Assembly: GCF_009712425.2 (NCBI RefSeq)
Contig: NZ_VCJR02000001.1
Coordinates: 62,001-126,000, forward strand
From: Aquisalinus luteolus
Lineage (GTDB): Bacteria; Pseudomonadota; Alphaproteobacteria; Caulobacterales; Parvularculaceae
DNA length: 64,000 nt
Reading direction: 5' to 3'
Positions 1 to 64,000 of this stretch are shown here, one piece after another (the stretch's first letter is position 1; every line of letters starts with the position of its first letter). The notes under the pieces were generated by a model. It was not told the DNA's origin. It searched no databases and saw only the letters and a program-made list of their open reading frames with translations. The translations under genes were made by a program, and so were the position numbers.

Positions 1-1
1 G

Positions 2-106
2 ATCATCTGCCATCTGAAGGCGATCCTGCCGGCAGAAGAAGCGCTGCTGAATTATGCCCATTCGCGTCACACGATGGGCGAGCCCCTGCTGAAACAGGCC
101 GTGTAA
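2..106 (+). CDS. flbT: C-terminal end of a flagellar regulator, probably FlbT (partial)
   Basis: Only the last 34 codons are inside the window, ending at a TAA that overlaps the next start (TAATG). The tail has the helical ICHLKAILPAEEALLNYA pattern expected where FlbT proteins end, in which a Leu-Lys/Cys helix is followed by a conserved acidic pair. FlbT is a small alphaproteobacterial post-transcriptional regulator that binds the flagellin mRNA leader. The neighbour downstream is a DUF1217 flagellar protein followed by export genes, which is the usual alphaproteobacterial setting. The identification rests mainly on context, because most of the protein lies outside the window. Confidence 0.55.
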   Translation: MICHLKAILPAEEALLNYAHSRHTMGEPLLKQAV

Positions 107-945
107 TGAGCTACACGCCGGTCATTCCCCTGAACGGTTATACCGGCTGGAAATTCGTGCAGCGGACTTATGACCGCCAGTTCGAGAGCTTTACCAAGTC
201 GCCTGAAGTTGCGCGCAATATCGACTATTTCAAGGAAAACATTCGCAACGCAACGACGGTGCAGGACCTGGTCACCGACCGCCGCCTGCTGACCGTCGCG
301 CTGGAGGCGTTTGGCCTGGGCGAAGACATCAACAAGGGCGCCTGGGTGCGCAAGATCCTCGAGGAAGGGACGCTGGACGAGGATGCCTTTGCCAACAGGC
401 TCGGCAATCCTCAGTATCAGGAGTTTGCCCGCACTTTCGGCTATGGCAATGGCGGGTTCGACCCGACCGACAAGCAGATCGAGCGCATCATCGAGAATTA
501 CCGCACCCGCGCCTTCGAGCAGGCGGTCGGCAATGTCGACAATGACATGCGTCTTGCCCTGAACTTCGAGCGTGAAATCGGCGCCATCGCCAATAACGAG
601 AACCTGTCAGAGGTTGGCGGCTGGCTGAAGATCACGGCATCGCTTCCCTTGCGTGAAGTGGTCGAGGCGGCGTTCAACCTGCCCAAGGAATTTGCCCAGC
701 TCGATCTCGACCGGCAGACTGAAATCCTTGCCGACAAGTCGTTCCAGATCTTCGGCGATAAATCCGTGTCCGCCCTGGCCGATCCGGAAAATGTCGAGAC
801 CATGATCCGCCGGTTCCAGCTACGCCGTCAGGCGGAAAACGGACCATCGGCCCTGACACCGGGCTATAGCGCGCTGCAGGTTCTGCAGGGCGGTGGCGGG
901 CTCGGCTCGGTCGGCATCGCAAACCTTCTGCTTTCCAATATCTGA
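106..945 (+). CDS. DUF1217 family flagellar-associated protein
   Basis: The 279-residue protein matches the DUF1217 family found in alphaproteobacterial flagellar clusters. It opens with PLNGYTGWKFVQRTYDRQ and continues with the family's TTVQDLVTDRRLLTVALEAFGL segment, in which runs of helices surround short acidic loops. It has no signal peptide and no membrane segment. Its start overlaps the stop of the upstream flbT-like gene by one base, so the two are probably translated together. A biochemical role is not established. DUF1217 proteins are linked to flagellar assembly or function by genomic context, and the flagellar genes on both sides agree with that. Its 3' end faces the 3' end of fliI. 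Confidence 0.85.
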   Translation: MSYTPVIPLNGYTGWKFVQRTYDRQFESFTKSPEVARNIDYFKENIRNATTVQDLVTDRRLLTVALEAFGLGEDINKGAWVRKILEEGTLDEDAFANRLGNPQYQEFARTFGYGNGGFDPTDKQIERIIENYRTRAFEQAVGNVDNDMRLALNFEREIGAIANNENLSEVGGWLKITASLPLREVVEAAFNLPKEFAQLDLDRQTEILADKSFQIFGDKSVSALADPENVETMIRRFQLRRQAENGPSALTPGYSALQVLQGGGGLGSVGIANLLLSNI

Positions 946-961
946 TCGGGCCAATATCTGA

Positions 962-2317
962 TCAGGCTTTGCCTTTGGCAGCCTCTTCAACCGCTTGCGG
1001 CTGCATGGCCAGAATCTGCATCAGCTTTTCATAGCTTTCATGGGTCGTCGCCGGGGATTTCTCCCCGATGAACTTGTCGAGCTGCGGCCAGATCCTGACC
1101 GCCTCGTCGAGCAACGGGTCGGTGCCGGGGGAATACAAACCTGCACGGATCATCGGCGCTGCCTCCTCATAGGCGCCGAGCAGCGACCGTCCACGCGAGA
1201 GGACTGCGTTCTCGGCAGCGCTCGCCGCATGGGGCAGGGAACGGGAGACGGACCGGCGCACATCGATGGCCGGGTAGCGCCCGCGTTCGGCGATCTGGCG
1301 GTCGAGCACGACATGGCCGTCGAGTATACCGCGCACCATGTCGGCGACCGGCTCTTCCATGTTCGATCCCGCGACCAGCACAGAGAAGACGGCGGTGATA
1401 TCGCCTGAACCTTCCAGGCCCGGACCCGCGCGCTCGCATAATCCGGCAACGGCGCGGAAAGTCGATGGCGGGAAGGCGCGCAAGGACGGCGTCTCGCCCG
1501 CAGACAGGGCGACCTCGCGATGGGATTCGGCAAAGCGGGTCAGGGAATCGAACAGCAAGAGCACATGCTTGCCCTGGTCGCGGAAATATTCCGCCGTCGC
1601 CATCGCCATATAGGCGGCGCGTTTTTTCAAAGGCGCCGGATCGGAAGAGGTCGCGGCAAAGACGACAGAGCGTTTCAGGCCTTCAGGGCCCAGCGCCTCC
1701 TCGGCGAAGGCGCGCACTTCGCGGCCACGCTCGCCGATCAGAGCGAGGACGACGATGTCCGCCTCCATGTGTCTGGCGAGCTCCGACAGCATGACCGACT
1801 TGCCGACGCCCGAACCCGCAAACAGGCCGAGGCGCTGGCCCTTGCACAGGGGCAGGAAGGTGTCGAGGGCACACAGGCCTGTATTCAGCCGGGTGCCCAG
1901 CGCCTTGCGTCGCGGAGCGGGCGGCGGCGGGTTCTTCAGCGGCATTTCCAGCGGACCCGCTGGTGGGCTGTTGCCCTCCGCCGTCAGGCCGAAAGGGTTG
2001 AGGATGTGCCCGGTCCAGAAGGGCGAAGGTTTCGGGCCGACCTGGCGGCCGAAGCTCGCCTTCGCCCCGACGCGGATGGCGCTTGCCTCGTCATAGAGGA
2101 TGGCGACGGCGCTTTCCTCGTCCATGGAGATGACTTCGCCGCCGATCTGGTGACCATTGCCGTTCTCGATGGTAACCCGGTCACCCAGATGGGCGACGCC
2201 GGACAGGCCGGTAATATGCGCGACATCGCCCTTCACCGCGCTGACATGGCCCCAGAAGGGCTGGTCCGCGGCGGTCGACAGGGAGGAGAGGGCTGATTCC
2301 AGTCGGGTGACGCGCAT
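962..2317 (-). CDS. fliI: Flagellum-specific ATPase FliI
   Basis: FliI is the F1-beta-like ATPase that energises the flagellar type III export apparatus at the cytoplasmic side of the basal body. The 451-residue protein has the expected length. A P-loop GLFAGSGVGKS lies at residues 164-174, followed by ALIGERGREV and a Walker B segment VLLLFDSLTRFAESHREV near 252-269. The N-terminal beta-barrel region ends in a proline-rich linker near residues 118-136. It is transcribed away from flgB and shares a 102-bp intergenic region with it. The start at 2317 is the only one that gives a complete N-terminal barrel. It is confidently FliI rather than an ATP synthase subunit, given the context and the SGVGKS loop. 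Confidence 0.95.
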   Translation of the reverse strand: MRVTRLESALSSLSTAADQPFWGHVSAVKGDVAHITGLSGVAHLGDRVTIENGNGHQIGGEVISMDEESAVAILYDEASAIRVGAKASFGRQVGPKPSPFWTGHILNPFGLTAEGNSPPAGPLEMPLKNPPPPAPRRKALGTRLNTGLCALDTFLPLCKGQRLGLFAGSGVGKSVMLSELARHMEADIVVLALIGERGREVRAFAEEALGPEGLKRSVVFAATSSDPAPLKKRAAYMAMATAEYFRDQGKHVLLLFDSLTRFAESHREVALSAGETPSLRAFPPSTFRAVAGLCERAGPGLEGSGDITAVFSVLVAGSNMEEPVADMVRGILDGHVVLDRQIAERGRYPAIDVRRSVSRSLPHAASAAENAVLSRGRSLLGAYEEAAPMIRAGLYSPGTDPLLDEAVRIWPQLDKFIGEKSPATTHESYEKLMQILAMQPQAVEEAAKGKA

Positions 2318-2419
2318 AAATAAGTTAACCGCTGTTAGGATTTATTAACCATTTGATAACGATATCGCGGCATTTTTTACTGAATCGTTAACCTTGGTAA
2401 ACAAATCGCGAATTGCCTC
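2318..2419. promoter_or_regulatory. Divergent fliI/flgB promoter region with CtrA-like half-site
   Basis: This 102-bp spacer between the divergent fliI and flgB starts is strikingly AT-rich compared with the genes. It contains several GTTAAC/TTAACC words, including an exact TTAACCAT at 2345-2352, which is the known CtrA half-site of alphaproteobacteria. Other copies of TTAACC lie near 2324 and 2388. A full TTAA-N7-TTAA box is not perfect in either orientation. Control of both transcripts by the cell-cycle regulator CtrA is an inference from these words and from the known regulation of flagellar genes in the class. Confidence 0.45.
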
Positions 2420-2767
2420 ATGAAAATTCTCGACGATCTTTCCGCCCTGTCCCGCTATTCCGCCCAGCGCCATTCGGTGCTGTCGGACAATATAGCGAAT
2501 GCCAACACCCCCGGGTATAAAGCGCAGGACCTTCAGCCATTTGACGAATTCTACAGCAAGGCGCGCCAGCTCAACGCCGTCGACACCATGGATGCTCCCA
2601 TCGTTCGGATGGAAACGAAAGCCGTGGTTTCGCCGAATGGCAACAACGTCTCGCTCGACGAACAGATGCTGAAGACGGCAGAGGCCAAGGGCCAGCACGA
2701 CATGGCGCTGGCGGTCTACAGGAAGACGATCGACATTTTCCGCCTCGCGCTGGGTCGCAACGTTTAG
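2420..2767 (+). CDS. flgB: Flagellar proximal rod protein FlgB
   Basis: FlgB forms part of the proximal rod of the flagellar basal body and is exported by the type III apparatus. The 115-residue sequence carries the family N-terminus, with LSALSRYSAQRHSVLSDNIA followed by the rod/hook signature NANTPGYKAQDL at about residues 28-39. The C-terminus is an amphipathic helix with a KTIDIFRLALGRN end. The length is a little short of the roughly 130 residues of enterobacterial FlgB but usual for alphaproteobacteria. It is the first gene of a plus-strand run of flagellar genes and is followed 17 bp later by flgC. Confidence 0.95.
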   Translation: MKILDDLSALSRYSAQRHSVLSDNIANANTPGYKAQDLQPFDEFYSKARQLNAVDTMDAPIVRMETKAVVSPNGNNVSLDEQMLKTAEAKGQHDMALAVYRKTIDIFRLALGRNV

Positions 2768-2784
2768 GCCAGGAGGGATAGAAG

Positions 2785-3177
2785 ATGGACTCACTCGGTA
2801 AATCCATGAGCGCTGCGGCGAGCGGCATGAGCACCCAGTCTTTCCGCATGCGCATCGTCAGCGAAAACCTGTCGAACGCCGACACCAATGACTATCAGCG
2901 CAAGCTCGTCTCCTTCGCTACCGTTTATGACACGGAGACCGGCGAGGAGACCCTGACCGTCGGACCGGTGCGCACCGACAAGACACCAGGTGACAAGGTC
3001 TACGAACCGTTCCACCCTCTCGCCGATGCAGAGGGCTATGTCACCAAATCGAATGTGGACATGATGATCGAAATGGCCGACGCGAAAGAAGCGGGCCGTT
3101 CGTATGAAGCAAACCTGACGGCGTTCCAGCAGGCGCGGGACATGTATTCCAGCCTGATCGCGCTGCTCAGGCGGTAA
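2785..3177 (+). CDS. flgC: Flagellar basal-body rod protein FlgC
   Basis: FlgC is the second proximal rod protein. The 130-residue product shows the N-terminal rod signature MSTQSFRMRIVSENLSNADT and the family C-terminus YEANLTAFQQARDMYSSLIA, in which the Tyr-Glu-Ala-Asn motif is diagnostic of rod and hook proteins. An AGGAGGG Shine-Dalgarno sequence sits 8-10 bases before the ATG. The gene lies between flgB and fliE, the normal order of this module, and the three products assemble together at the base of the rod. Confidence 0.96.
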   Translation: MDSLGKSMSAAASGMSTQSFRMRIVSENLSNADTNDYQRKLVSFATVYDTETGEETLTVGPVRTDKTPGDKVYEPFHPLADAEGYVTKSNVDMMIEMADAKEAGRSYEANLTAFQQARDMYSSLIALLRR

Positions 3178-3199
3178 CTGAAAAGGGAGGTATTGAGAC

Positions 3200-3523
3200 A
3201 TGGAAGCGTCTTCTCTTGGTGCCTTAAAGAATTATGCCAGCGCCCGCCAGGCGCTGACGCCGGATTCCAAACAGGCCTCCGGCCCTGACCTTGGCGGTGC
3301 CAAGCCATCGGGCGCGAGCGACAATATTGCCGACGCGGCGAAACAGTTTGCCGATGTTTTCGAACACGCCGAGACTTCCGCAGAAGCGATGACAACCGGC
3401 AATGCCGATGCGCACTCCGTCGTGGAGGCGCTGGCCCGGGCCGAAGTCGCGCTGGAAACCGCAGTAACGATCCGTAACCGCGTCGTGGAAGCGTATCAGG
3501 AACTGCTCAGAATGCCGGTCTGA
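3200..3523 (+). CDS. fliE: Flagellar hook-basal body complex protein FliE
   Basis: FliE is the adaptor between the MS ring and export gate and the rod. The 107-residue sequence has the conserved C-terminal half, ADAHSVVEALARAEVALETA followed by TIRNRVVEAYQELLRMPV, which matches the FliE family ending. The N-terminal half is poorly conserved and rich in Ala, Gly and Ser, as is normal. A strong GGGAGG ribosome binding site precedes the ATG. It follows flgC by 22 bp and precedes fliQ, consistent with a single operon. Confidence 0.95.
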   Translation: MEASSLGALKNYASARQALTPDSKQASGPDLGGAKPSGASDNIADAAKQFADVFEHAETSAEAMTTGNADAHSVVEALARAEVALETAVTIRNRVVEAYQELLRMPV

Positions 3524-3565
3524 TACCGGTATGACGCCGGTTTTGGACCGGAGCAGGGCACTTAT

Positions 3566-3829
3566 ATGAGCGAGCTAGAAATCCTCTCCATCCTGCGGGA
3601 ATTCCTGTGGGCGGCAGCACTGATCTCCATGCCGTTGCTGGTCGCCGCGCTGCTAGCCGGTGTGATCGTCGGCCTGTTGCAGGCGCTGACGTCGATCCAG
3701 GAGATGACGCTGACCTTCGTGCCGAAGCTCGCCATCATGCTGATCGTGTTTTTCGCTTCGTCGGGTTTCATGGCGCGGGTGATGCTGTCGCTGTTCGATG
3801 AACGGGTCCTGCCCGTCATCTCGCAATAA
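3566..3829 (+). CDS. fliQ: Flagellar export gate protein FliQ
   Basis: FliQ is a small integral membrane component of the export gate together with FliP and FliR. The 87-residue protein has two hydrophobic helices, roughly residues 15-40 and 53-75, separated by the conserved LLQALTSIQEMTLTFVPKL stretch that identifies the family. Length and topology match. It sits between fliE and flhA in the same direction. fliP and fliO are not in this window, so the complete gate must be finished from another locus. Confidence 0.95.
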   Translation: MSELEILSILREFLWAAALISMPLLVAALLAGVIVGLLQALTSIQEMTLTFVPKLAIMLIVFFASSGFMARVMLSLFDERVLPVISQ

Positions 3830-3877
3830 ACACAACAACAAGAAGGGCTGCCCTTGCAGGGTTTATGACGGGGATCA

Positions 3878-5962
3878 ATGCCTGAGCTGAGTATCCGGTC
3901 ACTCTATCAACCGACAGTGCTGCTGGCGCTGGCGCTGATGGTGGTCATCGTCATGATGGTCCTGCCGATACCGGCCTGGATGCTCGATATCGGGCTGACG
4001 GCGTCGTTTGCCTTCGCGATCCTGATCTTCACCATCACCCTGTTCATCGAGAAGCCGCTGGATTTCTCGTCCTTCCCGTCGATCCTGCTGGCCTCGCTGC
4101 TGCTGCGCCTGTCGCTCAACATCTCCTCGACCAAGCTGATCATCGGGGAGGGGCATACGGGCACCGATGCGGCGGGCGGCGTGATCGAGGGGTTTGCGAA
4201 CTTCATCATGGGCGGGAACATGTTCCTCGGCCTGATCGTCTTCTGCGTGCTGATCATCGTCAACTTCATGGTCATCACCAAGGGCGCGGGCCGTATGGCG
4301 GAGGTTGGCGCACGCTTCGCCCTCGATGCCATGCCGGGCCGCCAGCTCGCCATCGACTCCGATGTCGCCGCCGGCGCGATCAGCCATGACGAGGCCAAGC
4401 GCCGGCGCGAGATCGAACAGGAGGAGGCATCCTTCCTCGGCTCGCTCGACGGTGTGTCGAAATTCGTCAAGGGCGACGCGATTGCCGGTCTCCTCATCAC
4501 GCTCCTGAACCTGATCGCCGGCATGGCGATCGGGCTTGGTGTGCACCAGCTGTCCTTCGGCGAAGCGGTGCAGAACTATTCGATCCTGACGGTCGGCGAC
4601 GGTCTCGTCTCGCAGATCCCGGCAGTCATCATCTCGATCTCTGCCGCGCTGCTGCTGTCCAAGGGCCGGGGCGAGGGGTCTGTCGACCTTGCGCTTTTCG
4701 ACCAGCTCGGCAAGCATCCGGCGGCGCTGTATACGGTTTCTGCGATCCTCCTGATCTTCGGCCTGATGCCGGGCCTGCCCTTCCTGCCGTTCACCGTCGG
4801 GGCGGGGCTGATGGCGTTCGTTGCGTGGAACGAGCAGCAGAAGCGCAAGAAGGCTGCCGAGGCGGAAGAGAAGCGCCAGAAGGAAGAAGACGCGATCGAG
4901 CCGGAGAAGCTGCTGGGCGACGTGCTCGATCTCGATGACATTCATATCGAGCTGGCCAAGGACCTCGTGCCGGTGACGATGGACCCGGAATTCGGCTTCG
5001 ACCAGAGGATCGAGAAGATCCGCAAGTACATCGCCGAGGAATATGGCTTCATCGTTCCGGCGATAAGGCTGACGGATTCGGCGACGCTTGAGTCCGGCAA
5101 GTACCGGATCAAGATTCAGGGCACGGAAGTTGCCGCGAACAAGATCGTGCCGAACCACCTGCTCGCCCTGATGGAGGACAATGCCCATCCGGAGATCCGC
5201 GGCGACAAGGTGAAGGAACCGGTCTATGGCGCGTCAGCGCGGTGGGTCGCGACGGGCCAGCGCGAGGAATTGCTGATGAACGGCGTGCCGGTCGTCGAGG
5301 CGCCGGAAGTGCTGGCGACGCATATACTGGAGACGATCCAGGCGAATTTCGGCAAGCTGATGACCCGCCGGGCGCTGCGCGAAATCCTCGATGCGTTTAC
5401 CCATCTGACCAACCCCGAGCGCTCCAAGAACAACCAGCGCATCCTCGATGAATTCGTGCCGGATAAAGTGCCGGAAGACACGCTGCAGTCCGTGCTGCGA
5501 TTGCTGCTGGAGGAGCGGGTGTCGATCCGCAACCTCGCGGTGATCCTCGAGACGATCTCGGAAGTGAAAGGCTCCCTCAACTCGGCGGAACAGATCGCCG
5601 AGTTCGTGCGCCAGCGCCTGTCCTTCCAGTTCATCTTCAAGCTGCGTGACGATGCAGGCAAGCTGCCGCTGGTTCAGCTGGGGCCGAAATGGGAGGAGCT
5701 GTTCTCAGAGCACGAGCTGACCGGCAAGAACGGCCAGACGGATATTGCGCTGCCGCCCGGCGAGTTCAACCGGCTTGCCGGCGCCATACAGGAGAAGCTG
5801 AACCATTCCGCCTCGCGCGGCACCTATGCGGCGATCGCCACCTCGACCCGACGTCGCCGTTTCCTGAAGACCGTGCTGGCGGCCAAGGGCATCCGCAACC
5901 CGGTCATCGCCTATGAGGAAATTCCGCCCTCCGAACAGCCCGCGATCGTGGGAATCGCTTGA
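3878..5962 (+). CDS. flhA: Flagellar biosynthesis protein FlhA
   Basis: FlhA is the large export-gate protein whose cytoplasmic domain forms the nonameric docking ring for export substrates and chaperones. The 694-residue product has about eight transmembrane segments in the first 330 residues. The FHIPEP-family signature region includes SLLLRLSLNISSTKLI and a conserved AIDSDVAAGAI loop near residues 160-170. A charged linker (residues about 318-345, rich in Lys and Glu) leads to the soluble C-terminal domain. Its membrane and soluble parts are both intact. A palindromic repeat occupies the gap to fliR. Confidence 0.97.
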   Translation: MPELSIRSLYQPTVLLALALMVVIVMMVLPIPAWMLDIGLTASFAFAILIFTITLFIEKPLDFSSFPSILLASLLLRLSLNISSTKLIIGEGHTGTDAAGGVIEGFANFIMGGNMFLGLIVFCVLIIVNFMVITKGAGRMAEVGARFALDAMPGRQLAIDSDVAAGAISHDEAKRRREIEQEEASFLGSLDGVSKFVKGDAIAGLLITLLNLIAGMAIGLGVHQLSFGEAVQNYSILTVGDGLVSQIPAVIISISAALLLSKGRGEGSVDLALFDQLGKHPAALYTVSAILLIFGLMPGLPFLPFTVGAGLMAFVAWNEQQKRKKAAEAEEKRQKEEDAIEPEKLLGDVLDLDDIHIELAKDLVPVTMDPEFGFDQRIEKIRKYIAEEYGFIVPAIRLTDSATLESGKYRIKIQGTEVAANKIVPNHLLALMEDNAHPEIRGDKVKEPVYGASARWVATGQREELLMNGVPVVEAPEVLATHILETIQANFGKLMTRRALREILDAFTHLTNPERSKNNQRILDEFVPDKVPEDTLQSVLRLLLEERVSIRNLAVILETISEVKGSLNSAEQIAEFVRQRLSFQFIFKLRDDAGKLPLVQLGPKWEELFSEHELTGKNGQTDIALPPGEFNRLAGAIQEKLNHSASRGTYAAIATSTRRRRFLKTVLAAKGIRNPVIAYEEIPPSEQPAIVGIA

Positions 5963-5979
5963 TAATAAACAGTCCTCGT

Positions 5980-6072
5980 CCTTCGAGGGCGACTTGCGTC
6001 GCCACCTCAGGATTAGGACTTTGGTATGGGGCTGCCTCACCCTGAGGTGGCCAGCTTGCTGGCCCACGAAGG
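5980..6072. repeat. Composite palindromic repeat between flhA and fliR
   Basis: The 132-bp gap between flhA and fliR holds an imperfect palindrome running from CCTTCGAGG (5980) to CGAAGG (6072). The inner arm CCACCTCAGGATTAGG at 6002-6017 pairs, with two mismatches, with CCTCACCCTGAGGTGG at 6035-6050. Each arm also contains its own small hairpin (GGCGAC-TTGC-GTCGCC and GGCCAGC-TTGC-TGGCC). This bipartite layout resembles the REP/BIME-like intergenic repeats common in alphaproteobacterial genomes, where the words CCTTCGAGG and CCTCAGG recur. It may stabilise or terminate the mRNA within the flagellar run. Confidence 0.7.
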
Positions 6073-6094
6073 GCGGCAGCCAGTGGGATGAAAA

Positions 6095-6880
6095 ATGGAG
6101 TTTCTCGAACCCGTCAACCAGATGATCCTCGACAATGGCGATTATATTGCCAGTGTCATGGCGATCTTCGTGCGGGTGTCGGTGCTGGCCTTCTTCCTGC
6201 CCGGTATTGGCGAGACGCAGATCCCTGTACGGGGGCGGCTGATCGCGGCTTTCGTCATCACCTGGATGATCGTGCCGCCGGTGCTCGCCCGCTATGATGT
6301 CGACACGACCAGTGCGGCGACGATCACGGCGGCGTTCTTTGCCGAGGCGTTCAGCGGGTTCATCCTGGGGTTTGCCTTCCGCGTGATGATCTGGGTCCTG
6401 CAGATGGCCGGCACGATCATCGCCCAGGCGATGTCGCTGTCACAGCTGCTGGGCTCCACCTCCGAAGAACCCAACACGACGATCTCCTCGATCCTGATCC
6501 TTGCGGGCACGGCGCTGGCGGTGAGCATGGACCTGCATATCGAGGCAATCCGTGTGCTGATCCAGTCCTATGACACTTTCGCCCTCGGCCAGTTTGCCGA
6601 TACGGATACGGCCGCTTACTGGTCGCTGCAGCGCTGTGCGGAGGCTTTCTCCTTTGCGCTTGCCCTGTCGCTGCCCTTCGTGATCCTGAATTTCATCTAC
6701 AACGTCATGCTCGGCGCGATCAGCCGGGCGATGCCGCAGCTGATGGTCGCCTTCGTCGGTATCCCGGCGATCACCGGGGCGGGCCTCCTCCTGTTCTTCC
6801 TGTGCGCGACGACGATCCTGACGGTCTGGGCCGGCGGCTTCTCCAGCGTGCTCGACGACATCATCGCGATGGGGAGATAG
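6095..6880 (+). CDS. fliR: Flagellar export gate protein FliR
   Basis: FliR is a polytopic gate protein that assembles with FliP and FliQ. The 261-residue sequence has about six hydrophobic segments. It also has the family's conserved VRVSVLAFFLPGIGE near residues 27-41, the loop ITWMIVPPVLA, and SLSQLLGSTSEEPNT, which corresponds to the normally conserved substrate-path region. The start at 6095 is preceded by a weak GGGA sequence directly after the composite repeat. An upstream in-frame start is unlikely because the repeat occupies that sequence. Three bases separate its stop from flhB. Confidence 0.95.
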   Translation: MEFLEPVNQMILDNGDYIASVMAIFVRVSVLAFFLPGIGETQIPVRGRLIAAFVITWMIVPPVLARYDVDTTSAATITAAFFAEAFSGFILGFAFRVMIWVLQMAGTIIAQAMSLSQLLGSTSEEPNTTISSILILAGTALAVSMDLHIEAIRVLIQSYDTFALGQFADTDTAAYWSLQRCAEAFSFALALSLPFVILNFIYNVMLGAISRAMPQLMVAFVGIPAITGAGLLLFFLCATTILTVWAGGFSSVLDDIIAMGR

Positions 6881-6883
6881 GCC

Positions 6884-7975
6884 GTGGCGGAGGGACAGGA
6901 CGAAGGCCAGGAAAAGTCATTTGACGCAACCCCGCACAAGATTGCCGAGGCGCGCAAGAAGGGCGACGTGCCCCAGTCGCGCGAGGCGAACACTTTCATG
7001 CTCTATGCCGGGTTTGCGATCATGGTCATGCTGGTCGGCGCCAGCACGGCGACATCCCTCGCCAGCCGCCTGACGAGCTTCCTCGCCAAGCCCGACGCCT
7101 ATGCCTATGAGCTGCTGTTCAACCCGGACAAGAAGCTGTTCGCCGACCTGATGATGACGTTTGGCTCGCTGCTGGCACCGGTCTTCGTCATTCCGGCGGC
7201 GTTCATCATCTCCTCGGTCGTGGCGCAGCAATCGGTCGTGTTTGCGACCGACAAGATCAAGCCGAAGATGAGCAAGATCAATCCGATCTCCAACGCCAAG
7301 CAGAAATACGGGCCGGACGGGATCGGCGAGTTCGTGAAGAGCGGCGTGAAGATGCTGACCGTTGCGGTCATCACCGGTCTGTACCTGTGGCAGCAATATT
7401 TCGACCTGCCCGGCTATTCGCAACTGCAGGCCGGGCTGCTGCCGGGCGAGCTGCGCGAGCAGATCCTGATGCTGCTGATCTATATCATCATCGCGTCGGG
7501 CGCGATTGCCGCCGTCGACCTGCCCTGGCAGCGCCACCGCCATGCGGAAAAGCTGAAGATGACCTTCGAGGAAGTTCGCAAGGAACAGAAGGAACAGGAA
7601 GGCGACCCGCACCAGAAGCAGGAACGGCGCAAGCGGGCCCAGATGATCGCCACCTCGACCATGCTGCAGGACGTGAAGAGCGCCGATGTCGTTATCGTCA
7701 ACCCGGAGCACTATGCCGTTGCGCTGAAATGGTCGCGCAAGAAGGATTCCCTGCCGGAATGTGTCGCAAAGGGTGTCGATGAACTGGCCCAGCGGATCAA
7801 GGAAAATGCAGCAGAGGCAGGCGTGCCGATCCGCTCCGACCCGCCGACGGCGCGCTCTCTCTATGCCGGTGTCGAAATCGGAGAGGTGATCCAGCCCGAC
7901 CATTACGCCGCCGTCGCCGCCGCCATCCACTTCGCCGACACGATGCGCAAGAAGATGAAAGCGCGGGGACGTTAA
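6884..7975 (+). CDS. flhB: Flagellar export switch protein FlhB (GTG start)
   Basis: FlhB controls the switch in export specificity from rod/hook to filament substrates. The 363-residue protein starts at GTG. It carries the N-terminal EKSFDATPHKIAEARKKGDV signature and four membrane helices, followed by a cytoplasmic domain. The autocleavage site, normally Asn-Pro-Thr-His, reads NPEH at residues 273-276 (IVNPEHYAVALKW). The Asn and Pro that flank the cut are kept and only the third residue is changed. The C-terminal family block KGVDELAQRIKENAAEAGVP is intact. The gene follows fliR by three bases and precedes a coiled-coil gene by 12. Confidence 0.96.
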   Translation: MAEGQDEGQEKSFDATPHKIAEARKKGDVPQSREANTFMLYAGFAIMVMLVGASTATSLASRLTSFLAKPDAYAYELLFNPDKKLFADLMMTFGSLLAPVFVIPAAFIISSVVAQQSVVFATDKIKPKMSKINPISNAKQKYGPDGIGEFVKSGVKMLTVAVITGLYLWQQYFDLPGYSQLQAGLLPGELREQILMLLIYIIIASGAIAAVDLPWQRHRHAEKLKMTFEEVRKEQKEQEGDPHQKQERRKRAQMIATSTMLQDVKSADVVIVNPEHYAVALKWSRKKDSLPECVAKGVDELAQRIKENAAEAGVPIRSDPPTARSLYAGVEIGEVIQPDHYAAVAAAIHFADTMRKKMKARGR

Positions 7976-7987
7976 GGGGGGCGATAG

Positions 7988-8404
7988 ATGAAGGAACTGG
8001 AGAAATATCACGAAATCCTCCGACTGCTGAAAATCCGCGAAACGGCAGCCGAGAAGGCGCTTGCCTCGGTGCTGGCTGACAGACGCAAGTTGACGGAGCA
8101 GGCGGACAGGTTTCGCGCGCAGGCGCTGGCGGCGGTGGCTGAAGGGGAGGTGCCGAGCGCCGGGGCGATGCTGGCCGCAGACCGCACAGGGCTCGTCCTT
8201 CGCAAGAAGGCGAGCGAGAGCCTGCAACAGGCGCAAAGGCTTCAGCCCGAAATCGAGGCGCGCGAAAATGCGCTACGGGAAATCATCGGCAAGGTGACAG
8301 CGATGAAGGATGTGATCGAGCGGCTGGAGTTCGTCGCCGGACAGCAGGAAGAGGAACGCCAGGACGAGGCGAGCCTGAGTGCGCTGCAACAGCGCCGCTA
8401 CTGA
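7988..8404 (+). CDS. Coiled-coil protein, probable FliJ-like flagellar export component
   Basis: The 138-residue product is almost entirely alpha-helical and highly charged, with heptad-like spacing from residue 5 to 130, and has no membrane or signal sequence. Its position 12 bp after flhB, its length and its N-terminal YHEILRLLKIRETAAEKAL helix fit FliJ, the coiled-coil partner that inserts into the FliI ring. Sequence conservation in FliJ is low, so the name is inferred from size, coiled coil and neighbourhood. A GGGGGCG ribosome binding site precedes the ATG. The other possibility is a different export chaperone. Confidence 0.6.
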   Translation: MKELEKYHEILRLLKIRETAAEKALASVLADRRKLTEQADRFRAQALAAVAEGEVPSAGAMLAADRTGLVLRKKASESLQQAQRLQPEIEARENALREIIGKVTAMKDVIERLEFVAGQQEEERQDEASLSALQQRRY

Positions 8405-8489
8405 CCCTGTAAAACCAGCCTTGTGATAAAGTATCGTCGTGAAATTTTAACTAGGTTAATAGTTAAGCTAAAAATAGCGACGCTGGTAG

Positions 8490-8650
8490 CATATTGTCGC
8501 CCGTTTATCGCTTGGTTCTGGTAAACGTCGCGCGCCTCCCCACATACTGGATACGTTCAGTCGCACCCTCGTGCGGTTTGAGCGAATCTTGGAAACCTGC
8601 GGTCTTACCAGCCGCGTGCCCGGGCGCTACCCACGCCCGGGTCTTTTTTC
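8490..8650 (+). ncRNA. Candidate small RNA ending in a strong intrinsic terminator
   Basis: No credible protein is encoded between 8405 and 8658. An AT-rich stretch with three TTAA words (8447, 8456, 8463) is followed by about 150 bases of mixed GC content. These include a CCTCCCC word near 8538 and the GTCGCACCCTCGTGCGG hairpin near 8559. The segment ends in a textbook terminator. The layout of AT-rich promoter, C-rich single-stranded motif and terminator hairpin suits a trans-acting small RNA, but an untranslated 3' end of the flagellar transcript is equally possible. The 5' end is a guess. Confidence 0.3.
8619..8649 (+). terminator. Rho-independent terminator after the flagellar run
   Basis: The stem CCCGGGCG at 8619-8626 pairs perfectly with CGCCCGGG at 8634-8641 around a seven-base loop. 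A TCTTTTTT tract follows at 8642-8649. It stops plus-strand transcripts before they run antisense into the LytTR regulator gene, which ends at 8659. Confidence 0.9.
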
Positions 8651-8658
8651 GCCTGCGA

Positions 8659-9459
8659 TTACTGGCTGCCTTTGCGCGTCTCTTCGATCTCGGCGAGGAT
8701 CTGCTTCTTGTACGACCGGCCGACCGGCACGCTGTCGCCATTGCGCAGGTGCAGGGTGTAGGCACCGGTCGAAGAGTGGCTGAGGCTCTCTATCTGGCGG
8801 CGATTGACGATGGCCGAGCGGTGGACGCGCAGGAAGGCACTTTCGGGCAGTTTCTCCTCTACCGATGTCAGGGTCGAGCGCATCAGATGGGTGCGCCCGT
8901 CCAGGTGCAGGCGGACATAGTCGCGCTCCGCCTCGATCCAGATGATACTCGCTGCAGTGACGCGGGTGATAACATCCCTGTCCTTGATCCAGAAATCGGC
9001 GATTTCGGGTTTTGCGGTTTCGTCCCTGCCGCTGTTGAGCGTGGCAAGGGTCTTCTGCAGGTCTTTCACTCTCTCTATTGCCGAGACCTGCTCCAGCCGC
9101 TCCCGCGCCCGGGCAATGGCGCTTTTCAGCCGGGCGAAGGCGACGGGCTTGAGCAGGTAGTCGATGGCGTCGCGTTCGAAGGCGCGCACGGCGTAATTGT
9201 CAAAGGCGGTGACGAAGATGATGGCAGGGGCGCAGTCACGCTCCGTCAGCATGCTGACAAGGTCAAAGCCGTTCATGCGCGGCATCTTTATGTCGAGAAG
9301 GATGATGTCTGGTGTTTCATCCTCGATCATGTGCAGCGCCTCGGCACCGTCGCGAGCCTCGCTGATGGCGCCGATGCCCTCTATGCCGTCAAGGCCGTGG
9401 CGCAGGCGCCGGCGGGCGAGGGGTTCATCATCGACGATGAGAACGGAATGGGGTTTCAT
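8659..9459 (-). CDS. LytTR-family response regulator
   Basis: This is a two-component response regulator of the AgrA/LytR type. The receiver domain occupies residues 1-120, with the acidic pair at 10-11, the phosphoacceptor Asp56 in DIILLDIKMP, and a conserved VTAFDNYAVRAF block. The LytTR DNA-binding domain follows from about residue 160, with RDYVRLHLDGRTHLMRSTL and the family ending FLRVHRSAIVNRRQIESL. The start overlaps the stop of the sensor kinase by four bases (ATGA), so the pair is co-translated. Its targets are not apparent from the sequence. Proximity to flagellar genes is suggestive only. Confidence 0.93.
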   Translation of the reverse strand: MKPHSVLIVDDEPLARRRLRHGLDGIEGIGAISEARDGAEALHMIEDETPDIILLDIKMPRMNGFDLVSMLTERDCAPAIIFVTAFDNYAVRAFERDAIDYLLKPVAFARLKSAIARARERLEQVSAIERVKDLQKTLATLNSGRDETAKPEIADFWIKDRDVITRVTAASIIWIEAERDYVRLHLDGRTHLMRSTLTSVEEKLPESAFLRVHRSAIVNRRQIESLSHSSTGAYTLHLRNGDSVPVGRSYKKQILAEIEETRKGSQ

Positions 9460-10544
9460 TGGGCGGCCTCGATTCTTGGCATTGTTATTGTGGCTGCGGT
9501 TCCCCCTTCGTCCCGTGTTGTCAGCGTCAGGTCGCTGTCCCTGCCGAACAGCAGCGACAGGCGCATGCGGATATTGCCGAGGCCCACGCCCTCCTTCAGC
9601 GCGCCTTCTTTCAGGTCCCCCTCTTTCAGGCTGACATCTGGCAGGCCGGGCCCATTATCGGCGACGGAGAGCACGAGATATCCGTCTACGATCCGGGCAC
9701 TGATCTCTATGTGAATGGCATCGGTCGCGCCGGAGACGGCATGCTTGATCGTGTTCTCGATCAGCGGCTGCAGGATCAGCGGCGGCAGCAGCAGGTTTCG
9801 TGCGTCCGGACTGGCGCTGACATGGACCGTCAGCCGATCGCTGAACCGGTTCTGCTCGATGGAAAGATAACGGTCGATGGCTTCCAGCTCTGCCTCGACC
9901 GTGATCAGGTCGGTCGGGTCTGTATCCAGACTGCGGCGCAGGAACTGCGACAGCTTCATGATCATGTCTTCTGCATCGTCATTGCGCTTTTCGACGACTA
10001 GGCTGGAGATCGAGTTCAGCGTGTTGAACAGGAAATGCGGGTTGAGCTGGTAGCGCAGCATTTCCAGCTGGGCCGACTGGGCGAGATTCTCGGCTTTGGC
10101 GGCGCGGTGCTCGTTGTCGATCGCCTTTCGTGCCATGACCCAGGTAACGATGATCAGCTGCCAGACACCGGCGAGGGTGCAGTTGACGAGCGTGACCGAC
10201 AGGGTCAGCTGCCAGAAGCTCATGGAGCGGAAATAGTCCAGCGGTACGGCATATTTGTACATCAGCGTATACAACGCGCCGTGGAGGAAGGACGTGAGCG
10301 CAAAGGCGAGGATGAAGAACGGCCAGCGCGCCGCATGGCGCGCGGTGAACATGGCATAGATGACAATGCCGGTGAGATAGGCCGGAATGATCGACAGGCT
10401 GTAGGCACCGAAGCGCTGCCACAGGAACCGCCACTCGCCGCTATCCAGCAGAACACCGAGAGAAACGATGAAGAAGGACAGGAGCCAGTAGACGATGGCA
10501 GCGACCAGGAGGCCGATATAAATGCGCGGACGCAGACGAAACAT
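9456..10544 (-). CDS. LytS-type sensor histidine kinase
   Basis: This is the partner kinase of the LytTR regulator. It has four to five hydrophobic helices in the first 150 residues. The His_kinase signature LNPHFLFNTLNSISSLV carries the phosphorylated His, and an HATPase_c domain follows with LILQPLIENTIKHAV (N box) and LSVADNGPGLP (G box). I chose the ATG at 10544, because the first membrane helix begins eight residues later. An open frame reaches back to 10721, but the extra 59 residues are hydrophilic and look non-coding. No clear Shine-Dalgarno sequence supports either start. The sensed signal is unknown, since no periplasmic domain is seen. Confidence 0.9.
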   Translation of the reverse strand: MFRLRPRIYIGLLVAAIVYWLLSFFIVSLGVLLDSGEWRFLWQRFGAYSLSIIPAYLTGIVIYAMFTARHAARWPFFILAFALTSFLHGALYTLMYKYAVPLDYFRSMSFWQLTLSVTLVNCTLAGVWQLIIVTWVMARKAIDNEHRAAKAENLAQSAQLEMLRYQLNPHFLFNTLNSISSLVVEKRNDDAEDMIMKLSQFLRRSLDTDPTDLITVEAELEAIDRYLSIEQNRFSDRLTVHVSASPDARNLLLPPLILQPLIENTIKHAVSGATDAIHIEISARIVDGYLVLSVADNGPGLPDVSLKEGDLKEGALKEGVGLGNIRMRLSLLFGRDSDLTLTTRDEGGTAATITMPRIEAAQ

Positions 10545-10746
10545 GCGTGAGGGCCCAGATATTTGGTGCAATGATGCACTGTCAGTTGTCGCCGAGCCAT
10601 GGGGGCCGGTCAAAACCGTTCGTCGCAGTCTGCTCGCCATTGGTCGCAATTGTCCAGCGGCAGGACGGATATTCCGGGGGGAGGCGGTGGATGGTACCCC
10701 GTTTACATGGCGGCTGTTCATCCCCCTTTTTCGCGGTTATAGTTAA

Positions 10747-10781
10747 CCCTTGAGGGGCTTGGGGAAAGTGCCCCCTCAGGG
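10747..10781 (+). promoter_or_regulatory. Leader hairpin next to the ribosome binding site of the following gene
   Basis: CCCTTGAGGGGC at 10747-10758 pairs with GCCCCCTCAGGG at 10770-10781 with two single-base bulges, forming about 11 base pairs. It lies 15 bases before the ATG at 10797, and the purine-rich GGGGAAGGGG that could serve as ribosome binding site abuts the right arm. The hairpin could therefore affect translation of the membrane protein gene. There is no T tract, so it is not a terminator. Confidence 0.4.
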
Positions 10782-10796
10782 GAAGGGGTTTACGAC

Positions 10797-11645
10797 ATGC
10801 GGCTGATACCAGTTCTTTTTATCGCCTTTGCGGTGGCGATCAGCGTCGGGGCGATCAACGCGATTGCACAGATGTTCGGCGTTGGCGTCGATACATGGTA
10901 CGGGCCGCTGGCGGTCTTCAACCGGGTTTACATGGACCTGCTGGGCAACGCCTTTGGCGGTGCCATGAACATGCTCGACGAGCGTTTCGGCATATCGATT
11001 CCCGGCTGGAGTACCCATGCTGCGGTCCTGTATCTGGGCGCGGCGCTTGCCTTCGTTTCCGGTACGACCGGTGTCGCCCATCGCGAAAGGATCATGGAGA
11101 ACATCAAGGCGACGGCGCTCGGCGCGATCGTGCCGCTGGCGATCCCGGTCTTCGTCTGGCATGTGTTCCGGATGGGGCTCGTCTCGCGCTTTGCCCGCGA
11201 CAATTCCCTGTCCTTCATGGCCTATGCACTGCTGGTCGCCGGTGCCTATTTCGGTTCGGTCATCGCCAATAACCGGATTTACGCACCGGATCCGGAGAGC
11301 CAGGTGCAGGAAGCCAGCCTGAGCGCGCAAGAGATTTCGGCGATGGGCCGCATGGACGCCATGGCGGCTGAAGGTCCCCGGACGAACACCGTCAAACGCA
11401 TCGACAACATCGTCGCGACGAACGATCTTTCGACCAATGCCCTCTCATCCAGCGATCTGGCACAAACGGCGAGCTTCACCGTCGAAGATGACCAGCTGAG
11501 CCCGGAATATGCCCGTGTGCTGGGCGAGACCCTCGGCCGCAACCTGCTTGAGCGGGCAGAGGCGACACCCCGGCCCAGCGGTGAGATCATTGTCGGTACT
11601 GTCCCGACGGGTATGGTCCGCCCTGTCGAGCCGATAACCGAGTAA
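10797..11645 (+). CDS. Uncharacterised membrane protein
   Basis: I do not recognise this 282-residue protein. The first 160 residues contain about four hydrophobic helices (residues 3-25, 75-93, 105-123 and 138-158). The C-terminal 120 residues are hydrophilic, rich in Ala, Ser and acidic residues, and look largely disordered. No catalytic motif is visible. It stands alone between the divergent kinase gene and a MarR regulator in the same direction. The base composition matches the core genome, so it is probably a lineage-specific resident gene. Confidence 0.8.
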   Translation: MRLIPVLFIAFAVAISVGAINAIAQMFGVGVDTWYGPLAVFNRVYMDLLGNAFGGAMNMLDERFGISIPGWSTHAAVLYLGAALAFVSGTTGVAHRERIMENIKATALGAIVPLAIPVFVWHVFRMGLVSRFARDNSLSFMAYALLVAGAYFGSVIANNRIYAPDPESQVQEASLSAQEISAMGRMDAMAAEGPRTNTVKRIDNIVATNDLSTNALSSSDLAQTASFTVEDDQLSPEYARVLGETLGRNLLERAEATPRPSGEIIVGTVPTGMVRPVEPITE

Positions 11646-11739
11646 CCAGCTTCCAATCGCCGCTCACCGGCGCAATCCCATTTCGCATCCGCAATGAATC
11701 AGGCCACATAGATAGGCCTGTTTCCAGTCTGCGAAGTGA

Positions 11740-12096
11740 GTGCTGATGCAATCGACCGACATTCTCCTGCCCTGGCGCGACATCATGGTCGATTCCGTGC
11801 GCCGCGATGTGCCGGACCTGTCGATGCGCCAATGGGCGATCCTGCTGTCGGTCTATCTCACGCCGGGACCCCACACCGTGCGCAAGATGTCTGCCGATTT
11901 CGGTATTCCGAAACCGGCGATATCCCGCGCGCTCGATGCCCTGTCGATCCTTGGCTTCATCCAGCGGGTCCGCGACCCGAACGACAAGCGTATCGTGCTG
12001 GTGCGCAAGACAGCCGATGGCGCGCTGTTCGTCGACGAGTTTGCCCGCCGGGTGGAAGAGCGCACGCGCCTGTCCGACCTTGGCGGCGGTTTCTAG
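11740..12096 (+). CDS. MarR-type winged-helix transcriptional regulator
   Basis: The 118-residue protein is a compact winged-helix regulator. LSMRQWAILLSVYLTPGPHT leads into a helix-turn-helix KMSADFGIPKPAISRALDAL. The MarR wing signature GFIQRVRDPNDKRIVLV follows, with the conserved Asp-x-Asp-Lys-Arg tip. The C-terminal dimerisation helix is short, so it is a minimal MarR-like fold. Translation may begin at GTG 11740 or at ATG 11746, two codons later. It precedes the NlpC/P60 gene by about 60 bp, but no ligand or target can be named. Confidence 0.88.
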   Translation: MLMQSTDILLPWRDIMVDSVRRDVPDLSMRQWAILLSVYLTPGPHTVRKMSADFGIPKPAISRALDALSILGFIQRVRDPNDKRIVLVRKTADGALFVDEFARRVEERTRLSDLGGGF

Positions 12097-12153
12097 AAAC
12101 GCCCCCCTTAACCTTACCGTTTTTTCGTGTGGCAACCCTCGCGTGTCGTTCGT

Positions 12154-13038
12154 ATGATGACTGTCATGGATAGACGACTGACACCAGCACGGCCCGACCT
12201 TGCGGCCAGCCACCTTGAGGGGCAGGTCGAGGCGGCCGCTTTCGTTGACGGCAGGAAGCATCAGGTCGTCCTGCCGGTCTGTGGCCTGCGCCGCGCGCCG
12301 GACCCGAAGGGCAGCCTGGAAACGCAGCTGCTGTTCGGCGAGACTTTCACCGTTTACGAGACGAAAGACGGCTGGTGCTGGGGCCAGGCCGAATTCGATG
12401 ATTATGTCGGCTATGTCGAGGCGGCGGCGCTGAGCGCGTCGCCCGTCAGGAACACCCACCGTGTCACCGCGTTGACGACATGGCGCTATAGCGAGCCGGA
12501 CCTGAAATCACCCACGCTCGGCCCGCTGCCGATGAATGCAAAGCTACAGGCTGGCACCGATGCCGGGGATAAATATGTGCGCGAGGCGCAGGGCGGCTGG
12601 GTGTTCTCCGGCCATATCGCACCACTGGCGCAGTCCACGGGCGACATGGTCAGGCTGGCGAAGACATTCCTCGGCGTGCCCTATCTGTGGGGCGGCCGGT
12701 CGAGCGCGGGGCTTGATTGCTCTGGGCTGACACAGAACGTGCTGGAACGGCGCGGCATTCCGGTGCCGCGCGATACCGACCAGCAGGAAGCGTGGTGCCG
12801 CGAGAATGGCGCGGCGGAGATTTTCCTGCGCAAGAAGGAGCGCGATGACTGGACCGGGCTGGCGCTGCATCCGGGTGATCTCGTTTTCTGGAAAGGCCAT
12901 GTCGCGATGATGGTCGACAGCGAAGACATGATCCACGCCAATGCAACGGCGATGCAGGTCTCGATCGACGAGGCGCGTGAGTTTTCCGGGCGTGTCGCCA
13001 CGGAATCAGGACTGGTGCAGGCGATCTACCGGATCTGA
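12154..13038 (+). CDS. NlpC/P60 family peptidoglycan hydrolase with SH3 modules
   Basis: The protein is a predicted murein gamma-D-glutamyl-meso-diaminopimelate type endopeptidase. It begins with the conserved alphaproteobacterial MDRRLTPARPDLAASHLEG, followed by two bacterial SH3-like regions. The catalytic NlpC/P60 domain follows, with FLGVPYLWGGRSSAGLDCSG carrying the nucleophilic Cys. The catalytic His lies in GHVAMMVDSEDMIHANA. There is no classical signal peptide, as is usual for this subfamily. An upstream GTG at 12127 is possible, but the conserved N-terminus begins near 12154-12166. It converges on the DUF4169 gene with no gap. Confidence 0.9.
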   Translation: MMTVMDRRLTPARPDLAASHLEGQVEAAAFVDGRKHQVVLPVCGLRRAPDPKGSLETQLLFGETFTVYETKDGWCWGQAEFDDYVGYVEAAALSASPVRNTHRVTALTTWRYSEPDLKSPTLGPLPMNAKLQAGTDAGDKYVREAQGGWVFSGHIAPLAQSTGDMVRLAKTFLGVPYLWGGRSSAGLDCSGLTQNVLERRGIPVPRDTDQQEAWCRENGAAEIFLRKKERDDWTGLALHPGDLVFWKGHVAMMVDSEDMIHANATAMQVSIDEAREFSGRVATESGLVQAIYRI

Positions 13039-13245
13039 TCAGTCTTCGGACTTATCGGGGGACTTGTCTGATTGATCGAGGCGGGCGCCATCAAGATGGC
13101 GCCGGGACTGATCGGCTTCCAGCGCGTCTCTTTGCTTTTCGGATTTTGTGCGGCCATGGCGGCGGCGGTTCTCGTCAGCCGCCGCATCGGCATCGGCCCG
13201 TTTGCGGGCCTTGCGGAAGCGGCGGAGATTGACGATGTCGGCCAT
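13039..13245 (-). CDS. DUF4169 family small basic protein
   Basis: The 68-residue product matches DUF4169. It begins MADIVNLRRFRKARKRADAD, continues with ENRRRHGRTKSEKQRD and ends with the LDGARLD block typical of the family. It is highly charged and probably helical. Its function is unknown. The family is widespread in alphaproteobacteria and is normally a single short gene. The stop codon directly abuts the stop of the convergent NlpC/P60 gene. Confidence 0.85.
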   Translation of the reverse strand: MADIVNLRRFRKARKRADADAAADENRRRHGRTKSEKQRDALEADQSRRHLDGARLDQSDKSPDKSED

Positions 13246-13284
13246 GGCTTGAGCGGCTCCCGCTGAGGGACAAGGGCAGGTGTT

Positions 13285-14079
13285 CTATTCCTGAATTTCG
13301 CCCTGATTGGTCTCGCCATCGCTTTGCGTGGCGTCATCAGCCGGTTCGCCGGTTTCGGCTTCGGCTTCATCGGCGAGCTGCCCGGCTTCTTCCAGAGCTT
13401 CCTGACCGGACTCGGTCATGGTCTCTTCCGAAGCGGTGTCCTCAACCGTGATATCGGCGCCTTCTGCTTCAGCCATTTCCTCAGCCGGTTCTGCGGCCGG
13501 GGCCGGTTCCGGGAAAGGGACAGGCTCGCCGCTGGTCAGGGTGGCGAGATAAGCGAGGATGTCGGCGCGCTTCTCTTCGCGGCCGATGCGCTGGGCCATC
13601 TGGGTGCCCGGAACATAGGCTTGAGAGTTTTCCAGATAGGCATCGAGCTTCTCATAGGTCCAGGTACCTCCCAGACCGGACAGGGCGCCGGTGTAGGAGA
13701 AGCCGGCATGGGACGCCACGTCTGCCCCGACGACGCCCCACAGGTTCGGGCCTGTGCCATTGGCACCACCCTGCTCGAAGGTGTGGCAGGCCTGGCAGAT
13801 GGCAATGCCGCGCTCGCCGGCAGCGGCGCTGGCATTGGCGAGCAGCGTGCCGAGATCGACTTCCGCTTCGGCAACGGCAGGGCCGCCTTCGAGCGTAAAC
13901 TCGATCGGATAGGCGAGACCCAGCGGGTTGCTCTCGTCATGTTCTCCGTCATGGGCTGCGGAGCCATGGTGGCCGCCACCGCCGTAAAACACATTCACCA
14001 GGATCGGCAGGCCGAAGAACATGAGCGCGACCGACAGGCCGGCGGCTGCGAATTTATTGAAAAAGAGTTCATCCTTCAT
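13285..14079 (-). CDS. Membrane-anchored c-type cytochrome (CycM/cytochrome c552-like)
   Basis: The protein has an N-terminal signal-anchor helix (residues about 10-32), a His/Gly-rich linker, and a class I cytochrome c domain with the haem site CQACH near residue 96. The axial Met ligand lies in the PGTQMAQRIG segment. The last 80 residues form a long acidic Ala/Glu-rich tail, beyond the usual family length of about 180. CycM-type proteins carry electrons from the bc1 complex to the terminal oxidase. The gene is divergent from pheA, an arrangement common in alphaproteobacteria. Confidence 0.92.
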   Translation of the reverse strand: MKDELFFNKFAAAGLSVALMFFGLPILVNVFYGGGGHHGSAAHDGEHDESNPLGLAYPIEFTLEGGPAVAEAEVDLGTLLANASAAAGERGIAICQACHTFEQGGANGTGPNLWGVVGADVASHAGFSYTGALSGLGGTWTYEKLDAYLENSQAYVPGTQMAQRIGREEKRADILAYLATLTSGEPVPFPEPAPAAEPAEEMAEAEGADITVEDTASEETMTESGQEALEEAGQLADEAEAETGEPADDATQSDGETNQGEIQE

Positions 14080-14258
14080 GGATACTTTTCCCGGGAATCT
14101 GGGTCACGCGGAACGGCAGCCCCGCGCGAAGGCTTGATTGACATTTTGGCGGTAATAGCGGCCTTCTTGCTGCCTTGCAACGGTGCACTTGCATCATTTG
14201 GCGCGTCGTTTAAGCACGGTCTGCCGCAGAAGGGCATCAGACAGGGATATCGAGGATC

Positions 14259-15107
14259 ATGGGCGCAGGAAAAATAGCATTTCAGGGCGAAAGTGGTGCC
14301 TATTCGCAGGTCGCCTGCGGGCTTTATGCGCCGGGGCTGGAGCCGCTGGCCTGCGCCACGTTCGAGGAAGCATTCGACGCCGTCTCCCGCGGGCTGGCCG
14401 ACAAGGCGATGGTGGCGGTGGAGAACTCCCTCGCGGGGCGGGTCTCCGACGTCTATCACCTGCTGCCCGATACCGACCTGTCGATCGTCGATGAACACTT
14501 CCTGCCGGTCCATCACCAGCTGATGGTGGTCAAAGGCACTGACCCGGCCGGGATAAGGACCGTGCGCAGCCATGCCATGGCGCTCGGCCAGTGCAGGGGC
14601 GTGATCGCCCGGCGGGGCCTGAAGCCGGAAATCGCCGGCGACACGGCAGGCGCGGCACGACAATTGTCGGAGACCGGCGAGCGGGATGTGGCGGTCATCG
14701 CCTCGGCACTCGCGGCAGACCTCTACGGGCTTGAAATCATCGAGGCCGATGTCGAGGATGCCGGGCACAACACGACCCGCTTCATGACCATGAGCCGCGA
14801 GCCGGAATTTGCAACGCGAGGCGACGGCAAGGTTATCACCAGCTTCGTCTTTCAGGTGCGCAACATCCCGGCGGCTCTCTACAAGGCGATGGGCGGGTTT
14901 GCGACCAATGCGGTCAACATGACCAAGCTGGAAAGCTACATGCGCGATGGCGAGTTCACCGCGACCATGTTCTATGCCGATATCGAGGGCCACCCGGACG
15001 AGGAACCGGTGCGGCTGGCGCTGGAGGAGTTGAGCTTTTTCTCTTCAACGCTGAAAATACTCGGCGTCTACAAGGCCGACCCGTATCGCGAGAAGGCGGG
15101 GCGGTAG
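14259..15107 (+). CDS. pheA: Prephenate dehydratase
   Basis: This enzyme converts prephenate to phenylpyruvate in phenylalanine synthesis. The 282-residue protein is the monofunctional form without a chorismate mutase domain. It shows the N-terminal GKIAFQGESGAYSQVACG, then VAVENSLAGRVSDVY, and the catalytic Thr-Arg-Phe in NTTRFMTMSREPE at about residues 168-180. A C-terminal ACT regulatory domain runs from about residue 195 (SFVFQVRNIPAALYKAMGGF), with LESYM in place of the common ESRP ligand motif. The domain suggests feedback inhibition by phenylalanine. Confidence 0.95.
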   Translation: MGAGKIAFQGESGAYSQVACGLYAPGLEPLACATFEEAFDAVSRGLADKAMVAVENSLAGRVSDVYHLLPDTDLSIVDEHFLPVHHQLMVVKGTDPAGIRTVRSHAMALGQCRGVIARRGLKPEIAGDTAGAARQLSETGERDVAVIASALAADLYGLEIIEADVEDAGHNTTRFMTMSREPEFATRGDGKVITSFVFQVRNIPAALYKAMGGFATNAVNMTKLESYMRDGEFTATMFYADIEGHPDEEPVRLALEELSFFSSTLKILGVYKADPYREKAGR

Positions 15108-15181
15108 TTCCTCTCAAAATATCCACTTTGCGCTTTCCCCGCCGGTGATATTATCAGCCGGTTTCGGGGTAGGATTTTTCA

Positions 15182-16960
15182 GTGGAAATTATAGCGCCTT
15201 ACGCTTCGTGGATCGTCGGTCTGCTTCTTGTCGTGCTGTTCGTCGCCTTTGCGCGGGAATGGCGCCCGCCGGAAGTCAGCGCGGGAATGATCGTCGCGAT
15301 CCTTCTGCTGCTCGGTCTGCTGACGGAGAAGGAATTCTTAAGCGTTTTTTCCAACTCGGCCCCGGTGACCATCGCGGCGATGTTCGTCATCTCTGCCGCG
15401 CTGGTGCGTACCGGCGCACTCGACCGGCTGGCGGAGGCGATGACCGGACCCGCCCAGCGCTATCCGGTGCTGGCGGTGGCTGTCTTCCTGCTTGTCGTCG
15501 CCGTGCTGTCAGCCTTCATGAACAATACACCGCTCGTCATGCTGATGATCCCGGTCGGGGTGAAACTGGCGGGCGAGATCAATGGCAAGGCGTCGGGCAT
15601 CCTTATTCCGCTGTCCTATGCGGCAATCATGGGTGGCACCTGCACGCTGATCGGCACGTCCACCAATATCCTGGTCGATTCCGTTGCCCGCCAGCAGGGG
15701 CTGGCGCCTTTTCATATCTTCGAGATCGCGCCCTTGGGCGTGACCAGCGCAATCGTCGGCCTGACGGTGCTGATCGTGCTGCGGCGGCTGATGCCTGACC
15801 GGGAAAGCCGGCAGGACCTGGGCGCACGGGCAGCCTCATCGCGCTTCATGGTCGAGGCCGCGATCGAGGAAGGCTCGCCCCATATCGGCCGGAAGGCGCT
15901 GGAGGTTCCTTTCTTCAATCGCGGCAACACACGGCTGATCGACGTGCTGCGCGGCAGTGAATCCCTGCGCCGGGAAATGGACGCGGTGGTGCTGCAGGCA
16001 GGTGACGTCGTCGTGTTGCGCAGCCCGGTGCAGGATATCCTGTCGATGAAGGAATCAGGCGAGATGACAGCCGTCGACGATCACTTCCAGAAACTCGGCA
16101 CGCGGGAATCGACCATCGTCGAAATCCTGCTGGTGCCAGGGGCAAAGATCCTGGGCAAGACGTTGCGGCATTTGCGCCTGCGCCGGCGCTATGGCGTCTA
16201 TCCCATCGCGCTGCATCGCAGCGGGGAGAATTTTGCCGACCGGTTCGAACATGTGCCGCTCGCCGTCGGCGATACGATGCTGATCGAGGGCTCACCCACG
16301 GACCTGAAGCGCCTCGTCGATGACAATGATCTCGTCAACGTGGCCGAGCCGCGGGCGACGGGTTTCCGGCGGACAAAGGCGCCGATTGCGATTGCGGTGA
16401 TCATCGGCGTTGTGCTGGCCGCATCCTTCGGTGTACTGCCGATTTCGATTGCGGCCATCGTCGGGGCGGTGACTGTGCTGGCGACACGGTGCCTGGAAGC
16501 CGACGAGGCGTTCCAGGCGATCGACTGGCGCGTGCTGATGCTGATCCTTGCCATGCTTGCCATCGGCGCGGCGCTAGATAAGACAGGGCTGATCTCTGAC
16601 ATCGTCGTGGCGCTGGAGCCGCTGATGGCCGGGTTGCCGCCGCTGGTCGCGCTTGCCGTCGTCTACCTGATCTGCACGATGCTGACGGAGATCGTGACCA
16701 ATAATGCGGTGGCGATCATCATGACGCCGATTGCCATCGCACTGGCCGAGGGGCTGGGCGTCGATGCGCGGCCTTTCGTAGTAGCGGTGATGTTTGCCGC
16801 CAGCGCCAGCTTCCTGACGCCCATCGGCTACCAGACCAATACGCTGGTCTACAATGCCGGCGGTTATCGGTTCACGGACTATCTGCGCCTCGGCCTGCCC
16901 TTGTCGCTGTCGATGTTCATCGTGGCGATGGTGATGATCCCGCTGATATGGCCATTCTGA
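15182..16960 (+). CDS. SLC13-family permease with central TrkA-C domains
   Basis: The 592-residue inner-membrane protein has two blocks of hydrophobic helices separated by a soluble region from about residue 210 to 395. That region holds two RCK/TrkA-C like repeats. The motifs SAFMNNTPLVMLMIPV and LTEIVTNNAVAIIMTPIAIA are the paired Asn-Asn-Thr/Asn-Asn-Ala hairpin sites of the divalent anion:sodium symporter (CitMHS/SLC13) fold. Substrates in this subgroup are uncertain and include sulfate or dicarboxylates. Translation starts at GTG 15182. The gene stands alone and ends at a hairpin shared with the convergent DUF6249 gene. Confidence 0.9.
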   Translation: MEIIAPYASWIVGLLLVVLFVAFAREWRPPEVSAGMIVAILLLLGLLTEKEFLSVFSNSAPVTIAAMFVISAALVRTGALDRLAEAMTGPAQRYPVLAVAVFLLVVAVLSAFMNNTPLVMLMIPVGVKLAGEINGKASGILIPLSYAAIMGGTCTLIGTSTNILVDSVARQQGLAPFHIFEIAPLGVTSAIVGLTVLIVLRRLMPDRESRQDLGARAASSRFMVEAAIEEGSPHIGRKALEVPFFNRGNTRLIDVLRGSESLRREMDAVVLQAGDVVVLRSPVQDILSMKESGEMTAVDDHFQKLGTRESTIVEILLVPGAKILGKTLRHLRLRRRYGVYPIALHRSGENFADRFEHVPLAVGDTMLIEGSPTDLKRLVDDNDLVNVAEPRATGFRRTKAPIAIAVIIGVVLAASFGVLPISIAAIVGAVTVLATRCLEADEAFQAIDWRVLMLILAMLAIGAALDKTGLISDIVVALEPLMAGLPPLVALAVVYLICTMLTEIVTNNAVAIIMTPIAIALAEGLGVDARPFVVAVMFAASASFLTPIGYQTNTLVYNAGGYRFTDYLRLGLPLSLSMFIVAMVMIPLIWPF

Positions 16961-16978
16961 TCTGGCCATTCTAGGTGA

Positions 16979-17023
16979 CGCGCTGCTCACCGGAAAACCG
17001 GTGTCCACTTTTCCGGCAGCGCG
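16979..17023. terminator. Long hairpin between convergent genes (repeat-like, bidirectional terminator)
   Basis: CGCGCTG at 16979-16985 and CCGGAAAA at 16990-16997 pair perfectly with TTTTCCGG at 17009-17016 and CAGCGCG at 17017-17023. The result is a 15-bp stem with a CTCA bulge and an 11-base loop. The loop and flank carry the words CCGGTGTCCAC and TTTTCCGG, which belong to a short repeat seen often between genes in alphaproteobacteria. Lying between two convergent stops, it can end transcription from both sides. Confidence 0.75.
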
Positions 17024-17047
17024 TGCTGGCCGTTCCAGACTGAATAT

Positions 17048-17416
17048 CTAGACCGTTGCTTCGCGCGGGATGAAGAAGTGGAATATCGTGTAGGCGATGC
17101 CGATCAGGCCAGGTATGAAGGCGATGCCGATGACAATCGGGCCTGAATAGTCGTCGGGCAGGAAGTATCCGCAAATGCCGAGACCGAGGGCCAGGGCAAT
17201 CAGCAGGATGCCCCGGCGCAGGTCGGCATTGGGACCGATATTCTCCGTCGTCAACGCAGCGACAAGGGCCGGATCGACCGTGCCGTCCTTCTCTATCGTC
17301 GTCTTGATCGCCTCATAGACCAGCCGACGGTTGCGATGCCTGAAATAGAACGGCAGCGCGATGATCATCACGATGGCGGTGAAGAAGATCAGCGGGACGA
17401 GAATGGCGACTTCCAT
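17048..17416 (-). CDS. DUF6249-like small inner-membrane protein
   Basis: The 122-residue protein has an N-terminal helix (residues 4-25), a cytoplasmic loop with RHRNRRLVYEAIKTTIEKDG, and two further hydrophobic helices (about 69-86 and 91-113). The central DLRRGILLIALALGLGICGY matches the DUF6249 pattern. Its function is unknown. Homologues with this layout often sit beside an ECF sigma factor, but none is present here. The gene converges with the SLC13 permease and lies in the same direction as nudC. Confidence 0.75.
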   Translation of the reverse strand: MEVAILVPLIFFTAIVMIIALPFYFRHRNRRLVYEAIKTTIEKDGTVDPALVAALTTENIGPNADLRRGILLIALALGLGICGYFLPDDYSGPIVIGIAFIPGLIGIAYTIFHFFIPREATV

Positions 17417-17490
17417 GACGGGCCTTCTTTGCGAGGGTTGGTCCTTTGGGGACTCATATCACGGTTTTTGCCAGCGGCGACAATGGCACT

Positions 17491-18393
17491 CTATTCTTTC
17501 ACCCAGACTTCCATGAGCTGTCGTGCGATGGCGTATTTGGGTGGCACCCAGAGGTCTTCGCGCCGTTCGCCGCCGAGGAGGGTCGCAAGCTCGTCTTTCT
17601 CGACCCAGCGGGCGGCCTCGATTTCCTGCGGATCGAGCAGGATTTCCCAGTCTTCGGCCTGTGCGATGAAACCGACCATCAGCGAGGACGGGAACGGCCA
17701 TGGCTGGGAGAAGACATAGCGCACATCGGTCAGGATGATGCCGACCTCCTCGCGGATCTCGCGGATGGCGCATTCCTCCAGCGTTTCGCCGGGTTCGAGG
17801 AAACCGGCGAGCGCGGAATACATGTTCGGCGGAAAGTGGGCGCCGCGGGCGAGCAGGCAATGGTCCTGCTTGACCGGCAATACGATGGCGACCGGGTCGA
17901 CGCGGGGGTAATGCTCCGTACCCGACTCTGGCTCGATACGGCTGACGCCGCCGCCACGGATTTGTGTTGGCTTGCCGGTGCGGGCGCAGAACCGGTGACG
18001 GCGGTGCCAGTCGAGCATCCATGCCGCGTGGCCGAGGATCGCCAGCTCTTCCCGGCCGAGGAGGCCACCGGTTTCCCGCAAGGGGATGTAGGTGCCAAGG
18101 TCAGAGAAAGGCTGGTCCGGCGCGGCTGAGGCGTCGATAGCGGAATAGGGCACGTCATTCCACCAGCCGAGCAGGATGTGGGTGGCGTCCGACGGTAGCT
18201 CGCTGCGCGCTGCAGGGGACAGCCAGAGCGGTTCTTTCCGATCCGTGTCGATCAGCGGCTGGCCCTTGTGAAACACGACCATGCGGCCGTTTTCGGCGGT
18301 CAGCTGGGCGGCGACCCAGGCCTCGTCCTTGCGGTTTTCGGACAGGCGGTCGAGCGGGTTGCCGGTAAAGGCATTCGGGTTGATCACTGGCAT
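17491..18393 (-). CDS. nudC: NAD(+)/NADH diphosphatase of the NudC type
   Basis: This Nudix hydrolase cleaves NADH to NMNH and AMP and, in NudC proteins, can remove NAD caps from RNA. The Nudix box runs from residue 197 to 219 (GFLEPGETLEECAIREI, then REEVGI) with all catalytic Glu present. It is followed by SQPWPFPSS, the signature that separates NADH pyrophosphatases from other Nudix enzymes. The zinc-ribbon region (FCARTGKPTQIRGGGVSR, about residues 135-152) keeps only one Cys, so zinc binding appears lost. Length (300 residues) and the N-terminal domain are normal. Confidence 0.93.
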   Translation of the reverse strand: MPVINPNAFTGNPLDRLSENRKDEAWVAAQLTAENGRMVVFHKGQPLIDTDRKEPLWLSPAARSELPSDATHILLGWWNDVPYSAIDASAAPDQPFSDLGTYIPLRETGGLLGREELAILGHAAWMLDWHRRHRFCARTGKPTQIRGGGVSRIEPESGTEHYPRVDPVAIVLPVKQDHCLLARGAHFPPNMYSALAGFLEPGETLEECAIREIREEVGIILTDVRYVFSQPWPFPSSLMVGFIAQAEDWEILLDPQEIEAARWVEKDELATLLGGERREDLWVPPKYAIARQLMEVWVKE

Positions 18394-18621
18394 GGAGCGC
18401 TATCTAGCATGGAATGGCGGGAAGGGGAGTGCGGCATGCAGGGAACGGCAGACACGTTTATTTGACCTGGTTTTGGTGCCGTAACGCCGATTTTCCTTTA
18501 TGGACGGCATTTTTGCTGTATGGAGTGCCTTTCTGGCGCTGGCGACATGAGGTCCCGCGCCCGGGCCGCGCGATCAATCGTGATATACTGCGCCTGCCCG
18601 CCACCCCCTGAAAGAACAACG

Positions 18622-20619
18622 ATGCCTGCCGATTTCAATACCGCGCTGCCGATTGCAGCCCCCCTCGCCGACGCCCTGAAACAGAAGGGGTATGACACGC
18701 TGACCCCGGTGCAGGAGGCAGTGATGGCGGCAGATGTCGGCACGCGCGACCTGCTGGTTTCCGCGCAGACCGGCTCCGGCAAGACGGTCGCATTCGGGCT
18801 GGCGCTGGCATCGTCGCTGCTGGAAGATGGTGAAAGCCTGCCGCGGGCCGATGCGCCGCTGGCGCTGATCATCGCACCGACCCGAGAGCTTGCCCTGCAG
18901 GTGAGCAAGGAACTTCAATGGCTCTATGCCGGGGCGGGCGGGCGCATCGCGACCTGTGTCGGTGGCATGGATGTGCGCACCGAGCGCCGGGCACTGGAGC
19001 GGGGCGCGCATATCGTCGTCGGCACGCCGGGGCGCCTGGTCGACCACATCAAGCGCCGGGCGCTGAACATGGACTACCTCAAGGCCGTGGTGCTGGACGA
19101 GGCCGACGAGATGCTGAAGCTGGGCTTCCGCGAGGAGCTGGAAGAGATATTGCAGGCGGCCCCGGAAAGCCGCCGTACACTGATGTTCTCGGCGACCGTG
19201 TCGAAACAGATCGCGCACCTGGCTGAGAGCTATCAGGACAAGGCGCTGCGCCTGAACACCATTTCCCGCCGCGAACAGCATGTCGATATCGACTATGTCG
19301 TGCACCCGGTCGGGCACAAGGACGTGGAGAAGGCGGTCATCAATTTGCTGCTCTATCACGATGCGCCGACGACGCTGGTCTTCTGCGCGCGGCGCGAGGG
19401 CGTGAACAAGCTGACGGCGCGGCTGACCAATCGCGGTTTTTCCGTCGTCGCGCTGTCCGGCGAGTTCAGCCAGAAGGAGCGCAGCAATTCCCTGCTGGCA
19501 ATCCGCGATGGGCGGGCGCGCGTGTGTGTGGCGACGGACGTTGCCGCTCGGGGCATCGACCTGCCGGGGCTGGACCTCGTCATCCATGCCGACCTGCCGC
19601 AGAATAAAGAAGCGCTGCTGCACCGGTCGGGCCGGACAGGCCGGGCCGGGCGCAAAGGGGCGTCCGTGCTGATCGCACCGGGCCGGGCCCAGCGAAGGGC
19701 GGAGCAATTGCTGCGCGATGCCGGCGTGTCAGCGCAATGGACGCAGCCGCCGGGTACGGAGGATATCCAGCGCGTACTCGATAAGCGCGTGCTCGACCAT
19801 CCGGCGCTGAGCGAGGACCTGGCTGAAAGCGATATGGACCTCGCCGAAGCGCTGGTCGAGAAATTCCCTGCGGAGAAACTGGCGGCAGCGTTCATCAAGC
19901 TTGCCCGCACGCGTCAGTCCGCGCCTGAGGACATGCAGGATGATGAAAGAGGCGGCTCGTTCGAGCCCGCCCCGCCGCGTGGCGGACGCGAACCGCGTGA
20001 GCCCCGTGGACCCAGAGAACCAAAAGCGCCGAAGCAGCGCCACCCGGATTTCGAGGACAGCGCGTGGATCGCCCTCGGCGTCGGGCGGGCGCGCAATGCC
20101 GACCCGAAATGGCTGGTGCCGATGCTGTGCAAGACAGGCGGCTTTTCAAAAAGTGCGATCGGCGCGATCAGGATCGGCGAGACGACCAGCTGGATCGAGC
20201 TGAAGCCGGATGCCGCCGACAGCATCATGGAAAATGCCGGACAGAACCAGATTATCGACAAGAGCCTTTATGTGACCCGGGCCGACGGGCCGGGCGAGGA
20301 TGATGCCGGTATTGGCGGTGGTGGACAGGCTCAAGCCCCGCGCCCGCCGCGCAAGAGCAAGGTGGCAATCCGTCCGAAGGAAGAATGGTCGCCTGCGCCG
20401 GGCGACCCCGATGCGCCGGAGCCAAAGTTTCAACGCCGGCCGCGCAAGCCTGCCGCGCCCCAAGACGCAGAGGGCGGTAAGCCAAGTGGCAAGTTTGGAG
20501 GCGGCAAGCCAGAGGGTGGCAAGCCGGCCTGGGTGAAGAAGAAAAAGGGTCCGAAAAAGCCGCGCGGGCCAAACGGCGAGAAAAAACGCTCGCCGGGGAA
20601 GAAAAAGCCTAAGGGCTGA
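18622..20619 (+). CDS. DEAD-box RNA helicase with DbpA-type RNA-binding domain
   Basis: This is an ATP-dependent RNA helicase, probably in ribosome assembly or cold adaptation. The helicase core has a Q motif (YDTLTPVQ), AQTGSGKT, PTRELALQ, VLDEADEML, FSATV, and the C-terminal HRSGRTGRAG. A DbpA-like domain follows at about residues 475-545 (WIALGVGRARNADPKWLVPM). The final 120 residues are Lys/Pro/Gly-rich and disordered. I chose ATG 18622, preceded by GAAAGAAC, because it begins the conserved N-terminus. A frame opening at 18520 adds 34 unlikely residues. It stands alone, ahead of the first of two large repeats. Confidence 0.95.
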   Translation: MPADFNTALPIAAPLADALKQKGYDTLTPVQEAVMAADVGTRDLLVSAQTGSGKTVAFGLALASSLLEDGESLPRADAPLALIIAPTRELALQVSKELQWLYAGAGGRIATCVGGMDVRTERRALERGAHIVVGTPGRLVDHIKRRALNMDYLKAVVLDEADEMLKLGFREELEEILQAAPESRRTLMFSATVSKQIAHLAESYQDKALRLNTISRREQHVDIDYVVHPVGHKDVEKAVINLLLYHDAPTTLVFCARREGVNKLTARLTNRGFSVVALSGEFSQKERSNSLLAIRDGRARVCVATDVAARGIDLPGLDLVIHADLPQNKEALLHRSGRTGRAGRKGASVLIAPGRAQRRAEQLLRDAGVSAQWTQPPGTEDIQRVLDKRVLDHPALSEDLAESDMDLAEALVEKFPAEKLAAAFIKLARTRQSAPEDMQDDERGGSFEPAPPRGGREPREPRGPREPKAPKQRHPDFEDSAWIALGVGRARNADPKWLVPMLCKTGGFSKSAIGAIRIGETTSWIELKPDAADSIMENAGQNQIIDKSLYVTRADGPGEDDAGIGGGGQAQAPRPPRKSKVAIRPKEEWSPAPGDPDAPEPKFQRRPRKPAAPQDAEGGKPSGKFGGGKPEGGKPAWVKKKKGPKKPRGPNGEKKRSPGKKKPKG

Positions 20620-20630
20620 GCTGAGGCGAT

Positions 20631-20781
20631 GGGTGTTTCACCGGTGTCGATCTGTCAAGGACGGCCCGAAGGGCCGCCGCCTCCGGCGGGCTGCGCTCCT
20701 TGACTGATCGCCGCCGGTAAAACAATTGCTCACCAAGCCTGTAAGGCAGAATCTGCCTTACAGGCTTCGGTTGACAACTTA
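20631..20781. repeat. Structured intergenic repeat, copy 1
   Basis: This element of about 151 bp is almost identical to the one at 21409-21560. Part one is a long hairpin: TGTTTCACCGGTGTCGATC near 20634 pairs with GATCGCCGCCGGTAAAACA near 20707-20725, and a GC-rich head with nested hairpins (GGCCCGAAGGGCC) fills the middle. Part two is a perfect 33-base palindrome at 20735-20767 with stem AAGCCTGTAAGGCAGA. The tail CGGTTGACAACTTA is shared by both copies. It follows the helicase gene by 12 bp and may also terminate its transcript. Confidence 0.92.
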
Positions 20782-20838
20782 CCTACAGCGAGATCTCCGT
20801 CAGTCGATTGGTGGTGAGTGGGTAATGGATAAGACTTC

Positions 20839-21348
20839 TCAGCGAGCTTCAACTTGGCATTCGCCTTCATAGGTGAAGAGCGAATCGCCGTCCTCGGTCA
20901 TCGTGCCATCGCCGTTGACCGTCAGCTTGCAGACGGTCGGCGGGCCGGCCAGCGTCTGGTCGAGAATGACGGTGCCGTTTGCCGTGCCTGTCGCCAGAAG
21001 CACCTCGAAAGAGAAACTGTCATCGAGCAGCAGCACCGGCTCTCCGCCCAGCACCGTGCCGGAGAAGACCTGATAGCCGCTATTGTTCAGCGTGCCCGCC
21101 GCGCCATCTATTACGGTGACAGGGTGATAAAGCACGGTGCCCGTCAGGTCGCCGGTCAGGGAGACGATGTCTGTGCTGCGGATGACAGCACCTGTCTCGG
21201 TTGGCGCCTCTGAATGTTTCACCGAGGTCGAGAAATAGTGGATGCCCTCGCCGGAGACGGGCTGCCATGGCGCTTCCTCGGCGGAGGCGCTTGTGATGGC
21301 AGCCAGCGATGCAGCGGCGGCTGTAAGGATGGTGGTGCGGCTCTTCAT
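20839..21348 (-). CDS. Secreted protein of unknown function bracketed by repeats
   Basis: The 169-residue product has a Sec signal peptide (residues 1-23, cleavage probably after ASA in ITSASAEEAP). The mature part is predicted to be mostly beta, with many Thr, Gly and Val residues, two Cys (residues about 142 and 165) that could form a disulfide, and no catalytic motif I recognise. It resembles small periplasmic or outer-membrane-associated beta-sandwich proteins only in general character. The gene is enclosed by the two large repeats, so the unit may have been copied or moved together. Base composition matches the core genome. Confidence 0.75.
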   Translation of the reverse strand: MKSRTTILTAAAASLAAITSASAEEAPWQPVSGEGIHYFSTSVKHSEAPTETGAVIRSTDIVSLTGDLTGTVLYHPVTVIDGAAGTLNNSGYQVFSGTVLGGEPVLLLDDSFSFEVLLATGTANGTVILDQTLAGPPTVCKLTVNGDGTMTEDGDSLFTYEGECQVEAR

Positions 21349-21408
21349 GATGCTCTCCCTCTGTTCGCCCTGAGTGTAGCTAGCATCACCACCAAGGGGA
21401 AGTGCGGT

Positions 21409-21560
21409 GGGTGTTTCACCGGTGTCGATCTGTCAAGGACGGCCCTTCAGGGCCGCCGCCTCCGGCGGGCTTCGCTCCTTGACTGATCGCCGCCGGTAAA
21501 ACAATGGCTCACCAAGCCTGTAAGGCGGAATCCGCCTTACAGGCTTCGGTTGACAACTTA
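21409..21560. repeat. Structured intergenic repeat, copy 2
   Basis: This is the second copy of the element at 20631-20781, in the same orientation. Differences are few: a loop change (CCCTTCAGGG for CCCGAAGGG), a single T/G change in the head, and paired changes in the second palindrome (21514-21546). There GGCAG/CTGCC of copy 1 becomes GGCGG/CCGCC, so the base pair is preserved. It lies upstream of the secreted protein gene, which reads away from it. Confidence 0.92.
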
Positions 21561-22000
21561 ATCACACCGATAGCGCCGCCAGCTGAGAAGCTGCGAGCGT
21601 AAATGAAATGAGGAAGGCCCGTGACGGACATTCTTCCAGCGTTAAGCGCGAAAGCGACAAGCGTGGAAGCGCATATCGCCCGTCACGGCGGCATTCCGGT
21701 GCGCGGCCCTAAAGGAGCTCTCGCGCCTATCCGTCTGGACAGGATGCCGATCCCTGCCACGAACGCCGACGCGCGCCCGCTCCTCTCCCCGAAAGGGGCG
21801 ACAGGGATGCCTGCTGGAGGGTGCCGCCCGCAGGTAAGGGCAGCATCATCCCCGTTTCCGGTCCTCACCGGCAACTTCACAAGCATAGCCGGGCCATACA
21901 CCGCGGGGATAAGTTTACCCAAACGCCTGAAATCGCGATCTTTTTCCAGAGTCTCTGCCCCACCCCCTTGCATTCTGCCGCCCGAACGGCGATATCCACC
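21561..22000. other. Non-coding stretch upstream of ffs
   Basis: About 440 bases lie between the second repeat and the SRP RNA gene. An open frame from a GTG at 21621 has a good ribosome binding site (GAGGAAGG), but its codons and residues look random and it runs straight through the SRP RNA gene, so I do not call it. The last 40 bases presumably hold the ffs promoter. No clear -35/-10 pair stands out, and I see no other structure. Confidence 0.5.
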
Positions 22001-22097
22001 GGTGGAAGGCTGGCGGACGAGCTCCTCGCCAACCCGGTCAGGTCCGGAAGGAAGCAGCCGCAACGAGTTTCCGCTCGGGTCGTTTCAGTCTTCCACC
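22001..22097 (+). ncRNA. ffs: Signal recognition particle RNA (4.5S, small bacterial type)
   Basis: The universally conserved SRP core CAGGTCCGGAAGGAAGCAG is present at about 22039-22057, containing the GGAA tetraloop and the asymmetric loop bound by Ffh. The 5' end GGTGGAAGGCTG pairs with the 3' end CAGTCTTCCACC with a single G-U pair, fixing the ends of a 97-nt hairpin of normal length. A T-rich tract (GTTTTGTTTT) follows directly and probably ends transcription. It lies just ahead of dnaX, the common alphaproteobacterial position. Confidence 0.96.
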
Positions 22098-22169
22098 TCA
22101 GTTTTGTTTTCCCCTCACGACGTCAGGGCCATTTGAAGCGGGGCCGGTTCCGGTGCATAGTCAGCTGTG

Positions 22170-23954
22170 ATGAGCGATTCCGAAACCAAAACCCCCTATC
22201 AGGTGCTGGCCCGCAAATACCGGCCGCAGAATTTCGATGACCTGCTCGGTCACGATGCGATGGTGCGTACGCTGAGAAATGCGTTCGCCTCTGGCCGCAT
22301 CGCGCATGCATGGATCCTGACCGGGGTGCGCGGTGTCGGCAAGACAACGACCGCGCGGATCATGGCGCGGGCGCTGAATTATGAGACAGAAGACGGCATC
22401 GACCAGCCTACCATCGACATGGAAAAGCCGGGCATCCACTGCCAGGCGATCGCCGAGAGCCGCCATCCGGATGTGATCGAGATGGACGCGGCCTCGCGCA
22501 CCGGCGTCGGCGACATTCGCGAGCTGATCGAGAGCGTGCGCTATGCGCCCGTGCAGGCCCGCTACAAGGTCTATATCATCGACGAGGTTCACATGCTGTC
22601 GAACAGCGCGTTCAACGCGCTGCTCAAGACGCTGGAAGAGCCGCCGCCCCATGTGAAATTCATCTTCGCGACGACGGAGATCCGCAAGCTGCCGGTGACG
22701 GTGCTGTCGCGGACCCAGCGCTTCGATTTGCGCCGGTTCGATCAGGACACGCTCGCCGATTACCTGCAGGGCATTTGCGAGAAGGAGAACGCGACAGTCG
22801 AGCGCGATGGCCTGTTGATGATCGCGCGGGCGGCGGAAGGCTCCGTTCGCGATGCGCTATCGCTGCTCGACCAGGCGATCATCCAGCATGCGACTTCCGG
22901 CGGCGAGGCGGTGACGGCGGGCGATGTACAGGACATGCTCGGCCTTGCCGACCGCTCGACCAGCTGGAACATGCTGGGCGCGGCGATGAAGGGCGAGGCG
23001 GCGGAAGCGCTGAAACTGTTCCGCCGGCAATATGATGCGGGCGCCGACCCGGTCGTCATCCTGCGCGACATGCTGGAGCTGGTGCACCTGCTGACACGGG
23101 TAAAAGCGGCAGGCGATGAAGCGGCCAGCCATGGTTCCGCCGGCACCGCCGAGGCGGTGCAGGCAAAGGGCATGGCCGACAAATTCCCCATGGCCGGGCT
23201 GACACGGGCCTGGTCGCTGCTGATGAAAGGCCTGCAGGAAGCGCAGGTCGCGCCTGACCCGGCTGCGGCAGGCGAGATGACGCTGATCCGGCTGTGCTAT
23301 GCCGCTGACCTGCCAACGCCGGACGAGGCCGTGCGTATGCTGACAGAAGGCAAGGTAAGCGGCGGTGGGGCTGCGCCGCAGGGAGCGCCATCGGGCGGTG
23401 GTTCGGGCGGCGCCCGTGCCGTGTCCGGCGGTGCCGTGCGGCAGGAGGCGCAGCCGTCCAGCGCGCCGCAGGCGAACTATCGCAGTGCACCGAAAATGGA
23501 AGCGGCGAACCAGACCCGGCTGTCGAGCCTGAAGGATCTTGTAGCGCTTTGTTCACAGAATCGGGATGCGCGCCTGCGCCATGAGATCGAGAATTTCGTT
23601 CGTATCGTGAAATTCGAGCCGGGGGTGATCGATTTTCACCCGGCGGAAGGTGCACCGCGCAACCTGGCGGGCCGCATTGCCGCCAAGCTGAAGGACTGGA
23701 CCGGCGAGCGCTGGACGGTGTCGATCAACACCCGGGAAAAAGGCGAGGACACGTTGCGCCATGACCGCGACAGCGTCGTTTATGCCCACCCGCTGTTCAT
23801 CGCCGCGCGCGAGGCATTCCCCGAGATTCCCGACGAGAATGTACGGATCAAGCAGATCAGCGAGGATAATACGGCCTTGACCGCCGGGGCAGGCGAAGAG
23901 GGCGAGGACCTCGATGATCTGCCCGACTTGTCCGATGAGGTGGACCCGGACTAA
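22170..23954 (+). CDS. dnaX: DNA polymerase III subunit gamma/tau
   Basis: DnaX is the clamp-loader ATPase that tethers the polymerase cores. The protein opens with the family N-terminus YQVLARKYRPQNFDDLLG. It has a P-loop GVRGVGKTT at residues 52-60, VIEMDAASRTGVGDIRELIE, the Walker B/sensor region YIIDEVHMLSNSAFNALLKT, and TTEIRKLPVTVLSRTQRFDL. As in other alphaproteobacteria, the zinc-module Cys residues are reduced. A Gly/Ala/Ser linker (about residues 405-435) leads to the tau C-terminal domain. No slippery sequence for a gamma frameshift is evident. ATG 22170 follows a GTG one codon earlier, and either could initiate. Confidence 0.96.
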   Translation: MSDSETKTPYQVLARKYRPQNFDDLLGHDAMVRTLRNAFASGRIAHAWILTGVRGVGKTTTARIMARALNYETEDGIDQPTIDMEKPGIHCQAIAESRHPDVIEMDAASRTGVGDIRELIESVRYAPVQARYKVYIIDEVHMLSNSAFNALLKTLEEPPPHVKFIFATTEIRKLPVTVLSRTQRFDLRRFDQDTLADYLQGICEKENATVERDGLLMIARAAEGSVRDALSLLDQAIIQHATSGGEAVTAGDVQDMLGLADRSTSWNMLGAAMKGEAAEALKLFRRQYDAGADPVVILRDMLELVHLLTRVKAAGDEAASHGSAGTAEAVQAKGMADKFPMAGLTRAWSLLMKGLQEAQVAPDPAAAGEMTLIRLCYAADLPTPDEAVRMLTEGKVSGGGAAPQGAPSGGGSGGARAVSGGAVRQEAQPSSAPQANYRSAPKMEAANQTRLSSLKDLVALCSQNRDARLRHEIENFVRIVKFEPGVIDFHPAEGAPRNLAGRIAAKLKDWTGERWTVSINTREKGEDTLRHDRDSVVYAHPLFIAAREAFPEIPDENVRIKQISEDNTALTAGAGEEGEDLDDLPDLSDEVDPD

Positions 23955-24028
23955 AGTTTCCCTATGATGGGGCTATAAAGGGGCCTGTTATGGGGCCCTG
24001 ATATGGGGAAGGTGCCGAGGGGGCAAGA

Positions 24029-25825
24029 ATGCTGACTATTCGTTTTTCATGTGTCGTCGACAAGGGCGACATATTCGCCAATCAGTCCATGCGCTGGGCG
24101 CGCAGCCTGATCGAGATTGCCGGTGTCGAACCGCAGGATATCATCGTTCACCATACGCCGGAGACCGACCCGGACCGTGTCGCAGCCTTTGCCTCGCTCG
24201 GTATCCGGACCGAGGTGATAGAGCGCGTGTCGGAAAAACGTCCGCACATGAACAAGGTGGCGCAGTTGCGCACTCCTTTCCTTCAGCAGGCGGATCTTGC
24301 CGTGCTGTGCGATTGCGACACGGTGTTCGTCTCCGATCCCCGGCCCTATCTGAAACGCGGCCAGGCGGGGGCCGTCGTCGTCGACCTGCCGAGCCCGCCC
24401 ATGAAAATCTGGAACCGCCTGCTCAAGCAGTCCGGGCTCGCTCGTCAGCGCGAAGATATCCCCGCCGGATCGGTGCCGGAGGTAAATACGCTGTTTGAAA
24501 ACCGTAATGGCGGACTATATGTGCTGCCCGGCAAGATGCTGGCGCGTCTCGACCAGCACTGGCGCAAATGGGCGGACTGGACGGAAGAGCGTGCCGAACT
24601 GCTCGGCCAGCATGCGTTTCATGTCGACCAGATATCCTTTGCCCTGACCTGCCTGGAGCTGAAAATCGACCTTGCTCTGTTGCCGCGGGCGCTGAACTTC
24701 CCGACCCATCAGCCTGCGGAGAAAATCGGCAATGGGGCACCGGTGATGATGCATTACCATCGCGCGGTGGACAGGCGCGGCAGGCTGAAGCCGACCGGCC
24801 AGCCCGTCGTCGATAATGCGATAGCCCATGTGAATGCCAGGCTGTCCGCGCCGGCGAAATTCTCCCGCCGGCAAAAGCTGGTGCTGCATGTGGGATTGCC
24901 GAAGACAGGGACGAGTTCGCTGCAGTCATGGTGCTATAACCATCGTAAGGCGCTGGCGGGGCAGGGTATCTGCTATCCGACGCCGAACAGCGGCACGGCC
25001 ATGCCAAAGCACCAGTTCATCGTCAACGACCTGCATAACGCCACGGTCGAGCGCACCGCGAAGGCGCTGGAGGAGAGCAGTGACGGGACACTGGTGCTCA
25101 GCACCGAGGGCCTGACCAACCATCTCTATGATTTCCGGCCCGCAGCCCTCGAAATGTTTCGTGAGCTGACGAAAGACCATGACATGACGGTCTTCCTCGT
25201 CCGACGCAAGCCTGAGGACTGGCTGAGATCATATCACAAGCAGTGCGAGACGAACCAGAAATCGGACCAGTATTGCTATGGGCAGGGGCTGACGCTGGAG
25301 GAATTCAGCCGGCAGCCGCGGATCGCGCGTTTCCTTGACAGCGAAGCGCTGCGTGCCGATTGCGTAGCCGCCTTTGGCGGTGCCGGGCTGGTCATGGCCG
25401 ATTATGAGGATGACTGGGTCGGCAAGTTCTTCGATGTCTGCGGTTACGAGGCGCCGGGCGAGATCGTGCTGCCGCGCGTCAACCAGAGCCTGCCGGGCTG
25501 GCTGTTCGAGGGTGTAGTGCGCATCAACCGCCTGCCGCTGTCGCCGACCGAGCGTGCCGCATGGCTGGGCAGCCTGCATGTCTTTGCCTCGTCCAACCAT
25601 GCAGGCCTCGCCAAATATGCCCGCACGGCGAAAAAGGAGGGGCACTGGGGTTCCATCGATCCGGCCCTGACCGGCCATGTGACGGGAGCCGAGCATGAAT
25701 GGCGCGGCTATGGCACGCTGATCGCACAATTGCGCAAGGGCCTGGTCACAGACGTGACGAAAGAGCCGAAAAAGGGTCGCAAGAAGAAGGCCAGACTGGA
25801 TGACCAACAGGGTGTCGTCGCTTGA
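24029..25825 (+). CDS. Bifunctional glycosyltransferase-like/sulfotransferase-like protein
   Basis: The 598-residue protein appears to be a fusion. Residues 1-275 resemble a GT-A glycosyltransferase, with a DCD metal/nucleotide-sugar motif at 95-97 (LAVLCDCDTVFVSDP) and a later HVDQISFALTCLELK segment typical of GT8-like folds. Residues 284-560 resemble a sulfotransferase. LVLHVGLPKTGTSSLQ supplies the PAPS 5'-phosphosulfate loop (289-299), and FLVRRKPEDWLRSYHKQ matches the 3'-phosphate site. No signal or membrane segment is seen, so it is probably cytoplasmic. It may add and sulfate a surface sugar. It sits between dnaX and ybaB, where no such gene normally occurs, next to an acetylesterase. 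Confidence 0.75.
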   Translation: MLTIRFSCVVDKGDIFANQSMRWARSLIEIAGVEPQDIIVHHTPETDPDRVAAFASLGIRTEVIERVSEKRPHMNKVAQLRTPFLQQADLAVLCDCDTVFVSDPRPYLKRGQAGAVVVDLPSPPMKIWNRLLKQSGLARQREDIPAGSVPEVNTLFENRNGGLYVLPGKMLARLDQHWRKWADWTEERAELLGQHAFHVDQISFALTCLELKIDLALLPRALNFPTHQPAEKIGNGAPVMMHYHRAVDRRGRLKPTGQPVVDNAIAHVNARLSAPAKFSRRQKLVLHVGLPKTGTSSLQSWCYNHRKALAGQGICYPTPNSGTAMPKHQFIVNDLHNATVERTAKALEESSDGTLVLSTEGLTNHLYDFRPAALEMFRELTKDHDMTVFLVRRKPEDWLRSYHKQCETNQKSDQYCYGQGLTLEEFSRQPRIARFLDSEALRADCVAAFGGAGLVMADYEDDWVGKFFDVCGYEAPGEIVLPRVNQSLPGWLFEGVVRINRLPLSPTERAAWLGSLHVFASSNHAGLAKYARTAKKEGHWGSIDPALTGHVTGAEHEWRGYGTLIAQLRKGLVTDVTKEPKKGRKKKARLDDQQGVVA

Positions 25826-25863
25826 TAGTCTGCAACGTGTCTTGAAGAACGAGGAGACGGTGA

Positions 25864-26703
25864 ATGATGTGGAAACCTGTTGCCCTGCTGCTGGGTTGTA
25901 CGATGGCTGCGGTTGGCGTCGCCATGCCGGGCGCATCGGCACAGGAGACGGATGGAACGCGTATCGTCATAGCCGGGGATTCCACTGCATCGCCTTATCC
26001 TGTCGAGCGCCAGCCACAGGCCGGGTGGGGTCAGGCCCTGCAGTATTTTCTGGGGGATATTGCGGTGGAGAACCGTGCGGTCAGTGGCCGCAGCACGCGC
26101 TCTTACGTCGATGAAGGCAAGTGGGCGGCGCTGCTGGAGGCATTGCAGCCGGGCGACATAGTGCTGATCAGCTTCGGCCATAACGACCAGCGCGATGATG
26201 CGCCGGAGCGGTATGCCGAGGCGAACACGGATTATCGCGCCTATCTGAAGCAGTTCGTTGCCGATGTGCGGGCGCGCGATGCCCGCCCGGTGATCGTGTC
26301 TTCCGCCGCCCGCCGCCTGTGGGAAGGACCGGCCATGGTCGAGACCCATGGGCTCTATCGCTGGAATGCGCAAAAGGCCGCTGAGAAGACGGGGGCCGCC
26401 TATATCGACCTTGCCACCCTGTCGCTTGCCTATTTCGAGACGATCGGCCGGGAGGAGACCAAGGAAGATTTCCTGTGGCTGACGCCGGAAGACAGGAATG
26501 AGCGTCATCCGGACGGGGTCGAGGACAACACCCATTTCACCGCGCTGGGGGCCTGCGGGGTGGCAATGGTCGTCACACTGGCGCTGGCCGAAGAAGGCAT
26601 TATCTCTGTCGAGACACCGTCCGCGGATGTGCCCGCCGACGCGCTGCGCCCGCAAGCGGTTACCGATTGCGCTGGGGCATTCAGTTGGGCACAACCCGGC
26701 TAG
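25864..26703 (+). CDS. SGNH/GDSL esterase, rhamnogalacturonan acetylesterase-like
   Basis: This is a secreted esterase of the CE12/rhamnogalacturonan acetylesterase group. A signal peptide (residues 1-28, ending GASAQ) precedes the SGNH blocks: IVIAGDSTASPY (nucleophilic Ser), AVSGRSTRSY (Gly), ISFGHNDQ (Asn), and DNTHFTALGA (catalytic Asp/His). Length is typical for the family. It follows the glycosyltransferase/sulfotransferase gene by 38 bp, and together they could trim and decorate an extracellular polysaccharide. The actual substrate cannot be named from sequence. Confidence 0.88.
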   Translation: MMWKPVALLLGCTMAAVGVAMPGASAQETDGTRIVIAGDSTASPYPVERQPQAGWGQALQYFLGDIAVENRAVSGRSTRSYVDEGKWAALLEALQPGDIVLISFGHNDQRDDAPERYAEANTDYRAYLKQFVADVRARDARPVIVSSAARRLWEGPAMVETHGLYRWNAQKAAEKTGAAYIDLATLSLAYFETIGREETKEDFLWLTPEDRNERHPDGVEDNTHFTALGACGVAMVVTLALAEEGIISVETPSADVPADALRPQAVTDCAGAFSWAQPG

Positions 26704-26729
26704 ATCGATACTGGAAAGGAACAAGAGCG

Positions 26730-27053
26730 ATGAAGAATTTCGGCGACATGATGAAACAGGCCTCGCAGCTGCAGGGCAAGATGCAGGAAATGCAGGAAAA
26801 GATCGCCGCGATGGAAGTCGAGGGCTCTGCCGGTGGCGGCATGGTCAAGGTCACCCTGACCGGCAAGGGCTATGCCTCGAAAGTCAGTATCGAGAAGGAC
26901 CTGCTGAACGCCGAGGAGGGCGAGGTGCTGGAAGACCTGATCACCGCCGCGATCAACGACGCCAAGGCGCGGCTGGAAGAACAGTCGCAGGAAGAGATGA
27001 AGAGCCTGACCGACGGCCTGCCCCTGCCCCCGGGCATGAAACTGCCGTTCTGA
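26730..27053 (+). CDS. YbaB/EbfC family nucleoid-associated protein
   Basis: The 107-residue product shows the family N-terminus GDMMKQASQLQGKMQEMQEK and the conserved core VTLTGKGYASKVSIEKDLL, ending LPLPPGMKLPF. YbaB binds DNA as a dimer with a 'tweezer' shape and is usually encoded between dnaX and recR. I chose ATG 26730, preceded by AAAGGAAC, rather than the frame opening at 26667. Here the gene is separated from dnaX by two sugar-related genes and from recR by a membrane protein gene. Confidence 0.95.
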   Translation: MKNFGDMMKQASQLQGKMQEMQEKIAAMEVEGSAGGGMVKVTLTGKGYASKVSIEKDLLNAEEGEVLEDLITAAINDAKARLEEQSQEEMKSLTDGLPLPPGMKLPF

Positions 27054-27066
27054 ATGGTCCCTCTCA

Positions 27067-28257
27067 GTGGGTGAGCGCGGTGATTGTGCGGTGGGAGAGG
27101 AGCAGGCACTTCAATCCTGGTTGCGAGATGGTTTTGCAAGTGAAAACGCAGTTGCATACCGGACGTCAAAATTAGGCCCTAGCGACTATTTTGTCCGTGT
27201 CGTCGTAATGGAACGGCGAGATACGGCCTTTGTTTACGACTACTCCGACAACGTGTCCGGTATGACTGAGGGCTGCAGGGTGAGCTCCGACATGCTCAGG
27301 CAAGCTGCAGCACAAAGTTTTGGATGGCGTCACGAAAATCCCCACTTGATGAGTGGCAGCTACACACGCTTGATGGCGGCAACATGGGGGGATGCACTAC
27401 TTCTCCTTGCACTCGTGTTTCTGGGTATGCTCGGCTTCCAATTCGTTGATATCCCGTGGGACTTGGTTCCGGGTGAGGGTTGGGTGTCCGAACTGATAAT
27501 TAAATTGATTGCACTGTTGGCGCTCATCGTTCCCTACTTCCTGATCAAATATTGTTGGGTGAAAGTGGACCGCAAGCTTGGCTCGAGCCGACATGCTGCG
27601 CGGACCAGGCGGTTTGATGAGGTTGTCTTTCGACAAGCCGGTGTGGAACGCACTCTGCGGCCTCTGTCTCATGGTGAGCTCGCAGAGATTAATGCGGACC
27701 ACCTATCCATTCTGGATAGGTCGCATGAAAAGGCTTTCAGGCGGGAAATGATGGCTGGGCGCTACGCCTTTTCACCCCGGGCCTTTTGGTCGAGGTTTGT
27801 GTCGAAGCGCTACAAGAGAGTATTGGGGCCATTCAGTCCTTGGTGCAGGATGGCTTTCCTGCCTCGGATCAACAGCACAGCGACATACAGGGATTGTTAT
27901 TCTACCGTATTAAGTCATTTGTGGATGGGCCCTTTCTATATTGGCATTCTAGGCATTCTCCTATGGGCAATTCTCGGCACCTTCGGTATTGGGAACGGCG
28001 ATATAGACTTTACGTCTCCAATCGCGTTTGTCTTTGGGGTTACCATAGGCGCATATTACTTTTTACTCCTTATCCAGACGATAGCCCTCAGTGCATTGCG
28101 CCACAGGGTTTTGAAGTGGCGCAAGACCCGTCTTAAGGAAAGTCGTGCCAAGGCGCTCGCAATCGCGCGGGATATCTGCGAAAACCATTCCAAGACTGGA
28201 ATTGTCAATCTCCACTATGCCGATAACTTTTTGACCCAAAAGAAAGCTGTCTGGTAA
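27067..28257 (+). CDS. Uncharacterised membrane protein inserted between ybaB and recR
   Basis: I do not recognise this 396-residue protein. It has two N-proximal hydrophobic helices (about residues 108-127 and 140-162) and two C-proximal ones (about 290-310 and 318-343), with a soluble basic segment between them. GC content is clearly lower and codon use more relaxed than in dnaX, ybaB or recR, which suggests recent acquisition. The GTG start at 27067 is uncertain, and a second GTG lies at 27091. Its TAA overlaps the recR ATG (TAATG), so the two genes are now translationally coupled. Confidence 0.75.
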
Positions 28258-28862
28258 TGCCCAGAACCCCCGCCGGACCTGAACTGGATCGTCTTATCTC
28301 GCTGCTGGCCAAGCTGCCGGGGCTGGGGCCGCGCTCTGCCAAGCGGGCGGCGCTGCACCTGTTGAAGAAGCGCGACGGCCTGATGGCGCCGCTGGCGGTA
28401 GCGCTGAAAGAGGCGGCGGAAAAGGTGACAGCGTGTTCGATCTGCGGCAATTGGGACTCGTCCGATCCGTGCCAGATCTGCGCTGACGAAGACCGCGAGA
28501 CCGGGGTCATCTGCGTCGTGCAGGAGGTTGCGGATCTGTGGGCGCTGGAGCGCTCCGGTGCGCACAAGGGCAAATATCATGTGCTGGGCGGGGTGATCTC
28601 GCCGCTCGATGGCGTCGGCGCGGACGATCTCAATATCGCCTCGCTGGCCCAGCGGGCGTCTGCCGGCGGGGTCAGCGAGATTGTGCTGGCGCTGTCCGCC
28701 ACGGTCGATGGTCAGACCACGGCGCATTATCTGGTAGAGCGGCTGGAAGGGCTGACGGTCGATATTACGCGCCTGTCCCATGGCGTGCCGGTCGGCGGCG
28801 AGCTTGACTATCTCGACGAGGGTACCCTCGCCGCAGCGATGAAATCCCGCCACAAGGCCTGA
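28257..28862 (+). CDS. recR: Recombination protein RecR
   Basis: RecR works with RecF and RecO to load RecA at gaps. The 201-residue protein has the helix-hairpin-helix [20 protein letters not shown], a four-Cys zinc site in [16 protein letters not shown], and a Toprim domain ([17 protein letters not shown], then [15 protein letters not shown]). It ends with [16 protein letters not shown] as expected. The start overlaps the stop of an unrelated low-GC gene by one base, so expression now depends partly on that gene's translation. Confidence 0.97.
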
Positions 28863-28897
28863 GGCGGACCCAGAACCTGCCTCTTTCTCAACGCCCT

Positions 28898-28914
28898 GTT
28901 CATTTTTCATGAAC
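28898..28914. promoter_or_regulatory. Palindrome upstream of the ZntB-like gene
   Basis: GTTCAT and ATGAAC flank a TTTTC spacer, a perfect 6-bp inverted repeat 33 bp before the start of the transporter gene. It could be an operator or part of a short recR terminator, but the stem is AT-rich and no T tract follows. An alphaproteobacterial LexA box would need a direct GAAC-N7-GAAC repeat, which is not seen. Confidence 0.3.
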
Positions 28915-28946
28915 AATGCTCTGCTTGACGAACAAGGAGAGGTGCG

Positions 28947-29915
28947 ATGAGTGATCCGCTGATTGAAGGGTTTGTGCTCGACGGCAAGGGCGGCGCCCGA
29001 CCGATGGATTTCGAGGAACTGCGCGCCGGGCCGGATGTGCCCAGGGGCGGGTTCTACTGGGCGCATCTCGATCTCGGGGCCGACCAGGACTGGCTGCGCC
29101 GCAAGGCCGGTCTCGATGCCGTCGTCGTCCAGTCCCTGCTGGCGAACGAGACGCGGCCGCGCTGTACCGTGCACGAGAACGGGCTGATGATGACCCTGCG
29201 CGGGGTGAACCTGAACCCGGAAAGCCAGAGCGAGGACATGGTATCCCTGCGGGTCTGGGTCGAGAAGGGGCGTCTGATTACCGTGCGCAAGCGCCGCCTT
29301 GTCGCGGTGGAGGACCTGCGCAACGCCTTGCGGGAAGGGCAGGGGCCTGATGATACCGGCACGCTGCTGTTCCAGATGCTGCGCGGACTGACCAACAAGA
29401 TGGAGCCGGTGGTCGACGAGCTTGCCGACCGGGTCGACGTGTTCGAGGAACAATCCCTGACCGCCACCGTAGAGGAGCTGCGCGGCCCGCTGGCCGCCAT
29501 GCGCCACGATGCAATCGTCTTCCGCCGCTATATCGCTCCGCAGCGCGAGGCCTATGCCCGCTTTGCCGCGAACGAGACGGGCCTGTTGCACGACACGCTG
29601 CAGAACGCCGCGCGGGAGGAGGCGGACCGCCTGACCCGCGTGGTCGAGGAACTGGACATCACGCGCGAGCGGGCCGGCATCATCCATGACCAGCTGGTTG
29701 ACCGCCGCTCCGAAGAGATGAACCGCAACATGCTGGTGCTGTCGGTCGTCACTGCGATCTTCCTGCCACTCGGCTTCCTGACCGGGTTGCTGGGCATCAA
29801 TGTCGGCGGCATGCCGGGCGCTGACATGGATGTCGCCTTCTGGATCGTCTGTGCCCTGCTGATCTGCATCACCCTTGCCGAGCTCTGGCTGTTCCGCAAG
29901 ATGAAGTGGATTTGA
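28947..29915 (+). CDS. CorA/ZntB-family metal ion transporter
   Basis: The 322-residue protein has the large cytoplasmic N-terminal domain and long helix of the CorA superfamily. Two C-terminal membrane helices follow, and the pore signature reads LLGINVGGMPG (Gly-Ile-Asn, as in many ZntB proteins, rather than Gly-Met-Asn). The segment LVDRRSEEMNRNMLVLSVVTAIFLP matches the family; zinc efflux or zinc/proton uptake is the likely role. A GGAGAGG ribosome binding site precedes the ATG. The gene is alone between recR and an AAA ATPase. Confidence 0.9.
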   Translation: MSDPLIEGFVLDGKGGARPMDFEELRAGPDVPRGGFYWAHLDLGADQDWLRRKAGLDAVVVQSLLANETRPRCTVHENGLMMTLRGVNLNPESQSEDMVSLRVWVEKGRLITVRKRRLVAVEDLRNALREGQGPDDTGTLLFQMLRGLTNKMEPVVDELADRVDVFEEQSLTATVEELRGPLAAMRHDAIVFRRYIAPQREAYARFAANETGLLHDTLQNAAREEADRLTRVVEELDITRERAGIIHDQLVDRRSEEMNRNMLVLSVVTAIFLPLGFLTGLLGINVGGMPGADMDVAFWIVCALLICITLAELWLFRKMKWI

Positions 29916-29990
29916 TCGCGCCAAGCAGATAGGCTGCGTGTAACGGTAACTGCTGCAACGGGTCGCCGTAACGGTTCAGAGGGAACATCC

Positions 29991-31358
29991 ATGAGTGACG
30001 ACAAGCGCCAGGCGCTGGCCGACCTGATAGAGACATGCGCCGCCATGCCCGGGTCGGGGCCAATCCTGCGCTCGCTCTTGCGGGCTGGGCGCGAGGCGCC
30101 GGATCCGTCACCGGCGATCGCCTGGCTGTCGCAGGCCAACCCCTCTGCCTATGACCTCGATACGCGGGAAAAGGCAGCCGATTTCCTGTCCGACATGGAA
30201 GCGTCCGAGGCCGCTAAAAGCTGGCTGGCGGGAGAGGGCGATGAAGAGCGCTTGGCGATGGTGCGCCTGCTCGTGCGGCAGGGGCGCATGAAAGAGGCAG
30301 CGCCGCTTTATCGCGCGCTGGTTGACGAGAACCCGGCCATGCGCGACGGCGATCTTGATGCTGCGCTGATGGCACGCGGCGCTGCGCCCTCCGGCGGTGG
30401 CGCGGAAGTATTCAGCCTGTCTGGCGAACGGCTCGGCGGCCGGGCAGAGGCCGGGGGCGACAAGGATGAGCGCGACGCGATCATGGTCGAATCTGTCCGC
30501 AAACAGATCACTTTCGAGGATGTCGGCGGACTCGCCGATATCAAGAAACAGATATCCCGCAAGATCATCCTGCCCTTTCAGAAACCGGCCATGTTCAAGC
30601 GTTTTCGCAAGCAGGCCGGGGGCGGCGTATTGCTCTATGGCCCGCCGGGCTGCGGCAAGACCATGCTTGCACGGGCGACGGCAGGTGAGTGCGGCGCGCG
30701 TTTCGTCAATGTCGAGATTCCGGAAATCCTCGACATGTATATCGGTGAATCCGAGAAGCGGCTTGCCGCCGTGTTCGAGGAAGCCCGGGCCGACCGCCCG
30801 ACCGTGTTGTTCTTCGATGAACTGGAGGCGCTCGCCGCGCGGCGCAAGTTCTCCCACAATTCCAATTCATCCGCCCTCGTTTCCACTTTCCTGAACGAGA
30901 TGGATGGCTATTCGGCGGACAATGCGGGACTGTTGATCCTGGCGGCGACCAATACGCCCTGGGCTATCGACCCCGCCTTCCGGCGCCATGGCCGGTTCGA
31001 CCGCGTGTTGTTCGTGCCGCCGCCAGACAAGGTGGCGCGGCTGGAAATCCTGCGCAGCCTGCTGGCAGAGCGCCCGCAGGAGAAGCTCGACCTTGAGGCC
31101 GTGGTTGCGAAGACGTCCGGCTTCTCCGGCGCTGACCTGACCAATGTGGTCGAGACTGCATGCGATATCGCGATCGAGGAGAGCCTGGACAGTGATGAGA
31201 TCAGCCCGATCAGCAAGGCGCATCTGGCCGAGGCACTGAAGGAGGTGAAGTCCTCCACCGGCGAATGGCTGTCATCGGCCCGCAACTATGCCCGTTATGC
31301 CAATGAGGGCGGCCTCTATGAAGACGTGCTGGCCTTTCTCGACAAGAATATGAGGTAG
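29991..31358 (+). CDS. AAA ATPase with N-terminal helical region
   Basis: The C-terminal two thirds is a classical AAA domain: GPPGCGKT at residues 217-224, FFDELEAL as Walker B, and NTPWAIDPAFRRHGRFDRVL as the second region of homology with its Arg finger. It ends with the alpha-helical lid FSGADLTNVVETACDIA. The first 150 residues are helical with a TPR-like character. It lacks the membrane helices and metalloprotease domain of FtsH. It sits four bases from a TPR membrane protein, so the pair may act as an unfoldase or assembly factor at the membrane. The exact role is unknown. Confidence 0.85.
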   Translation: MSDDKRQALADLIETCAAMPGSGPILRSLLRAGREAPDPSPAIAWLSQANPSAYDLDTREKAADFLSDMEASEAAKSWLAGEGDEERLAMVRLLVRQGRMKEAAPLYRALVDENPAMRDGDLDAALMARGAAPSGGGAEVFSLSGERLGGRAEAGGDKDERDAIMVESVRKQITFEDVGGLADIKKQISRKIILPFQKPAMFKRFRKQAGGGVLLYGPPGCGKTMLARATAGECGARFVNVEIPEILDMYIGESEKRLAAVFEEARADRPTVLFFDELEALAARRKFSHNSNSSALVSTFLNEMDGYSADNAGLLILAATNTPWAIDPAFRRHGRFDRVLFVPPPDKVARLEILRSLLAERPQEKLDLEAVVAKTSGFSGADLTNVVETACDIAIEESLDSDEISPISKAHLAEALKEVKSSTGEWLSSARNYARYANEGGLYEDVLAFLDKNMR

Positions 31359-31361
31359 GCA

Positions 31362-32294
31362 ATGACCGACACACCGGCTGGCAGCATGAACAAGGCATGG
31401 TCGCAATGGAACGCCGGCAATGTCAGTGGCGCAGAGGCAGAGCTGCGCGCCATCATCGCCGAACAGCCGGATCATGTGGAGGCATTGACCCTGCTTGCCC
31501 TGTGCCGGTCCGCCCGCAAGGACAAGGATGAGGCGAAGGACCTGATCGATACTGCGCTCGGTTACGACAGCGAATATGATTTCGCCTGGCGGTCGCGCGG
31601 CTATATTCTCGATACGGATGACAAGGCCTATGCCGATGCCGAGGAGGCCTATCTGCGGGCGGTGGAGCTGATGCCGGTCGATCCGTACAACCATCTGGCA
31701 CTGGCGAGCTTCTATGACCGGCGCAACAATTTCGCAAAGGCAGAACCCGCCTATATCAGGGCACTGGAGCTGGACCCGGACAATGTCTCTGCCCTGACGG
31801 ATTACGCAAGCTATCTCGTCGACCGTGGCAGGGCCGGCGATGCGGCTGTGCTTGTCGAGCGGGCCGGGCAGATCGCCCCTGACAATGCCGACCTTGCGCT
31901 GTTGATGGGCGATATCGCCTTCCGCAAGGGGCGGCTGGAGGAGGCGCGCGAGCGGGCGCTGTGGGTGCTGTCGCAGGACGCGGAGAACCGGCAGGCGCTG
32001 ACGCTATTGACCAAGGTCAAGGCACGCAAGAACCCGTTCATGGGCATCTGGCTCTATTGGGCGATGTTCATGGGCCGCTTTTCCGGCAAGCAGCAGCTGG
32101 GCATCATCCTTGGCCTGTGGCTATTGTGGCAGGTCTTTGCCCGCACGCTGTTGCCGGGAATGTCGCCGACGATGCAAAGCGTGCTCAGCTGGGGCTGGCT
32201 GGGCTTTGTGCTGATGACCTGGGTCGGTCCGTATATCTTTGCCCGGATGGTTCAGTCTGAACTGAAAGACGTGACCATCCGGGACGATTATTGA
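31362..32294 (+). CDS. Tetratricopeptide-repeat protein with C-terminal membrane helices
   Basis: The 310-residue protein contains about five TPR units between residues 5 and 215, for example DPYNHLALASFYDRRNNFAK and DNVSALTDYASYLVDRGR. Three hydrophobic helices follow (about 223-240, 246-262 and 272-295) near the C-terminus. It begins three bases after the AAA ATPase stop, so the two are co-transcribed. The TPR domain would face the cytoplasm and could dock the ATPase or its clients at the membrane. That is inference, as no characterised homologue comes to mind. Confidence 0.85.
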   Translation: MTDTPAGSMNKAWSQWNAGNVSGAEAELRAIIAEQPDHVEALTLLALCRSARKDKDEAKDLIDTALGYDSEYDFAWRSRGYILDTDDKAYADAEEAYLRAVELMPVDPYNHLALASFYDRRNNFAKAEPAYIRALELDPDNVSALTDYASYLVDRGRAGDAAVLVERAGQIAPDNADLALLMGDIAFRKGRLEEARERALWVLSQDAENRQALTLLTKVKARKNPFMGIWLYWAMFMGRFSGKQQLGIILGLWLLWQVFARTLLPGMSPTMQSVLSWGWLGFVLMTWVGPYIFARMVQSELKDVTIRDDY

Positions 32295-32307
32295 CGGATC
32301 CTGCCTT

Positions 32308-34578
32308 CTAGTCCTTCAGTCTCCGCTCGAAGAAATCGACGACCAGCCGGTCCATGTGGCGCTTGTTCTCGCGCTTGCGGAAGCCGTGCTTTTCGCCCGG
32401 ATAGGTCATCATCTCGAACGCGACATCGCGCTCGTGCAGGGCGGCCATCAGGTCGATGGAATTCTGGAAGATGACATTGTCATCGGCCATGCCATGGATC
32501 AGCAAGAGGCTGTTGGCCTTCATGCCATCGAGATGGGCGAAGACGGCAGAGCCGTCATAGGCGTCTGCGACCTCTCGCGGGTCACCCATGTAGCGCTCCG
32601 TATAGGCTGTGTCATAGGTACGCCAGTCGGTGACCGGGGCGCCGGAGACGCCAGCCTTGTAGAGGTCCGGGTCCTGCGCCAGCATGTGCAGGGTCATGTA
32701 GCCGCCATAGGACCAGCCGAAGACGCCAATATTGTCCGCATCCACATAATCCTGTGCGGCGAGCCAGCGTGTGCCGGTCGCCTGGTCCTGCACCTCGACC
32801 GAGCCCATGGCATGATAGAGCGGGTTCTCGAACGCCGTGCCGCGGTTCCAGGAGCCGCGATTGTCGAGCCGGAAGACGACATAGCCCATGTCGACGAGCA
32901 TCTGGTCGAATGCGCCGGTCCAGTCCTTCTGCACCGTCTGAGCGTGCGGGCCGCCATAGACACGCACGATGGCCGGTGCCTTCTCGCCCGGTGCAAGGTC
33001 CGGCCTCATCACCTGATAGTAAAGCGGCGTGCCGTCCTCGGCCTCGATCGTGCCGAACTCCGGCACGACATGGGAGGCGACAAAGGGCGCGTAAGGATGA
33101 TCGGCGGTGAGGGCGTTTTCCTTCAGCCAGAAAAGATGCTCGCCATCGGCGCTGCGTACCCGCGCCTGCGACGGCTGGTCCGGCGCGGAAAAGGTGTTGA
33201 TCCAGACATCGCAGCTGCCGGCAAAACTGGCGCCATGCCAGCCTTCGCCCTCGGAAATCTGTACCGGCTCACCACCGGAAAGCGGCACGCGATAGACATG
33301 GCGCTCCAGCGGGGTCTCTGTCCATCCGGTGAAGTAGATCGTGCCATTGTCTTCGTCGACGCAGTCAATGCCGGAGACGACCCAGTCGCCCCTTGTGACC
33401 TGGGTGACCAACGATCCGTCTGCGGGGTAATGATAAATATGGTTGAAGCCATCGCGCTCGGATTCCCACAGGAAGGAACCATCGGCGAGAGGCCGCATGC
33501 CGCCGCGCAGGTTTATCCACGTCTCGCTCGTTTCCTCCAGCAGGCCGCCGCTGGCCCCCATCTCCGGTGCGACAGCGAGGACTTCCAGCTTTTTCTGGTC
33601 GCGGGAGAGGAGCGTGACATAGAGCTGCTTGCCGTCCTTCGCCCAGGCGACATCGGCGAGATAGATGTCCTTCTCCGGGCCGAGATTGACCCAGACCGTC
33701 TCGCCGCCAGCTGCCGGTACGACACCGAGGCGGATGGTGACATTGTCCGTCCCCGCAAAGGGATAACGCTGGCGGATCGTCTTCGTGCCATCGGGGCCAA
33801 AGTCCAGTCGCTCGACGATATCGACCGGGCTTTCGTCGATCTGGGTATAGGCGATAAGCCTGTCGTCCGGCGACCACCAGTAACCGGTGTCGCGGTCGAG
33901 CTCTTCCTGCGCAACGAATTCCGAAACGCCATTGCGGATCGTTTCTGTCGCGCCGCTGGAGAGTTGTTTCTCCGTGCCCGTCGCAAGGTCGTAGACGAAC
34001 ACTTCGTCATTGCGGATGAAGGAAACAAAGTTTCCGGCGGGGGAAATCTTCGGGTCCGTCTCGAACGCATCCGTGTCCGTGACCTTCACCGCTTTCCCGG
34101 CCTCAAGCTGATAGAGGAAAATATCGCCGCCGAGCGGGAACAGGATCTGCTCGCCCTTTGCGTCCCACTGATAGGAAACGATGCCGCTGGCATAGATACG
34201 CTGGCGCTCGCGCCGGTTCTTTTCTTCTTCCGACAATTCGACATCGCCGACGAGATCGGTGGATGAGACCAGCATGGAGGCCTCGCCCGTTGCTGTGTCA
34301 TAGGCCCACAGGTCGAGCTGGCTTGCATTGTCCTCACGCCCGCGCAACAGGGTGACGAGGCTGCCATCGGGTGACACGCGTGGCTGGCGCAGGGCAGGGC
34401 CGTCGAGACCGCCTTCGGCGTGCAGGTCATCGATCGTCAACTGGCGGGCAGGGGGCATTGCTGTTTCCTCGTTACTGGCCTCGGCCTGGGCACGGGGCTG
34501 GGCATTTGTGTGGCCCAGAATGGAAAGGGCTGCAATGGCGCTGAGAATGGCAGATAGCGGTCGGGTCGGGAAAGGCAT
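32308..34578 (-). CDS. Secreted dipeptidyl peptidase IV family serine peptidase (S9)
   Basis: The enzyme removes X-Pro or similar dipeptides from peptide N-termini. A signal peptide (about residues 1-26, LSILGHTNA) leads to the DPPIV beta-propeller with its paired-Glu binding motif in GVSEFVAQEELDRDTGYWW. The alpha/beta-hydrolase domain carries the catalytic Ser623 in GWSYGGYM, Asp in HGMADDNVIF and His in GEKHGFR. Length (756 residues) is standard. It is probably periplasmic or outer-membrane associated, for peptide nutrition. The gene converges with the TPR gene and diverges from terC. Confidence 0.95.
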   Translation of the reverse strand: MPFPTRPLSAILSAIAALSILGHTNAQPRAQAEASNEETAMPPARQLTIDDLHAEGGLDGPALRQPRVSPDGSLVTLLRGREDNASQLDLWAYDTATGEASMLVSSTDLVGDVELSEEEKNRRERQRIYASGIVSYQWDAKGEQILFPLGGDIFLYQLEAGKAVKVTDTDAFETDPKISPAGNFVSFIRNDEVFVYDLATGTEKQLSSGATETIRNGVSEFVAQEELDRDTGYWWSPDDRLIAYTQIDESPVDIVERLDFGPDGTKTIRQRYPFAGTDNVTIRLGVVPAAGGETVWVNLGPEKDIYLADVAWAKDGKQLYVTLLSRDQKKLEVLAVAPEMGASGGLLEETSETWINLRGGMRPLADGSFLWESERDGFNHIYHYPADGSLVTQVTRGDWVVSGIDCVDEDNGTIYFTGWTETPLERHVYRVPLSGGEPVQISEGEGWHGASFAGSCDVWINTFSAPDQPSQARVRSADGEHLFWLKENALTADHPYAPFVASHVVPEFGTIEAEDGTPLYYQVMRPDLAPGEKAPAIVRVYGGPHAQTVQKDWTGAFDQMLVDMGYVVFRLDNRGSWNRGTAFENPLYHAMGSVEVQDQATGTRWLAAQDYVDADNIGVFGWSYGGYMTLHMLAQDPDLYKAGVSGAPVTDWRTYDTAYTERYMGDPREVADAYDGSAVFAHLDGMKANSLLLIHGMADDNVIFQNSIDLMAALHERDVAFEMMTYPGEKHGFRKRENKRHMDRLVVDFFERRLKD

Positions 34579-34740
34579 GCTCGCTCCTCAAAACTGTCTT
34601 TCACCAGAAGTAGCGCGATGATTACGCGGTGCAAACAGCCAAACCAGTCAAAATATCGGACCTGACAAGGGGACTTTGAAAGGGTGTCTTTAGGAAGACG
34701 AACTTGCTAAGCCTGAACACTCATACCGAGGAGATGCGAG

Positions 34741-35604
34741 ATGGCCGACCTGTTCACCCTGGAAAACCTGTTCACCCTGATGATGCTGGTCTTGCTGCAG
34801 GCAGTTCTGGGCTTCGACAACCTTCTTTATATCTCGATCGAGAGCCGGCGTGTGCCGCCGGAGCGGCAAGCGTTCGTCCGCCGCATGGGTATAGGGCTGG
34901 CCATCGCCTTCCGGCTGGTGCTGCTGTTCGTCGTGATCCAGATGGTGAACGCCCTGCGAGAGCCGTTCTTTTCGATAGGGCTCGGTAATATTATCGATGG
35001 CGCCTTTACCTTCCATTCGCTGGTGACGCTGTTCGGCGGTGGCTTCATCATCTACACGGCGATGAAGGAAATCTTCCACCTGCTTGCCGTCGATCATCTG
35101 GAACATTCAGACTCTGCGGGGCGGCGCTCCGTCGCCTCGGCCCTGTTCTGGATCGTGACGATGAACCTGATCTTCTCCTTCGACTCGATCCTGTCGGCGA
35201 TGGCGCTGTCAGACGTGTTCCTCGTCATGGCGACAGCGATCGTGATTGGCGGCCTGTTGATGATCTGGCTGTCCGACCACGTCTCGGCGTTCCTGGAACA
35301 GAACCGCGCCTATGAGGTGCTGGGCCTGTTCATCCTGTTCATCGTCGGCATCCTTCTGCTGTCCGAAGGCGCACATCTGGCGCATATGCATGTCTTTACC
35401 TACGAGATCACGCCGATGTCGAAGGCGACATTCTATTTCGTGATCTTCATCATGGTGTGCGTTTCGGTGATCCAGTCGCGCTATCGCACCAAGCTGATGG
35501 CCGCGCGTGAAGCGGCCATGCGCGACGGCCTGCCGACCATGGAGCCGGAAACGGCCTTCCCGGCGGCAGACAAGGCTGCCGGACAGAACGACAGAAAGCT
35601 CTAG
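34741..35604 (+). CDS. TerC-family integral membrane protein
   Basis: The 287-residue protein has about seven hydrophobic helices and the TerC signature Asp-Asn residues in QAVLGFDNLLYISIES and in MNLIFSFDSILSAMAL. TerC proteins are linked to tellurite resistance and, more recently, to manganese export during metalation of exported proteins. A GAGGAGA ribosome binding site precedes the ATG. Its end overlaps the convergent small membrane protein gene by four bases. I cannot see a manganese riboswitch in the short leader. Confidence 0.9.
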   Translation: MADLFTLENLFTLMMLVLLQAVLGFDNLLYISIESRRVPPERQAFVRRMGIGLAIAFRLVLLFVVIQMVNALREPFFSIGLGNIIDGAFTFHSLVTLFGGGFIIYTAMKEIFHLLAVDHLEHSDSAGRRSVASALFWIVTMNLIFSFDSILSAMALSDVFLVMATAIVIGGLLMIWLSDHVSAFLEQNRAYEVLGLFILFIVGILLLSEGAHLAHMHVFTYEITPMSKATFYFVIFIMVCVSVIQSRYRTKLMAAREAAMRDGLPTMEPETAFPAADKAAGQNDRKL

Positions 35605-35864
35605 TCGAGCGGGCGGAAGATCAGCGTCATGATGATGCCTAGGCCACCGACAAGGGCCCAGAGCGGCACATTCAGGATGAAGTTCGCGACCTTGGCGGCA
35701 GCCCCGTCACCCACATCGGCCGAGACGCCGATGCCGACCAGGTTCATCACCTCAGCCGTCGTGCGGATGGTGATTTCGCCGGTCTCGAGCCAGGACACGA
35801 TATCGGCCCCGACAAGCATCAGGCCGATGGCCACGAAAATCCAGGAAAGAAGACGGAAAATACC
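35601..35864 (-). CDS. Small membrane protein of unknown function
   Basis: The 87-residue product has two hydrophobic helices (about residues 3-20 and 60-82) joined by a soluble loop with VSWLETGEITIRTTAEVMNL. It resembles small conserved PetM/DUF-type membrane proteins of Rhodobacterales and relatives, but I cannot give a firm family name. I start it at 35864, after a GGGGCG sequence. A frame opening at 35918 would add 18 basic residues. It converges with terC. Confidence 0.7.
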   Translation of the reverse strand, partial: GIFRLLSWIFVAIGLMLVGADIVSWLETGEITIRTTAEVMNLVGIGVSADVGDGAAAKVANFILNVPLWALVGGLGIIMTLIFRPLD

Positions 35865-36065
35865 CATTAGACGCCCCGTTTTTACCCGTTTGATGCCGCG
35901 CTCATGCCAGATCCCCAACAGATGGACATGGGCGGCGCGGGCTTGACCCCGTTACAGAAGAACAAAGCCTATCCCAAGAGCGGGGACCTCGCAAGAATGA
36001 TGCAAAGTCGGGCAAATCGGCGCTTGCATCGCCAGTCGGTGACGCTATAGTCCCGCTCTCTTGCT

Positions 36066-36155
36066 GGGCAGGTGGCCGAGTGGTCGAAGGCGCACGCCTG
36101 GAACGCGTGTAGGCGAGCAATCGTCTCGAGGGTTCGAATCCCTCTCTGTCCGCCA
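36066..36155 (+). tRNA. tRNA-Ser (GGA anticodon)
   Basis: This is a 90-nt class II tRNA. The acceptor strand GGGCAGG pairs with TCTGTCC using wobble pairs, the D arm is GCCGAGTGGTCGAAGGC, and the anticodon loop CTGGAAC gives GGA. A long variable arm follows, then the T arm GAGGGTTCGAATCCCTC, discriminator G and an encoded CCA. It reads serine codons UCC and UCU. A mobile island begins downstream. Confidence 0.97.
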
Positions 36156-36473
36156 GCATTTCCCGATCGAACTGCGGTCTCTGTATCTCCCGGCGAATGT
36201 CGCCGTGAATTCAAGGGCTTGCGTCGGGATTTGGCACTATTTCCGCCTGCGGGGAGACGCGATTGTCCCGCATTCCAGGCCGGAATTCCTCCTTTGCTTC
36301 AGGCGTCTGTGGTGACGTCAAAATGGGGCGCAAGACCGTCGGAGATAGATGTATTTTCAGGCTAGCGAACACTAGCGAACCAAAGTGTCTCCGCAACTGG
36401 TAAAGAACGGACATGGCATGTCCGGTCTTCATCGTCTGAGGGTTCGAAGTAGCCTGAATGGAGGGCAGTCGCG
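36156..36473. other. Non-coding boundary with att-like tRNA fragment
   Basis: These 318 bases between tRNA-Ser and the recombinase stop hold no gene. ATCGTCTGAGGGTTCGAA at 36431-36448 repeats, with one base missing, the tRNA-Ser segment ATCGTCTCGAGGGTTCGAA at 36120-36138. A perfect 17-base palindrome (CGGACATG-G-CATGTCCG) lies at 36408-36424, and a tandem CTAGCGAAC repeat lies near 36363-36381. The set may mark an attachment or crossover site of the island. Confidence 0.45.
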
Positions 36474-38015
36474 TCAGGCCGCCTTAAAAAACCCCAGCGC
36501 CTTGCGTTGCTGGTTCCAGTCACCTGTCGGCGCAATCTTGTTGAGCTTGCTCAGGGAAAGATCAGACGGCTGGCGACCGTCGAGAATGGCCTCGACGATA
36601 TCGGGTGCCAGAAAGGCGAGGCGGAGTATCTTCGCGACATAGCGTTCTGACATGGACTTTTGCCGGGCGAGCGCCGGGACCGATGCCTGCTTGCCCTGCT
36701 CCAGTTGTCGCCGCCAGTCGAAGGCTTGTACCACCGAGCGGATCAGGTATTCGTCGCGTTGATTGGAACCGCCATACTGGATAAGGCGGCTTGCGTTCTT
36801 GATGGAGGTAAGATCCGTCTCGATACGGAGGACTGACGGTCCTGTCTCATGATCTTTCAACCTGATCTCGATCTCTGCGGGATGGAGGACAATCTTCGCA
36901 ATGCTTGCGATGAGATCCTTTGGCGTGGTGCCGGGTGGACAGATCTTAGCCTCGTCAAGACCGGAGAGCACCTCGTCGTCCAGCCGAACGCTGCTGATTC
37001 TGTTAATGGATCCGGCTTTCTCTGCCGACGCCCTGATCAGCGGTGTGCTGGTATAATAGTGATAGGTAGCGATGCCTTTTTGCGCATAGGTTGGCGGCAT
37101 GCGATTATCGGCATCATCAAAGACCAGACCGTCAAGCAGGGCATCGGATGGAGACCTCTTGGTCGTTCTTCGCTTCTGGCCGTTGTTGTCGAGCCAGACC
37201 TGGACGGCGGTCCAGTCTTCCTCGCTCAGGATCGGCTTGTGCTCGCCTTCATGAAGCTGTCCGCCCTGCCTGATCTTGCCGATGTAGACAGGATTTCGCA
37301 GCATTCGGCCAAGGCTGACCCGGGCAATGGGCTTACCGCCGATCACCTTGCCGGACTGGCCTGTCCAGCGTTTGCCATGGATGCGGCGCGCATCGAGTTG
37401 CTGTTTCAGGTCTGCAAGGGATGCGGCTTCCGGCGCCAGCCGGAAGATTGTCCGGACTCGGTCCGCTTCTTCCTCATTGACGATCAGCTTCCGGTCGCCA
37501 ATGTCATAACCGAGCGGCGGGAAGCCGCCCATCCAGATGCCGCGACGCTTCGAGGCAGCGACCTTGTCGCGGATGCGCTCGGAGGTCACTTCGCGCTCGA
37601 ATTGGGCGAAGGAGAGAAGGACATTCAGGGTTAGTCGGCCCATGGACGTTGTGGTGTTGAACTGCTGGGTGACCGACACGAAGGATGCACCATGACGGTC
37701 AAGCACTTCGACGAGGCGGGCGAAGTCCGCGAGCGAGCGAGTCAGCCGGTCGATCTTGTAGACGACGATGACATTGACCTTGCCGGTCTCGACGAGGCCC
37801 ATCAGCTCCTTCAGGGCCGGACGATCGAGATTGCCGCCGGAGAAGCCGCCATCGTCGAAGGCACGATCCATCAGTACCCAGCCTTCCGACGCCTGGCTCT
37901 TGATGTAGGCCTCGCAGGCCTCGCGCTGCGCATGAAGCGAGTTGAACTCCTGTTCCAGTCCGTCTTCTGTGGATTTGCGGGTATAGACAGCGCATTTGAG
38001 GATCTTGTCGGTCAT
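36474..38015 (-). CDS. Large serine recombinase (resolvase/integrase)
   Basis: The 513-residue recombinase has an N-terminal resolvase catalytic domain (residues about 6-160) with Ser15 in CAVYTRKSTED. It also has the family motifs FDDGGFSGGNLDRPAL and VYKIDRLTRSLADFARL. A PF07508-type recombinase domain follows (IGKIRQGGQLHEGEH region), and then a long C-terminal DNA-binding tail. It overlaps the DUF2924 gene by four bases (ATGA), so the two are co-translated. Enzymes of this group catalyse integration and excision of alphaproteobacterial elements. Confidence 0.93.
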   Translation of the reverse strand: MTDKILKCAVYTRKSTEDGLEQEFNSLHAQREACEAYIKSQASEGWVLMDRAFDDGGFSGGNLDRPALKELMGLVETGKVNVIVVYKIDRLTRSLADFARLVEVLDRHGASFVSVTQQFNTTTSMGRLTLNVLLSFAQFEREVTSERIRDKVAASKRRGIWMGGFPPLGYDIGDRKLIVNEEEADRVRTIFRLAPEAASLADLKQQLDARRIHGKRWTGQSGKVIGGKPIARVSLGRMLRNPVYIGKIRQGGQLHEGEHKPILSEEDWTAVQVWLDNNGQKRRTTKRSPSDALLDGLVFDDADNRMPPTYAQKGIATYHYYTSTPLIRASAEKAGSINRISSVRLDDEVLSGLDEAKICPPGTTPKDLIASIAKIVLHPAEIEIRLKDHETGPSVLRIETDLTSIKNASRLIQYGGSNQRDEYLIRSVVQAFDWRRQLEQGKQASVPALARQKSMSERYVAKILRLAFLAPDIVEAILDGRQPSDLSLSKLNKIAPTGDWNQQRKALGFFKAA

Positions 38016-38449
38016 GCCACTTTCCTCCGTGTCTTCAGCCCGAAGAAACGCGGGCCTGACCAGCGCGCGCCGGTGATCCTGCGGGCGATCTCCGACAGGC
38101 TCGCATAGGTTGCCCCCTGCCAGGCATAGCCGTCGCTCAGCACCTCAACGACATGGCGCGATCCGTGCCAGTCCCGTGTCAGTCGCGTGCCGGGGGAGGG
38201 TCCTTCCGTCTCCAGAACCGACCGGTCGGGGTTCTTCTCCAGCCGGGTGGCGATGCGCTGAAGACGTGTTCTTGTTCTGGAGGACAAATCGCCATGGCGC
38301 CGCGCCTGAAGGTCATAGATGAGCGCACCGCGCATCAGTTTCACCGACAGGCCGGCTGGCGGTTCCTTGCCATAAAGAAGCCTCCAGCGCTCGACGAGAT
38401 CCTCTTTCGGCAGTTCTTCGATGGCAGCGATATCTGATTCAAGCGACAT
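38012..38449 (-). CDS. DUF2924 domain protein
   Basis: The product is about 145 residues, basic, and matches DUF2924: ELPKEDLVERWRLLYGKEPP near the start, then a helical segment with LMRGALIYDLQARRHG, and a C-terminal GTRLTRDWHGSRHVVEVL beta-rich block ending in the SLSEIARRITGARWSGPRFF motif. DUF2924 genes nearly always precede a serine recombinase in alphaproteobacterial elements and may help it bind DNA, though the role is not proven. I start at 38449, after the overlap with DUF3489. The frame opens at 38479. Confidence 0.88.
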   Translation of the reverse strand: MSLESDIAAIEELPKEDLVERWRLLYGKEPPAGLSVKLMRGALIYDLQARRHGDLSSRTRTRLQRIATRLEKNPDRSVLETEGPSPGTRLTRDWHGSRHVVEVLSDGYAWQGATYASLSEIARRITGARWSGPRFFGLKTRRKVA

Positions 38450-38681
38450 GGTAGCGCCTCTTGCTGCCCGTTGCTTCATCGCTACAAAGGTTCAGGCCAA
38501 GCTTCTTTCTGATGGTCGCCGAGAGAAAACCCCGAACCGTATGTTCCTGCCAGCCTGTCGCCTTCATCATCTCTGCGATGCTGGCGCCGTTCTTGCGGCG
38601 CAACATGCCGAGAAGCTGATCTTTTTTTGAGAGCCTCTTTGCTTTGCTGATTGGCTTTTTCATACCAAGTACTCCTTTCAT
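38439..38681 (-). CDS. DUF3489 domain protein
   Basis: The 80-residue protein has a winged-helix-like DUF3489 core: SKKDQLLGMLRRKNGASIAE, then MMKATGWQEHTVRGFLSATI and the ending KLGLNLCSDEATGSKRRYHV. The family accompanies DUF2924 and a serine recombinase. A DNA-binding role is suggested by the fold. Translation may start at 38681 or at the internal Met at 38663. It is the first gene of the recombinase operon. Confidence 0.87.
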   Translation of the reverse strand: MKGVLGMKKPISKAKRLSKKDQLLGMLRRKNGASIAEMMKATGWQEHTVRGFLSATIRKKLGLNLCSDEATGSKRRYHVA

Positions 38682-38787
38682 CTCTATACGGACAGGAATG
38701 CTCGATAAGTGGGCGAAGTCCAGTGGGAAATCATTACTTTTGGCGAGAGTTCAAAAAGCACGATGGTGCCGAGTCGTGCCGTTTATG

Positions 38788-39486
38788 TCACATCTCCCGG
38801 CGATAACTAGCGATAGCTCGATCACAGATATCAAGCAGCCTCGTTTCAAAGGCCAGCTCATTCTCAATGAACGCCCGCCTGCCGTCGTCCTTTTCGTATT
38901 TCGCAAGGTCACTTTGAAAGTGCAGGATTTCTTCCTGATGCGCCGCCCGGCATTTGTGAATGTATTCGAGGTTATTCTTTTCGGTCTCCGTCATTGGACC
39001 GTCGATCCATACGGTGCCACGTGTCATGTCGATAATTATATGATCCGGATGCGGAACAGGGTCCGGGAGTGTCGTTATGCTAGCCTGTTGTCGCCTGAAC
39101 AGTTCTGCCTCCCAGTTTGTCTTGTACTCAATGAACGTTGCGAGCAATTCTTCGCGCTTAAGCCGCATCTGCCGTTCGGTGTTTGCCACCATGTCGGTGA
39201 ATATTTTTTGCGAACGGACATTTCCTCTGGCGGCGTTGACGGCCAATGATCGGATAACGGCTTTGGCAACCGGAATCGTGATCTCGCCGGTGCCGTCTTT
39301 TACATTTATCGTGCGGTAGGCTTCGTCCAAGATGATGCTCTGCAGCATATCCTCTGTTGTGGCAGGTTGCGAAGGTTTGTTCCTGGAGCCCTTTGGCCGT
39401 CCCTTCGGGTTTCCTGACTGGCCCTTCTTGAATCGGCTGTGAGCCGGTGGCTTGCCATAGCCGATCTCGTAATCCCGCTTGGTCAT
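38788..39486 (-). CDS. DUF5681 domain protein (phage/element associated)
   Basis: The N-terminus carries the DUF5681 signature SRFKKGQSGNPKGRPKGSRN, a Gly/Lys-rich motif seen in proteins beside terminase or methylase genes of alphaproteobacterial prophages. The remaining 190 residues are helical, with a late charged coiled-coil part. The 232-residue product overlaps the upstream methyltransferase by four bases. Function is unknown, and DNA binding by the basic N-terminus is plausible. Confidence 0.85.
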   Translation of the reverse strand: MTKRDYEIGYGKPPAHSRFKKGQSGNPKGRPKGSRNKPSQPATTEDMLQSIILDEAYRTINVKDGTGEITIPVAKAVIRSLAVNAARGNVRSQKIFTDMVANTERQMRLKREELLATFIEYKTNWEAELFRRQQASITTLPDPVPHPDHIIIDMTRGTVWIDGPMTETEKNNLEYIHKCRAAHQEEILHFQSDLAKYEKDDGRRAFIENELAFETRLLDICDRAIASYRREM

Positions 39487-40781
39487 TCACCGGCCTCCAC
39501 CAGCCTGCGATCGGCACCGGCTAATCCGCAACAGAGCTGCACGGCATCATCATGTGCATAAGTTTCCCAGCGGGTAAGGATACTGTCGCAGTAAAGTGGA
39601 TCGAGTTCACACAAATAGCCACGTCTTCCGGTCTTCTCCGCTGCAATAAGGGTCGATCCATATCCACCAAACAAATCGAGCACTATGTCGCCACGTCCGG
39701 TTGTATCGCGGATGGCGTCGGCAATCATTTGAACCGGCTTTACTGTCGGATGCATGGTGAGTTCTTCCATCCTGCCAGCGCGCATCGTGTTGACGCCGCG
39801 ATATTCCCATACGTTCGTCCTGTAGCGACCGTGTTGGCCAAGTTCGAAATTGTTCAGATGGGGGGCAGTTCCCTTCTTGAATATAAAGACCAGTTCGTGT
39901 CGGGATCGATAAAAGGTACCCATGCCCCCATTGTCCTTTACCCAGACTACTAGATTTTTCATCTCGTCATAGACCGAGCCAGCGTCCATCATCTCCGCCA
40001 TATGCCGCCAGTCCATACAGATATAGTGGATCGATCCATCAGCGCTGTTGGCATAGAGTTGGTCGAACGCCTGCCGCAAAAATTGAGCGAACTCCGGGCT
40101 GGTCATTTCGCCTGCGGCCATCGCGAACTCCCGATGCTTCGTCTTGCCCAGCCCGCCGACATGGCCGTCGATCCGCACGTTGTAAGGCGGATCGGTGAAG
40201 ACCATTTTTGCCTGCTCATCCTGCATCAAGTCGGAAACTACGGAAGCGTTCGTCGAGTCGCCGCATATCAGGCGATTCTGGCCAAGTTGCCAGATATCGC
40301 CGAGCCGGACGCGCGGCGGAGCATGATCGGGAACCTTGTCATCACCTGGATCGCCGTCTTCCTCAGGCTCGACAGTGTCAATCAGGTTGTCGATCTCGGC
40401 GATCGAAAACCCTGTCAGGCCGACATCAAACTCCAGGTCGTCCGACATCAAGGACTGGAGTTCTTCGGCCAAGAGATCATCATCCCAGCCTGCATTGAGG
40501 GCGAGCTTGTTGTCGGCGATAACGTATGCCCGCTTCTGCGCCGGTGTCATGTGATCCAGCCGTACGCAGGGGACTTCGCTCAATCCGATAAGCTTCACAG
40601 CCTCAACCCGGCCATGACCGGCCAGAATCGACCCCTGCTCGTCGATCAAAACCGGATTAGTGAAGCCGAATTCCCGAATGCTGTCGGCAAGCTGTTTTAT
40701 CTGCTTCTTCGAATGGGTGCGCGCGTTTCGCTGCCAAGGCTTCAAGCTGGCGGTCGGCAGCTGCCGGATATCAAGGTCTGA
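39483..40781 (-). CDS. ParB-domain/DNA methyltransferase fusion
   Basis: This is a two-domain element protein. Residues 5-110 form a ParB/Srx-like nuclease-fold domain (WQRNARTHSKKQIKQLADSI, GSILAGHGRVEAVKLIGL). Residues 165-420 form an N6-adenine/N4-cytosine methyltransferase with the catalytic DPPY at 198-201 (TDPPYNVRIDG) ahead of the SAM-binding LFGGYGSTLIAAEKTGR, giving a beta-class order. A perfect AGGAG site eight bases ahead supports the ATG at 40781. Such orphan methylases usually protect the element's DNA. No cognate restriction enzyme is seen. Confidence 0.93.
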   Translation of the reverse strand, partial: SDLDIRQLPTASLKPWQRNARTHSKKQIKQLADSIREFGFTNPVLIDEQGSILAGHGRVEAVKLIGLSEVPCVRLDHMTPAQKRAYVIADNKLALNAGWDDDLLAEELQSLMSDDLEFDVGLTGFSIAEIDNLIDTVEPEEDGDPGDDKVPDHAPPRVRLGDIWQLGQNRLICGDSTNASVVSDLMQDEQAKMVFTDPPYNVRIDGHVGGLGKTKHREFAMAAGEMTSPEFAQFLRQAFDQLYANSADGSIHYICMDWRHMAEMMDAGSVYDEMKNLVVWVKDNGGMGTFYRSRHELVFIFKKGTAPHLNNFELGQHGRYRTNVWEYRGVNTMRAGRMEELTMHPTVKPVQMIADAIRDTTGRGDIVLDLFGGYGSTLIAAEKTGRRGYLCELDPLYCDSILTRWETYAHDDAVQLCCGLAGADRRLVEAGE

Positions 40782-40813
40782 CATTTCGTAACTCCTAGAG
40801 GGAAAACACATTA

Positions 40814-40879
40814 GTTTTCTACACTAAACGGTGGTGTTTGACAATGGTTGGCGCTACAATCCTGTTTCGTGTAAAAAAC
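40814..40879. promoter_or_regulatory. Inverted operator-like pair between methylase and XRE genes
   Basis: GTTTTCTACAC at 40814-40824 and GTGTAAAAAAC at 40869-40879 are inverted copies of the same 11-mer with one change, placed about 44 bp apart in the divergent promoter region. TTGACA at 40838-40843 and TACAAT at 40855-40860 lie between them, though spaced too closely to form one consensus promoter. The layout suits binding of the adjacent XRE repressor to control both directions. Confidence 0.4.
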
Positions 40880-40896
40880 GAGCAAGGAGATACGCG

Positions 40897-41250
40897 ATGG
40901 GACTGGGTGTGAAACTGGGTGACCTCCGCCGGGCGAAAGGCGAATCACTGCAAGAAACGGCGGATGCCGTTGGCACGACTAAAGGCCACCTCTGGCAACT
41001 GGAAAAGGGCAACGCCACAAAGCCCGCCATAACACTGGTGCAGGCTCTGGCTGACCATTTCGGCGTCAGTATCGCATATTTGGTCGGGGAGGATCTCGAC
41101 GCGGAAGACGCTGATCCGGAGCTCGTTGGAATGTTTCGTCAGGCATCGGAGTTTTCCCCAACGGAGCGCGAAATATTGCGTAACTTGATGCAAACATTAC
41201 ATGATCAGCTGAAGCGTCGAAGGCAGGATGGTGACGAGGTATCCCGATAA
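40897..41250 (+). CDS. XRE-family repressor
   Basis: The 117-residue protein has an N-terminal lambda Cro/CI-type helix-turn-helix: LRRAKGESLQETADAVGTTK, then GHLWQLEKGNATKP, then a short acidic linker and a C-terminal helix. The ribosome binding site AAGGAGATA fixes the ATG at 40897. It overlaps the ImmA/IrrE protease gene by 23 bp. This repressor-protease pairing is known in integrative elements, where the protease cuts the repressor to induce the element. Confidence 0.92.
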   Translation: MGLGVKLGDLRRAKGESLQETADAVGTTKGHLWQLEKGNATKPAITLVQALADHFGVSIAYLVGEDLDAEDADPELVGMFRQASEFSPTEREILRNLMQTLHDQLKRRRQDGDEVSR

Positions 41251-42040
41251 GCTTGATCGGATGGCGGTAGAAGAGGCGGGACTTGATCCATGCGCAATGG
41301 CGCAAGAGATTCACCGGCAGATCGATTATCAGCGCGGTCATATCGATGCAGGGAAGGTGGCGAGAGCGCTTGATATAACCAAGATTTCCTATGATGCGCT
41401 TACCACCTATGAAGGCGCTCTTCTCACCAACGACGAACACACAATTGGTATCATCAGTGTAAACACGAATGCAGGTGTCTGGCGCCGCCGGTTCACCATT
41501 GCCCATGAACTCTTGCACTTTCTCAATCCCACCCATCGACAGACTGAAACTGGCTTTAGATGCACGCGAAAAGACATGAGCGCCGCCGGGCCGGCAGCGG
41601 GTCGGCACTATCTGCAGGAGAAGGAGGCCAACCAGTTTGCCGCTGAATTACTGGCGCCAAGGGCGCGCTTCGATGCATATATGTCCCAAGCTCCGGATAT
41701 CAGTGCAGTCGTCGAAATCTCTCAAGAATTGCGCATCTCAAAGCAGGTTGCGGGACGCCGGTACCAAGACCTCCACCCTTCGCCAATTGCGATGGTATCT
41801 GCACAGAACGGTAAAGTCATACATGTGCGGTACGGTGACGGATTTCCAAAACTAGACTTGGAAATCGGTGCAGCGCTACCGGAAGAATTTGCTGTTAGAA
41901 ACTGTTCCAAATCTGCGGGTTCAATTCTAACCTACAATGATCAGCACAACAGGCAGCGGGAAAATCCATGTCTCAACGCACAGGTATTAAAACAACAGGA
42001 GGGCTTCTCGATCACCATGCTGACGTTGAAGTCTGGCTAG
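41228..42040 (+). CDS. ImmA/IrrE-family metallopeptidase
   Basis: The 270-residue protein has the zinc protease motif HELLH in RRRFTIAHELLHFLNP at about residues 88-103, with the downstream Glu-Ala-Asn in QEKEANQFAAELLAP giving the third ligand region. It is a cytoplasmic regulatory protease that probably cleaves the XRE repressor encoded by the overlapping gene. The frame ends at 42040, followed by 139 non-coding bases before the convergent LysR gene. Confidence 0.92.
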   Translation: MVTRYPDKLDRMAVEEAGLDPCAMAQEIHRQIDYQRGHIDAGKVARALDITKISYDALTTYEGALLTNDEHTIGIISVNTNAGVWRRRFTIAHELLHFLNPTHRQTETGFRCTRKDMSAAGPAAGRHYLQEKEANQFAAELLAPRARFDAYMSQAPDISAVVEISQELRISKQVAGRRYQDLHPSPIAMVSAQNGKVIHVRYGDGFPKLDLEIGAALPEEFAVRNCSKSAGSILTYNDQHNRQRENPCLNAQVLKQQEGFSITMLTLKSG

Positions 42041-42179
42041 TCGAGTAGATATTTTTGATTAGGTTGCTGATTTGCACGCCCGATTGAGCGTTGGGCTTCC
42101 TCGCATTGGGCGGGCGCGATGAAACTCGAATTAGCCAGAACAATGGCATATTGTGACGCCCCTCTGAATTTAGCCTACC

Positions 42180-43190
42180 CTAGAGCGCTTTCAGATATTG
42201 CGGAAACAGCTGTCTTGTGGCCGGGATGATCGCTTGCCCTGCGAGATCTTCCGGAGCGAAAAAGGTCTCCGCGAAAAACGGAAACTTCTTCTTGTCAAAA
42301 CAGTTTTTCAGGAAATCGACGGTTGCTTTGCCTGCGGCGGATTTTATGAAATCCGTATGGTAGCTGATGAACAAGTCACGGTGATAATGCGGCCCTAACT
42401 GTATGGGTATCAGACCCGTTTCCATCGCCAGCAGGTAGGTCGGCATGACGCCGATGATCGCACCGCGCCGGATCAGCTCGTAGTAGGTGACAGATGAATT
42501 CACCCTGAACGAGACGAAACGCCTGTGGGGCGGTATTTCGAGAATTTCGAAAAAGGCGCTTTCATCGAGCTGTTCTGCCGCCTGGAAGCCGAGCTTGTGG
42601 TCTTTCAGGTCTTCCAGCTTTTTCGGCAGCCCGTAGGCCTTTTCATATCCAGGGGACGTGCACAGCATGAGGTGCAGACGCCCGAGCGGTTTCGTGATGA
42701 GCTCCGCCTCCTCGGGTGGCGCGAACTGAACCGACACATCCATGTGCTTTCTCAGCACGTCTCCCTTTGCCATCTGGGTATTGAGATCGATCGTGAGGCC
42801 CGGGTGGTTGCGTTGGAAGTCCACGATAAAAGGGACAAGCCAGAACAGGCCGAGGCCCTCGGTGATGCTGATGGAGATTTGCCCTCGCACGCCATCGGAA
42901 CCAAGACGGGTGATACGGGCGAGTTTCCGCACTGCCTCTTCCACTTCCCGCGCCTCGGCAAGAAAGCGTTCACCAAATGGTGTGAGTTGAACACCCTCCA
43001 CGCTGCGCTTGATGAGCTGCTCTCCCACCCGTTCCTCGAGCGCTGGCAGTCGTCGCCTTATCGTCGAGATTGAGAATGTGCCTTGGTCAGCCGCAGCGCG
43101 AAGGCTGCCGGCATCCACGATTTCCAGGAACATGCGGAAATCGTCCCAGCTTACCTGATCGAATAGCTGAAGCGGATCAGATGTGTTCAT
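42180..43190 (-). CDS. LysR-family transcriptional regulator
   Basis: The 336-residue protein has the LysR helix-turn-helix at residues about 12-70 (WDDFRMFLEIVDAGSLRAAA, then TISTIRRRLPALEE-like spacing) and a periplasmic-binding-protein-like effector domain. I start it at 43190, after AAGG, where the conserved N-terminus begins. The open frame extends to 43289. It is divergent from the five-gene cargo operon, with a 92-bp intergenic region, and LysR regulators typically control such divergent operons with a small ligand. Confidence 0.92.
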   Translation of the reverse strand: MNTSDPLQLFDQVSWDDFRMFLEIVDAGSLRAAADQGTFSISTIRRRLPALEERVGEQLIKRSVEGVQLTPFGERFLAEAREVEEAVRKLARITRLGSDGVRGQISISITEGLGLFWLVPFIVDFQRNHPGLTIDLNTQMAKGDVLRKHMDVSVQFAPPEEAELITKPLGRLHLMLCTSPGYEKAYGLPKKLEDLKDHKLGFQAAEQLDESAFFEILEIPPHRRFVSFRVNSSVTYYELIRRGAIIGVMPTYLLAMETGLIPIQLGPHYHRDLFISYHTDFIKSAAGKATVDFLKNCFDKKKFPFFAETFFAPEDLAGQAIIPATRQLFPQYLKAL

Positions 43191-43282
43191 TTTGAACACG
43201 CCTTGTGACCGAATTTCTCTCTCCCCGAGACCGCCATTCTGCATGACAGTGGATCGCACGTTACTCGATGAGGGAAAAGATA

Positions 43283-43969
43283 ATGACAAAGAGAGAGCAT
43301 TCGACCCGTCCAGTAGAGTTCGATTGTTGCGGTCGCCAAGGCACGATTTCCGGCATGTCGATCATGCCCATCATACCGGCTCAAGCGCCGCATCATCATA
43401 AGTTTGCCCTTCGCAAGTTACAAACTCCTATTGTGAATTGCGATAAGTTTCAAGCAGTTATTACCCATAACAATGAGTGTGCCTGGGTCTTCCACGAATT
43501 GCGCCCCGACGATTATTCAAGGGTGTCCTATTTCGGCTTCACGGTTTTTCTGCCCCTGACGAAGTCTGGTCTTGAGGCCTTGCTTGCCGATGATCTCGAT
43601 ATGACAGACCCACCGCTCTCTGCGATTGCCGGTCGCAACGAGCAGCCAGAGTGCCTGTACTGGTGGGTTACTGCCGTCGACAACAGCGTATTCAAAATTG
43701 TACCGCTGATCGTCAATGAGCTACTGGGGCAGCGCTACCGGCATCTCGATATCATCGCCAGAATCGGTAGCAAGGCGGGCGGCGCGTCGATGTCCCGTGT
43801 CGGATTTGAGCCGGTCGATCCGGCAAAAAGCGGCATCGGAAATCTGATCATCTATCGCCGCCTTTCGAACCGTTCTCTCGATCCCGCCCTCGTGGAGGGC
43901 CGGTGGTCCCCTAAAGCGACATTTCATCAAGCCCAGAAAACGATCCAAGGCAGGGAGAGAGCCGCATGA
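43283..43969 (+). CDS. GNAT-like protein, function unknown
   Basis: The 228-residue product has no standard annotation that I recognise. The middle part (FGFTVFLPLTKSGLEALLAD) and the stretch ECLYWWVTAVDNSVFKIVPL, followed by an Arg/Gly-rich IARIGSKAGGASMSRVGFEP, resemble an acyltransferase (GNAT) fold with a degenerate acyl-CoA loop. The last block mirrors the GNAT C-terminal Met/Arg-x-Gly-Phe element. The ATG at 43283 follows GAGGG. It overlaps the next GNAT gene by four bases (ATGA). A role as partner or acceptor-binding subunit is possible. Confidence 0.7.
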   Translation: MTKREHSTRPVEFDCCGRQGTISGMSIMPIIPAQAPHHHKFALRKLQTPIVNCDKFQAVITHNNECAWVFHELRPDDYSRVSYFGFTVFLPLTKSGLEALLADDLDMTDPPLSAIAGRNEQPECLYWWVTAVDNSVFKIVPLIVNELLGQRYRHLDIIARIGSKAGGASMSRVGFEPVDPAKSGIGNLIIYRRLSNRSLDPALVEGRWSPKATFHQAQKTIQGRERAA

Positions 43970-44586
43970 GCGCGCATGATGACACGCTGACGCTTGGCCC
44001 TGCCCGCACCATGGAGGACCTGGCTAGGGTCTACACGATCAGGGCCGCGACCTATATGGCGGAACAAGATTGTCCTTATGATGAGGAGTTCGACGGAAAC
44101 GATTTTGTCGGGACACAGATCCTAGCATCTGAAGACGGTAACCCCGTTGGATGTATCCGGCTTCGATATTTCGGGGACTTCGTCAAACTGGAACGGCTGG
44201 CGGTGCTGCCATCCTGCCGTGGCAAGACGCTTGCCCGCAAAATCATCACCTATGCGATAGAATTTTGCCAGCGCAAAGGCTTCCGGAATTTCTGCGCCCA
44301 TGTGCCTGATCACACTCTGACATTGTGGCAGTCCTTCGGTTTCCGGCCCGCTGCACCGAACGGAACTCCGAAATCGGCATTCTCCTTCTCCGACTATGAA
44401 TATCAGGAGTGCCATCTTTACACAGACTATAGCGGTGAGCAGGTCACACTTAACTCGAAACCACTAACCCTCATCAGGCCCGAGGGCGAATGGGACCGGC
44501 CAGGCATTCTGGACGCGTCAAGTTTACGGGGGGCCAAAGATCAAAAAAGAGAAGGGCAATATGAAACCTATCGAAAATCGGCCTGA
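43966..44586 (+). CDS. GNAT-family acyltransferase
   Basis: This 206-residue GNAT carries IRAATYMAEQDCPYDEEFDG, which matches a widespread alphaproteobacterial subfamily, then GNPVGCIRLRYFGDFVKLER, and the acyl-CoA binding loop LAVLPSCRGKTLARKIITYA. The subfamily resembles autoinducer- and N-acyl amino acid synthases in length and in the acidic N-terminal motif. Its donor and acceptor are unknown. It overlaps the upstream GNAT-like gene by four bases and the next small gene by 26. Confidence 0.85.
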   Translation: MSAHDDTLTLGPARTMEDLARVYTIRAATYMAEQDCPYDEEFDGNDFVGTQILASEDGNPVGCIRLRYFGDFVKLERLAVLPSCRGKTLARKIITYAIEFCQRKGFRNFCAHVPDHTLTLWQSFGFRPAAPNGTPKSAFSFSDYEYQECHLYTDYSGEQVTLNSKPLTLIRPEGEWDRPGILDASSLRGAKDQKREGQYETYRKSA

Positions 44587-44752
44587 CACCAGGATCATCA
44601 CCAACCAGGACGACCGGAAGGCGCTGCGGCGCATGGTTGAACATGCCGCGATGATGGCAAGGGATCATGGCTTTGTTGCTGCCGTCTACCGGTTGAACGA
44701 AGCCTTGGAAGAAATAGACAAGGAAATCAGCGGGAGTATACCACGTGCATGA
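44561..44752 (+). CDS. Small hypothetical protein in the cargo operon
   Basis: The 63-residue product (RIITNQDDRKALRRMVEHAA, then MMARDHGFVAAVYRLNEALE) is helical and charged, without membrane or metal motifs. It begins inside the end of the GNAT gene and ends inside the methyltransferase start, so translation is coupled on both sides. Its size and place suggest an accessory or carrier-like protein, but the phosphopantetheine Asp-Ser-Leu motif of carrier proteins is absent. Function is unknown. Confidence 0.7.
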   Translation: MKPIENRPDTRIITNQDDRKALRRMVEHAAMMARDHGFVAAVYRLNEALEEIDKEISGSIPRA

Positions 44753-45539
44753 TAATGTTATTCCGTTCAAAGAATCCCCCATGCTGCGTCAATTCTCCGG
44801 CCAGACCCGAACGACTGACCAGCTTCTGCAAGTCCAGACGAACCTGTCGTTTTCACATGAGCTAAAACTTCTTAGGCGGGCCGGTCTTGGCAATGGCAAA
44901 AACCTGCTCGACCTCGGTTGCGGCAATGGTGCCTATTTGCGGGAGATCGAGAAGGCGATGCCGGGCGCCCAGTGCTTCGGCCTCGAGCGTGACGAGACCT
45001 TGGCTCAAACCGCCCAGTCCCGGCTTGCCAAGCCGAACAGTGTCTTCACCGGCACAGGCATAGAAGACCTCCCCGAGGACATGCGTTTCGATATCGTCCT
45101 CGCCCGGTATGTGGCGCTTCACTTGCCGGCGCTGTCGTTGCTGGGAGACTTTTTAAGATTGAAGGGCAGCCCAAGTGCCTGCCTGCTTCTGATCGATGCT
45201 GCTGACAGCTATTTCGAGATAAACCGTCCGATGCCTCTATTGCGCGCCACTATCGCCAAGCTATGGGCCTATTCAGGTGTCAATCGGACGCTTCACGATA
45301 ACCTCGAACAACTTGAGTATCAGGCAGGGCTGAAGACGGCTTGGCAAAAAGACATCCTCATTCACAGCGACATGAAGGGCCTCAAGGCACAGTTTGCCTT
45401 CTATATGCTCCTCAATGCCAAATTCGCTGGCAATGATGAAATAGAGATGCCACTCTTTGATGAGGTGCTGGACTGGTATCAAGACGATGAATCATCGGCT
45501 CAGTTCGGATTATTCGGAGCCTTGCTGCGACCGAACTGA
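44745..45539 (+). CDS. SAM-dependent methyltransferase
   Basis: The class I methyltransferase fold is clear: motif I is NLLDLGCGNGAYLREIE (residues about 53-69), followed by CFGLERDETLAQTAQ with its acidic residue for ribose binding and IVLARYVALHLP as motif IV. A helical C-terminal cap (about residues 150-264) probably binds the substrate, as in small-molecule O/N-methylases. The 264-residue protein starts within the end of the small gene. It is probably a modifying step of the cargo pathway. Confidence 0.88.
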   Translation: MHDNVIPFKESPMLRQFSGQTRTTDQLLQVQTNLSFSHELKLLRRAGLGNGKNLLDLGCGNGAYLREIEKAMPGAQCFGLERDETLAQTAQSRLAKPNSVFTGTGIEDLPEDMRFDIVLARYVALHLPALSLLGDFLRLKGSPSACLLLIDAADSYFEINRPMPLLRATIAKLWAYSGVNRTLHDNLEQLEYQAGLKTAWQKDILIHSDMKGLKAQFAFYMLLNAKFAGNDEIEMPLFDEVLDWYQDDESSAQFGLFGALLRPN

Positions 45540-45550
45540 CGTGGGGACAA

Positions 45551-46285
45551 GTGAAGAAGACGCGCACGATCGTTATCCATGGCGGCCCCGGTCTTTTGAG
45601 CGGATATTTGCGTGCGCCTCTTTCCGATCTCTTCCCGGAAATGGCGCTGGAATTCTTCGAGCAGTCTGAAGGCAATTCTGCTTCGCTTTCGGAAAGCCTG
45701 AAGCGATGCAGGGATGCTATGGAGAAGGCCTCGTCGACTAGCCGGTGCAATGTCTTGTGCCATTCGTGGGGCACATTGCTGTTGCTACTTTGTATCGAGA
45801 GCCACCCGGAACTCACCCGGAATATTCACAAGATCGTTTTTTCAAATCCACTTCCCCTTACCGCGTCAGGGTTCGGTGTCGCTCAGGCACGACTGTTTGA
45901 GCGTGTCCCTGAAGACCATGCGCTGCGGCTGAGGGAGTTGATGGCGAGCGATGATGCCGCTGATCATTCGGAGGGTCTGCGACAGCTTTATCCTTATTAC
46001 AGCACTACAGACTCGATACCTGACGCCTTCAAGCCCGAATATGATTACAGGAGTTTCGCCGGTATCTTCGGTGAAGTCGGCGACTATGACCTTCGCAAAT
46101 CTGCGCTCCTTGGCTCCGAGAATATTCTTTGTGTGTTTGGGACCGGTGACTTCATTGAGCCCAATGATTGTGCCGAGTTATGCGATGCGGCTTGCCAATC
46201 CATCAACATCGATGGCGGCGGGCATTATCCCTTTCTGGAGAAACCCCAAAAGTTCAGGCGTGTGATATCGGACTTCCTGAATTAA
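45551..46285 (+). CDS. Alpha/beta hydrolase, proline iminopeptidase-like
   Basis: The 244-residue enzyme has the oxyanion motif HGGPG near the N-terminus (residues about 10-14), the nucleophile in CHSWGTLLLLL, an Asp in FGTGDFIEPND and the catalytic His in GGGHYPFLEKP. The HGGPG and CHSWG motifs are those of proline iminopeptidases and their relatives that act on acyl or amide compounds. The start at 45551 is 11 bp after the methyltransferase stop. It could hydrolyse or release the product of the operon. Confidence 0.88.
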   Translation: MKKTRTIVIHGGPGLLSGYLRAPLSDLFPEMALEFFEQSEGNSASLSESLKRCRDAMEKASSTSRCNVLCHSWGTLLLLLCIESHPELTRNIHKIVFSNPLPLTASGFGVAQARLFERVPEDHALRLRELMASDDAADHSEGLRQLYPYYSTTDSIPDAFKPEYDYRSFAGIFGEVGDYDLRKSALLGSENILCVFGTGDFIEPNDCAELCDAACQSINIDGGGHYPFLEKPQKFRRVISDFLN

Positions 46286-46386
46286 AGGATTGCAAGTTGG
46301 TGCATAAACCAGTTTTCGCACAACCCAAAATAGGATAGGTTCCGCCCTTCCCGAGAAGCGGGAGTTCCCAGTTGGAGTAGCGTCAA

Positions 46387-46794
46387 ATGCATAGACCGAA
46401 CCCAATCGACAAGTTGGTTGGCGAGAATTTACGCACCATGCGCACGATGCGCGGCCTGTCCCAGCAGGAAATGGGCGACAGAGTTGATCTGACATTTCAG
46501 CAGATACAGAAGTACGAAAAAGGCTCAAACAGGATAGCCGCGTCAAGGCTCTGGGCCTTCTGTGAAATACTGGACGTACCACTTGACGCCTTTTACATGC
46601 CATCACCTGCAGAGGCGATCAAGAAAGGTGCCGAGGGCAATCCGCACAAAATAAGCGATCGGCAAGAGGCTGACGAATTGCCGCCAGTCACCAGCGCGGA
46701 TATCAGACTGGCCGCTCGCATCAATGCCCTCCCTGCGGATGCCCGCACGAAATTGCGCGATCTCATCGATGTTTTGTATAGCCAAAGAAAGTGA
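46387..46794 (+). CDS. XRE-family regulator at the end of the island
   Basis: The 135-residue protein matches the rhizobial-type XRE group. VGENLRTMRTMRGLSQQEMG and TFQQIQKYEKGSNRIAASRL form the helix-turn-helix, followed by LDVPLDAFY, and the C-terminal part is helical. It is separated from the hydrolase gene by 101 bp and may control island maintenance rather than the cargo operon. Confidence 0.9.
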   Translation: MHRPNPIDKLVGENLRTMRTMRGLSQQEMGDRVDLTFQQIQKYEKGSNRIAASRLWAFCEILDVPLDAFYMPSPAEAIKKGAEGNPHKISDRQEADELPPVTSADIRLAARINALPADARTKLRDLIDVLYSQRK

Positions 46795-47218
46795 TTATAA
46801 AAATTTACCTAATATGACGGGTGCGATGTGAATCTTACCCGACTGATTTCAGGGTAGGGAATTCCTGATCGGGCTCGTTGATTCTCGCCACCTAATCACC
46901 GTACTTATAATCTTATGAAGTGAGTAATATTGCAGGTTCCTTGTGCGTAAAATTCTGGTTTCTGCATAATCAGCTATAGATTCTCAGCACTAATCATAAA
47001 TAGTGATATAGCCGTGCGAGTCCCGCTCAATTCTCTCGGGAAGACTCTCGGTGTTATTCTGATGCTCTCGGATTCTTTGATTATGGAAAGAGGGGCGGGT
47101 GTTGAGCTTTTATGCAATTTTGGTGTGAGTTGACGCGTGTTGATATCTCTATTAGGGGTGTTTACGGATTAAATCGATCTAGGATGGTTCCAGTATCTTT
47201 AGAATGGAAGGCAAGGTG
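46795..47218. other. AT-rich non-coding boundary between island and polysaccharide locus
   Basis: This 424-bp stretch is the most AT-rich long segment in the window and has no credible open frame. It probably contains the right edge of the island and the promoter of the SDR gene (TTGACG at about 47130-47135 is a possible -35 box). I searched it for a copy of the tRNA-Ser 3' end and for the GCAACAAGTTGC motif and found neither. Confidence 0.55.
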
Positions 47219-47989
47219 ATGCATCAATATACCCTCTATTCTTCGCTGATGGGCAAGGCTGTATTCATTACTGGCGGTGGCAGCGGAATCGGTGCTTGTC
47301 TGGTGGAGGCATTTCACCGTCAAGGTGCCAAAGTAGGCTTCGTTGATGTGGATGCGTCTTCATCCAGTAACCTTCTGTCCCGCCTGCACTCCCAGAGTGA
47401 AGAAAGTATCTGGTATCGCGAAGCGGACATTGCGGATATCGACTTGCTACAGGAGTGCATCAGCGAGTTTTCGGCGACTGCAGGCGGGCTGGATGTCCTC
47501 ATAAACAATGTCGCAAATGATGCTCGCCAAGATACGCTTGAACTTGCACCCTGCGAGTGGAGAAACGGTCTTGCTATCAATTTGGATGCAGCTTTCTTCG
47601 CTACTCAGGCAGCGTTGAAAGTAATGCGTACACAAAGGGAGGGGGTTATTCTCTTTATGAGTTCAATCAATGCATTGTCGGGCATGACGCCATCCGTGCC
47701 GGCTTACGTTACTGCCAAGGCTGGCCTGTTGGGGCTGAGCAAATCCCTATCGCGTGAGTTCGGTGATTTTAACATCCGCTCCAATGCGATCCTTCCTGGA
47801 TGGGTTGCGACAGAGAGGCAGCTTGGAACATGGTTGACGCCGGAGGTTGAAAAAGACTTCCTCAATAAAGTGGCGCTGAAACGTCGTTTACAGCCCCAGG
47901 CTATCGCTAGCACCGCACTTTTTCTTGCTTCAAAAGACGCCGATATGATTACTGGGCAGCAGTTCATAGTAGATGGCGGTTGCATATAA
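47219..47989 (+). CDS. Short-chain dehydrogenase/reductase (SDR)
   Basis: This is a classical SDR of about 256 residues. The NAD(P) motif GGGSGIG lies near residue 15, and an Asp in VGFVDVDAS favours NAD. NNVA follows, then the catalytic Ser in FMSSINALSG and YVTAK. The end GQQFIVDGGCI is typical. The ATG at 47219 has GGAAGG seven bases ahead. An earlier ATG at 47204 lacks one. Its position at the head of a galactan locus suggests a sugar dehydrogenase, but the substrate is inferred only. Confidence 0.88.
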   Translation: MHQYTLYSSLMGKAVFITGGGSGIGACLVEAFHRQGAKVGFVDVDASSSSNLLSRLHSQSEESIWYREADIADIDLLQECISEFSATAGGLDVLINNVANDARQDTLELAPCEWRNGLAINLDAAFFATQAALKVMRTQREGVILFMSSINALSGMTPSVPAYVTAKAGLLGLSKSLSREFGDFNIRSNAILPGWVATERQLGTWLTPEVEKDFLNKVALKRRLQPQAIASTALFLASKDADMITGQQFIVDGGCI

Positions 47990-48352
47990 GTATTGATATA
48001 GATTCAAATCCCCTTTCTGCATTTTACCCTCTAGACTGGGTGAAATACTGAAGAAACGGCGCTCCACTTTTGGGGATGCTTTGTCCCGAAATGGTGCCTA
48101 CACCTTTGTTTTTCAAAATAAGGTCGCCATCCATCTGGTTGGCATCGCGCTACCTTTCAGGTTTTGGTCAACTAGTTGCCGGCTTGGTTTCCAGTGCTCT
48201 CCCAATTGAATTGAGCAGAGCACACTGTTTTAGGCATTCAGCGCCTTTTGCGAAAAGTCAGTGGTGCGTCACCGACGTATTGCACAAAGTTGCGCATGGG
48301 GATATAGCACGAGGGTCTCAGTGCAACCGGAAAGCCAAAAAGGATAACAATT
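47990..48352. promoter_or_regulatory. lacI-type gene leader with two operator-like sites
   Basis: This 363-bp intergenic stretch carries two copies of the locus motif. CAACTAGTTG, a perfect palindrome, lies at 48169-48178, and GCACAAAGTTGC lies at 48282-48293, about 60 bp before the LacI-family start. The second copy is followed by GCGCAT, as is the copy at the symporter promoter. Autoregulation of the repressor is therefore likely. An open frame at 48070-48363 has no coding character and is not called. Confidence 0.55.
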
Positions 48353-49381
48353 ATGGCGGATAAGAGGTCGCGATCAGGTGACATCACAATTTACGACATT
48401 GCCGAGCAGGTTGGGGTTTCCCCCTCAACCGTTTCGCGGGCGCTGGCAGGATCTTCACGTATCGGTGAGAAGACCAAGGCGAAAATCATCGAAGCCGCGC
48501 GAGCAGGTCAGTATAGTGGTATTGCTGGTACGGAGGGAGGCAAAAAGCTGCGCCGACTTGTTGAGGTTGTCTTTCCGCTCGCAGTCGCCGGTGAGCAGCG
48601 AATTACCGACCCGTTCTATCTGGATATGCTTGCTGTGGTCGCTGACGGGCTTGCCGAGCGCAACTTCAATCTGGTGCTAATCAATGAAACACCTTGGGCG
48701 CGGAGGGGGAATGTTGCCCATCTCCCCCACGTTGCAGGTATGATCATTATCGGTCACGCGCCTGACCAAGAAGCGCTTCAGCGGTTTGGGCGGGAAAATT
48801 CAAATCTCGTTGTCTGGGGCGCGAGGGTCGATGGTGACCATCATCTTACTGTTGGAAGTGACAATGTCGCCGGGGGCAGGCTTGCCACAGAACATTTGCT
48901 TTCGCTTGGCAGAAGGCGTGTCGCCTTTATAGGCGATCCTGCAGAGCCGGAAGTAACGCAGAGACAGGAGGGGTACTTGCAGGCCCTTAAGGAGTGGGGT
49001 GCTGGACAGCAACCGATATTGTTCAAGTCGCCCTTCAATGCCTATCGCGCGCGAATTGCTGCGCAGGCAGCGGTTGCCAGTTCGGCCGATTTCGATGCAA
49101 TTTTTTGCGGCAGCGATGTGATTGCTCTCAATGTCATTGATGCTTTGCGCTCTGTAGGGCGCCGAGTTCCGGAGGATGTTGCGGTTGTGGGTTATGACGA
49201 TATCAGCCTGGCTTCGGCCTACGGCCAGTCGCTTACCACTGTAAGTCAGCAAATACCCGTGGGCGGGCAATTGCTGGTGGATGTTTTCTGCAGCGCTCTT
49301 GCGGGAGAAAAGGTCGACAGCAAGGTTATTCCTCCCAAACTTCAAGTTCGCGAAAGCACGATTTCTCATAAGAAGAGCTAA
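48353..49381 (+). CDS. LacI-family transcriptional regulator of the polysaccharide locus
   Basis: The 342-residue repressor has the LacI helix-turn-helix ITIYDIAEQVGVSPSTVSRA (residues about 10-29), the hinge helix AKIIEAARAGQYSG, and a periplasmic-binding-protein-like sugar domain ending in VGYDDISLASAYGQSLTTVS. AAGGA precedes the ATG. It sits directly upstream of the TonB receptor and matches the role of LacI/GalR-type repressors of carbohydrate loci. Candidate operators are found upstream of this gene, of the receptor and of the symporter. Confidence 0.94.
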   Translation: MADKRSRSGDITIYDIAEQVGVSPSTVSRALAGSSRIGEKTKAKIIEAARAGQYSGIAGTEGGKKLRRLVEVVFPLAVAGEQRITDPFYLDMLAVVADGLAERNFNLVLINETPWARRGNVAHLPHVAGMIIIGHAPDQEALQRFGRENSNLVVWGARVDGDHHLTVGSDNVAGGRLATEHLLSLGRRRVAFIGDPAEPEVTQRQEGYLQALKEWGAGQQPILFKSPFNAYRARIAAQAAVASSADFDAIFCGSDVIALNVIDALRSVGRRVPEDVAVVGYDDISLASAYGQSLTTVSQQIPVGGQLLVDVFCSALAGEKVDSKVIPPKLQVRESTISHKKS

Positions 49382-49431
49382 GTGGGCGACTCTAGGCCGG
49401 GCTGGCGCGCCGTTATGAGCGCGCTCATTGT

Positions 49432-49550
49432 GCAACAGGTTTCGCGAGTTTGTTTGATTATCCTGCGATTCAAGCGGACTTTTTCAGAGAATTGTTGATG
49501 GCGTCTTGACGATCCAATAAATATTGTGCAACAAGTTGTCCATCATAAGG
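49432..49550. promoter_or_regulatory. Receptor promoter with operator-like sites
   Basis: GCAACAAGTTGT lies at 49528-49539, followed by CCATCATAAGG, which resembles the site and -10 region at 60987-61009 (GCAACAAGTTGC then GCATATAATGG). A degenerate copy, GCAACAGGTTTC, is at 49432-49443. The main site overlaps the probable promoter of the TonB receptor gene and would block RNA polymerase when bound by the LacI-family protein. Confidence 0.55.
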
Positions 49551-49575
49551 TGAAAAGCCGGTTTTGGAGGAAATA

Positions 49576-52287
49576 ATGTTGTATCGCTCGGGGAAAAGTT
49601 TTCTGTTGTCTTCTGTTGCACTGCTGGGTCTCTCGGCACAGGTTGCTGCCACTGCTCAAGAGGCTGCTGAGGGTGAGGAAAGAGATGACGATGTCATAGT
49701 GGTTTCGGGTATTCGGCAGAGTCTGGAGGATAGTGCTGAGGCGAAGCGCAACTCTGATAACGTGGCCGATTACATCAGTATTGATGATGTGGGTGATCTG
49801 CCGGCATTGAACATTGCCGATAACCTTGAATATCTCCCGGGTGCTGTTGGGCTGCGCTTTCGCGGCACTGTCGACCAGGTATATCTGCGCGGGCTGCCGC
49901 AGCTTCTTACGCTGACAAGCTTCAATGACCGGGAGGTGGCGTCCAGCAATGGAGTGCGTTTTGTTCGCTTCCAGAACTATCCAAGCTCGTTTTTCAAGCG
50001 TGTAGAGGTGAACAAGGCTCAGACCGCATCAATTGTCGAGGGTGGTGTAGCTGGGACGATAGTCCTTGAAACACCAAGCCCTTTAGATGACAGGCGTGAC
50101 GACCTTCAGATCAGTGCATCGTATAGGGCGGAGTATGCGCCGTATAATGACAATAATGACCTGATCGACAATTGGGGCGGGCAGGCAATTCTGAGCCTTC
50201 AGGACAAGGTCGATATTGGCAAAGGTGAACTGGGGTGGCTATTTACCTACGATTATCATGACAACAAGAGGGTTATTTCCGGGCTCAGTTCGAACCCGGT
50301 CTACGATCGCGCCACGTTTGATGGTCAGGACGGGATCATTCCTGCCGCTCTTCTCTTTCAGAACGATACTGAAAACTTCGTTCGAAATTCCCTGCTCGGC
50401 GTGGTCGAGTGGGAGCCAAGCGATTCCCTTCGTCTTAAGGGGGATCTGATTATCAGTCACATCGACGACCCTCAGGAGAGAACCTTCTTCCTTGTTGCGG
50501 GATTGATCAATCCTGCCAGGTATGTCGACCCGGTCTTTTCTGATGGTGGGCAGCTACTTTCGACCGGGCTGGACAATGTTGTCACTCAGTCTCGCCGGGA
50601 CAGTATCACGCAGGATGAGCTTTCTGTGCTGGCTGGCCTGAATATTCAGAAAGACATTGGTCGGTGGTCTCTGGAACTCGACGGCTCTTATTCACAGGTT
50701 GAGGGTGATCTGAGCCTGCGACGTGTTGCCATCCGTCAGGTAGGCATGGATACCACCCTTGAGGTCGGTGATGATGGGTGGACCATCGGGTCATTTGCCG
50801 GCGATCTATCGAATACCGGGCCGTGGCAGGGCGAGCAGCTCTACGGTAACAACGTGGACGAGTTCGATAGCGCTTGGTCGCTGAGCGCAAAGGCCGGCCG
50901 CGAGCTAAATACCGGTATCTTTACTAACTTTCAGTCTGGCATCCGTTACAGCAATCGTCGACTGGACTATTTCAGGGATGATGAAGACGACCGCTCACCG
51001 CGCGGCAATCCGGTGCCTGAAGAATTGTATGTTGATCCCTATATCAACTTTAATCCGGATCATGTACCGGGTGGTTTGACCGACCCGTTTGCAACTTTCG
51101 ATGCGGCTGCGGCATGGGATTATTTTGTCGGGCTGACGCCAACTGGCGAGTTCGTGTTTGATGCGGACGACAGTGATCTGCTGCAATACAATATCGACAA
51201 CGAGGAGAAGACCGTTTCCGGCTTCGCCGAATTATCCTGGGAGACAAAGTTGGGTCGTTTCCCGATCCGCGGGGTTGCCGGTGTGCGTGCCCTTCAGACG
51301 GACCTCACTGCCAAGGGCTTCTCGGGCGAGCTTATACTGACTGAGAATGGCTCGGGCGGTTTTGACCTGAGTGTCGGCGGGCTTGAGCCTGATGAAGTCA
51401 ATACATCCTATACGGATATATTACCGAGCATCAACGCCACCATGATGCTGACCAACGACCTTCTCGTAAAATTCGGAGCTGGCAGAGCGATAGCTCGACC
51501 GAATTTCAATGAACTTCGCCTGGCGCGTAATCTGAATGTCAGCAATGTCGATGGGGATGATATTTATACCGGGTCTGCCGGCAATCCCTATCTTGATCCC
51601 ATCACCTCAAATCAGTTGGATTTATCCCTTGAGTGGTATGGCGAGAACACGACGCTTACCGGAGGATACTACTACAAGGACATAGATGGCTTCATTCAGG
51701 ACGGTCTGGTGCAGGAGGAGATCTCCGGATACACGTTTGACTTGGATGCACCGAAAAACCTAGGGGCCGGCGAGTTCTCCGGCTTCGAGGTTACCGCCCG
51801 TCATAACTTCGTATATCTGCCGGCCCCATTCGACGGCCTTGGTTTTTATGTGGCTGCGACGAAGAACTACTTCGATGGGGACCTGGATCAGTATCCGGCT
51901 TTGACGGAAACTGACGCTCAAGGTGAATTCGTCTTCGACCCGGCCGATCGGGAGTACTCTGTAGACGGATTTGCGCCGACGACATTCAGCTCGATCCTCT
52001 ATTTCGAGTCTGGGCCGGCGTCGATCCGGGCCGGCTACAAGACTGCCGGTGAGATCGCCTCGGATATCGCCGGGCGCGGTTCGGTTGTTGCTCCACAGGT
52101 CCGAAGGGCAAAGGACATTCTGGATATCTCTGCAAGTTTTGATATCAACGAGAGGGTGAGCCTCGACTTCCAGGCATCGAACCTTACCTACAATGACGGC
52201 AGCGCTTACTATTTCTTCGAAGATTACTCGGTTCGAAACCAGCAAACGGGCCAAAACTTCTTTGTCGGTATTACATTCCAAAATTAG
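49576..52287 (+). CDS. TonB-dependent outer-membrane receptor
   Basis: This receptor of about 903 residues imports oligosaccharides across the outer membrane with TonB energy. A signal peptide (residues 1-27, ending ATAQ) is followed by a TonB box region DDVIVVSG and a plug with LPALNIADNLEYLPGAVGLR and a conserved VNKAQTASIVEGGVAGTIVL. The remainder is a long beta-barrel ending in an aromatic FFVGITFQN. GGAGG precedes ATG 49576. The family is the Caulobacter/Xanthomonas oligosaccharide type. It belongs to the galactan locus and is probably induced by the substrate. Confidence 0.95.
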   Translation: MLYRSGKSFLLSSVALLGLSAQVAATAQEAAEGEERDDDVIVVSGIRQSLEDSAEAKRNSDNVADYISIDDVGDLPALNIADNLEYLPGAVGLRFRGTVDQVYLRGLPQLLTLTSFNDREVASSNGVRFVRFQNYPSSFFKRVEVNKAQTASIVEGGVAGTIVLETPSPLDDRRDDLQISASYRAEYAPYNDNNDLIDNWGGQAILSLQDKVDIGKGELGWLFTYDYHDNKRVISGLSSNPVYDRATFDGQDGIIPAALLFQNDTENFVRNSLLGVVEWEPSDSLRLKGDLIISHIDDPQERTFFLVAGLINPARYVDPVFSDGGQLLSTGLDNVVTQSRRDSITQDELSVLAGLNIQKDIGRWSLELDGSYSQVEGDLSLRRVAIRQVGMDTTLEVGDDGWTIGSFAGDLSNTGPWQGEQLYGNNVDEFDSAWSLSAKAGRELNTGIFTNFQSGIRYSNRRLDYFRDDEDDRSPRGNPVPEELYVDPYINFNPDHVPGGLTDPFATFDAAAAWDYFVGLTPTGEFVFDADDSDLLQYNIDNEEKTVSGFAELSWETKLGRFPIRGVAGVRALQTDLTAKGFSGELILTENGSGGFDLSVGGLEPDEVNTSYTDILPSINATMMLTNDLLVKFGAGRAIARPNFNELRLARNLNVSNVDGDDIYTGSAGNPYLDPITSNQLDLSLEWYGENTTLTGGYYYKDIDGFIQDGLVQEEISGYTFDLDAPKNLGAGEFSGFEVTARHNFVYLPAPFDGLGFYVAATKNYFDGDLDQYPALTETDAQGEFVFDPADREYSVDGFAPTTFSSILYFESGPASIRAGYKTAGEIASDIAGRGSVVAPQVRRAKDILDISASFDINERVSLDFQASNLTYNDGSAYYFFEDYSVRNQQTGQNFFVGITFQN

Positions 52288-52300
52288 TAGTCGAGTCATT

Positions 52301-54115
52301 ATGCTCAAGGTGTCTTTAGATCCTTCCAGACGTGATCTCTTTGTTGCGGGTGCTGGCCTTGCTGCCGGTTCCGCAACCGGAGGTTTCGCATCACCCGAGC
52401 CTGTCATGATCCATGTCAGAAACGAGGGCGGCGGGTCGTTCCTGCCCTCTCTCACGAGAGAGCTTGAAGCGGTTCCGCTTGATCGACCGGTCGTCATCGA
52501 TTTCGAGCCAGGCGAATATGTCGTAGACGCAACTGGAACCTCGTCCCGATATCTTCACGTCAGCAATAATGATGATGGAGAGAAATCCATCGCTCTGCTG
52601 ATAGAGGGAAGGCGCAACTTACTCATCAAGGGAAACAACGCCTCATGGCGGATGAGCGGTCAGGTTGTGCCGCTTGTCATCTTGAATTCAGAGAATGTAA
52701 CTGTTGAGGATCTGACGATCTTCTGGGACCGGCCTTTCCATTGCGAAGGAGACGTAATTGATGTCGGCGAGTGGGGGTGTACGCTCTCCATTCCGCAGGA
52801 GTTCGACTACGAGGTGCGCGAAGGTAAATTTCATTTCCTCAATGAGGATACGCCCTCGAATATTGTCAAGAACATGCTCGAATATGATGCCGAGCGCCGA
52901 GAAACAAGATTTCAGGTCTGGGATAATTTCCTGAGAGGCTACAGCCCCTCAGGGGAAATGATATCGCGGCCATATCAAGTTACGGCCTTGAGTAGCCGTC
53001 GTGTGCGTTTTGAGATGGATTTCAAATCCACCCCTCTGCAGGGGAACCGCATGCTGATCATGCCTGCTTCACGCAATATACCAGCGATTGTAATTCAACA
53101 CAGCCGTAGTGTCTCTTTGAATAATACCTCCATATATTCGGCTGGTGCGATGGGTGTCATCGCGCAGGTCTCGCACGATCTTGATCTGCGAGGGCTGAAG
53201 ATAATTCCGCGTTCGGAAAAATATTATGTTTCGACGGGTGTCGACGCTACGCATTTTGTAAATTGCAGTGGGGCTATATCCTTCAAGGATTGCGAGTTTT
53301 CCAATCATATTGACGATGCTATCAACGTACATGGGATTTACTTGCGGATTGCAGATGTGCGCAGTGATGGCACTTTGCGCTTGGAGCACATGCATTTTCA
53401 GCAGCAGGGCGTGGACATGCTGCGGCCAGACGATATCATCTCTATCGATGACCAGTACTCACTAAATCCAAAGGAAATAGGGCAGGTCGCTTCTCTGGAA
53501 CGAATTGATGCGCGCTTCCTGGAGGTGAAGACCTATGGCCTGCAAGGTAACAAGGTTTCGGTTGGCGATGTCGTCAATAATCTCAGCCTTCAGCCTGATA
53601 TGAAGGTTAACCGTATCCGTACAGGGAGGAACCGGGCGCGCGGTATTCTCGTCAGTACGGCAGGGGACGCAGTCATCAAGAACAGCTATTTCCACACACC
53701 TGGGACTGCCATACGTATCTCTGGCGGCATCGATAAATGGTATGAGTCCGGCCCTGTGCGCCGGGTCAGCATGACGTCCAATCATTTTGATAACTGCAAG
53801 TACGGCGTATGGGGCAATGCGGTCGTCGATGCTGTTGCAGTCGATGCCTCCGAGAATAAAGACCGGTCACCTTATCATGGGCAACTGGAAATGCGTGACA
53901 ACACATTTTCGACCTTTGATGGCCTGTTGGCGGACCTTTACCGAGTCAAGGCTTTTTCCTTTGTCGGCAATATAGTCGAGAAGACAGATGCCTATCCAGC
54001 TTTCAGGGATGTGGAGCAGCCGATCCTTTCAAAGGACGTCGGTACGCAAAACCTAAGATCGAATACCGTTCGTGGCTTCGATCCCGGATACAAAGCGGCC
54101 TTGTCGAAAGTATAA
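52301..54115 (+). CDS. GH110-like alpha-1,3-galactosidase (beta-helix), Tat-type signal
   Basis: The protein of about 604 residues starts with a twin-arginine motif (SRRDLFVAGAGLAAG), so it is probably exported folded. The body is a right-handed parallel beta-helix with the GH110 blocks SAGAMGVIAQVSHDLDL, STGVDATHFVNCSGAI, FSNHIDDAINVHGIYLR and, later, INKWYESG-like SGGIDKWYESGPVRRVSM. Asp315, Asp338 and Asp339 are candidates for the catalytic acids. GH110 enzymes cut alpha-1,3-galactosyl bonds, and a marine member acts on carrageenan-type galactobiose. It lies 13 bp after the receptor and before a sulfatase. Confidence 0.85.
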   Translation: MLKVSLDPSRRDLFVAGAGLAAGSATGGFASPEPVMIHVRNEGGGSFLPSLTRELEAVPLDRPVVIDFEPGEYVVDATGTSSRYLHVSNNDDGEKSIALLIEGRRNLLIKGNNASWRMSGQVVPLVILNSENVTVEDLTIFWDRPFHCEGDVIDVGEWGCTLSIPQEFDYEVREGKFHFLNEDTPSNIVKNMLEYDAERRETRFQVWDNFLRGYSPSGEMISRPYQVTALSSRRVRFEMDFKSTPLQGNRMLIMPASRNIPAIVIQHSRSVSLNNTSIYSAGAMGVIAQVSHDLDLRGLKIIPRSEKYYVSTGVDATHFVNCSGAISFKDCEFSNHIDDAINVHGIYLRIADVRSDGTLRLEHMHFQQQGVDMLRPDDIISIDDQYSLNPKEIGQVASLERIDARFLEVKTYGLQGNKVSVGDVVNNLSLQPDMKVNRIRTGRNRARGILVSTAGDAVIKNSYFHTPGTAIRISGGIDKWYESGPVRRVSMTSNHFDNCKYGVWGNAVVDAVAVDASENKDRSPYHGQLEMRDNTFSTFDGLLADLYRVKAFSFVGNIVEKTDAYPAFRDVEQPILSKDVGTQNLRSNTVRGFDPGYKAALSKV

Positions 54116-54182
54116 GGCGTTTCAGAAAGGATGGCGGTTCGCCAAGCCTGCAAGAGAACTCAGTATAAAGGTTAGTGTTAGC

Positions 54183-55637
54183 ATGAAACTTTCAATACGA
54201 ATCCTGTCTCTTCTCAGCGCACTGTGTTTGTCGATCGCTGGTGCGAATGCATCGGATAAACCAAATATTCTATGGATATTTATCGAGGATACTTCACCCT
54301 GGATGCCTGTCTATGGCGACGACACTGTAGAGACGCCAGCCATTAGTGAAATGGCCTCGTCCGGCGTCGCCTTTACGAATGTTTTCTCTCCAAATCCCAT
54401 CTGCTCACCGACCAGGTCAGCCCTGATTACCGGTGGGCATCCGGCGGAAATCGACGTCAACAACCATCGTTCGTCGCGGGATGAGCGCGGGCGTGATGAT
54501 GTATTCCTGCCGGAAGAGTGGGCGACGTTGCCTGAGCTGATGCAGCGCGCAGGCTATGAAACGTTTAATATCGGCAAGGACGACTATAACTTTGTGTACG
54601 ATCGCAGAGATCTATACTCTCTCGGTCCGGATGGCGTTGAAGGCCATATAGGTGCGCTGGATGGGCCCGACTTTGACTGGCCCGAAGCCGTTGGCAGCAA
54701 GCCTTTTTTCGGCCAAATCCAGCTGGAAGGCGATAAGCACAAGGGGACGGCAAGGCGCACGATTTCCCCTGAGTCCGTTACGGTGCCGCCTTACTATCCA
54801 GAGACTGAAGAATTCAGGTCTCACATAGCCAGGCATTATGAGACCATCGAAATTACAGACGGCGAGGTGGGTGCGATACTTGAGAAACTCAAGAGTGCCG
54901 GGCTTGCTGACAATACGATCGTATTCGTGTTTGCCGACCACGGAATGCGAATGCTTCGTCACAAGCAATTCCTCTATGATGGCGGGGTCCATGTTCCGCT
55001 CGTCATATCCGGTGCTGTTGATAAAGAAAGGCTCTCGACCCTACGGACGCGTTCAAACGACCTCATCTCCCTTGTCGATGTCGCGGCAACGACACTGAGC
55101 ATGGCCGGCGGCAATATTCCCGAGTATTTTTACAGCGAGGACCTTTCGTCTGCCGACTATGTCGAGCGCGACCACCTTATCCTCGCCCGCGATCGTGCGG
55201 ACTACACTTTCGACTATATCAGGGGTGTGCGGACGGACCGTTTCAAGTATCTGAGGAACTATTATCCGGATCGGCCCTATCTACAGGCTCAGTACCGCGA
55301 TAACTGGCCAGCCATGAAAGAGTGGAAGGAAATGTTTGCGACCGGTGACCTGACCCGGGAGCAAGCCCTGTTCATGCAGCCTGTGCGGCCGATGGAAGAG
55401 TTGTACGACCTGCGAAATGATCCTCATGAAGTGCACAATCTGGCGGCTGACCCTGAGTATGCTGATGAACTAAAGCGGTTACGTAGTATACTGGATGCCT
55501 GGGCGGCTGCAGGCAAGGACAACTCCAGCGTGCCACCCGATACCGAAGAGGTTCAGTCAATCATCGATCGTTGGGGTGAGCGTTGTGTTTCACCAGAGTG
55601 CATATCCGTTAGAAAGATGAAGCAGGATCAGAATTAA
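54183..55637 (+). CDS. Secreted S1-family sulfatase, first of two
   Basis: The sulfatase of about 484 residues has a signal peptide (residues 1-23, ending GANA) and the N-terminal PNILWIFIEDTSPWMPVYG. The usual metal-binding Asp-Asp reads Glu-Asp. The formylglycine site is CSPTR in NPICSPTRSALITGG, where Cys is oxidised by a maturase not found in this window. A later FADHGMRMLRHKQFLYDGG supplies Asp/His ligands. It removes sulfate esters, probably from the galactan. I start at ATG 54183, after AAGG; a frame opening at 54072 overlaps the galactosidase. Confidence 0.93.
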   Translation: MKLSIRILSLLSALCLSIAGANASDKPNILWIFIEDTSPWMPVYGDDTVETPAISEMASSGVAFTNVFSPNPICSPTRSALITGGHPAEIDVNNHRSSRDERGRDDVFLPEEWATLPELMQRAGYETFNIGKDDYNFVYDRRDLYSLGPDGVEGHIGALDGPDFDWPEAVGSKPFFGQIQLEGDKHKGTARRTISPESVTVPPYYPETEEFRSHIARHYETIEITDGEVGAILEKLKSAGLADNTIVFVFADHGMRMLRHKQFLYDGGVHVPLVISGAVDKERLSTLRTRSNDLISLVDVAATTLSMAGGNIPEYFYSEDLSSADYVERDHLILARDRADYTFDYIRGVRTDRFKYLRNYYPDRPYLQAQYRDNWPAMKEWKEMFATGDLTREQALFMQPVRPMEELYDLRNDPHEVHNLAADPEYADELKRLRSILDAWAAAGKDNSSVPPDTEEVQSIIDRWGERCVSPECISVRKMKQDQN

Positions 55638-55736
55638 TTCTATTATCCGGCATGATGCGCGAGTTACTGAATTTCTATCAGCATGCAGAGGCGGGCTCAT
55701 AAGGCTTGGACAATAAATAAAAGGGATGGATAAAAT

Positions 55737-57329
55737 ATGACAAACGATTTAATTGGAAGCAGGAATAGATCCTTGATGGCGTCCGCTGCGGTTAGTGTGC
55801 TGCTATTGTCTGCTCAGCCTGCCGCAGCTATGCTCGAATCCGATTTTGATCCGTACAGAACCAGTTGCACGTACGATACGTCGAATGTGGTCACATACAA
55901 TATTGCTGATGATTTCGGAAGCGGTAACGTCAATCGCAGTGCAATCATCAGTGCAATCAATGCAGCCGAGGATTATTGGGACACGACCGATCCCGACGCC
56001 AATATAGTCCTCGAAATTGATGCTGGCACCTGGGATATAGCAGGCAGCCCCGCGATCCGGTTGATCGGCTTGAACAGCACACGCCAGAATGATGATGGTT
56101 GGCTGATCTTCAAAGGTCAGAGCATGGCTCTCACAACACTCAATTTTACGGATATAGAGGCGAGAGGGTTCTTTGGCAGAAATGCCTATCGCGTTCATTT
56201 CTGTAATTTTCATATTACCAGAGATCAGGAAACGGTATCGCAAGGGGAGATCGTCGGATACCTGCAAGGGGCTTCATGGTCAGCCGATCCGGATCCGGAT
56301 GTGTACGGTGATGAAACACTGGATAATCCCGGGACGTTTGATACGAGTGGAACAACTTCGGAATTTCCGGTGGTGGAACTGCATTCTGGTTTCCCAACCA
56401 TTGCAGACATTTACAATGATGACTTCGGCCAGGGGCGTTACACCAAGCGCTGGCGTTATAATGCCAATGGCGAGCCGTACCGTGTTCAGGATGACCAGCA
56501 AGCCCCGTGGGAGCAGTATGCCGATTACGGTAGCGGGCGCTGGGTTCTGGGTATGTATAATGATCCAGGTTATGAGATAGGCGATACGATTGCCATCAAG
56601 TCGAAGCTCGCCGGTGAGCCCTTTTTCTTCAATCAGGGCGATTCCATCACTGTAGAGAATATTCGAGTCACGCGCGCCAGCCGTATGTTGTTCCGCGGCG
56701 GAGTGGATAATATTACCTTCCGCAACGTGTCAATCGAGCGGCAAGCCAGTGTCGGAGGCCGGATACCATTTCTCTCTACCGCCGAAGGGGGGCCACAGAT
56801 GGGCCAGCCCGATGAAGGTCCTTTGACGAATATCGTGGTCGAAGACATGCAGGCGTTCGGTACCGGAGACGACCCTCTTGCTGCGTTCGATGTAACCGGC
56901 CTTTTTGTTACATCTTCGACTTTCAGCGATTCATTCGCTCGCGGTATCTTGCTGGATGACACATCGACCACTCCTTGTATAACAGATACATTGGTGGAGC
57001 GGGCACCCATAGCGCCAGAAAATCCCTCTTATGCCTGGGGGTGTCAAAGCGACAGCACGCCACCCTCTGCTGTAACCTTCCTGACAGCAAGTGCGGCAAC
57101 TGCCGGAGTTGATTTAAGCTGGACAGATACTCCGCCGATGGATTTTGACGGATATGTCATTACCCGAACCGAGGCGGGAGGCAGTCCGTACGAGATTGCC
57201 AATGGCGTGTCCGGAACATCCTATACGGATATTTCAGCAGAAGCAGGTGTTCAGTACACATATGAAATTGAAGCCTTTGATACATCCAGAAACCGCTCCT
57301 CCGCAGCGAGCGTAACGATAACTCCCTAA
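55737..57329 (+). CDS. Secreted beta-helix protein with C-terminal FN3 domain
   Basis: I cannot assign this 530-residue protein to a known enzyme family. A signal peptide (about residues 1-31, ending AAAM) precedes a beta-rich region with repeated turns such as ITVENIRVTRASRMLFRGGV and ITFRNVSIERQASVG, which is the pattern of a right-handed parallel beta-helix. A fibronectin type III domain (about residues 443-530: AGVDLSWTDTPPMDFDGYVI) ends the chain. Acidic and aromatic residues line the likely groove. Placed between two sulfatases, it may be a depolymerase for the same galactan. Confidence 0.8.
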   Translation: MTNDLIGSRNRSLMASAAVSVLLLSAQPAAAMLESDFDPYRTSCTYDTSNVVTYNIADDFGSGNVNRSAIISAINAAEDYWDTTDPDANIVLEIDAGTWDIAGSPAIRLIGLNSTRQNDDGWLIFKGQSMALTTLNFTDIEARGFFGRNAYRVHFCNFHITRDQETVSQGEIVGYLQGASWSADPDPDVYGDETLDNPGTFDTSGTTSEFPVVELHSGFPTIADIYNDDFGQGRYTKRWRYNANGEPYRVQDDQQAPWEQYADYGSGRWVLGMYNDPGYEIGDTIAIKSKLAGEPFFFNQGDSITVENIRVTRASRMLFRGGVDNITFRNVSIERQASVGGRIPFLSTAEGGPQMGQPDEGPLTNIVVEDMQAFGTGDDPLAAFDVTGLFVTSSTFSDSFARGILLDDTSTTPCITDTLVERAPIAPENPSYAWGCQSDSTPPSAVTFLTASAATAGVDLSWTDTPPMDFDGYVITRTEAGGSPYEIANGVSGTSYTDISAEAGVQYTYEIEAFDTSRNRSSAASVTITP

Positions 57330-57401
57330 CATTTTGCTGGATGCGGATGTCCGGGCTTGCTGGAAAGTCCCTAAAGTCAGAAGTCAGCGAGGATATGAAC
57401 T

Positions 57402-58832
57402 GTGATCACGGCTGTAAGAAATATTCTCCTGTCACTCATGGTTGCTTTTCCGATCCACGGGGCCACTGCGATGGAGAGTAATCCGTCCGGGCCAAATATA
57501 GTTCTTATCTTTGTCGATGATCTGGCGTGGGTCGATGTCGGCTTTCATGGGGGAGCTGTCCCAACCCCCAACATAGACCGTTTGCGCCATGCCGGAATAA
57601 GTTTCGAAAGGGCTTATGCCAATTCACCAACGTGCAGCCCCAGTCGCGCGGGCCTGATCACCGGGCGCCATCCGGCCGCCTTAGGTTTCTTTCGTCACAT
57701 AGGTTCCGGGGAGAATACCGGTATCGACAAGTTCGGGCGTACGGAACAATCGCATGCAATGCTTGAAGCGGACCCTGCACAGGCACCATCTCGCAATTGG
57801 CTTCCGCTAGAAGAGGTGACGCTGGCAGAGCGCCTCAAGGAGAGGGGCTATGCTACAGGCTTTGTCGGAAAGTGGCATCTGGGACATGAACCATACCATC
57901 CCGTAAATCAGGGCTTTGACGTGCAGTTCGGTGTCACCAATGCGGGGCATCCCAAATCCTATTACCCGCCTTACTTCTCCAACAGTGACGTGTACGCAGA
58001 TGCTGATAACGATTATTATCTTACAGATCGCATCGCTGATGATGCCGCAGCGTTGTTGAATGATTTTCTGAAAGGCGATGATACCCCCTTCTTCCTGTCT
58101 CTTTGGTTCTACGGTGTGCACACGCCTCTGGAGGGCAAGCAGGAGCGCGTCGAGTTTTATATCGATCAAGGAGTCGCCGAAGAAAGAGCAAACCTTCATG
58201 CGATGATAGAGTCCATGGATCAGGCGATCGGCAGGGTGATCGACATGATAGAAGAGGGTAATAAGCTGGATGACACCCTGATTATTTTTGCATCCGATCA
58301 GGGTGGCTTCCTTGAAACGCCCCCCTTACGTGGCCGCAAGGGGGGCGGTGAAGCGTTGTATGAGGGGGGCTCGAGAGTGCCTCTGGTATTTCATTACCCC
58401 AAACGAATTCCTGCGGGCATATCAAGGGTGCAGCCAGTATCTCTTATAGACATCGTTCCGACAGTCATGGACTTGGTTACAGGAGAGGTGCCCAAAGAGC
58501 TTCACGGTGAGAGCCTTGTGTCCTCGTTCATGAAGGTTCCTGACCAAGAAGGCGAAGTTATTCTGTATCGTCATTACGAGGACAAATTCGGTGCCTTGAT
58601 AACTCCTCGTTGGAAATTCATCGCCAGTCTAGCCGGGCAGAATGAGCTTTACGATCTCAGTTCCGATGCCGGAGAGGCGAACAATCTTATCAAGGATTAT
58701 CCTGAAATCGGGATGTGTATGGAGCGCAGGTTCCGCGAATGGGTCCAATCAAACGCTGCCTTCGATCCCTATCAACATGGCGCGCAGTCCGGCGAGCCGG
58801 GCAATGGAGGAAATGAGTGCATCAAAAACTGA
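57402..58832 (+). CDS. Secreted S1-family sulfatase, second of two
   Basis: The 476-residue enzyme has a signal peptide, PNIVLIFVDDLAWVDVGFHG with the normal Asp-Asp pair, the formylglycine motif CSPSR in NSPTCSPSRAGLITGRHPAA, and GFVGKWHLGHEPYHPVNQGF with the Lys/His substrate residues. FASDQGGFLETPPL gives the late metal ligands. It differs clearly from the first sulfatase, so the two probably remove sulfates at different positions. Translation starts at GTG 57402, preceded by GCGAGG. Its end overlaps the next gene by 16 bp. Confidence 0.94.
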   Translation: MITAVRNILLSLMVAFPIHGATAMESNPSGPNIVLIFVDDLAWVDVGFHGGAVPTPNIDRLRHAGISFERAYANSPTCSPSRAGLITGRHPAALGFFRHIGSGENTGIDKFGRTEQSHAMLEADPAQAPSRNWLPLEEVTLAERLKERGYATGFVGKWHLGHEPYHPVNQGFDVQFGVTNAGHPKSYYPPYFSNSDVYADADNDYYLTDRIADDAAALLNDFLKGDDTPFFLSLWFYGVHTPLEGKQERVEFYIDQGVAEERANLHAMIESMDQAIGRVIDMIEEGNKLDDTLIIFASDQGGFLETPPLRGRKGGGEALYEGGSRVPLVFHYPKRIPAGISRVQPVSLIDIVPTVMDLVTGEVPKELHGESLVSSFMKVPDQEGEVILYRHYEDKFGALITPRWKFIASLAGQNELYDLSSDAGEANNLIKDYPEIGMCMERRFREWVQSNAAFDPYQHGAQSGEPGNGGNECIKN

Positions 58833-60844
58833 ATACTGAAAACCGAGTGGAAATTCCTGCACGGCACGCAATGAAGTCTCTGCTTTGTCTTTCGCTCGGC
58901 CTTATGTTCGTTATAGCTGGCAGCTTCTCGACGGCTGCGGCTCAGGATGTAGCCTTCGATGCATACTTTTCCGATGGCATGGTTTTGCAAAGGGGCAAGG
59001 CCAACACGATTACCGGTGTAGCTCCCCCGGGAACTGATATTACAGTAACTTTGGCCGCCAAATCGCAAAGAACGCAAGCGTCAGAGTCGGGGCGTTGGCA
59101 GACAACCTTTCCGCCAATGGGGCCGGATGGTGTGCATACTTTGACGGTTCAGGCGGCGGATGCAGAAGGTGTCACGGTGCGCAATGTCGAGTTCGGTGAC
59201 GTCTGGCTCTGTTCAGGTCAATCCAACATGGTTTGGCCGGTACAGTCTTCTGCCACGCGGGACAAGGAATACAGCGCTGCAGAGGAAACGAATATCCGTA
59301 TAATGCAGATCGACCTTGACCCCCGTGGTTCGGAGTCATCCATCGTACCAGTTGGCAAACCCTGGAGCGTTCCCGACGAGCGGAGTCTCGCCAGTTTCTC
59401 GGCATCCTGTTGGGCATTCGGTAAATATCTGGATCAGAATGTCGATGGTCCCATCGGGTTGGTTCAGGCGGCGCTCGGAGCTACCAGGATTGAAGAGTGG
59501 TTAAGCGCGGATGCACTGAAGCGAGTTGGTGGCATGGATGAGGAGCTTTCGGTGCTTGCATCGTATTCGAGCGCTCCGGAGCAGGCGCTGAGGGCATTTA
59601 CGGAGAATGCCTTGAAGGGGGCGGCGGCCTACGATGAGGGACTGATCAATACCCATTGGTATGCGGAAGGGTTTGATGATACGCGATGGGAAAAGATCAA
59701 GCTACCCACAACCTGGATAGGCTCACCGCGCTCGGGTGCCCCAGCCAACGAGTATATCGGCGTAACGTGGTTTCGGCGCAGTTTCGACATGCCCGCCCTG
59801 AGCGATGACGCCAAGATTTATCTGGAATTGGGTTCCATCGACAAGCAAGGCGCTGTGTGGATTAATGGGGAGCTTGTTGGTAGTAGATATTCCGGAGCGG
59901 TGCCTTTCAGGGTGGAGGTTCCCGGTAATCTTTTGCGTGATGGGGCTAACCAAATTACCGTTCGTGTTGCTGATGATGCTGGACGGTCGGGCTTTCCAGG
60001 CGCCGGGCAGGCTTTCGGTATCGAAGTCGACGGGCAGCTTTCTAGCCTTGCAGGCTTCTGGCGTTATCGTATCGGGGCGGACCGGCGCGCTATGGGGGAA
60101 CTGGACAATCCCCCTTGGGCACCGCGCAGCGGAATACAGATACTTTGGAATGGCATGATCGCTCCGCTTACGGACAAGGGTATCAAGGGCGTTGCCTGGT
60201 ATCAGGGAGAGAGTAATTCTCGCTCGCCGGAAAGTTACAATAGTCTTCTCGCTGCGCTCGTCGATAGCTGGAGAGGCCGGTTTGATAGTCAGGACATGCC
60301 AGTCATCATCGCCCAATTGCCTGTTTATGGAGGCCTCGTTGACAGGTCCGGGGATAGTGGCTGGGCTGACATACGTGAAGCGCAGCGTCAGGTCTATCTG
60401 AACAGAGATAATGTTGGCCTTGCTGTGTTGCTTGATCTGGGAGTTCGCACGGAAATACATCCGGCTCATAAGGAGGAAGTTGGACTCAGGCTGGGGCGAG
60501 AAGCGCTGCGTATCGCATACGGGGGAGATATTCAGCCACCTGCCATGCCCGTTGGTGGGCAGCGCGACGGCGGTGCCCTGCTAATCCGGTTTGGTCCCGG
60601 GGAAAGGCAACTGCGGGCCATCGGTGGAAACGCGCTTATCGGATTCGAGACATGTAATGCGCAATGGCAGTGCCGCTATGCAAGGGCGGTCTTGCTGGGG
60701 GATGGAGCTACGGTGCGTGTGGCGGGCCTGCGTGAAGAGGATGTCTACCTGCGCTATGGATGGTCCGCCTCTCCCCTGACAAATCTTTATGAGGAAGAGG
60801 ACATACCTGTCTCGCCATTCCGCTTCGCCATGCCGGACGAGTAA
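58817..60844 (+). CDS. Sialate O-acetylesterase-like carbohydrate esterase
   Basis: The 675-residue protein belongs to the SASA group. The nucleophile Ser136 is in DVWLCSGQSNMVWPVQ, the catalytic His lies in RTEIHPAHKEEVGLRLG, and a jelly-roll insertion (about residues 300-395, YIGVTWFRRSFDMPALS) resembles a sugar-binding domain. A signal peptide follows a short N-terminal extension. GTG 58817 has GGAGG ahead and overlaps the sulfatase. Met 58871 would give a more typical signal start. It probably removes acetyl groups from sugars of the galactan. Confidence 0.88.
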   Translation: MHQKLNTENRVEIPARHAMKSLLCLSLGLMFVIAGSFSTAAAQDVAFDAYFSDGMVLQRGKANTITGVAPPGTDITVTLAAKSQRTQASESGRWQTTFPPMGPDGVHTLTVQAADAEGVTVRNVEFGDVWLCSGQSNMVWPVQSSATRDKEYSAAEETNIRIMQIDLDPRGSESSIVPVGKPWSVPDERSLASFSASCWAFGKYLDQNVDGPIGLVQAALGATRIEEWLSADALKRVGGMDEELSVLASYSSAPEQALRAFTENALKGAAAYDEGLINTHWYAEGFDDTRWEKIKLPTTWIGSPRSGAPANEYIGVTWFRRSFDMPALSDDAKIYLELGSIDKQGAVWINGELVGSRYSGAVPFRVEVPGNLLRDGANQITVRVADDAGRSGFPGAGQAFGIEVDGQLSSLAGFWRYRIGADRRAMGELDNPPWAPRSGIQILWNGMIAPLTDKGIKGVAWYQGESNSRSPESYNSLLAALVDSWRGRFDSQDMPVIIAQLPVYGGLVDRSGDSGWADIREAQRQVYLNRDNVGLAVLLDLGVRTEIHPAHKEEVGLRLGREALRIAYGGDIQPPAMPVGGQRDGGALLIRFGPGERQLRAIGGNALIGFETCNAQWQCRYARAVLLGDGATVRVAGLREEDVYLRYGWSASPLTNLYEEEDIPVSPFRFAMPDE

Positions 60845-60900
60845 GTCTGCTTTGAAGTCCAAGTCTATTCTTAAATCAATCTGCGCGACATTCAGACCGT

Positions 60901-61009
60901 GCAACAAGTTGTTCCATTCCCCTTTTTTGTATGATGCTGGAAAATAAACTTGAGATAGAATGGGCGTCGTGATAATTATCTGAAAGGCAACAAGTTGCGC
61001 ATATAATGG
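60901..61009. promoter_or_regulatory. Symporter promoter with two operator sites
   Basis: GCAACAAGTTGT at 60901-60912 and the perfect-armed GCAACAAGTTGC at 60987-60998 precede the symporter gene. A consensus TATAAT lies at 61002-61007, three bases after the second site, so a bound repressor would cover the space between -35 and -10. The two sites are about 86 bp apart (roughly eight helical turns), a distance that would allow looping. Confidence 0.6.
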
Positions 61010-61068
61010 TTTGATGACCTTTGGCGTACATGTTCCCTCAGGAATGTTTCCATGTTCCCACCTCCCTT

Positions 61069-61097
61069 CCTCGGGCTTCGGCCCGAGGACTCTTTTT
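61069..61097 (+). terminator. UUCG-loop terminator-like hairpin in the symporter leader
   Basis: CCTCGGGC and GCCCGAGG pair perfectly around a TTCG tetraloop at 61069-61088, followed by ACTCTTTTT. It has the form of an intrinsic terminator, but lies after the proposed promoter and 69 bp before the symporter start. It could therefore be a conditional attenuator or a terminator of the upstream operon. Confidence 0.8.
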
Positions 61098-61165
61098 GAG
61101 TGGTGCCGGCATCTCCTGAGGCAACCAGAAAATAAATGCCTGTTGAGTGCGACAGGGAGGCATAA

Positions 61166-62737
61166 ATGTATCTTGAAATCATCGATCTGGTGATCGTTGC
61201 CGGCTATGCGCTGGCGCTGATTGCGATGGCGACGCTGGTCTCCCGCGAGAAGGCGGGCCACGAGAAGAATACCGAGGACTACTTCCTCGCCGGCAAGGCG
61301 CTGCCCTGGTGGGCGATCGGTGCCTCCCTGATCGCGGCGAATATCTCTGCCGAGCAGATCATCGGCATGTCGGGCTCCGGCTTTGCCATCGGCATGGCCA
61401 TCGCCTCCTATGAATGGATGGCGGCGATCACGCTGATCATCGTGGGCAAGTTCTTCCTGCCGATCTTCCTCAAGCGCGGCATCTATACCATGCCGCAATT
61501 CCTGGAGAGCCGGTTCGGCTCATCGGTCAAATACGTCATGTCGGTGTTCTGGCTGGTCCTCTACACCGTCGTGAACCTGACCACCGTCTTGTGGCTTGGC
61601 GCAACGGCGATTAACACGCTGACCGGGCTCGAGATGTTCTACGGCATGCTGGCGCTTGCCGCCTTCGCGGCGGCTTACTCCATCTATGGCGGGCTGAAAG
61701 CCGTTGCCCTGACCGATATCATCCAGGTCGTGCTGTTGATCTTTGGCGGCGCGCTGATCACGTGGATCGTGCTCGGCGAGCTGGGCGGGGACGCAGGTGC
61801 CGTTGCCGGCTTCCAGACACTGATGGCCGAACTGCCTGAGCGCTTCGACATGATCATCGACCGCGAAACCCGGCCTGAGGACTTCCAGAACCTGCCGGGT
61901 ATCGGCGTGTTGATCGGCGGTATGTGGATCATGAACCTGTCCTACTGGGGCTTCAACCAGTACATCATCCAGCGTGCCCTTGGCGCCAAGGACATCAAGG
62001 AAGCCCAGCGTGGCGTCCTGTTCGCTGCCTTCCTGAAGCTGATCGTGCCGTTCATCGTCGTCGTGCCGGGTATTGCCGCCGTCATGCTGGCGCCGGATAT
62101 CGGCAAGCCGGACCAGGCCTATCCGACGATGATGACCTATGCCCCTGTCGGCATTCGCGGGCTGATCTTCGCGGCGCTGGTCGCGGCGATCGTCTCGTCC
62201 GTCGGCTCGATGATGAACTCGATCTCGACGATCTTCACCATGGACCTCTACAAGCCGCTGCTGGCGAAAGATGCACCGGAGAAGCGCCTCGTGATGATCG
62301 GGCGGATCGCGTCTTTCACCGCGCTCGTCATCGCCGTGTTCCTCGCCCAGCCGCTGCTCGGCGCGTCGGGCCAGGTGTTCCAGAACATCCAGAACTGGAC
62401 CGGCTTCGTGACGCCGGGCGTGTGCGCGATCTTCTTCCTCGGCATGTTCTGGAAGAGGGCAACGGAGATCGGCGGCCTTGCCGCCGTGATCGCATCGGGC
62501 GTCCTGTCCTTCGCCTGGCCGATGATGTTCCCCGACATGCCGTTCATGAACCGCGTCGGCTTTGTCTTCCTGTTGTGCCTTGGCCTCGGCATGCTGGTGT
62601 CCTACCTGCAGAAGCCGGATGGCGACGACAAGGTGGTCCGCCTCGGCGACATCTCGTTCAAGACCGGCCTCGGCTTCAATATCGGCGCGGTCATCGTCGT
62701 CATCGCGCTAGTCATCCTCTATGGCGTCTGGTGGTAG
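61166..62737 (+). CDS. Sodium:solute symporter (SSS/SGLT-like)
   Basis: The 523-residue carrier has about 13-14 membrane helices and the SSS family signatures EDYFLAGKALPWWAIGASLI, then GGLKAVALTDIIQVVLLIFG, and the sodium-site region AALVAAIVSSVGSMMNSIST. It resembles the SGLT-type transporters for galactose and related sugars. GGGAGG precedes the ATG. It is followed by galE, so it is probably the inner-membrane step for galactose uptake. Its GC-rich codons match the core genome better than its neighbours do. Confidence 0.94.
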   Translation: MYLEIIDLVIVAGYALALIAMATLVSREKAGHEKNTEDYFLAGKALPWWAIGASLIAANISAEQIIGMSGSGFAIGMAIASYEWMAAITLIIVGKFFLPIFLKRGIYTMPQFLESRFGSSVKYVMSVFWLVLYTVVNLTTVLWLGATAINTLTGLEMFYGMLALAAFAAAYSIYGGLKAVALTDIIQVVLLIFGGALITWIVLGELGGDAGAVAGFQTLMAELPERFDMIIDRETRPEDFQNLPGIGVLIGGMWIMNLSYWGFNQYIIQRALGAKDIKEAQRGVLFAAFLKLIVPFIVVVPGIAAVMLAPDIGKPDQAYPTMMTYAPVGIRGLIFAALVAAIVSSVGSMMNSISTIFTMDLYKPLLAKDAPEKRLVMIGRIASFTALVIAVFLAQPLLGASGQVFQNIQNWTGFVTPGVCAIFFLGMFWKRATEIGGLAAVIASGVLSFAWPMMFPDMPFMNRVGFVFLLCLGLGMLVSYLQKPDGDDKVVRLGDISFKTGLGFNIGAVIVVIALVILYGVWW

Positions 62738-62774
62738 ACGTGGGGATAAATCAGTACACAAATGCGGAGAAGTC

Positions 62775-63857
62775 ATGATGGCGGATAAGCAATCTTCCGG
62801 AGCACATATCCTGTTGACGGGGGGCGCGGGCTATATCGGCAGTCACGTGGCCGTTGTCCTGCTAGAGGCGGGTTATGACGTTACCATCCTCGACAATTTC
62901 GCCAACTCTTCTCCGGTTGCGGTTGAGCGCATTAGCGAAATCGCAGGACGCAAGCCGCATTTGATCAGGGCCGACCTAAGCGACCGGGACAGTATGGAAG
63001 CGATCGCAGCACAGATAATGGCCACTGGCCTTGATGGTGCCGTCCATCTGGCGGGGCTAAAGGCGGTTGGCGAATCGGTAGAGCAACCAGCCCGCTATTA
63101 TGACCAGAACATCAACTCAACGCTCAATTTGATTGAGATATTGAAGATCTGTCAGGCGCCTGTTGTAGTGTTTTCATCATCAGCGACCGTTTATGGGGAG
63201 CTAAACGACAGTCCGGTGGCAGAAAGTGCCCTGACGGGGCCGACCAACCCCTATGGCATGACCAAACTGTTCAACGAGCAAATACTGGCGGACCAGGCTC
63301 GGGCTGACGGAGCGTGGAAGGTGGTGAACCTCCGCTACTTCAATCCTGTCGGGGCGCACCCATCAGGCTGTATCGGAGAGGATCCGCTGGGGATTCCCAA
63401 CAATCTGTTTCCGTTTGTCGCTCAAGTTGCTGTCGGTCGCCGTAAGCTGCTAAAAATCTTTGGTGGGGACTATCCGACCGGAGACGGCACTGGCGTGCGT
63501 GATTATATTCACGTCATGGATCTTGCCGAGGGACATAGGATGGCCCTCGATCATGCGCTTTCACGCGAAGAAGGATTTGTTCAGGCGATCAATCTTGGCT
63601 CAGGGCGTGGCAATTCTGTCCTTGAGGTTGTGGACGCGTTTGGAGAGGCGGCCGGTTGCTCCATTCCATACGAGATTGCACCTCGGCGAAGTGGAGATGT
63701 TGCAGAAATTTATGCCGATGCAAGCCTGGCCTCAGACCTGCTTGGATGGCACCCCACTCGCGTCCTTGCCGATATGTGCCGGGACCACTGGGCTTGGCAG
63801 TCTCTCAATCCGCAGGGCTATGGCCCGGCTGGCGAAAACGGGGAGGCCTGCACATGA
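62775..63857 (+). CDS. galE: UDP-glucose 4-epimerase
   Basis: The enzyme of about 360 residues interconverts UDP-galactose and UDP-glucose. It has the NAD motif GGAGYIGSH, the catalytic Ser in VVFSSSATVYG and NPYGMTK with Tyr/Lys, VVNLRYFNPVGAHPSG, and DYIHVMDLAEGH. The ATG at 62775 has GCGGAGAAG ahead. It begins 38 bp after the symporter and overlaps galT by four bases (ATGA), giving a symporter-galE-galT unit. Its codon use is closer to the polysaccharide locus than to the symporter. Confidence 0.95.
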   Translation: MMADKQSSGAHILLTGGAGYIGSHVAVVLLEAGYDVTILDNFANSSPVAVERISEIAGRKPHLIRADLSDRDSMEAIAAQIMATGLDGAVHLAGLKAVGESVEQPARYYDQNINSTLNLIEILKICQAPVVVFSSSATVYGELNDSPVAESALTGPTNPYGMTKLFNEQILADQARADGAWKVVNLRYFNPVGAHPSGCIGEDPLGIPNNLFPFVAQVAVGRRKLLKIFGGDYPTGDGTGVRDYIHVMDLAEGHRMALDHALSREEGFVQAINLGSGRGNSVLEVVDAFGEAAGCSIPYEIAPRRSGDVAEIYADASLASDLLGWHPTRVLADMCRDHWAWQSLNPQGYGPAGENGEACT

Positions 63858-64000
63858 CAGCGGACATAGCTCACCTCAATACTTTGGCTGGTTCTCTCTA
63901 TCGGCGTCATTTCGTCAAGGCGGACAGCCGATCGCTTTGGCTATACGGCTATGAGCCGCACGATCTGGAGCCGCTTGCCGAGGAGGGGGGCGAACCGATC
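63854..64000 (+). CDS. galT: Galactose-1-phosphate uridylyltransferase, N-terminal part (partial)
   Basis: The first 49 codons are in the window. The segment SLYRRHFVKADSRSLWLYG matches the alphaproteobacterial GalT N-terminus, in which an RRF-like stretch is followed by the sequence for sugar binding. The active-site His-Pro-His is beyond the window edge. The gene overlaps galE by four bases, which supports the assignment. GalT exchanges UMP between UDP-glucose and galactose-1-phosphate. Confidence 0.75.
   Translation, partial: MTADIAHLNTLAGSLYRRHFVKADSRSLWLYGYEPHDLEPLAEEGGEPI

What the first reader, a model, noticed from the sequence alone, without database searches (positions are those of the whole stretch)
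48169..61007. Shared operator motif GCAACAAGTTGC at three promoters of the polysaccharide locus
A 12-bp near-palindrome with arms GCAAC and GTTGC occurs at 60987-60998 (exact) and, with one to three changes, at 60901-60912, 49528-49539, 49432-49443, 48169-48178 and 48282-48293. All copies lie in the leaders of the LacI gene, the TonB receptor and the symporter. At the symporter the site is followed three bases later by TATAAT, and the receptor site shares the flanking CAT-ATAA pattern. This predicts one repressor (the LacI-family protein) controlling itself, receptor and uptake as a unit.
Basis: partly seen in the sequence, partly recalled or inferred. Interest (0 to 1): 0.7.

Follow-up and report, generated by a model that had tools for sequence, protein, structure and literature searches.

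The report
Sugar repressor sites lacking central CG
A marine bacterium's seaweed-galactan genes carry one repeated switch sequence at their promoters, very probably bound by the neighbouring LacI-type repressor, which has lost the part that normally reads a central CG, and the switch sequence has lost that CG too.

Summary
Six copies of GCAACAAGTTGC (0-2 changes) lie as three pairs in the leaders of the LacI gene, the TonB receptor and the symporter-galETK operon; 0 of 3000 shuffles of the leaders equal this. In the 3.68-Mb genome 16 places match with at most one change: three are these leaders, the other 13 lie in coding ORFs. The exact copy fills the spacer of a CTGAAA-16-TATAAT promoter before the symporter. 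The neighbouring LacI is very probably the binder: its relatives have intergenic sites with the same outer half-site GCAA...TTGC, and a 58%-identical one in Parvularcula dongshanensis has them at a galactan/gal locus. Only operator positions assigned to the hinge changed. In a wider set, intact-hinge loci have CG centres in 19 of 26 sites, hinge-less loci in 0 of 6. This resembles E. coli CytR. Autoregulation rests on weaker sites; binding is untested. New variant of a known kind.

The parts
48168..48179 (+). weak operator copy TCAACTAGTTGC, distal site in LacI leader (185 bp before ATG)
   Evidence: 2 changes from GCAACAAGTTGC
48282..48293 (+). weak operator copy GCACAAAGTTGC, proximal site in LacI leader; shares AGTTGCGCAT with the 60987 site
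48353..49381 (+). LacI-family regulator, 342 aa; intact helix-turn-helix and sugar-binding domain, degenerate hinge (SGIAGTEGGKKLRR)
   Evidence: Pfam PF00356, PF13377; alignments
49432..49443 (+). operator copy GCAACAGGTTTC, distal site in receptor leader
   Evidence: part of 15-nt direct repeat
49528..49539 (+). operator copy GCAACAAGTTGT, proximal site in receptor leader, about 48 bp before ATG 49576
49576..52287 (+). TonB-dependent receptor (TonB-Xanth-Caul type), first gene of the target operon
52193..60844 (+). GH110, sulfatase, FN3-bearing protein without Pfam match, sulfatase, SASA-type esterase with GH2-like domain: degradation genes downstream of the receptor
60901..60912 (+). operator copy GCAACAAGTTGT, distal site in symporter leader
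60980..61007 (+). promoter-like CTGAAA-16-TATAAT before the symporter
   Evidence: 10 of 12 matches
60987..60998 (+). exact operator GCAACAAGTTGC inside the promoter spacer
61166..63857 (+). sodium:solute symporter and galE, start of operon that continues beyond the window with galT, galK and a formylglycine-generating enzyme

Best explanation
The six sites are operators of the LacI-family protein encoded at 48353-49381. It represses two operons that take up and break down a sulfated galactan (receptor to esterase; symporter-galETK-sulfatase maturase) and probably its own gene. Without inducer a dimer sits on GCAACAAGTTGC, in the -35/-10 spacer at the symporter and just before the start at the receptor, and blocks RNA polymerase; a galactose-type sugar releases it. 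The helix-turn-helix reads the outer half-site GCAA/TTGC, kept from its relatives. The hinge helix that in most LacI-family proteins kinks DNA at a central CG has eroded, and the operator centre has drifted from TCGA to CAAG. Paired sites 86, 96 and 114 bp apart, near whole helical turns, hint at cooperative or looped binding. Shown: sites, clustering, positions, hinge loss, shared half-site with relatives. Inferred: binding, repression, effector, looping.
For: Leader enrichment, 0 of 3000 shuffles; all other genome matches lie in ORFs; operator in a promoter spacer; relatives with intact hinge have intergenic GCAA-N4-TTGC sites, 26 seen against 0.65 expected; 58%-identical LacI at a galactan/gal locus of P. 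dongshanensis with such sites; hinge Ala and Leu replaced in this protein; hinge-less loci 0 of 6 CG centres against 19 of 26; only positions -2 and -1, assigned to the hinge in Camas 2010, changed; AlphaFold shows a hinge helix in the relative and none here, both at low confidence.
Against: No binding data. No second genome with the same degenerate hinge and locus was found. LacI-leader copies are weak. Arabinose-type LacI with intact hinge has CG-less sites at its own leader. A terminator-like hairpin lies between the symporter promoter and its ATG, so the promoter may not simply feed the symporter. The hinge/centre test ignores relatedness.
Confidence: 0.7

Rival explanations
1. The sites belong to one of the two close LacI paralogues in this genome (C1:18412 or C1:1805859), not to the neighbouring LacI, which may be decaying.
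For: The paralogues share the outer half-site GCAA/TTGC and have an intact hinge.
Against: Their own sites mostly have TCGA/TCGG/CCGT centres, and no site here has CG. The neighbouring LacI is an intact 342-aa ORF with conserved helix-turn-helix and sugar domain.
Confidence: 0.1
2. The sites are bound by the neighbouring LacI, but the loss of the central CG is drift without a link to the hinge loss.
For: Arabinose-type LacI with intact hinge also has CG-less sites at its own leader; the sample of hinge-less lineages is small.
Against: Hinge status and centre covary across loci, and the three best copies here share the same CAAG centre, which suggests constraint.
Confidence: 0.2
3. The sites are operators of an unrelated regulator such as a GntR- or LysR-type protein.
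For: The motif is a short palindrome that other families could bind; a LysR gene lies at 42180-43289.
Against: Same half-site as the intergenic sites beside relatives of this LacI in other genomes; the sites flank the LacI gene.
Confidence: 0.07
4. Chance repeats.
For: GCAAYNNRTTGC occurs 13 times in the genome, mostly in ORFs; the motif was picked from this locus.
Against: 0 of 3000 shuffles; three of six genome copies of GCAACNNGTTGY in one 13-kb locus, all in leaders.
Confidence: 0.02

Closest known systems
CytR of Escherichia coli (LacI family)
   Same: Linker lacks the hinge Ala and Leu (QPMGRNV); described half-sites include GTGCAAC and GTTGCATT with a 2-bp or longer spacer (PMC3454398), close to GTGCAAC-AA-GTTGT here.
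   Different: 25% identical; controls nucleoside genes together with CRP; no CRP sites in these leaders; site spacing varies widely in CytR, constant here.
LacI regulator of the Parvularcula dongshanensis galactan/gal locus (L063)
   Same: 58% identical, same outer half-site, target genes of the same kind including a 76%-identical symporter, galT and galK.
   Different: Intact hinge; two of its three sites (GCAATCGATTGA, GCAATCGGATGG) have central CG.
EbgR-like LacI regulators (LacR, GalR, RafR of Lactobacillus plantarum)
   Same: Lack the hinge Ala/Leu and the central CG together (PMC2329647).
   Different: Insertion before helix 3 and a single central C or G, so odd sites; here no insertion and even sites.
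Even, non-CG LacI-family motifs in RegPrecise
   Same: 78 of 1251 even motifs have a different or degenerate central pair (PMC4052901).
   Different: The text consulted does not link them to hinge loss or to this lineage.

Membership tests
LacI/GalR family protein | LacI helix-turn-helix (PF00356) and periplasmic-binding-protein-like sensor domain | tested here: met
LacI/GalR family protein | hinge helix with conserved Ala and Leu | tested here: not met
   Thr60 and Gly63 in the Ala and Leu columns
LacI/GalR family protein | even palindromic operator near the start codon | tested here: met
LacI/GalR family protein | central CG in even operators | tested here: not met
   0 of 6 sites
CytR | orthology to enterobacterial CytR | tested here: not met
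   25% identity; full-length NCBIfam CytR model far below cut-off (118 against 436 bits)
CytR | flanking CRP sites | tested here: not met
   no TGTGA-N6-TCACA match with up to 2 changes in the leaders
CytR | unstructured linker | tested here: inconclusive
   no helix predicted, but pLDDT below 50 here and in the canonical relative
EbgR-like LacI regulators | insertion before helix 3 and odd operator with a single central C or G | tested here: not met
   helix-turn-helix aligns to canonical relatives without gaps; operator is even
LacI-family repressor of this regulon | binds the sites and is released by a sugar | not testable with these tools
   needs gel shift, footprint or reporter assay

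The most novel reading that the evidence does not exclude
Hinge erosion is a recurrent evolutionary route in these alphaproteobacteria: duplicated LacI repressors that share one outer half-site become insulated from each other when one loses its hinge and its operators lose the CG, so that the helix-turn-helix alone carries specificity. The window's regulator would be one such step, with two canonical relatives still in the same genome.
Probability: 0.35. Interest if true: 0.6.

Novelty: new variant of a known kind. Interest (0 to 1): 0.45.

Why it matters
It defines a regulon for a probable sulfated-galactan (lambda-carrageenan-like) locus in a bacterium outside the model genera. It is also a natural test of the LacI recognition code: half-site positions assigned to the helix-turn-helix are kept, while the two positions assigned to the hinge change in a protein that has lost its hinge. 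The repressor and canonical relatives with the same half-site coexist in one genome, so matched swaps would show directly what the hinge contributes to specificity.

Tried and rejected
Searching for an orthologue with the same degenerate hinge in family, order and class samples and in genome contigs found none; the best is P. dongshanensis with an intact hinge. The same-genus genome G010 has the arabinose-type LacI but no closer match, so footprinting against a near-identical locus was not possible. Compensating frameshifts as origin of the hinge were looked at by DNA alignment: indels with a net loss of 3 bases fit, but no single shifted frame convincingly restores the canonical motif. A CRP partnership as in CytR: no sites in the leaders. 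Rfam: no known leader RNA family. GCAAYNNRTTGC genome-wide gives 13 places, about what chance would give, so counts alone say little without position. Papers on LacI regulons in Parvularcula: none found.

Full report
Observation. They form three pairs, one in each of three leaders: 48168 and 48282 before the LacI gene, 49432 and 49528 before the TonB receptor, 60901 and 60987 before the symporter. Shuffling the three leaders while keeping dinucleotides gave a mean of 0.061 matches with at most two changes against six seen, and no shuffle of 3000 reached six. A blind repeat search recovers the pairs at the receptor (15-nt repeat ATTGTGCAACARGTT) and at the symporter. In the whole 3.68-Mb genome 16 places match with at most one change. 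Three are these leaders; the other 13 all lie inside ORFs. GCAACNNGTTGY has six places, three of them here. The motif was chosen from this locus, so the fair figure is the chance of two further copies given one, about 6e-5. The two LacI-leader copies carry two changes each and are the least secure.

Surroundings. Behind the receptor lie a GH110 enzyme (closest solved structure 7jw4, a GH110, E 6e-74), two sulfatases, a protein without a Pfam match and an esterase-like protein. GH110 genes in marine loci are linked to lambda-carrageenan (PMC7939477). The symporter is followed by galE, galT, galK and a formylglycine-generating enzyme, the kind of enzyme that matures sulfatases. From about 38 to 62 kb the G+C is 0.49-0.57 against 0.58-0.65 before it, so the locus looks acquired. 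The symporter leader holds CTGAAA-16-TATAAT at 60980-61007, a 10 of 12 promoter match, with the exact operator in its spacer.

Which protein binds. The genome has eight LacI-family genes. The window's LacI groups with full support with a paralogue at C1:18412 (55%) and a P. dongshanensis LacI (58%), and next with the arabinose-type LacI at C1:1805859 (47%). The P. dongshanensis locus encodes GH53, a LacZ-type GH2, a 76%-identical symporter, galT and galK, so it too is a galactan/galactose locus. Intergenic sites near these relatives have the same outer half-site GCAA/TTGC, most with the middle TCGA, TCGG or CCGT. The exact GCAATCGATTGC occurs at only two places in this genome, both intergenic, one of them just after the C1:18412 LacI gene. 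This shared half-site is the main evidence that the neighbouring LacI binds the window's sites.

What is different. The window's middle four bases are CAAG three times, then CAGG, CTAG and AAAG; none has CG. For LacI-family sites in general, 1251 of 1303 regulators have even palindromes and 1173 of these have a central CG (PMC4052901). Camas 2010 (PMC2978694) links half-site position -6 to residue 20, -5 and -4 to residues 15 and 16 of the helix-turn-helix, -2 to hinge residue 55, and the central CG to hinge residues 51 and 54. The window's operator keeps -6 to -3 and changes -2 and -1. The protein keeps VSxSTVSRAL and has lost the hinge: relatives read Y-x-V-N-x-x-A-R-x-L-R, this protein reads Y-S-G-I-A-G-T-E-G-G-K-K-L, with the Ala and Leu columns now Thr60 and Gly63. 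AlphaFold gives helix 60-64 in the relative and no helix there in this protein, both at low confidence.

Is that a pattern? LacI relatives with intact and with degenerate hinges were collected from the family and order, and exact intergenic GCAA-N4-TTGC sites around them were counted. Intact-hinge loci: 26 sites where about 0.65 are expected, with centres CG 19, CA/TG 4, AA/TT 2, CC/GG 1. Degenerate-hinge loci (separate lineages, mostly Y-x-F-R-P-x-M-P-A): 5 sites where 0.24 are expected, with centres AT 2, AA/TT 2, AG/CT 1. With the window's exact site this is 0 of 6 against 19 of 26 with CG (Fisher p 0.002). The test ignores relatedness, and sites are assigned to the local LacI by position only. 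A counterexample stands: the arabinose-type LacI with intact hinge has a CG-less site (GCAA-TTTC-TTGC or variants) by its own start in four genomes. The covariation is a strong tendency, not a law. It agrees with Francke 2008 for EbgR-like regulators (PMC2329647) and with CytR, whose linker is described as unstructured and whose half-sites include GTGCAAC and GTTGCATT (PMC3454398; linker sequence checked).

Mechanism. Most likely a LacI dimer sits on the sites and blocks RNA polymerase until a galactose-type sugar binds. Pair spacings of 86, 96 and 114 bp are 8.2, 9.1 and 10.9 helical turns, which would suit looping or cooperative binding; three values that near whole turns have a chance of roughly 5%, so this is a hint only. 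Binding, repression, effector and looping are inferred, not shown. A terminator-like hairpin between the symporter promoter and its ATG leaves open whether there is a second layer of control.

Verdict. The new part is the matched loss of hinge and central CG in a galactan regulator: a new variant of a known kind.

Noticed in passing
61061-61158: The symporter leader between promoter and ATG holds a terminator-like hairpin (61068-61089, then CTCTTTTT), and CCTCCCT (61061-61067) can pair with the ribosome-binding AGGGAGG; fold z-score -2.2, no Rfam match. Possible attenuation.
   Followed up: partly
L017 16690-18928 (G000:C1 about 138689-140927): A second, 77%-identical copy of the galE tail, galT and galK, with galE truncated, about 13 kb downstream of the first.
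   Followed up: partly
38001-62000: G+C drops from about 0.61 to 0.49-0.57 over the locus and its left flank, which suggests an acquired island.
   Followed up: no
L131-L140 (LacI genes of the hinge-less lineages): Two other LacI lineages in the order have lost the canonical hinge motif (Y-x-F-R-P-x-M-P-A and Y-R-L-T-x-x-x-W-E-W), so hinge loss recurs.
   Followed up: partly
L062 15799, L064 311, L065 16525, L067 11996: Arabinose-type LacI genes with intact hinge carry a conserved CG-less site GCAA-TTTC-TTGC (or variants) by their own start in four genomes.
   Followed up: partly
55737-57329: 530-aa secreted-type protein in the locus with no Pfam or NCBIfam match except a C-terminal FN3-like stretch in PDB search; possibly a new galactan-active enzyme.
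   Followed up: no
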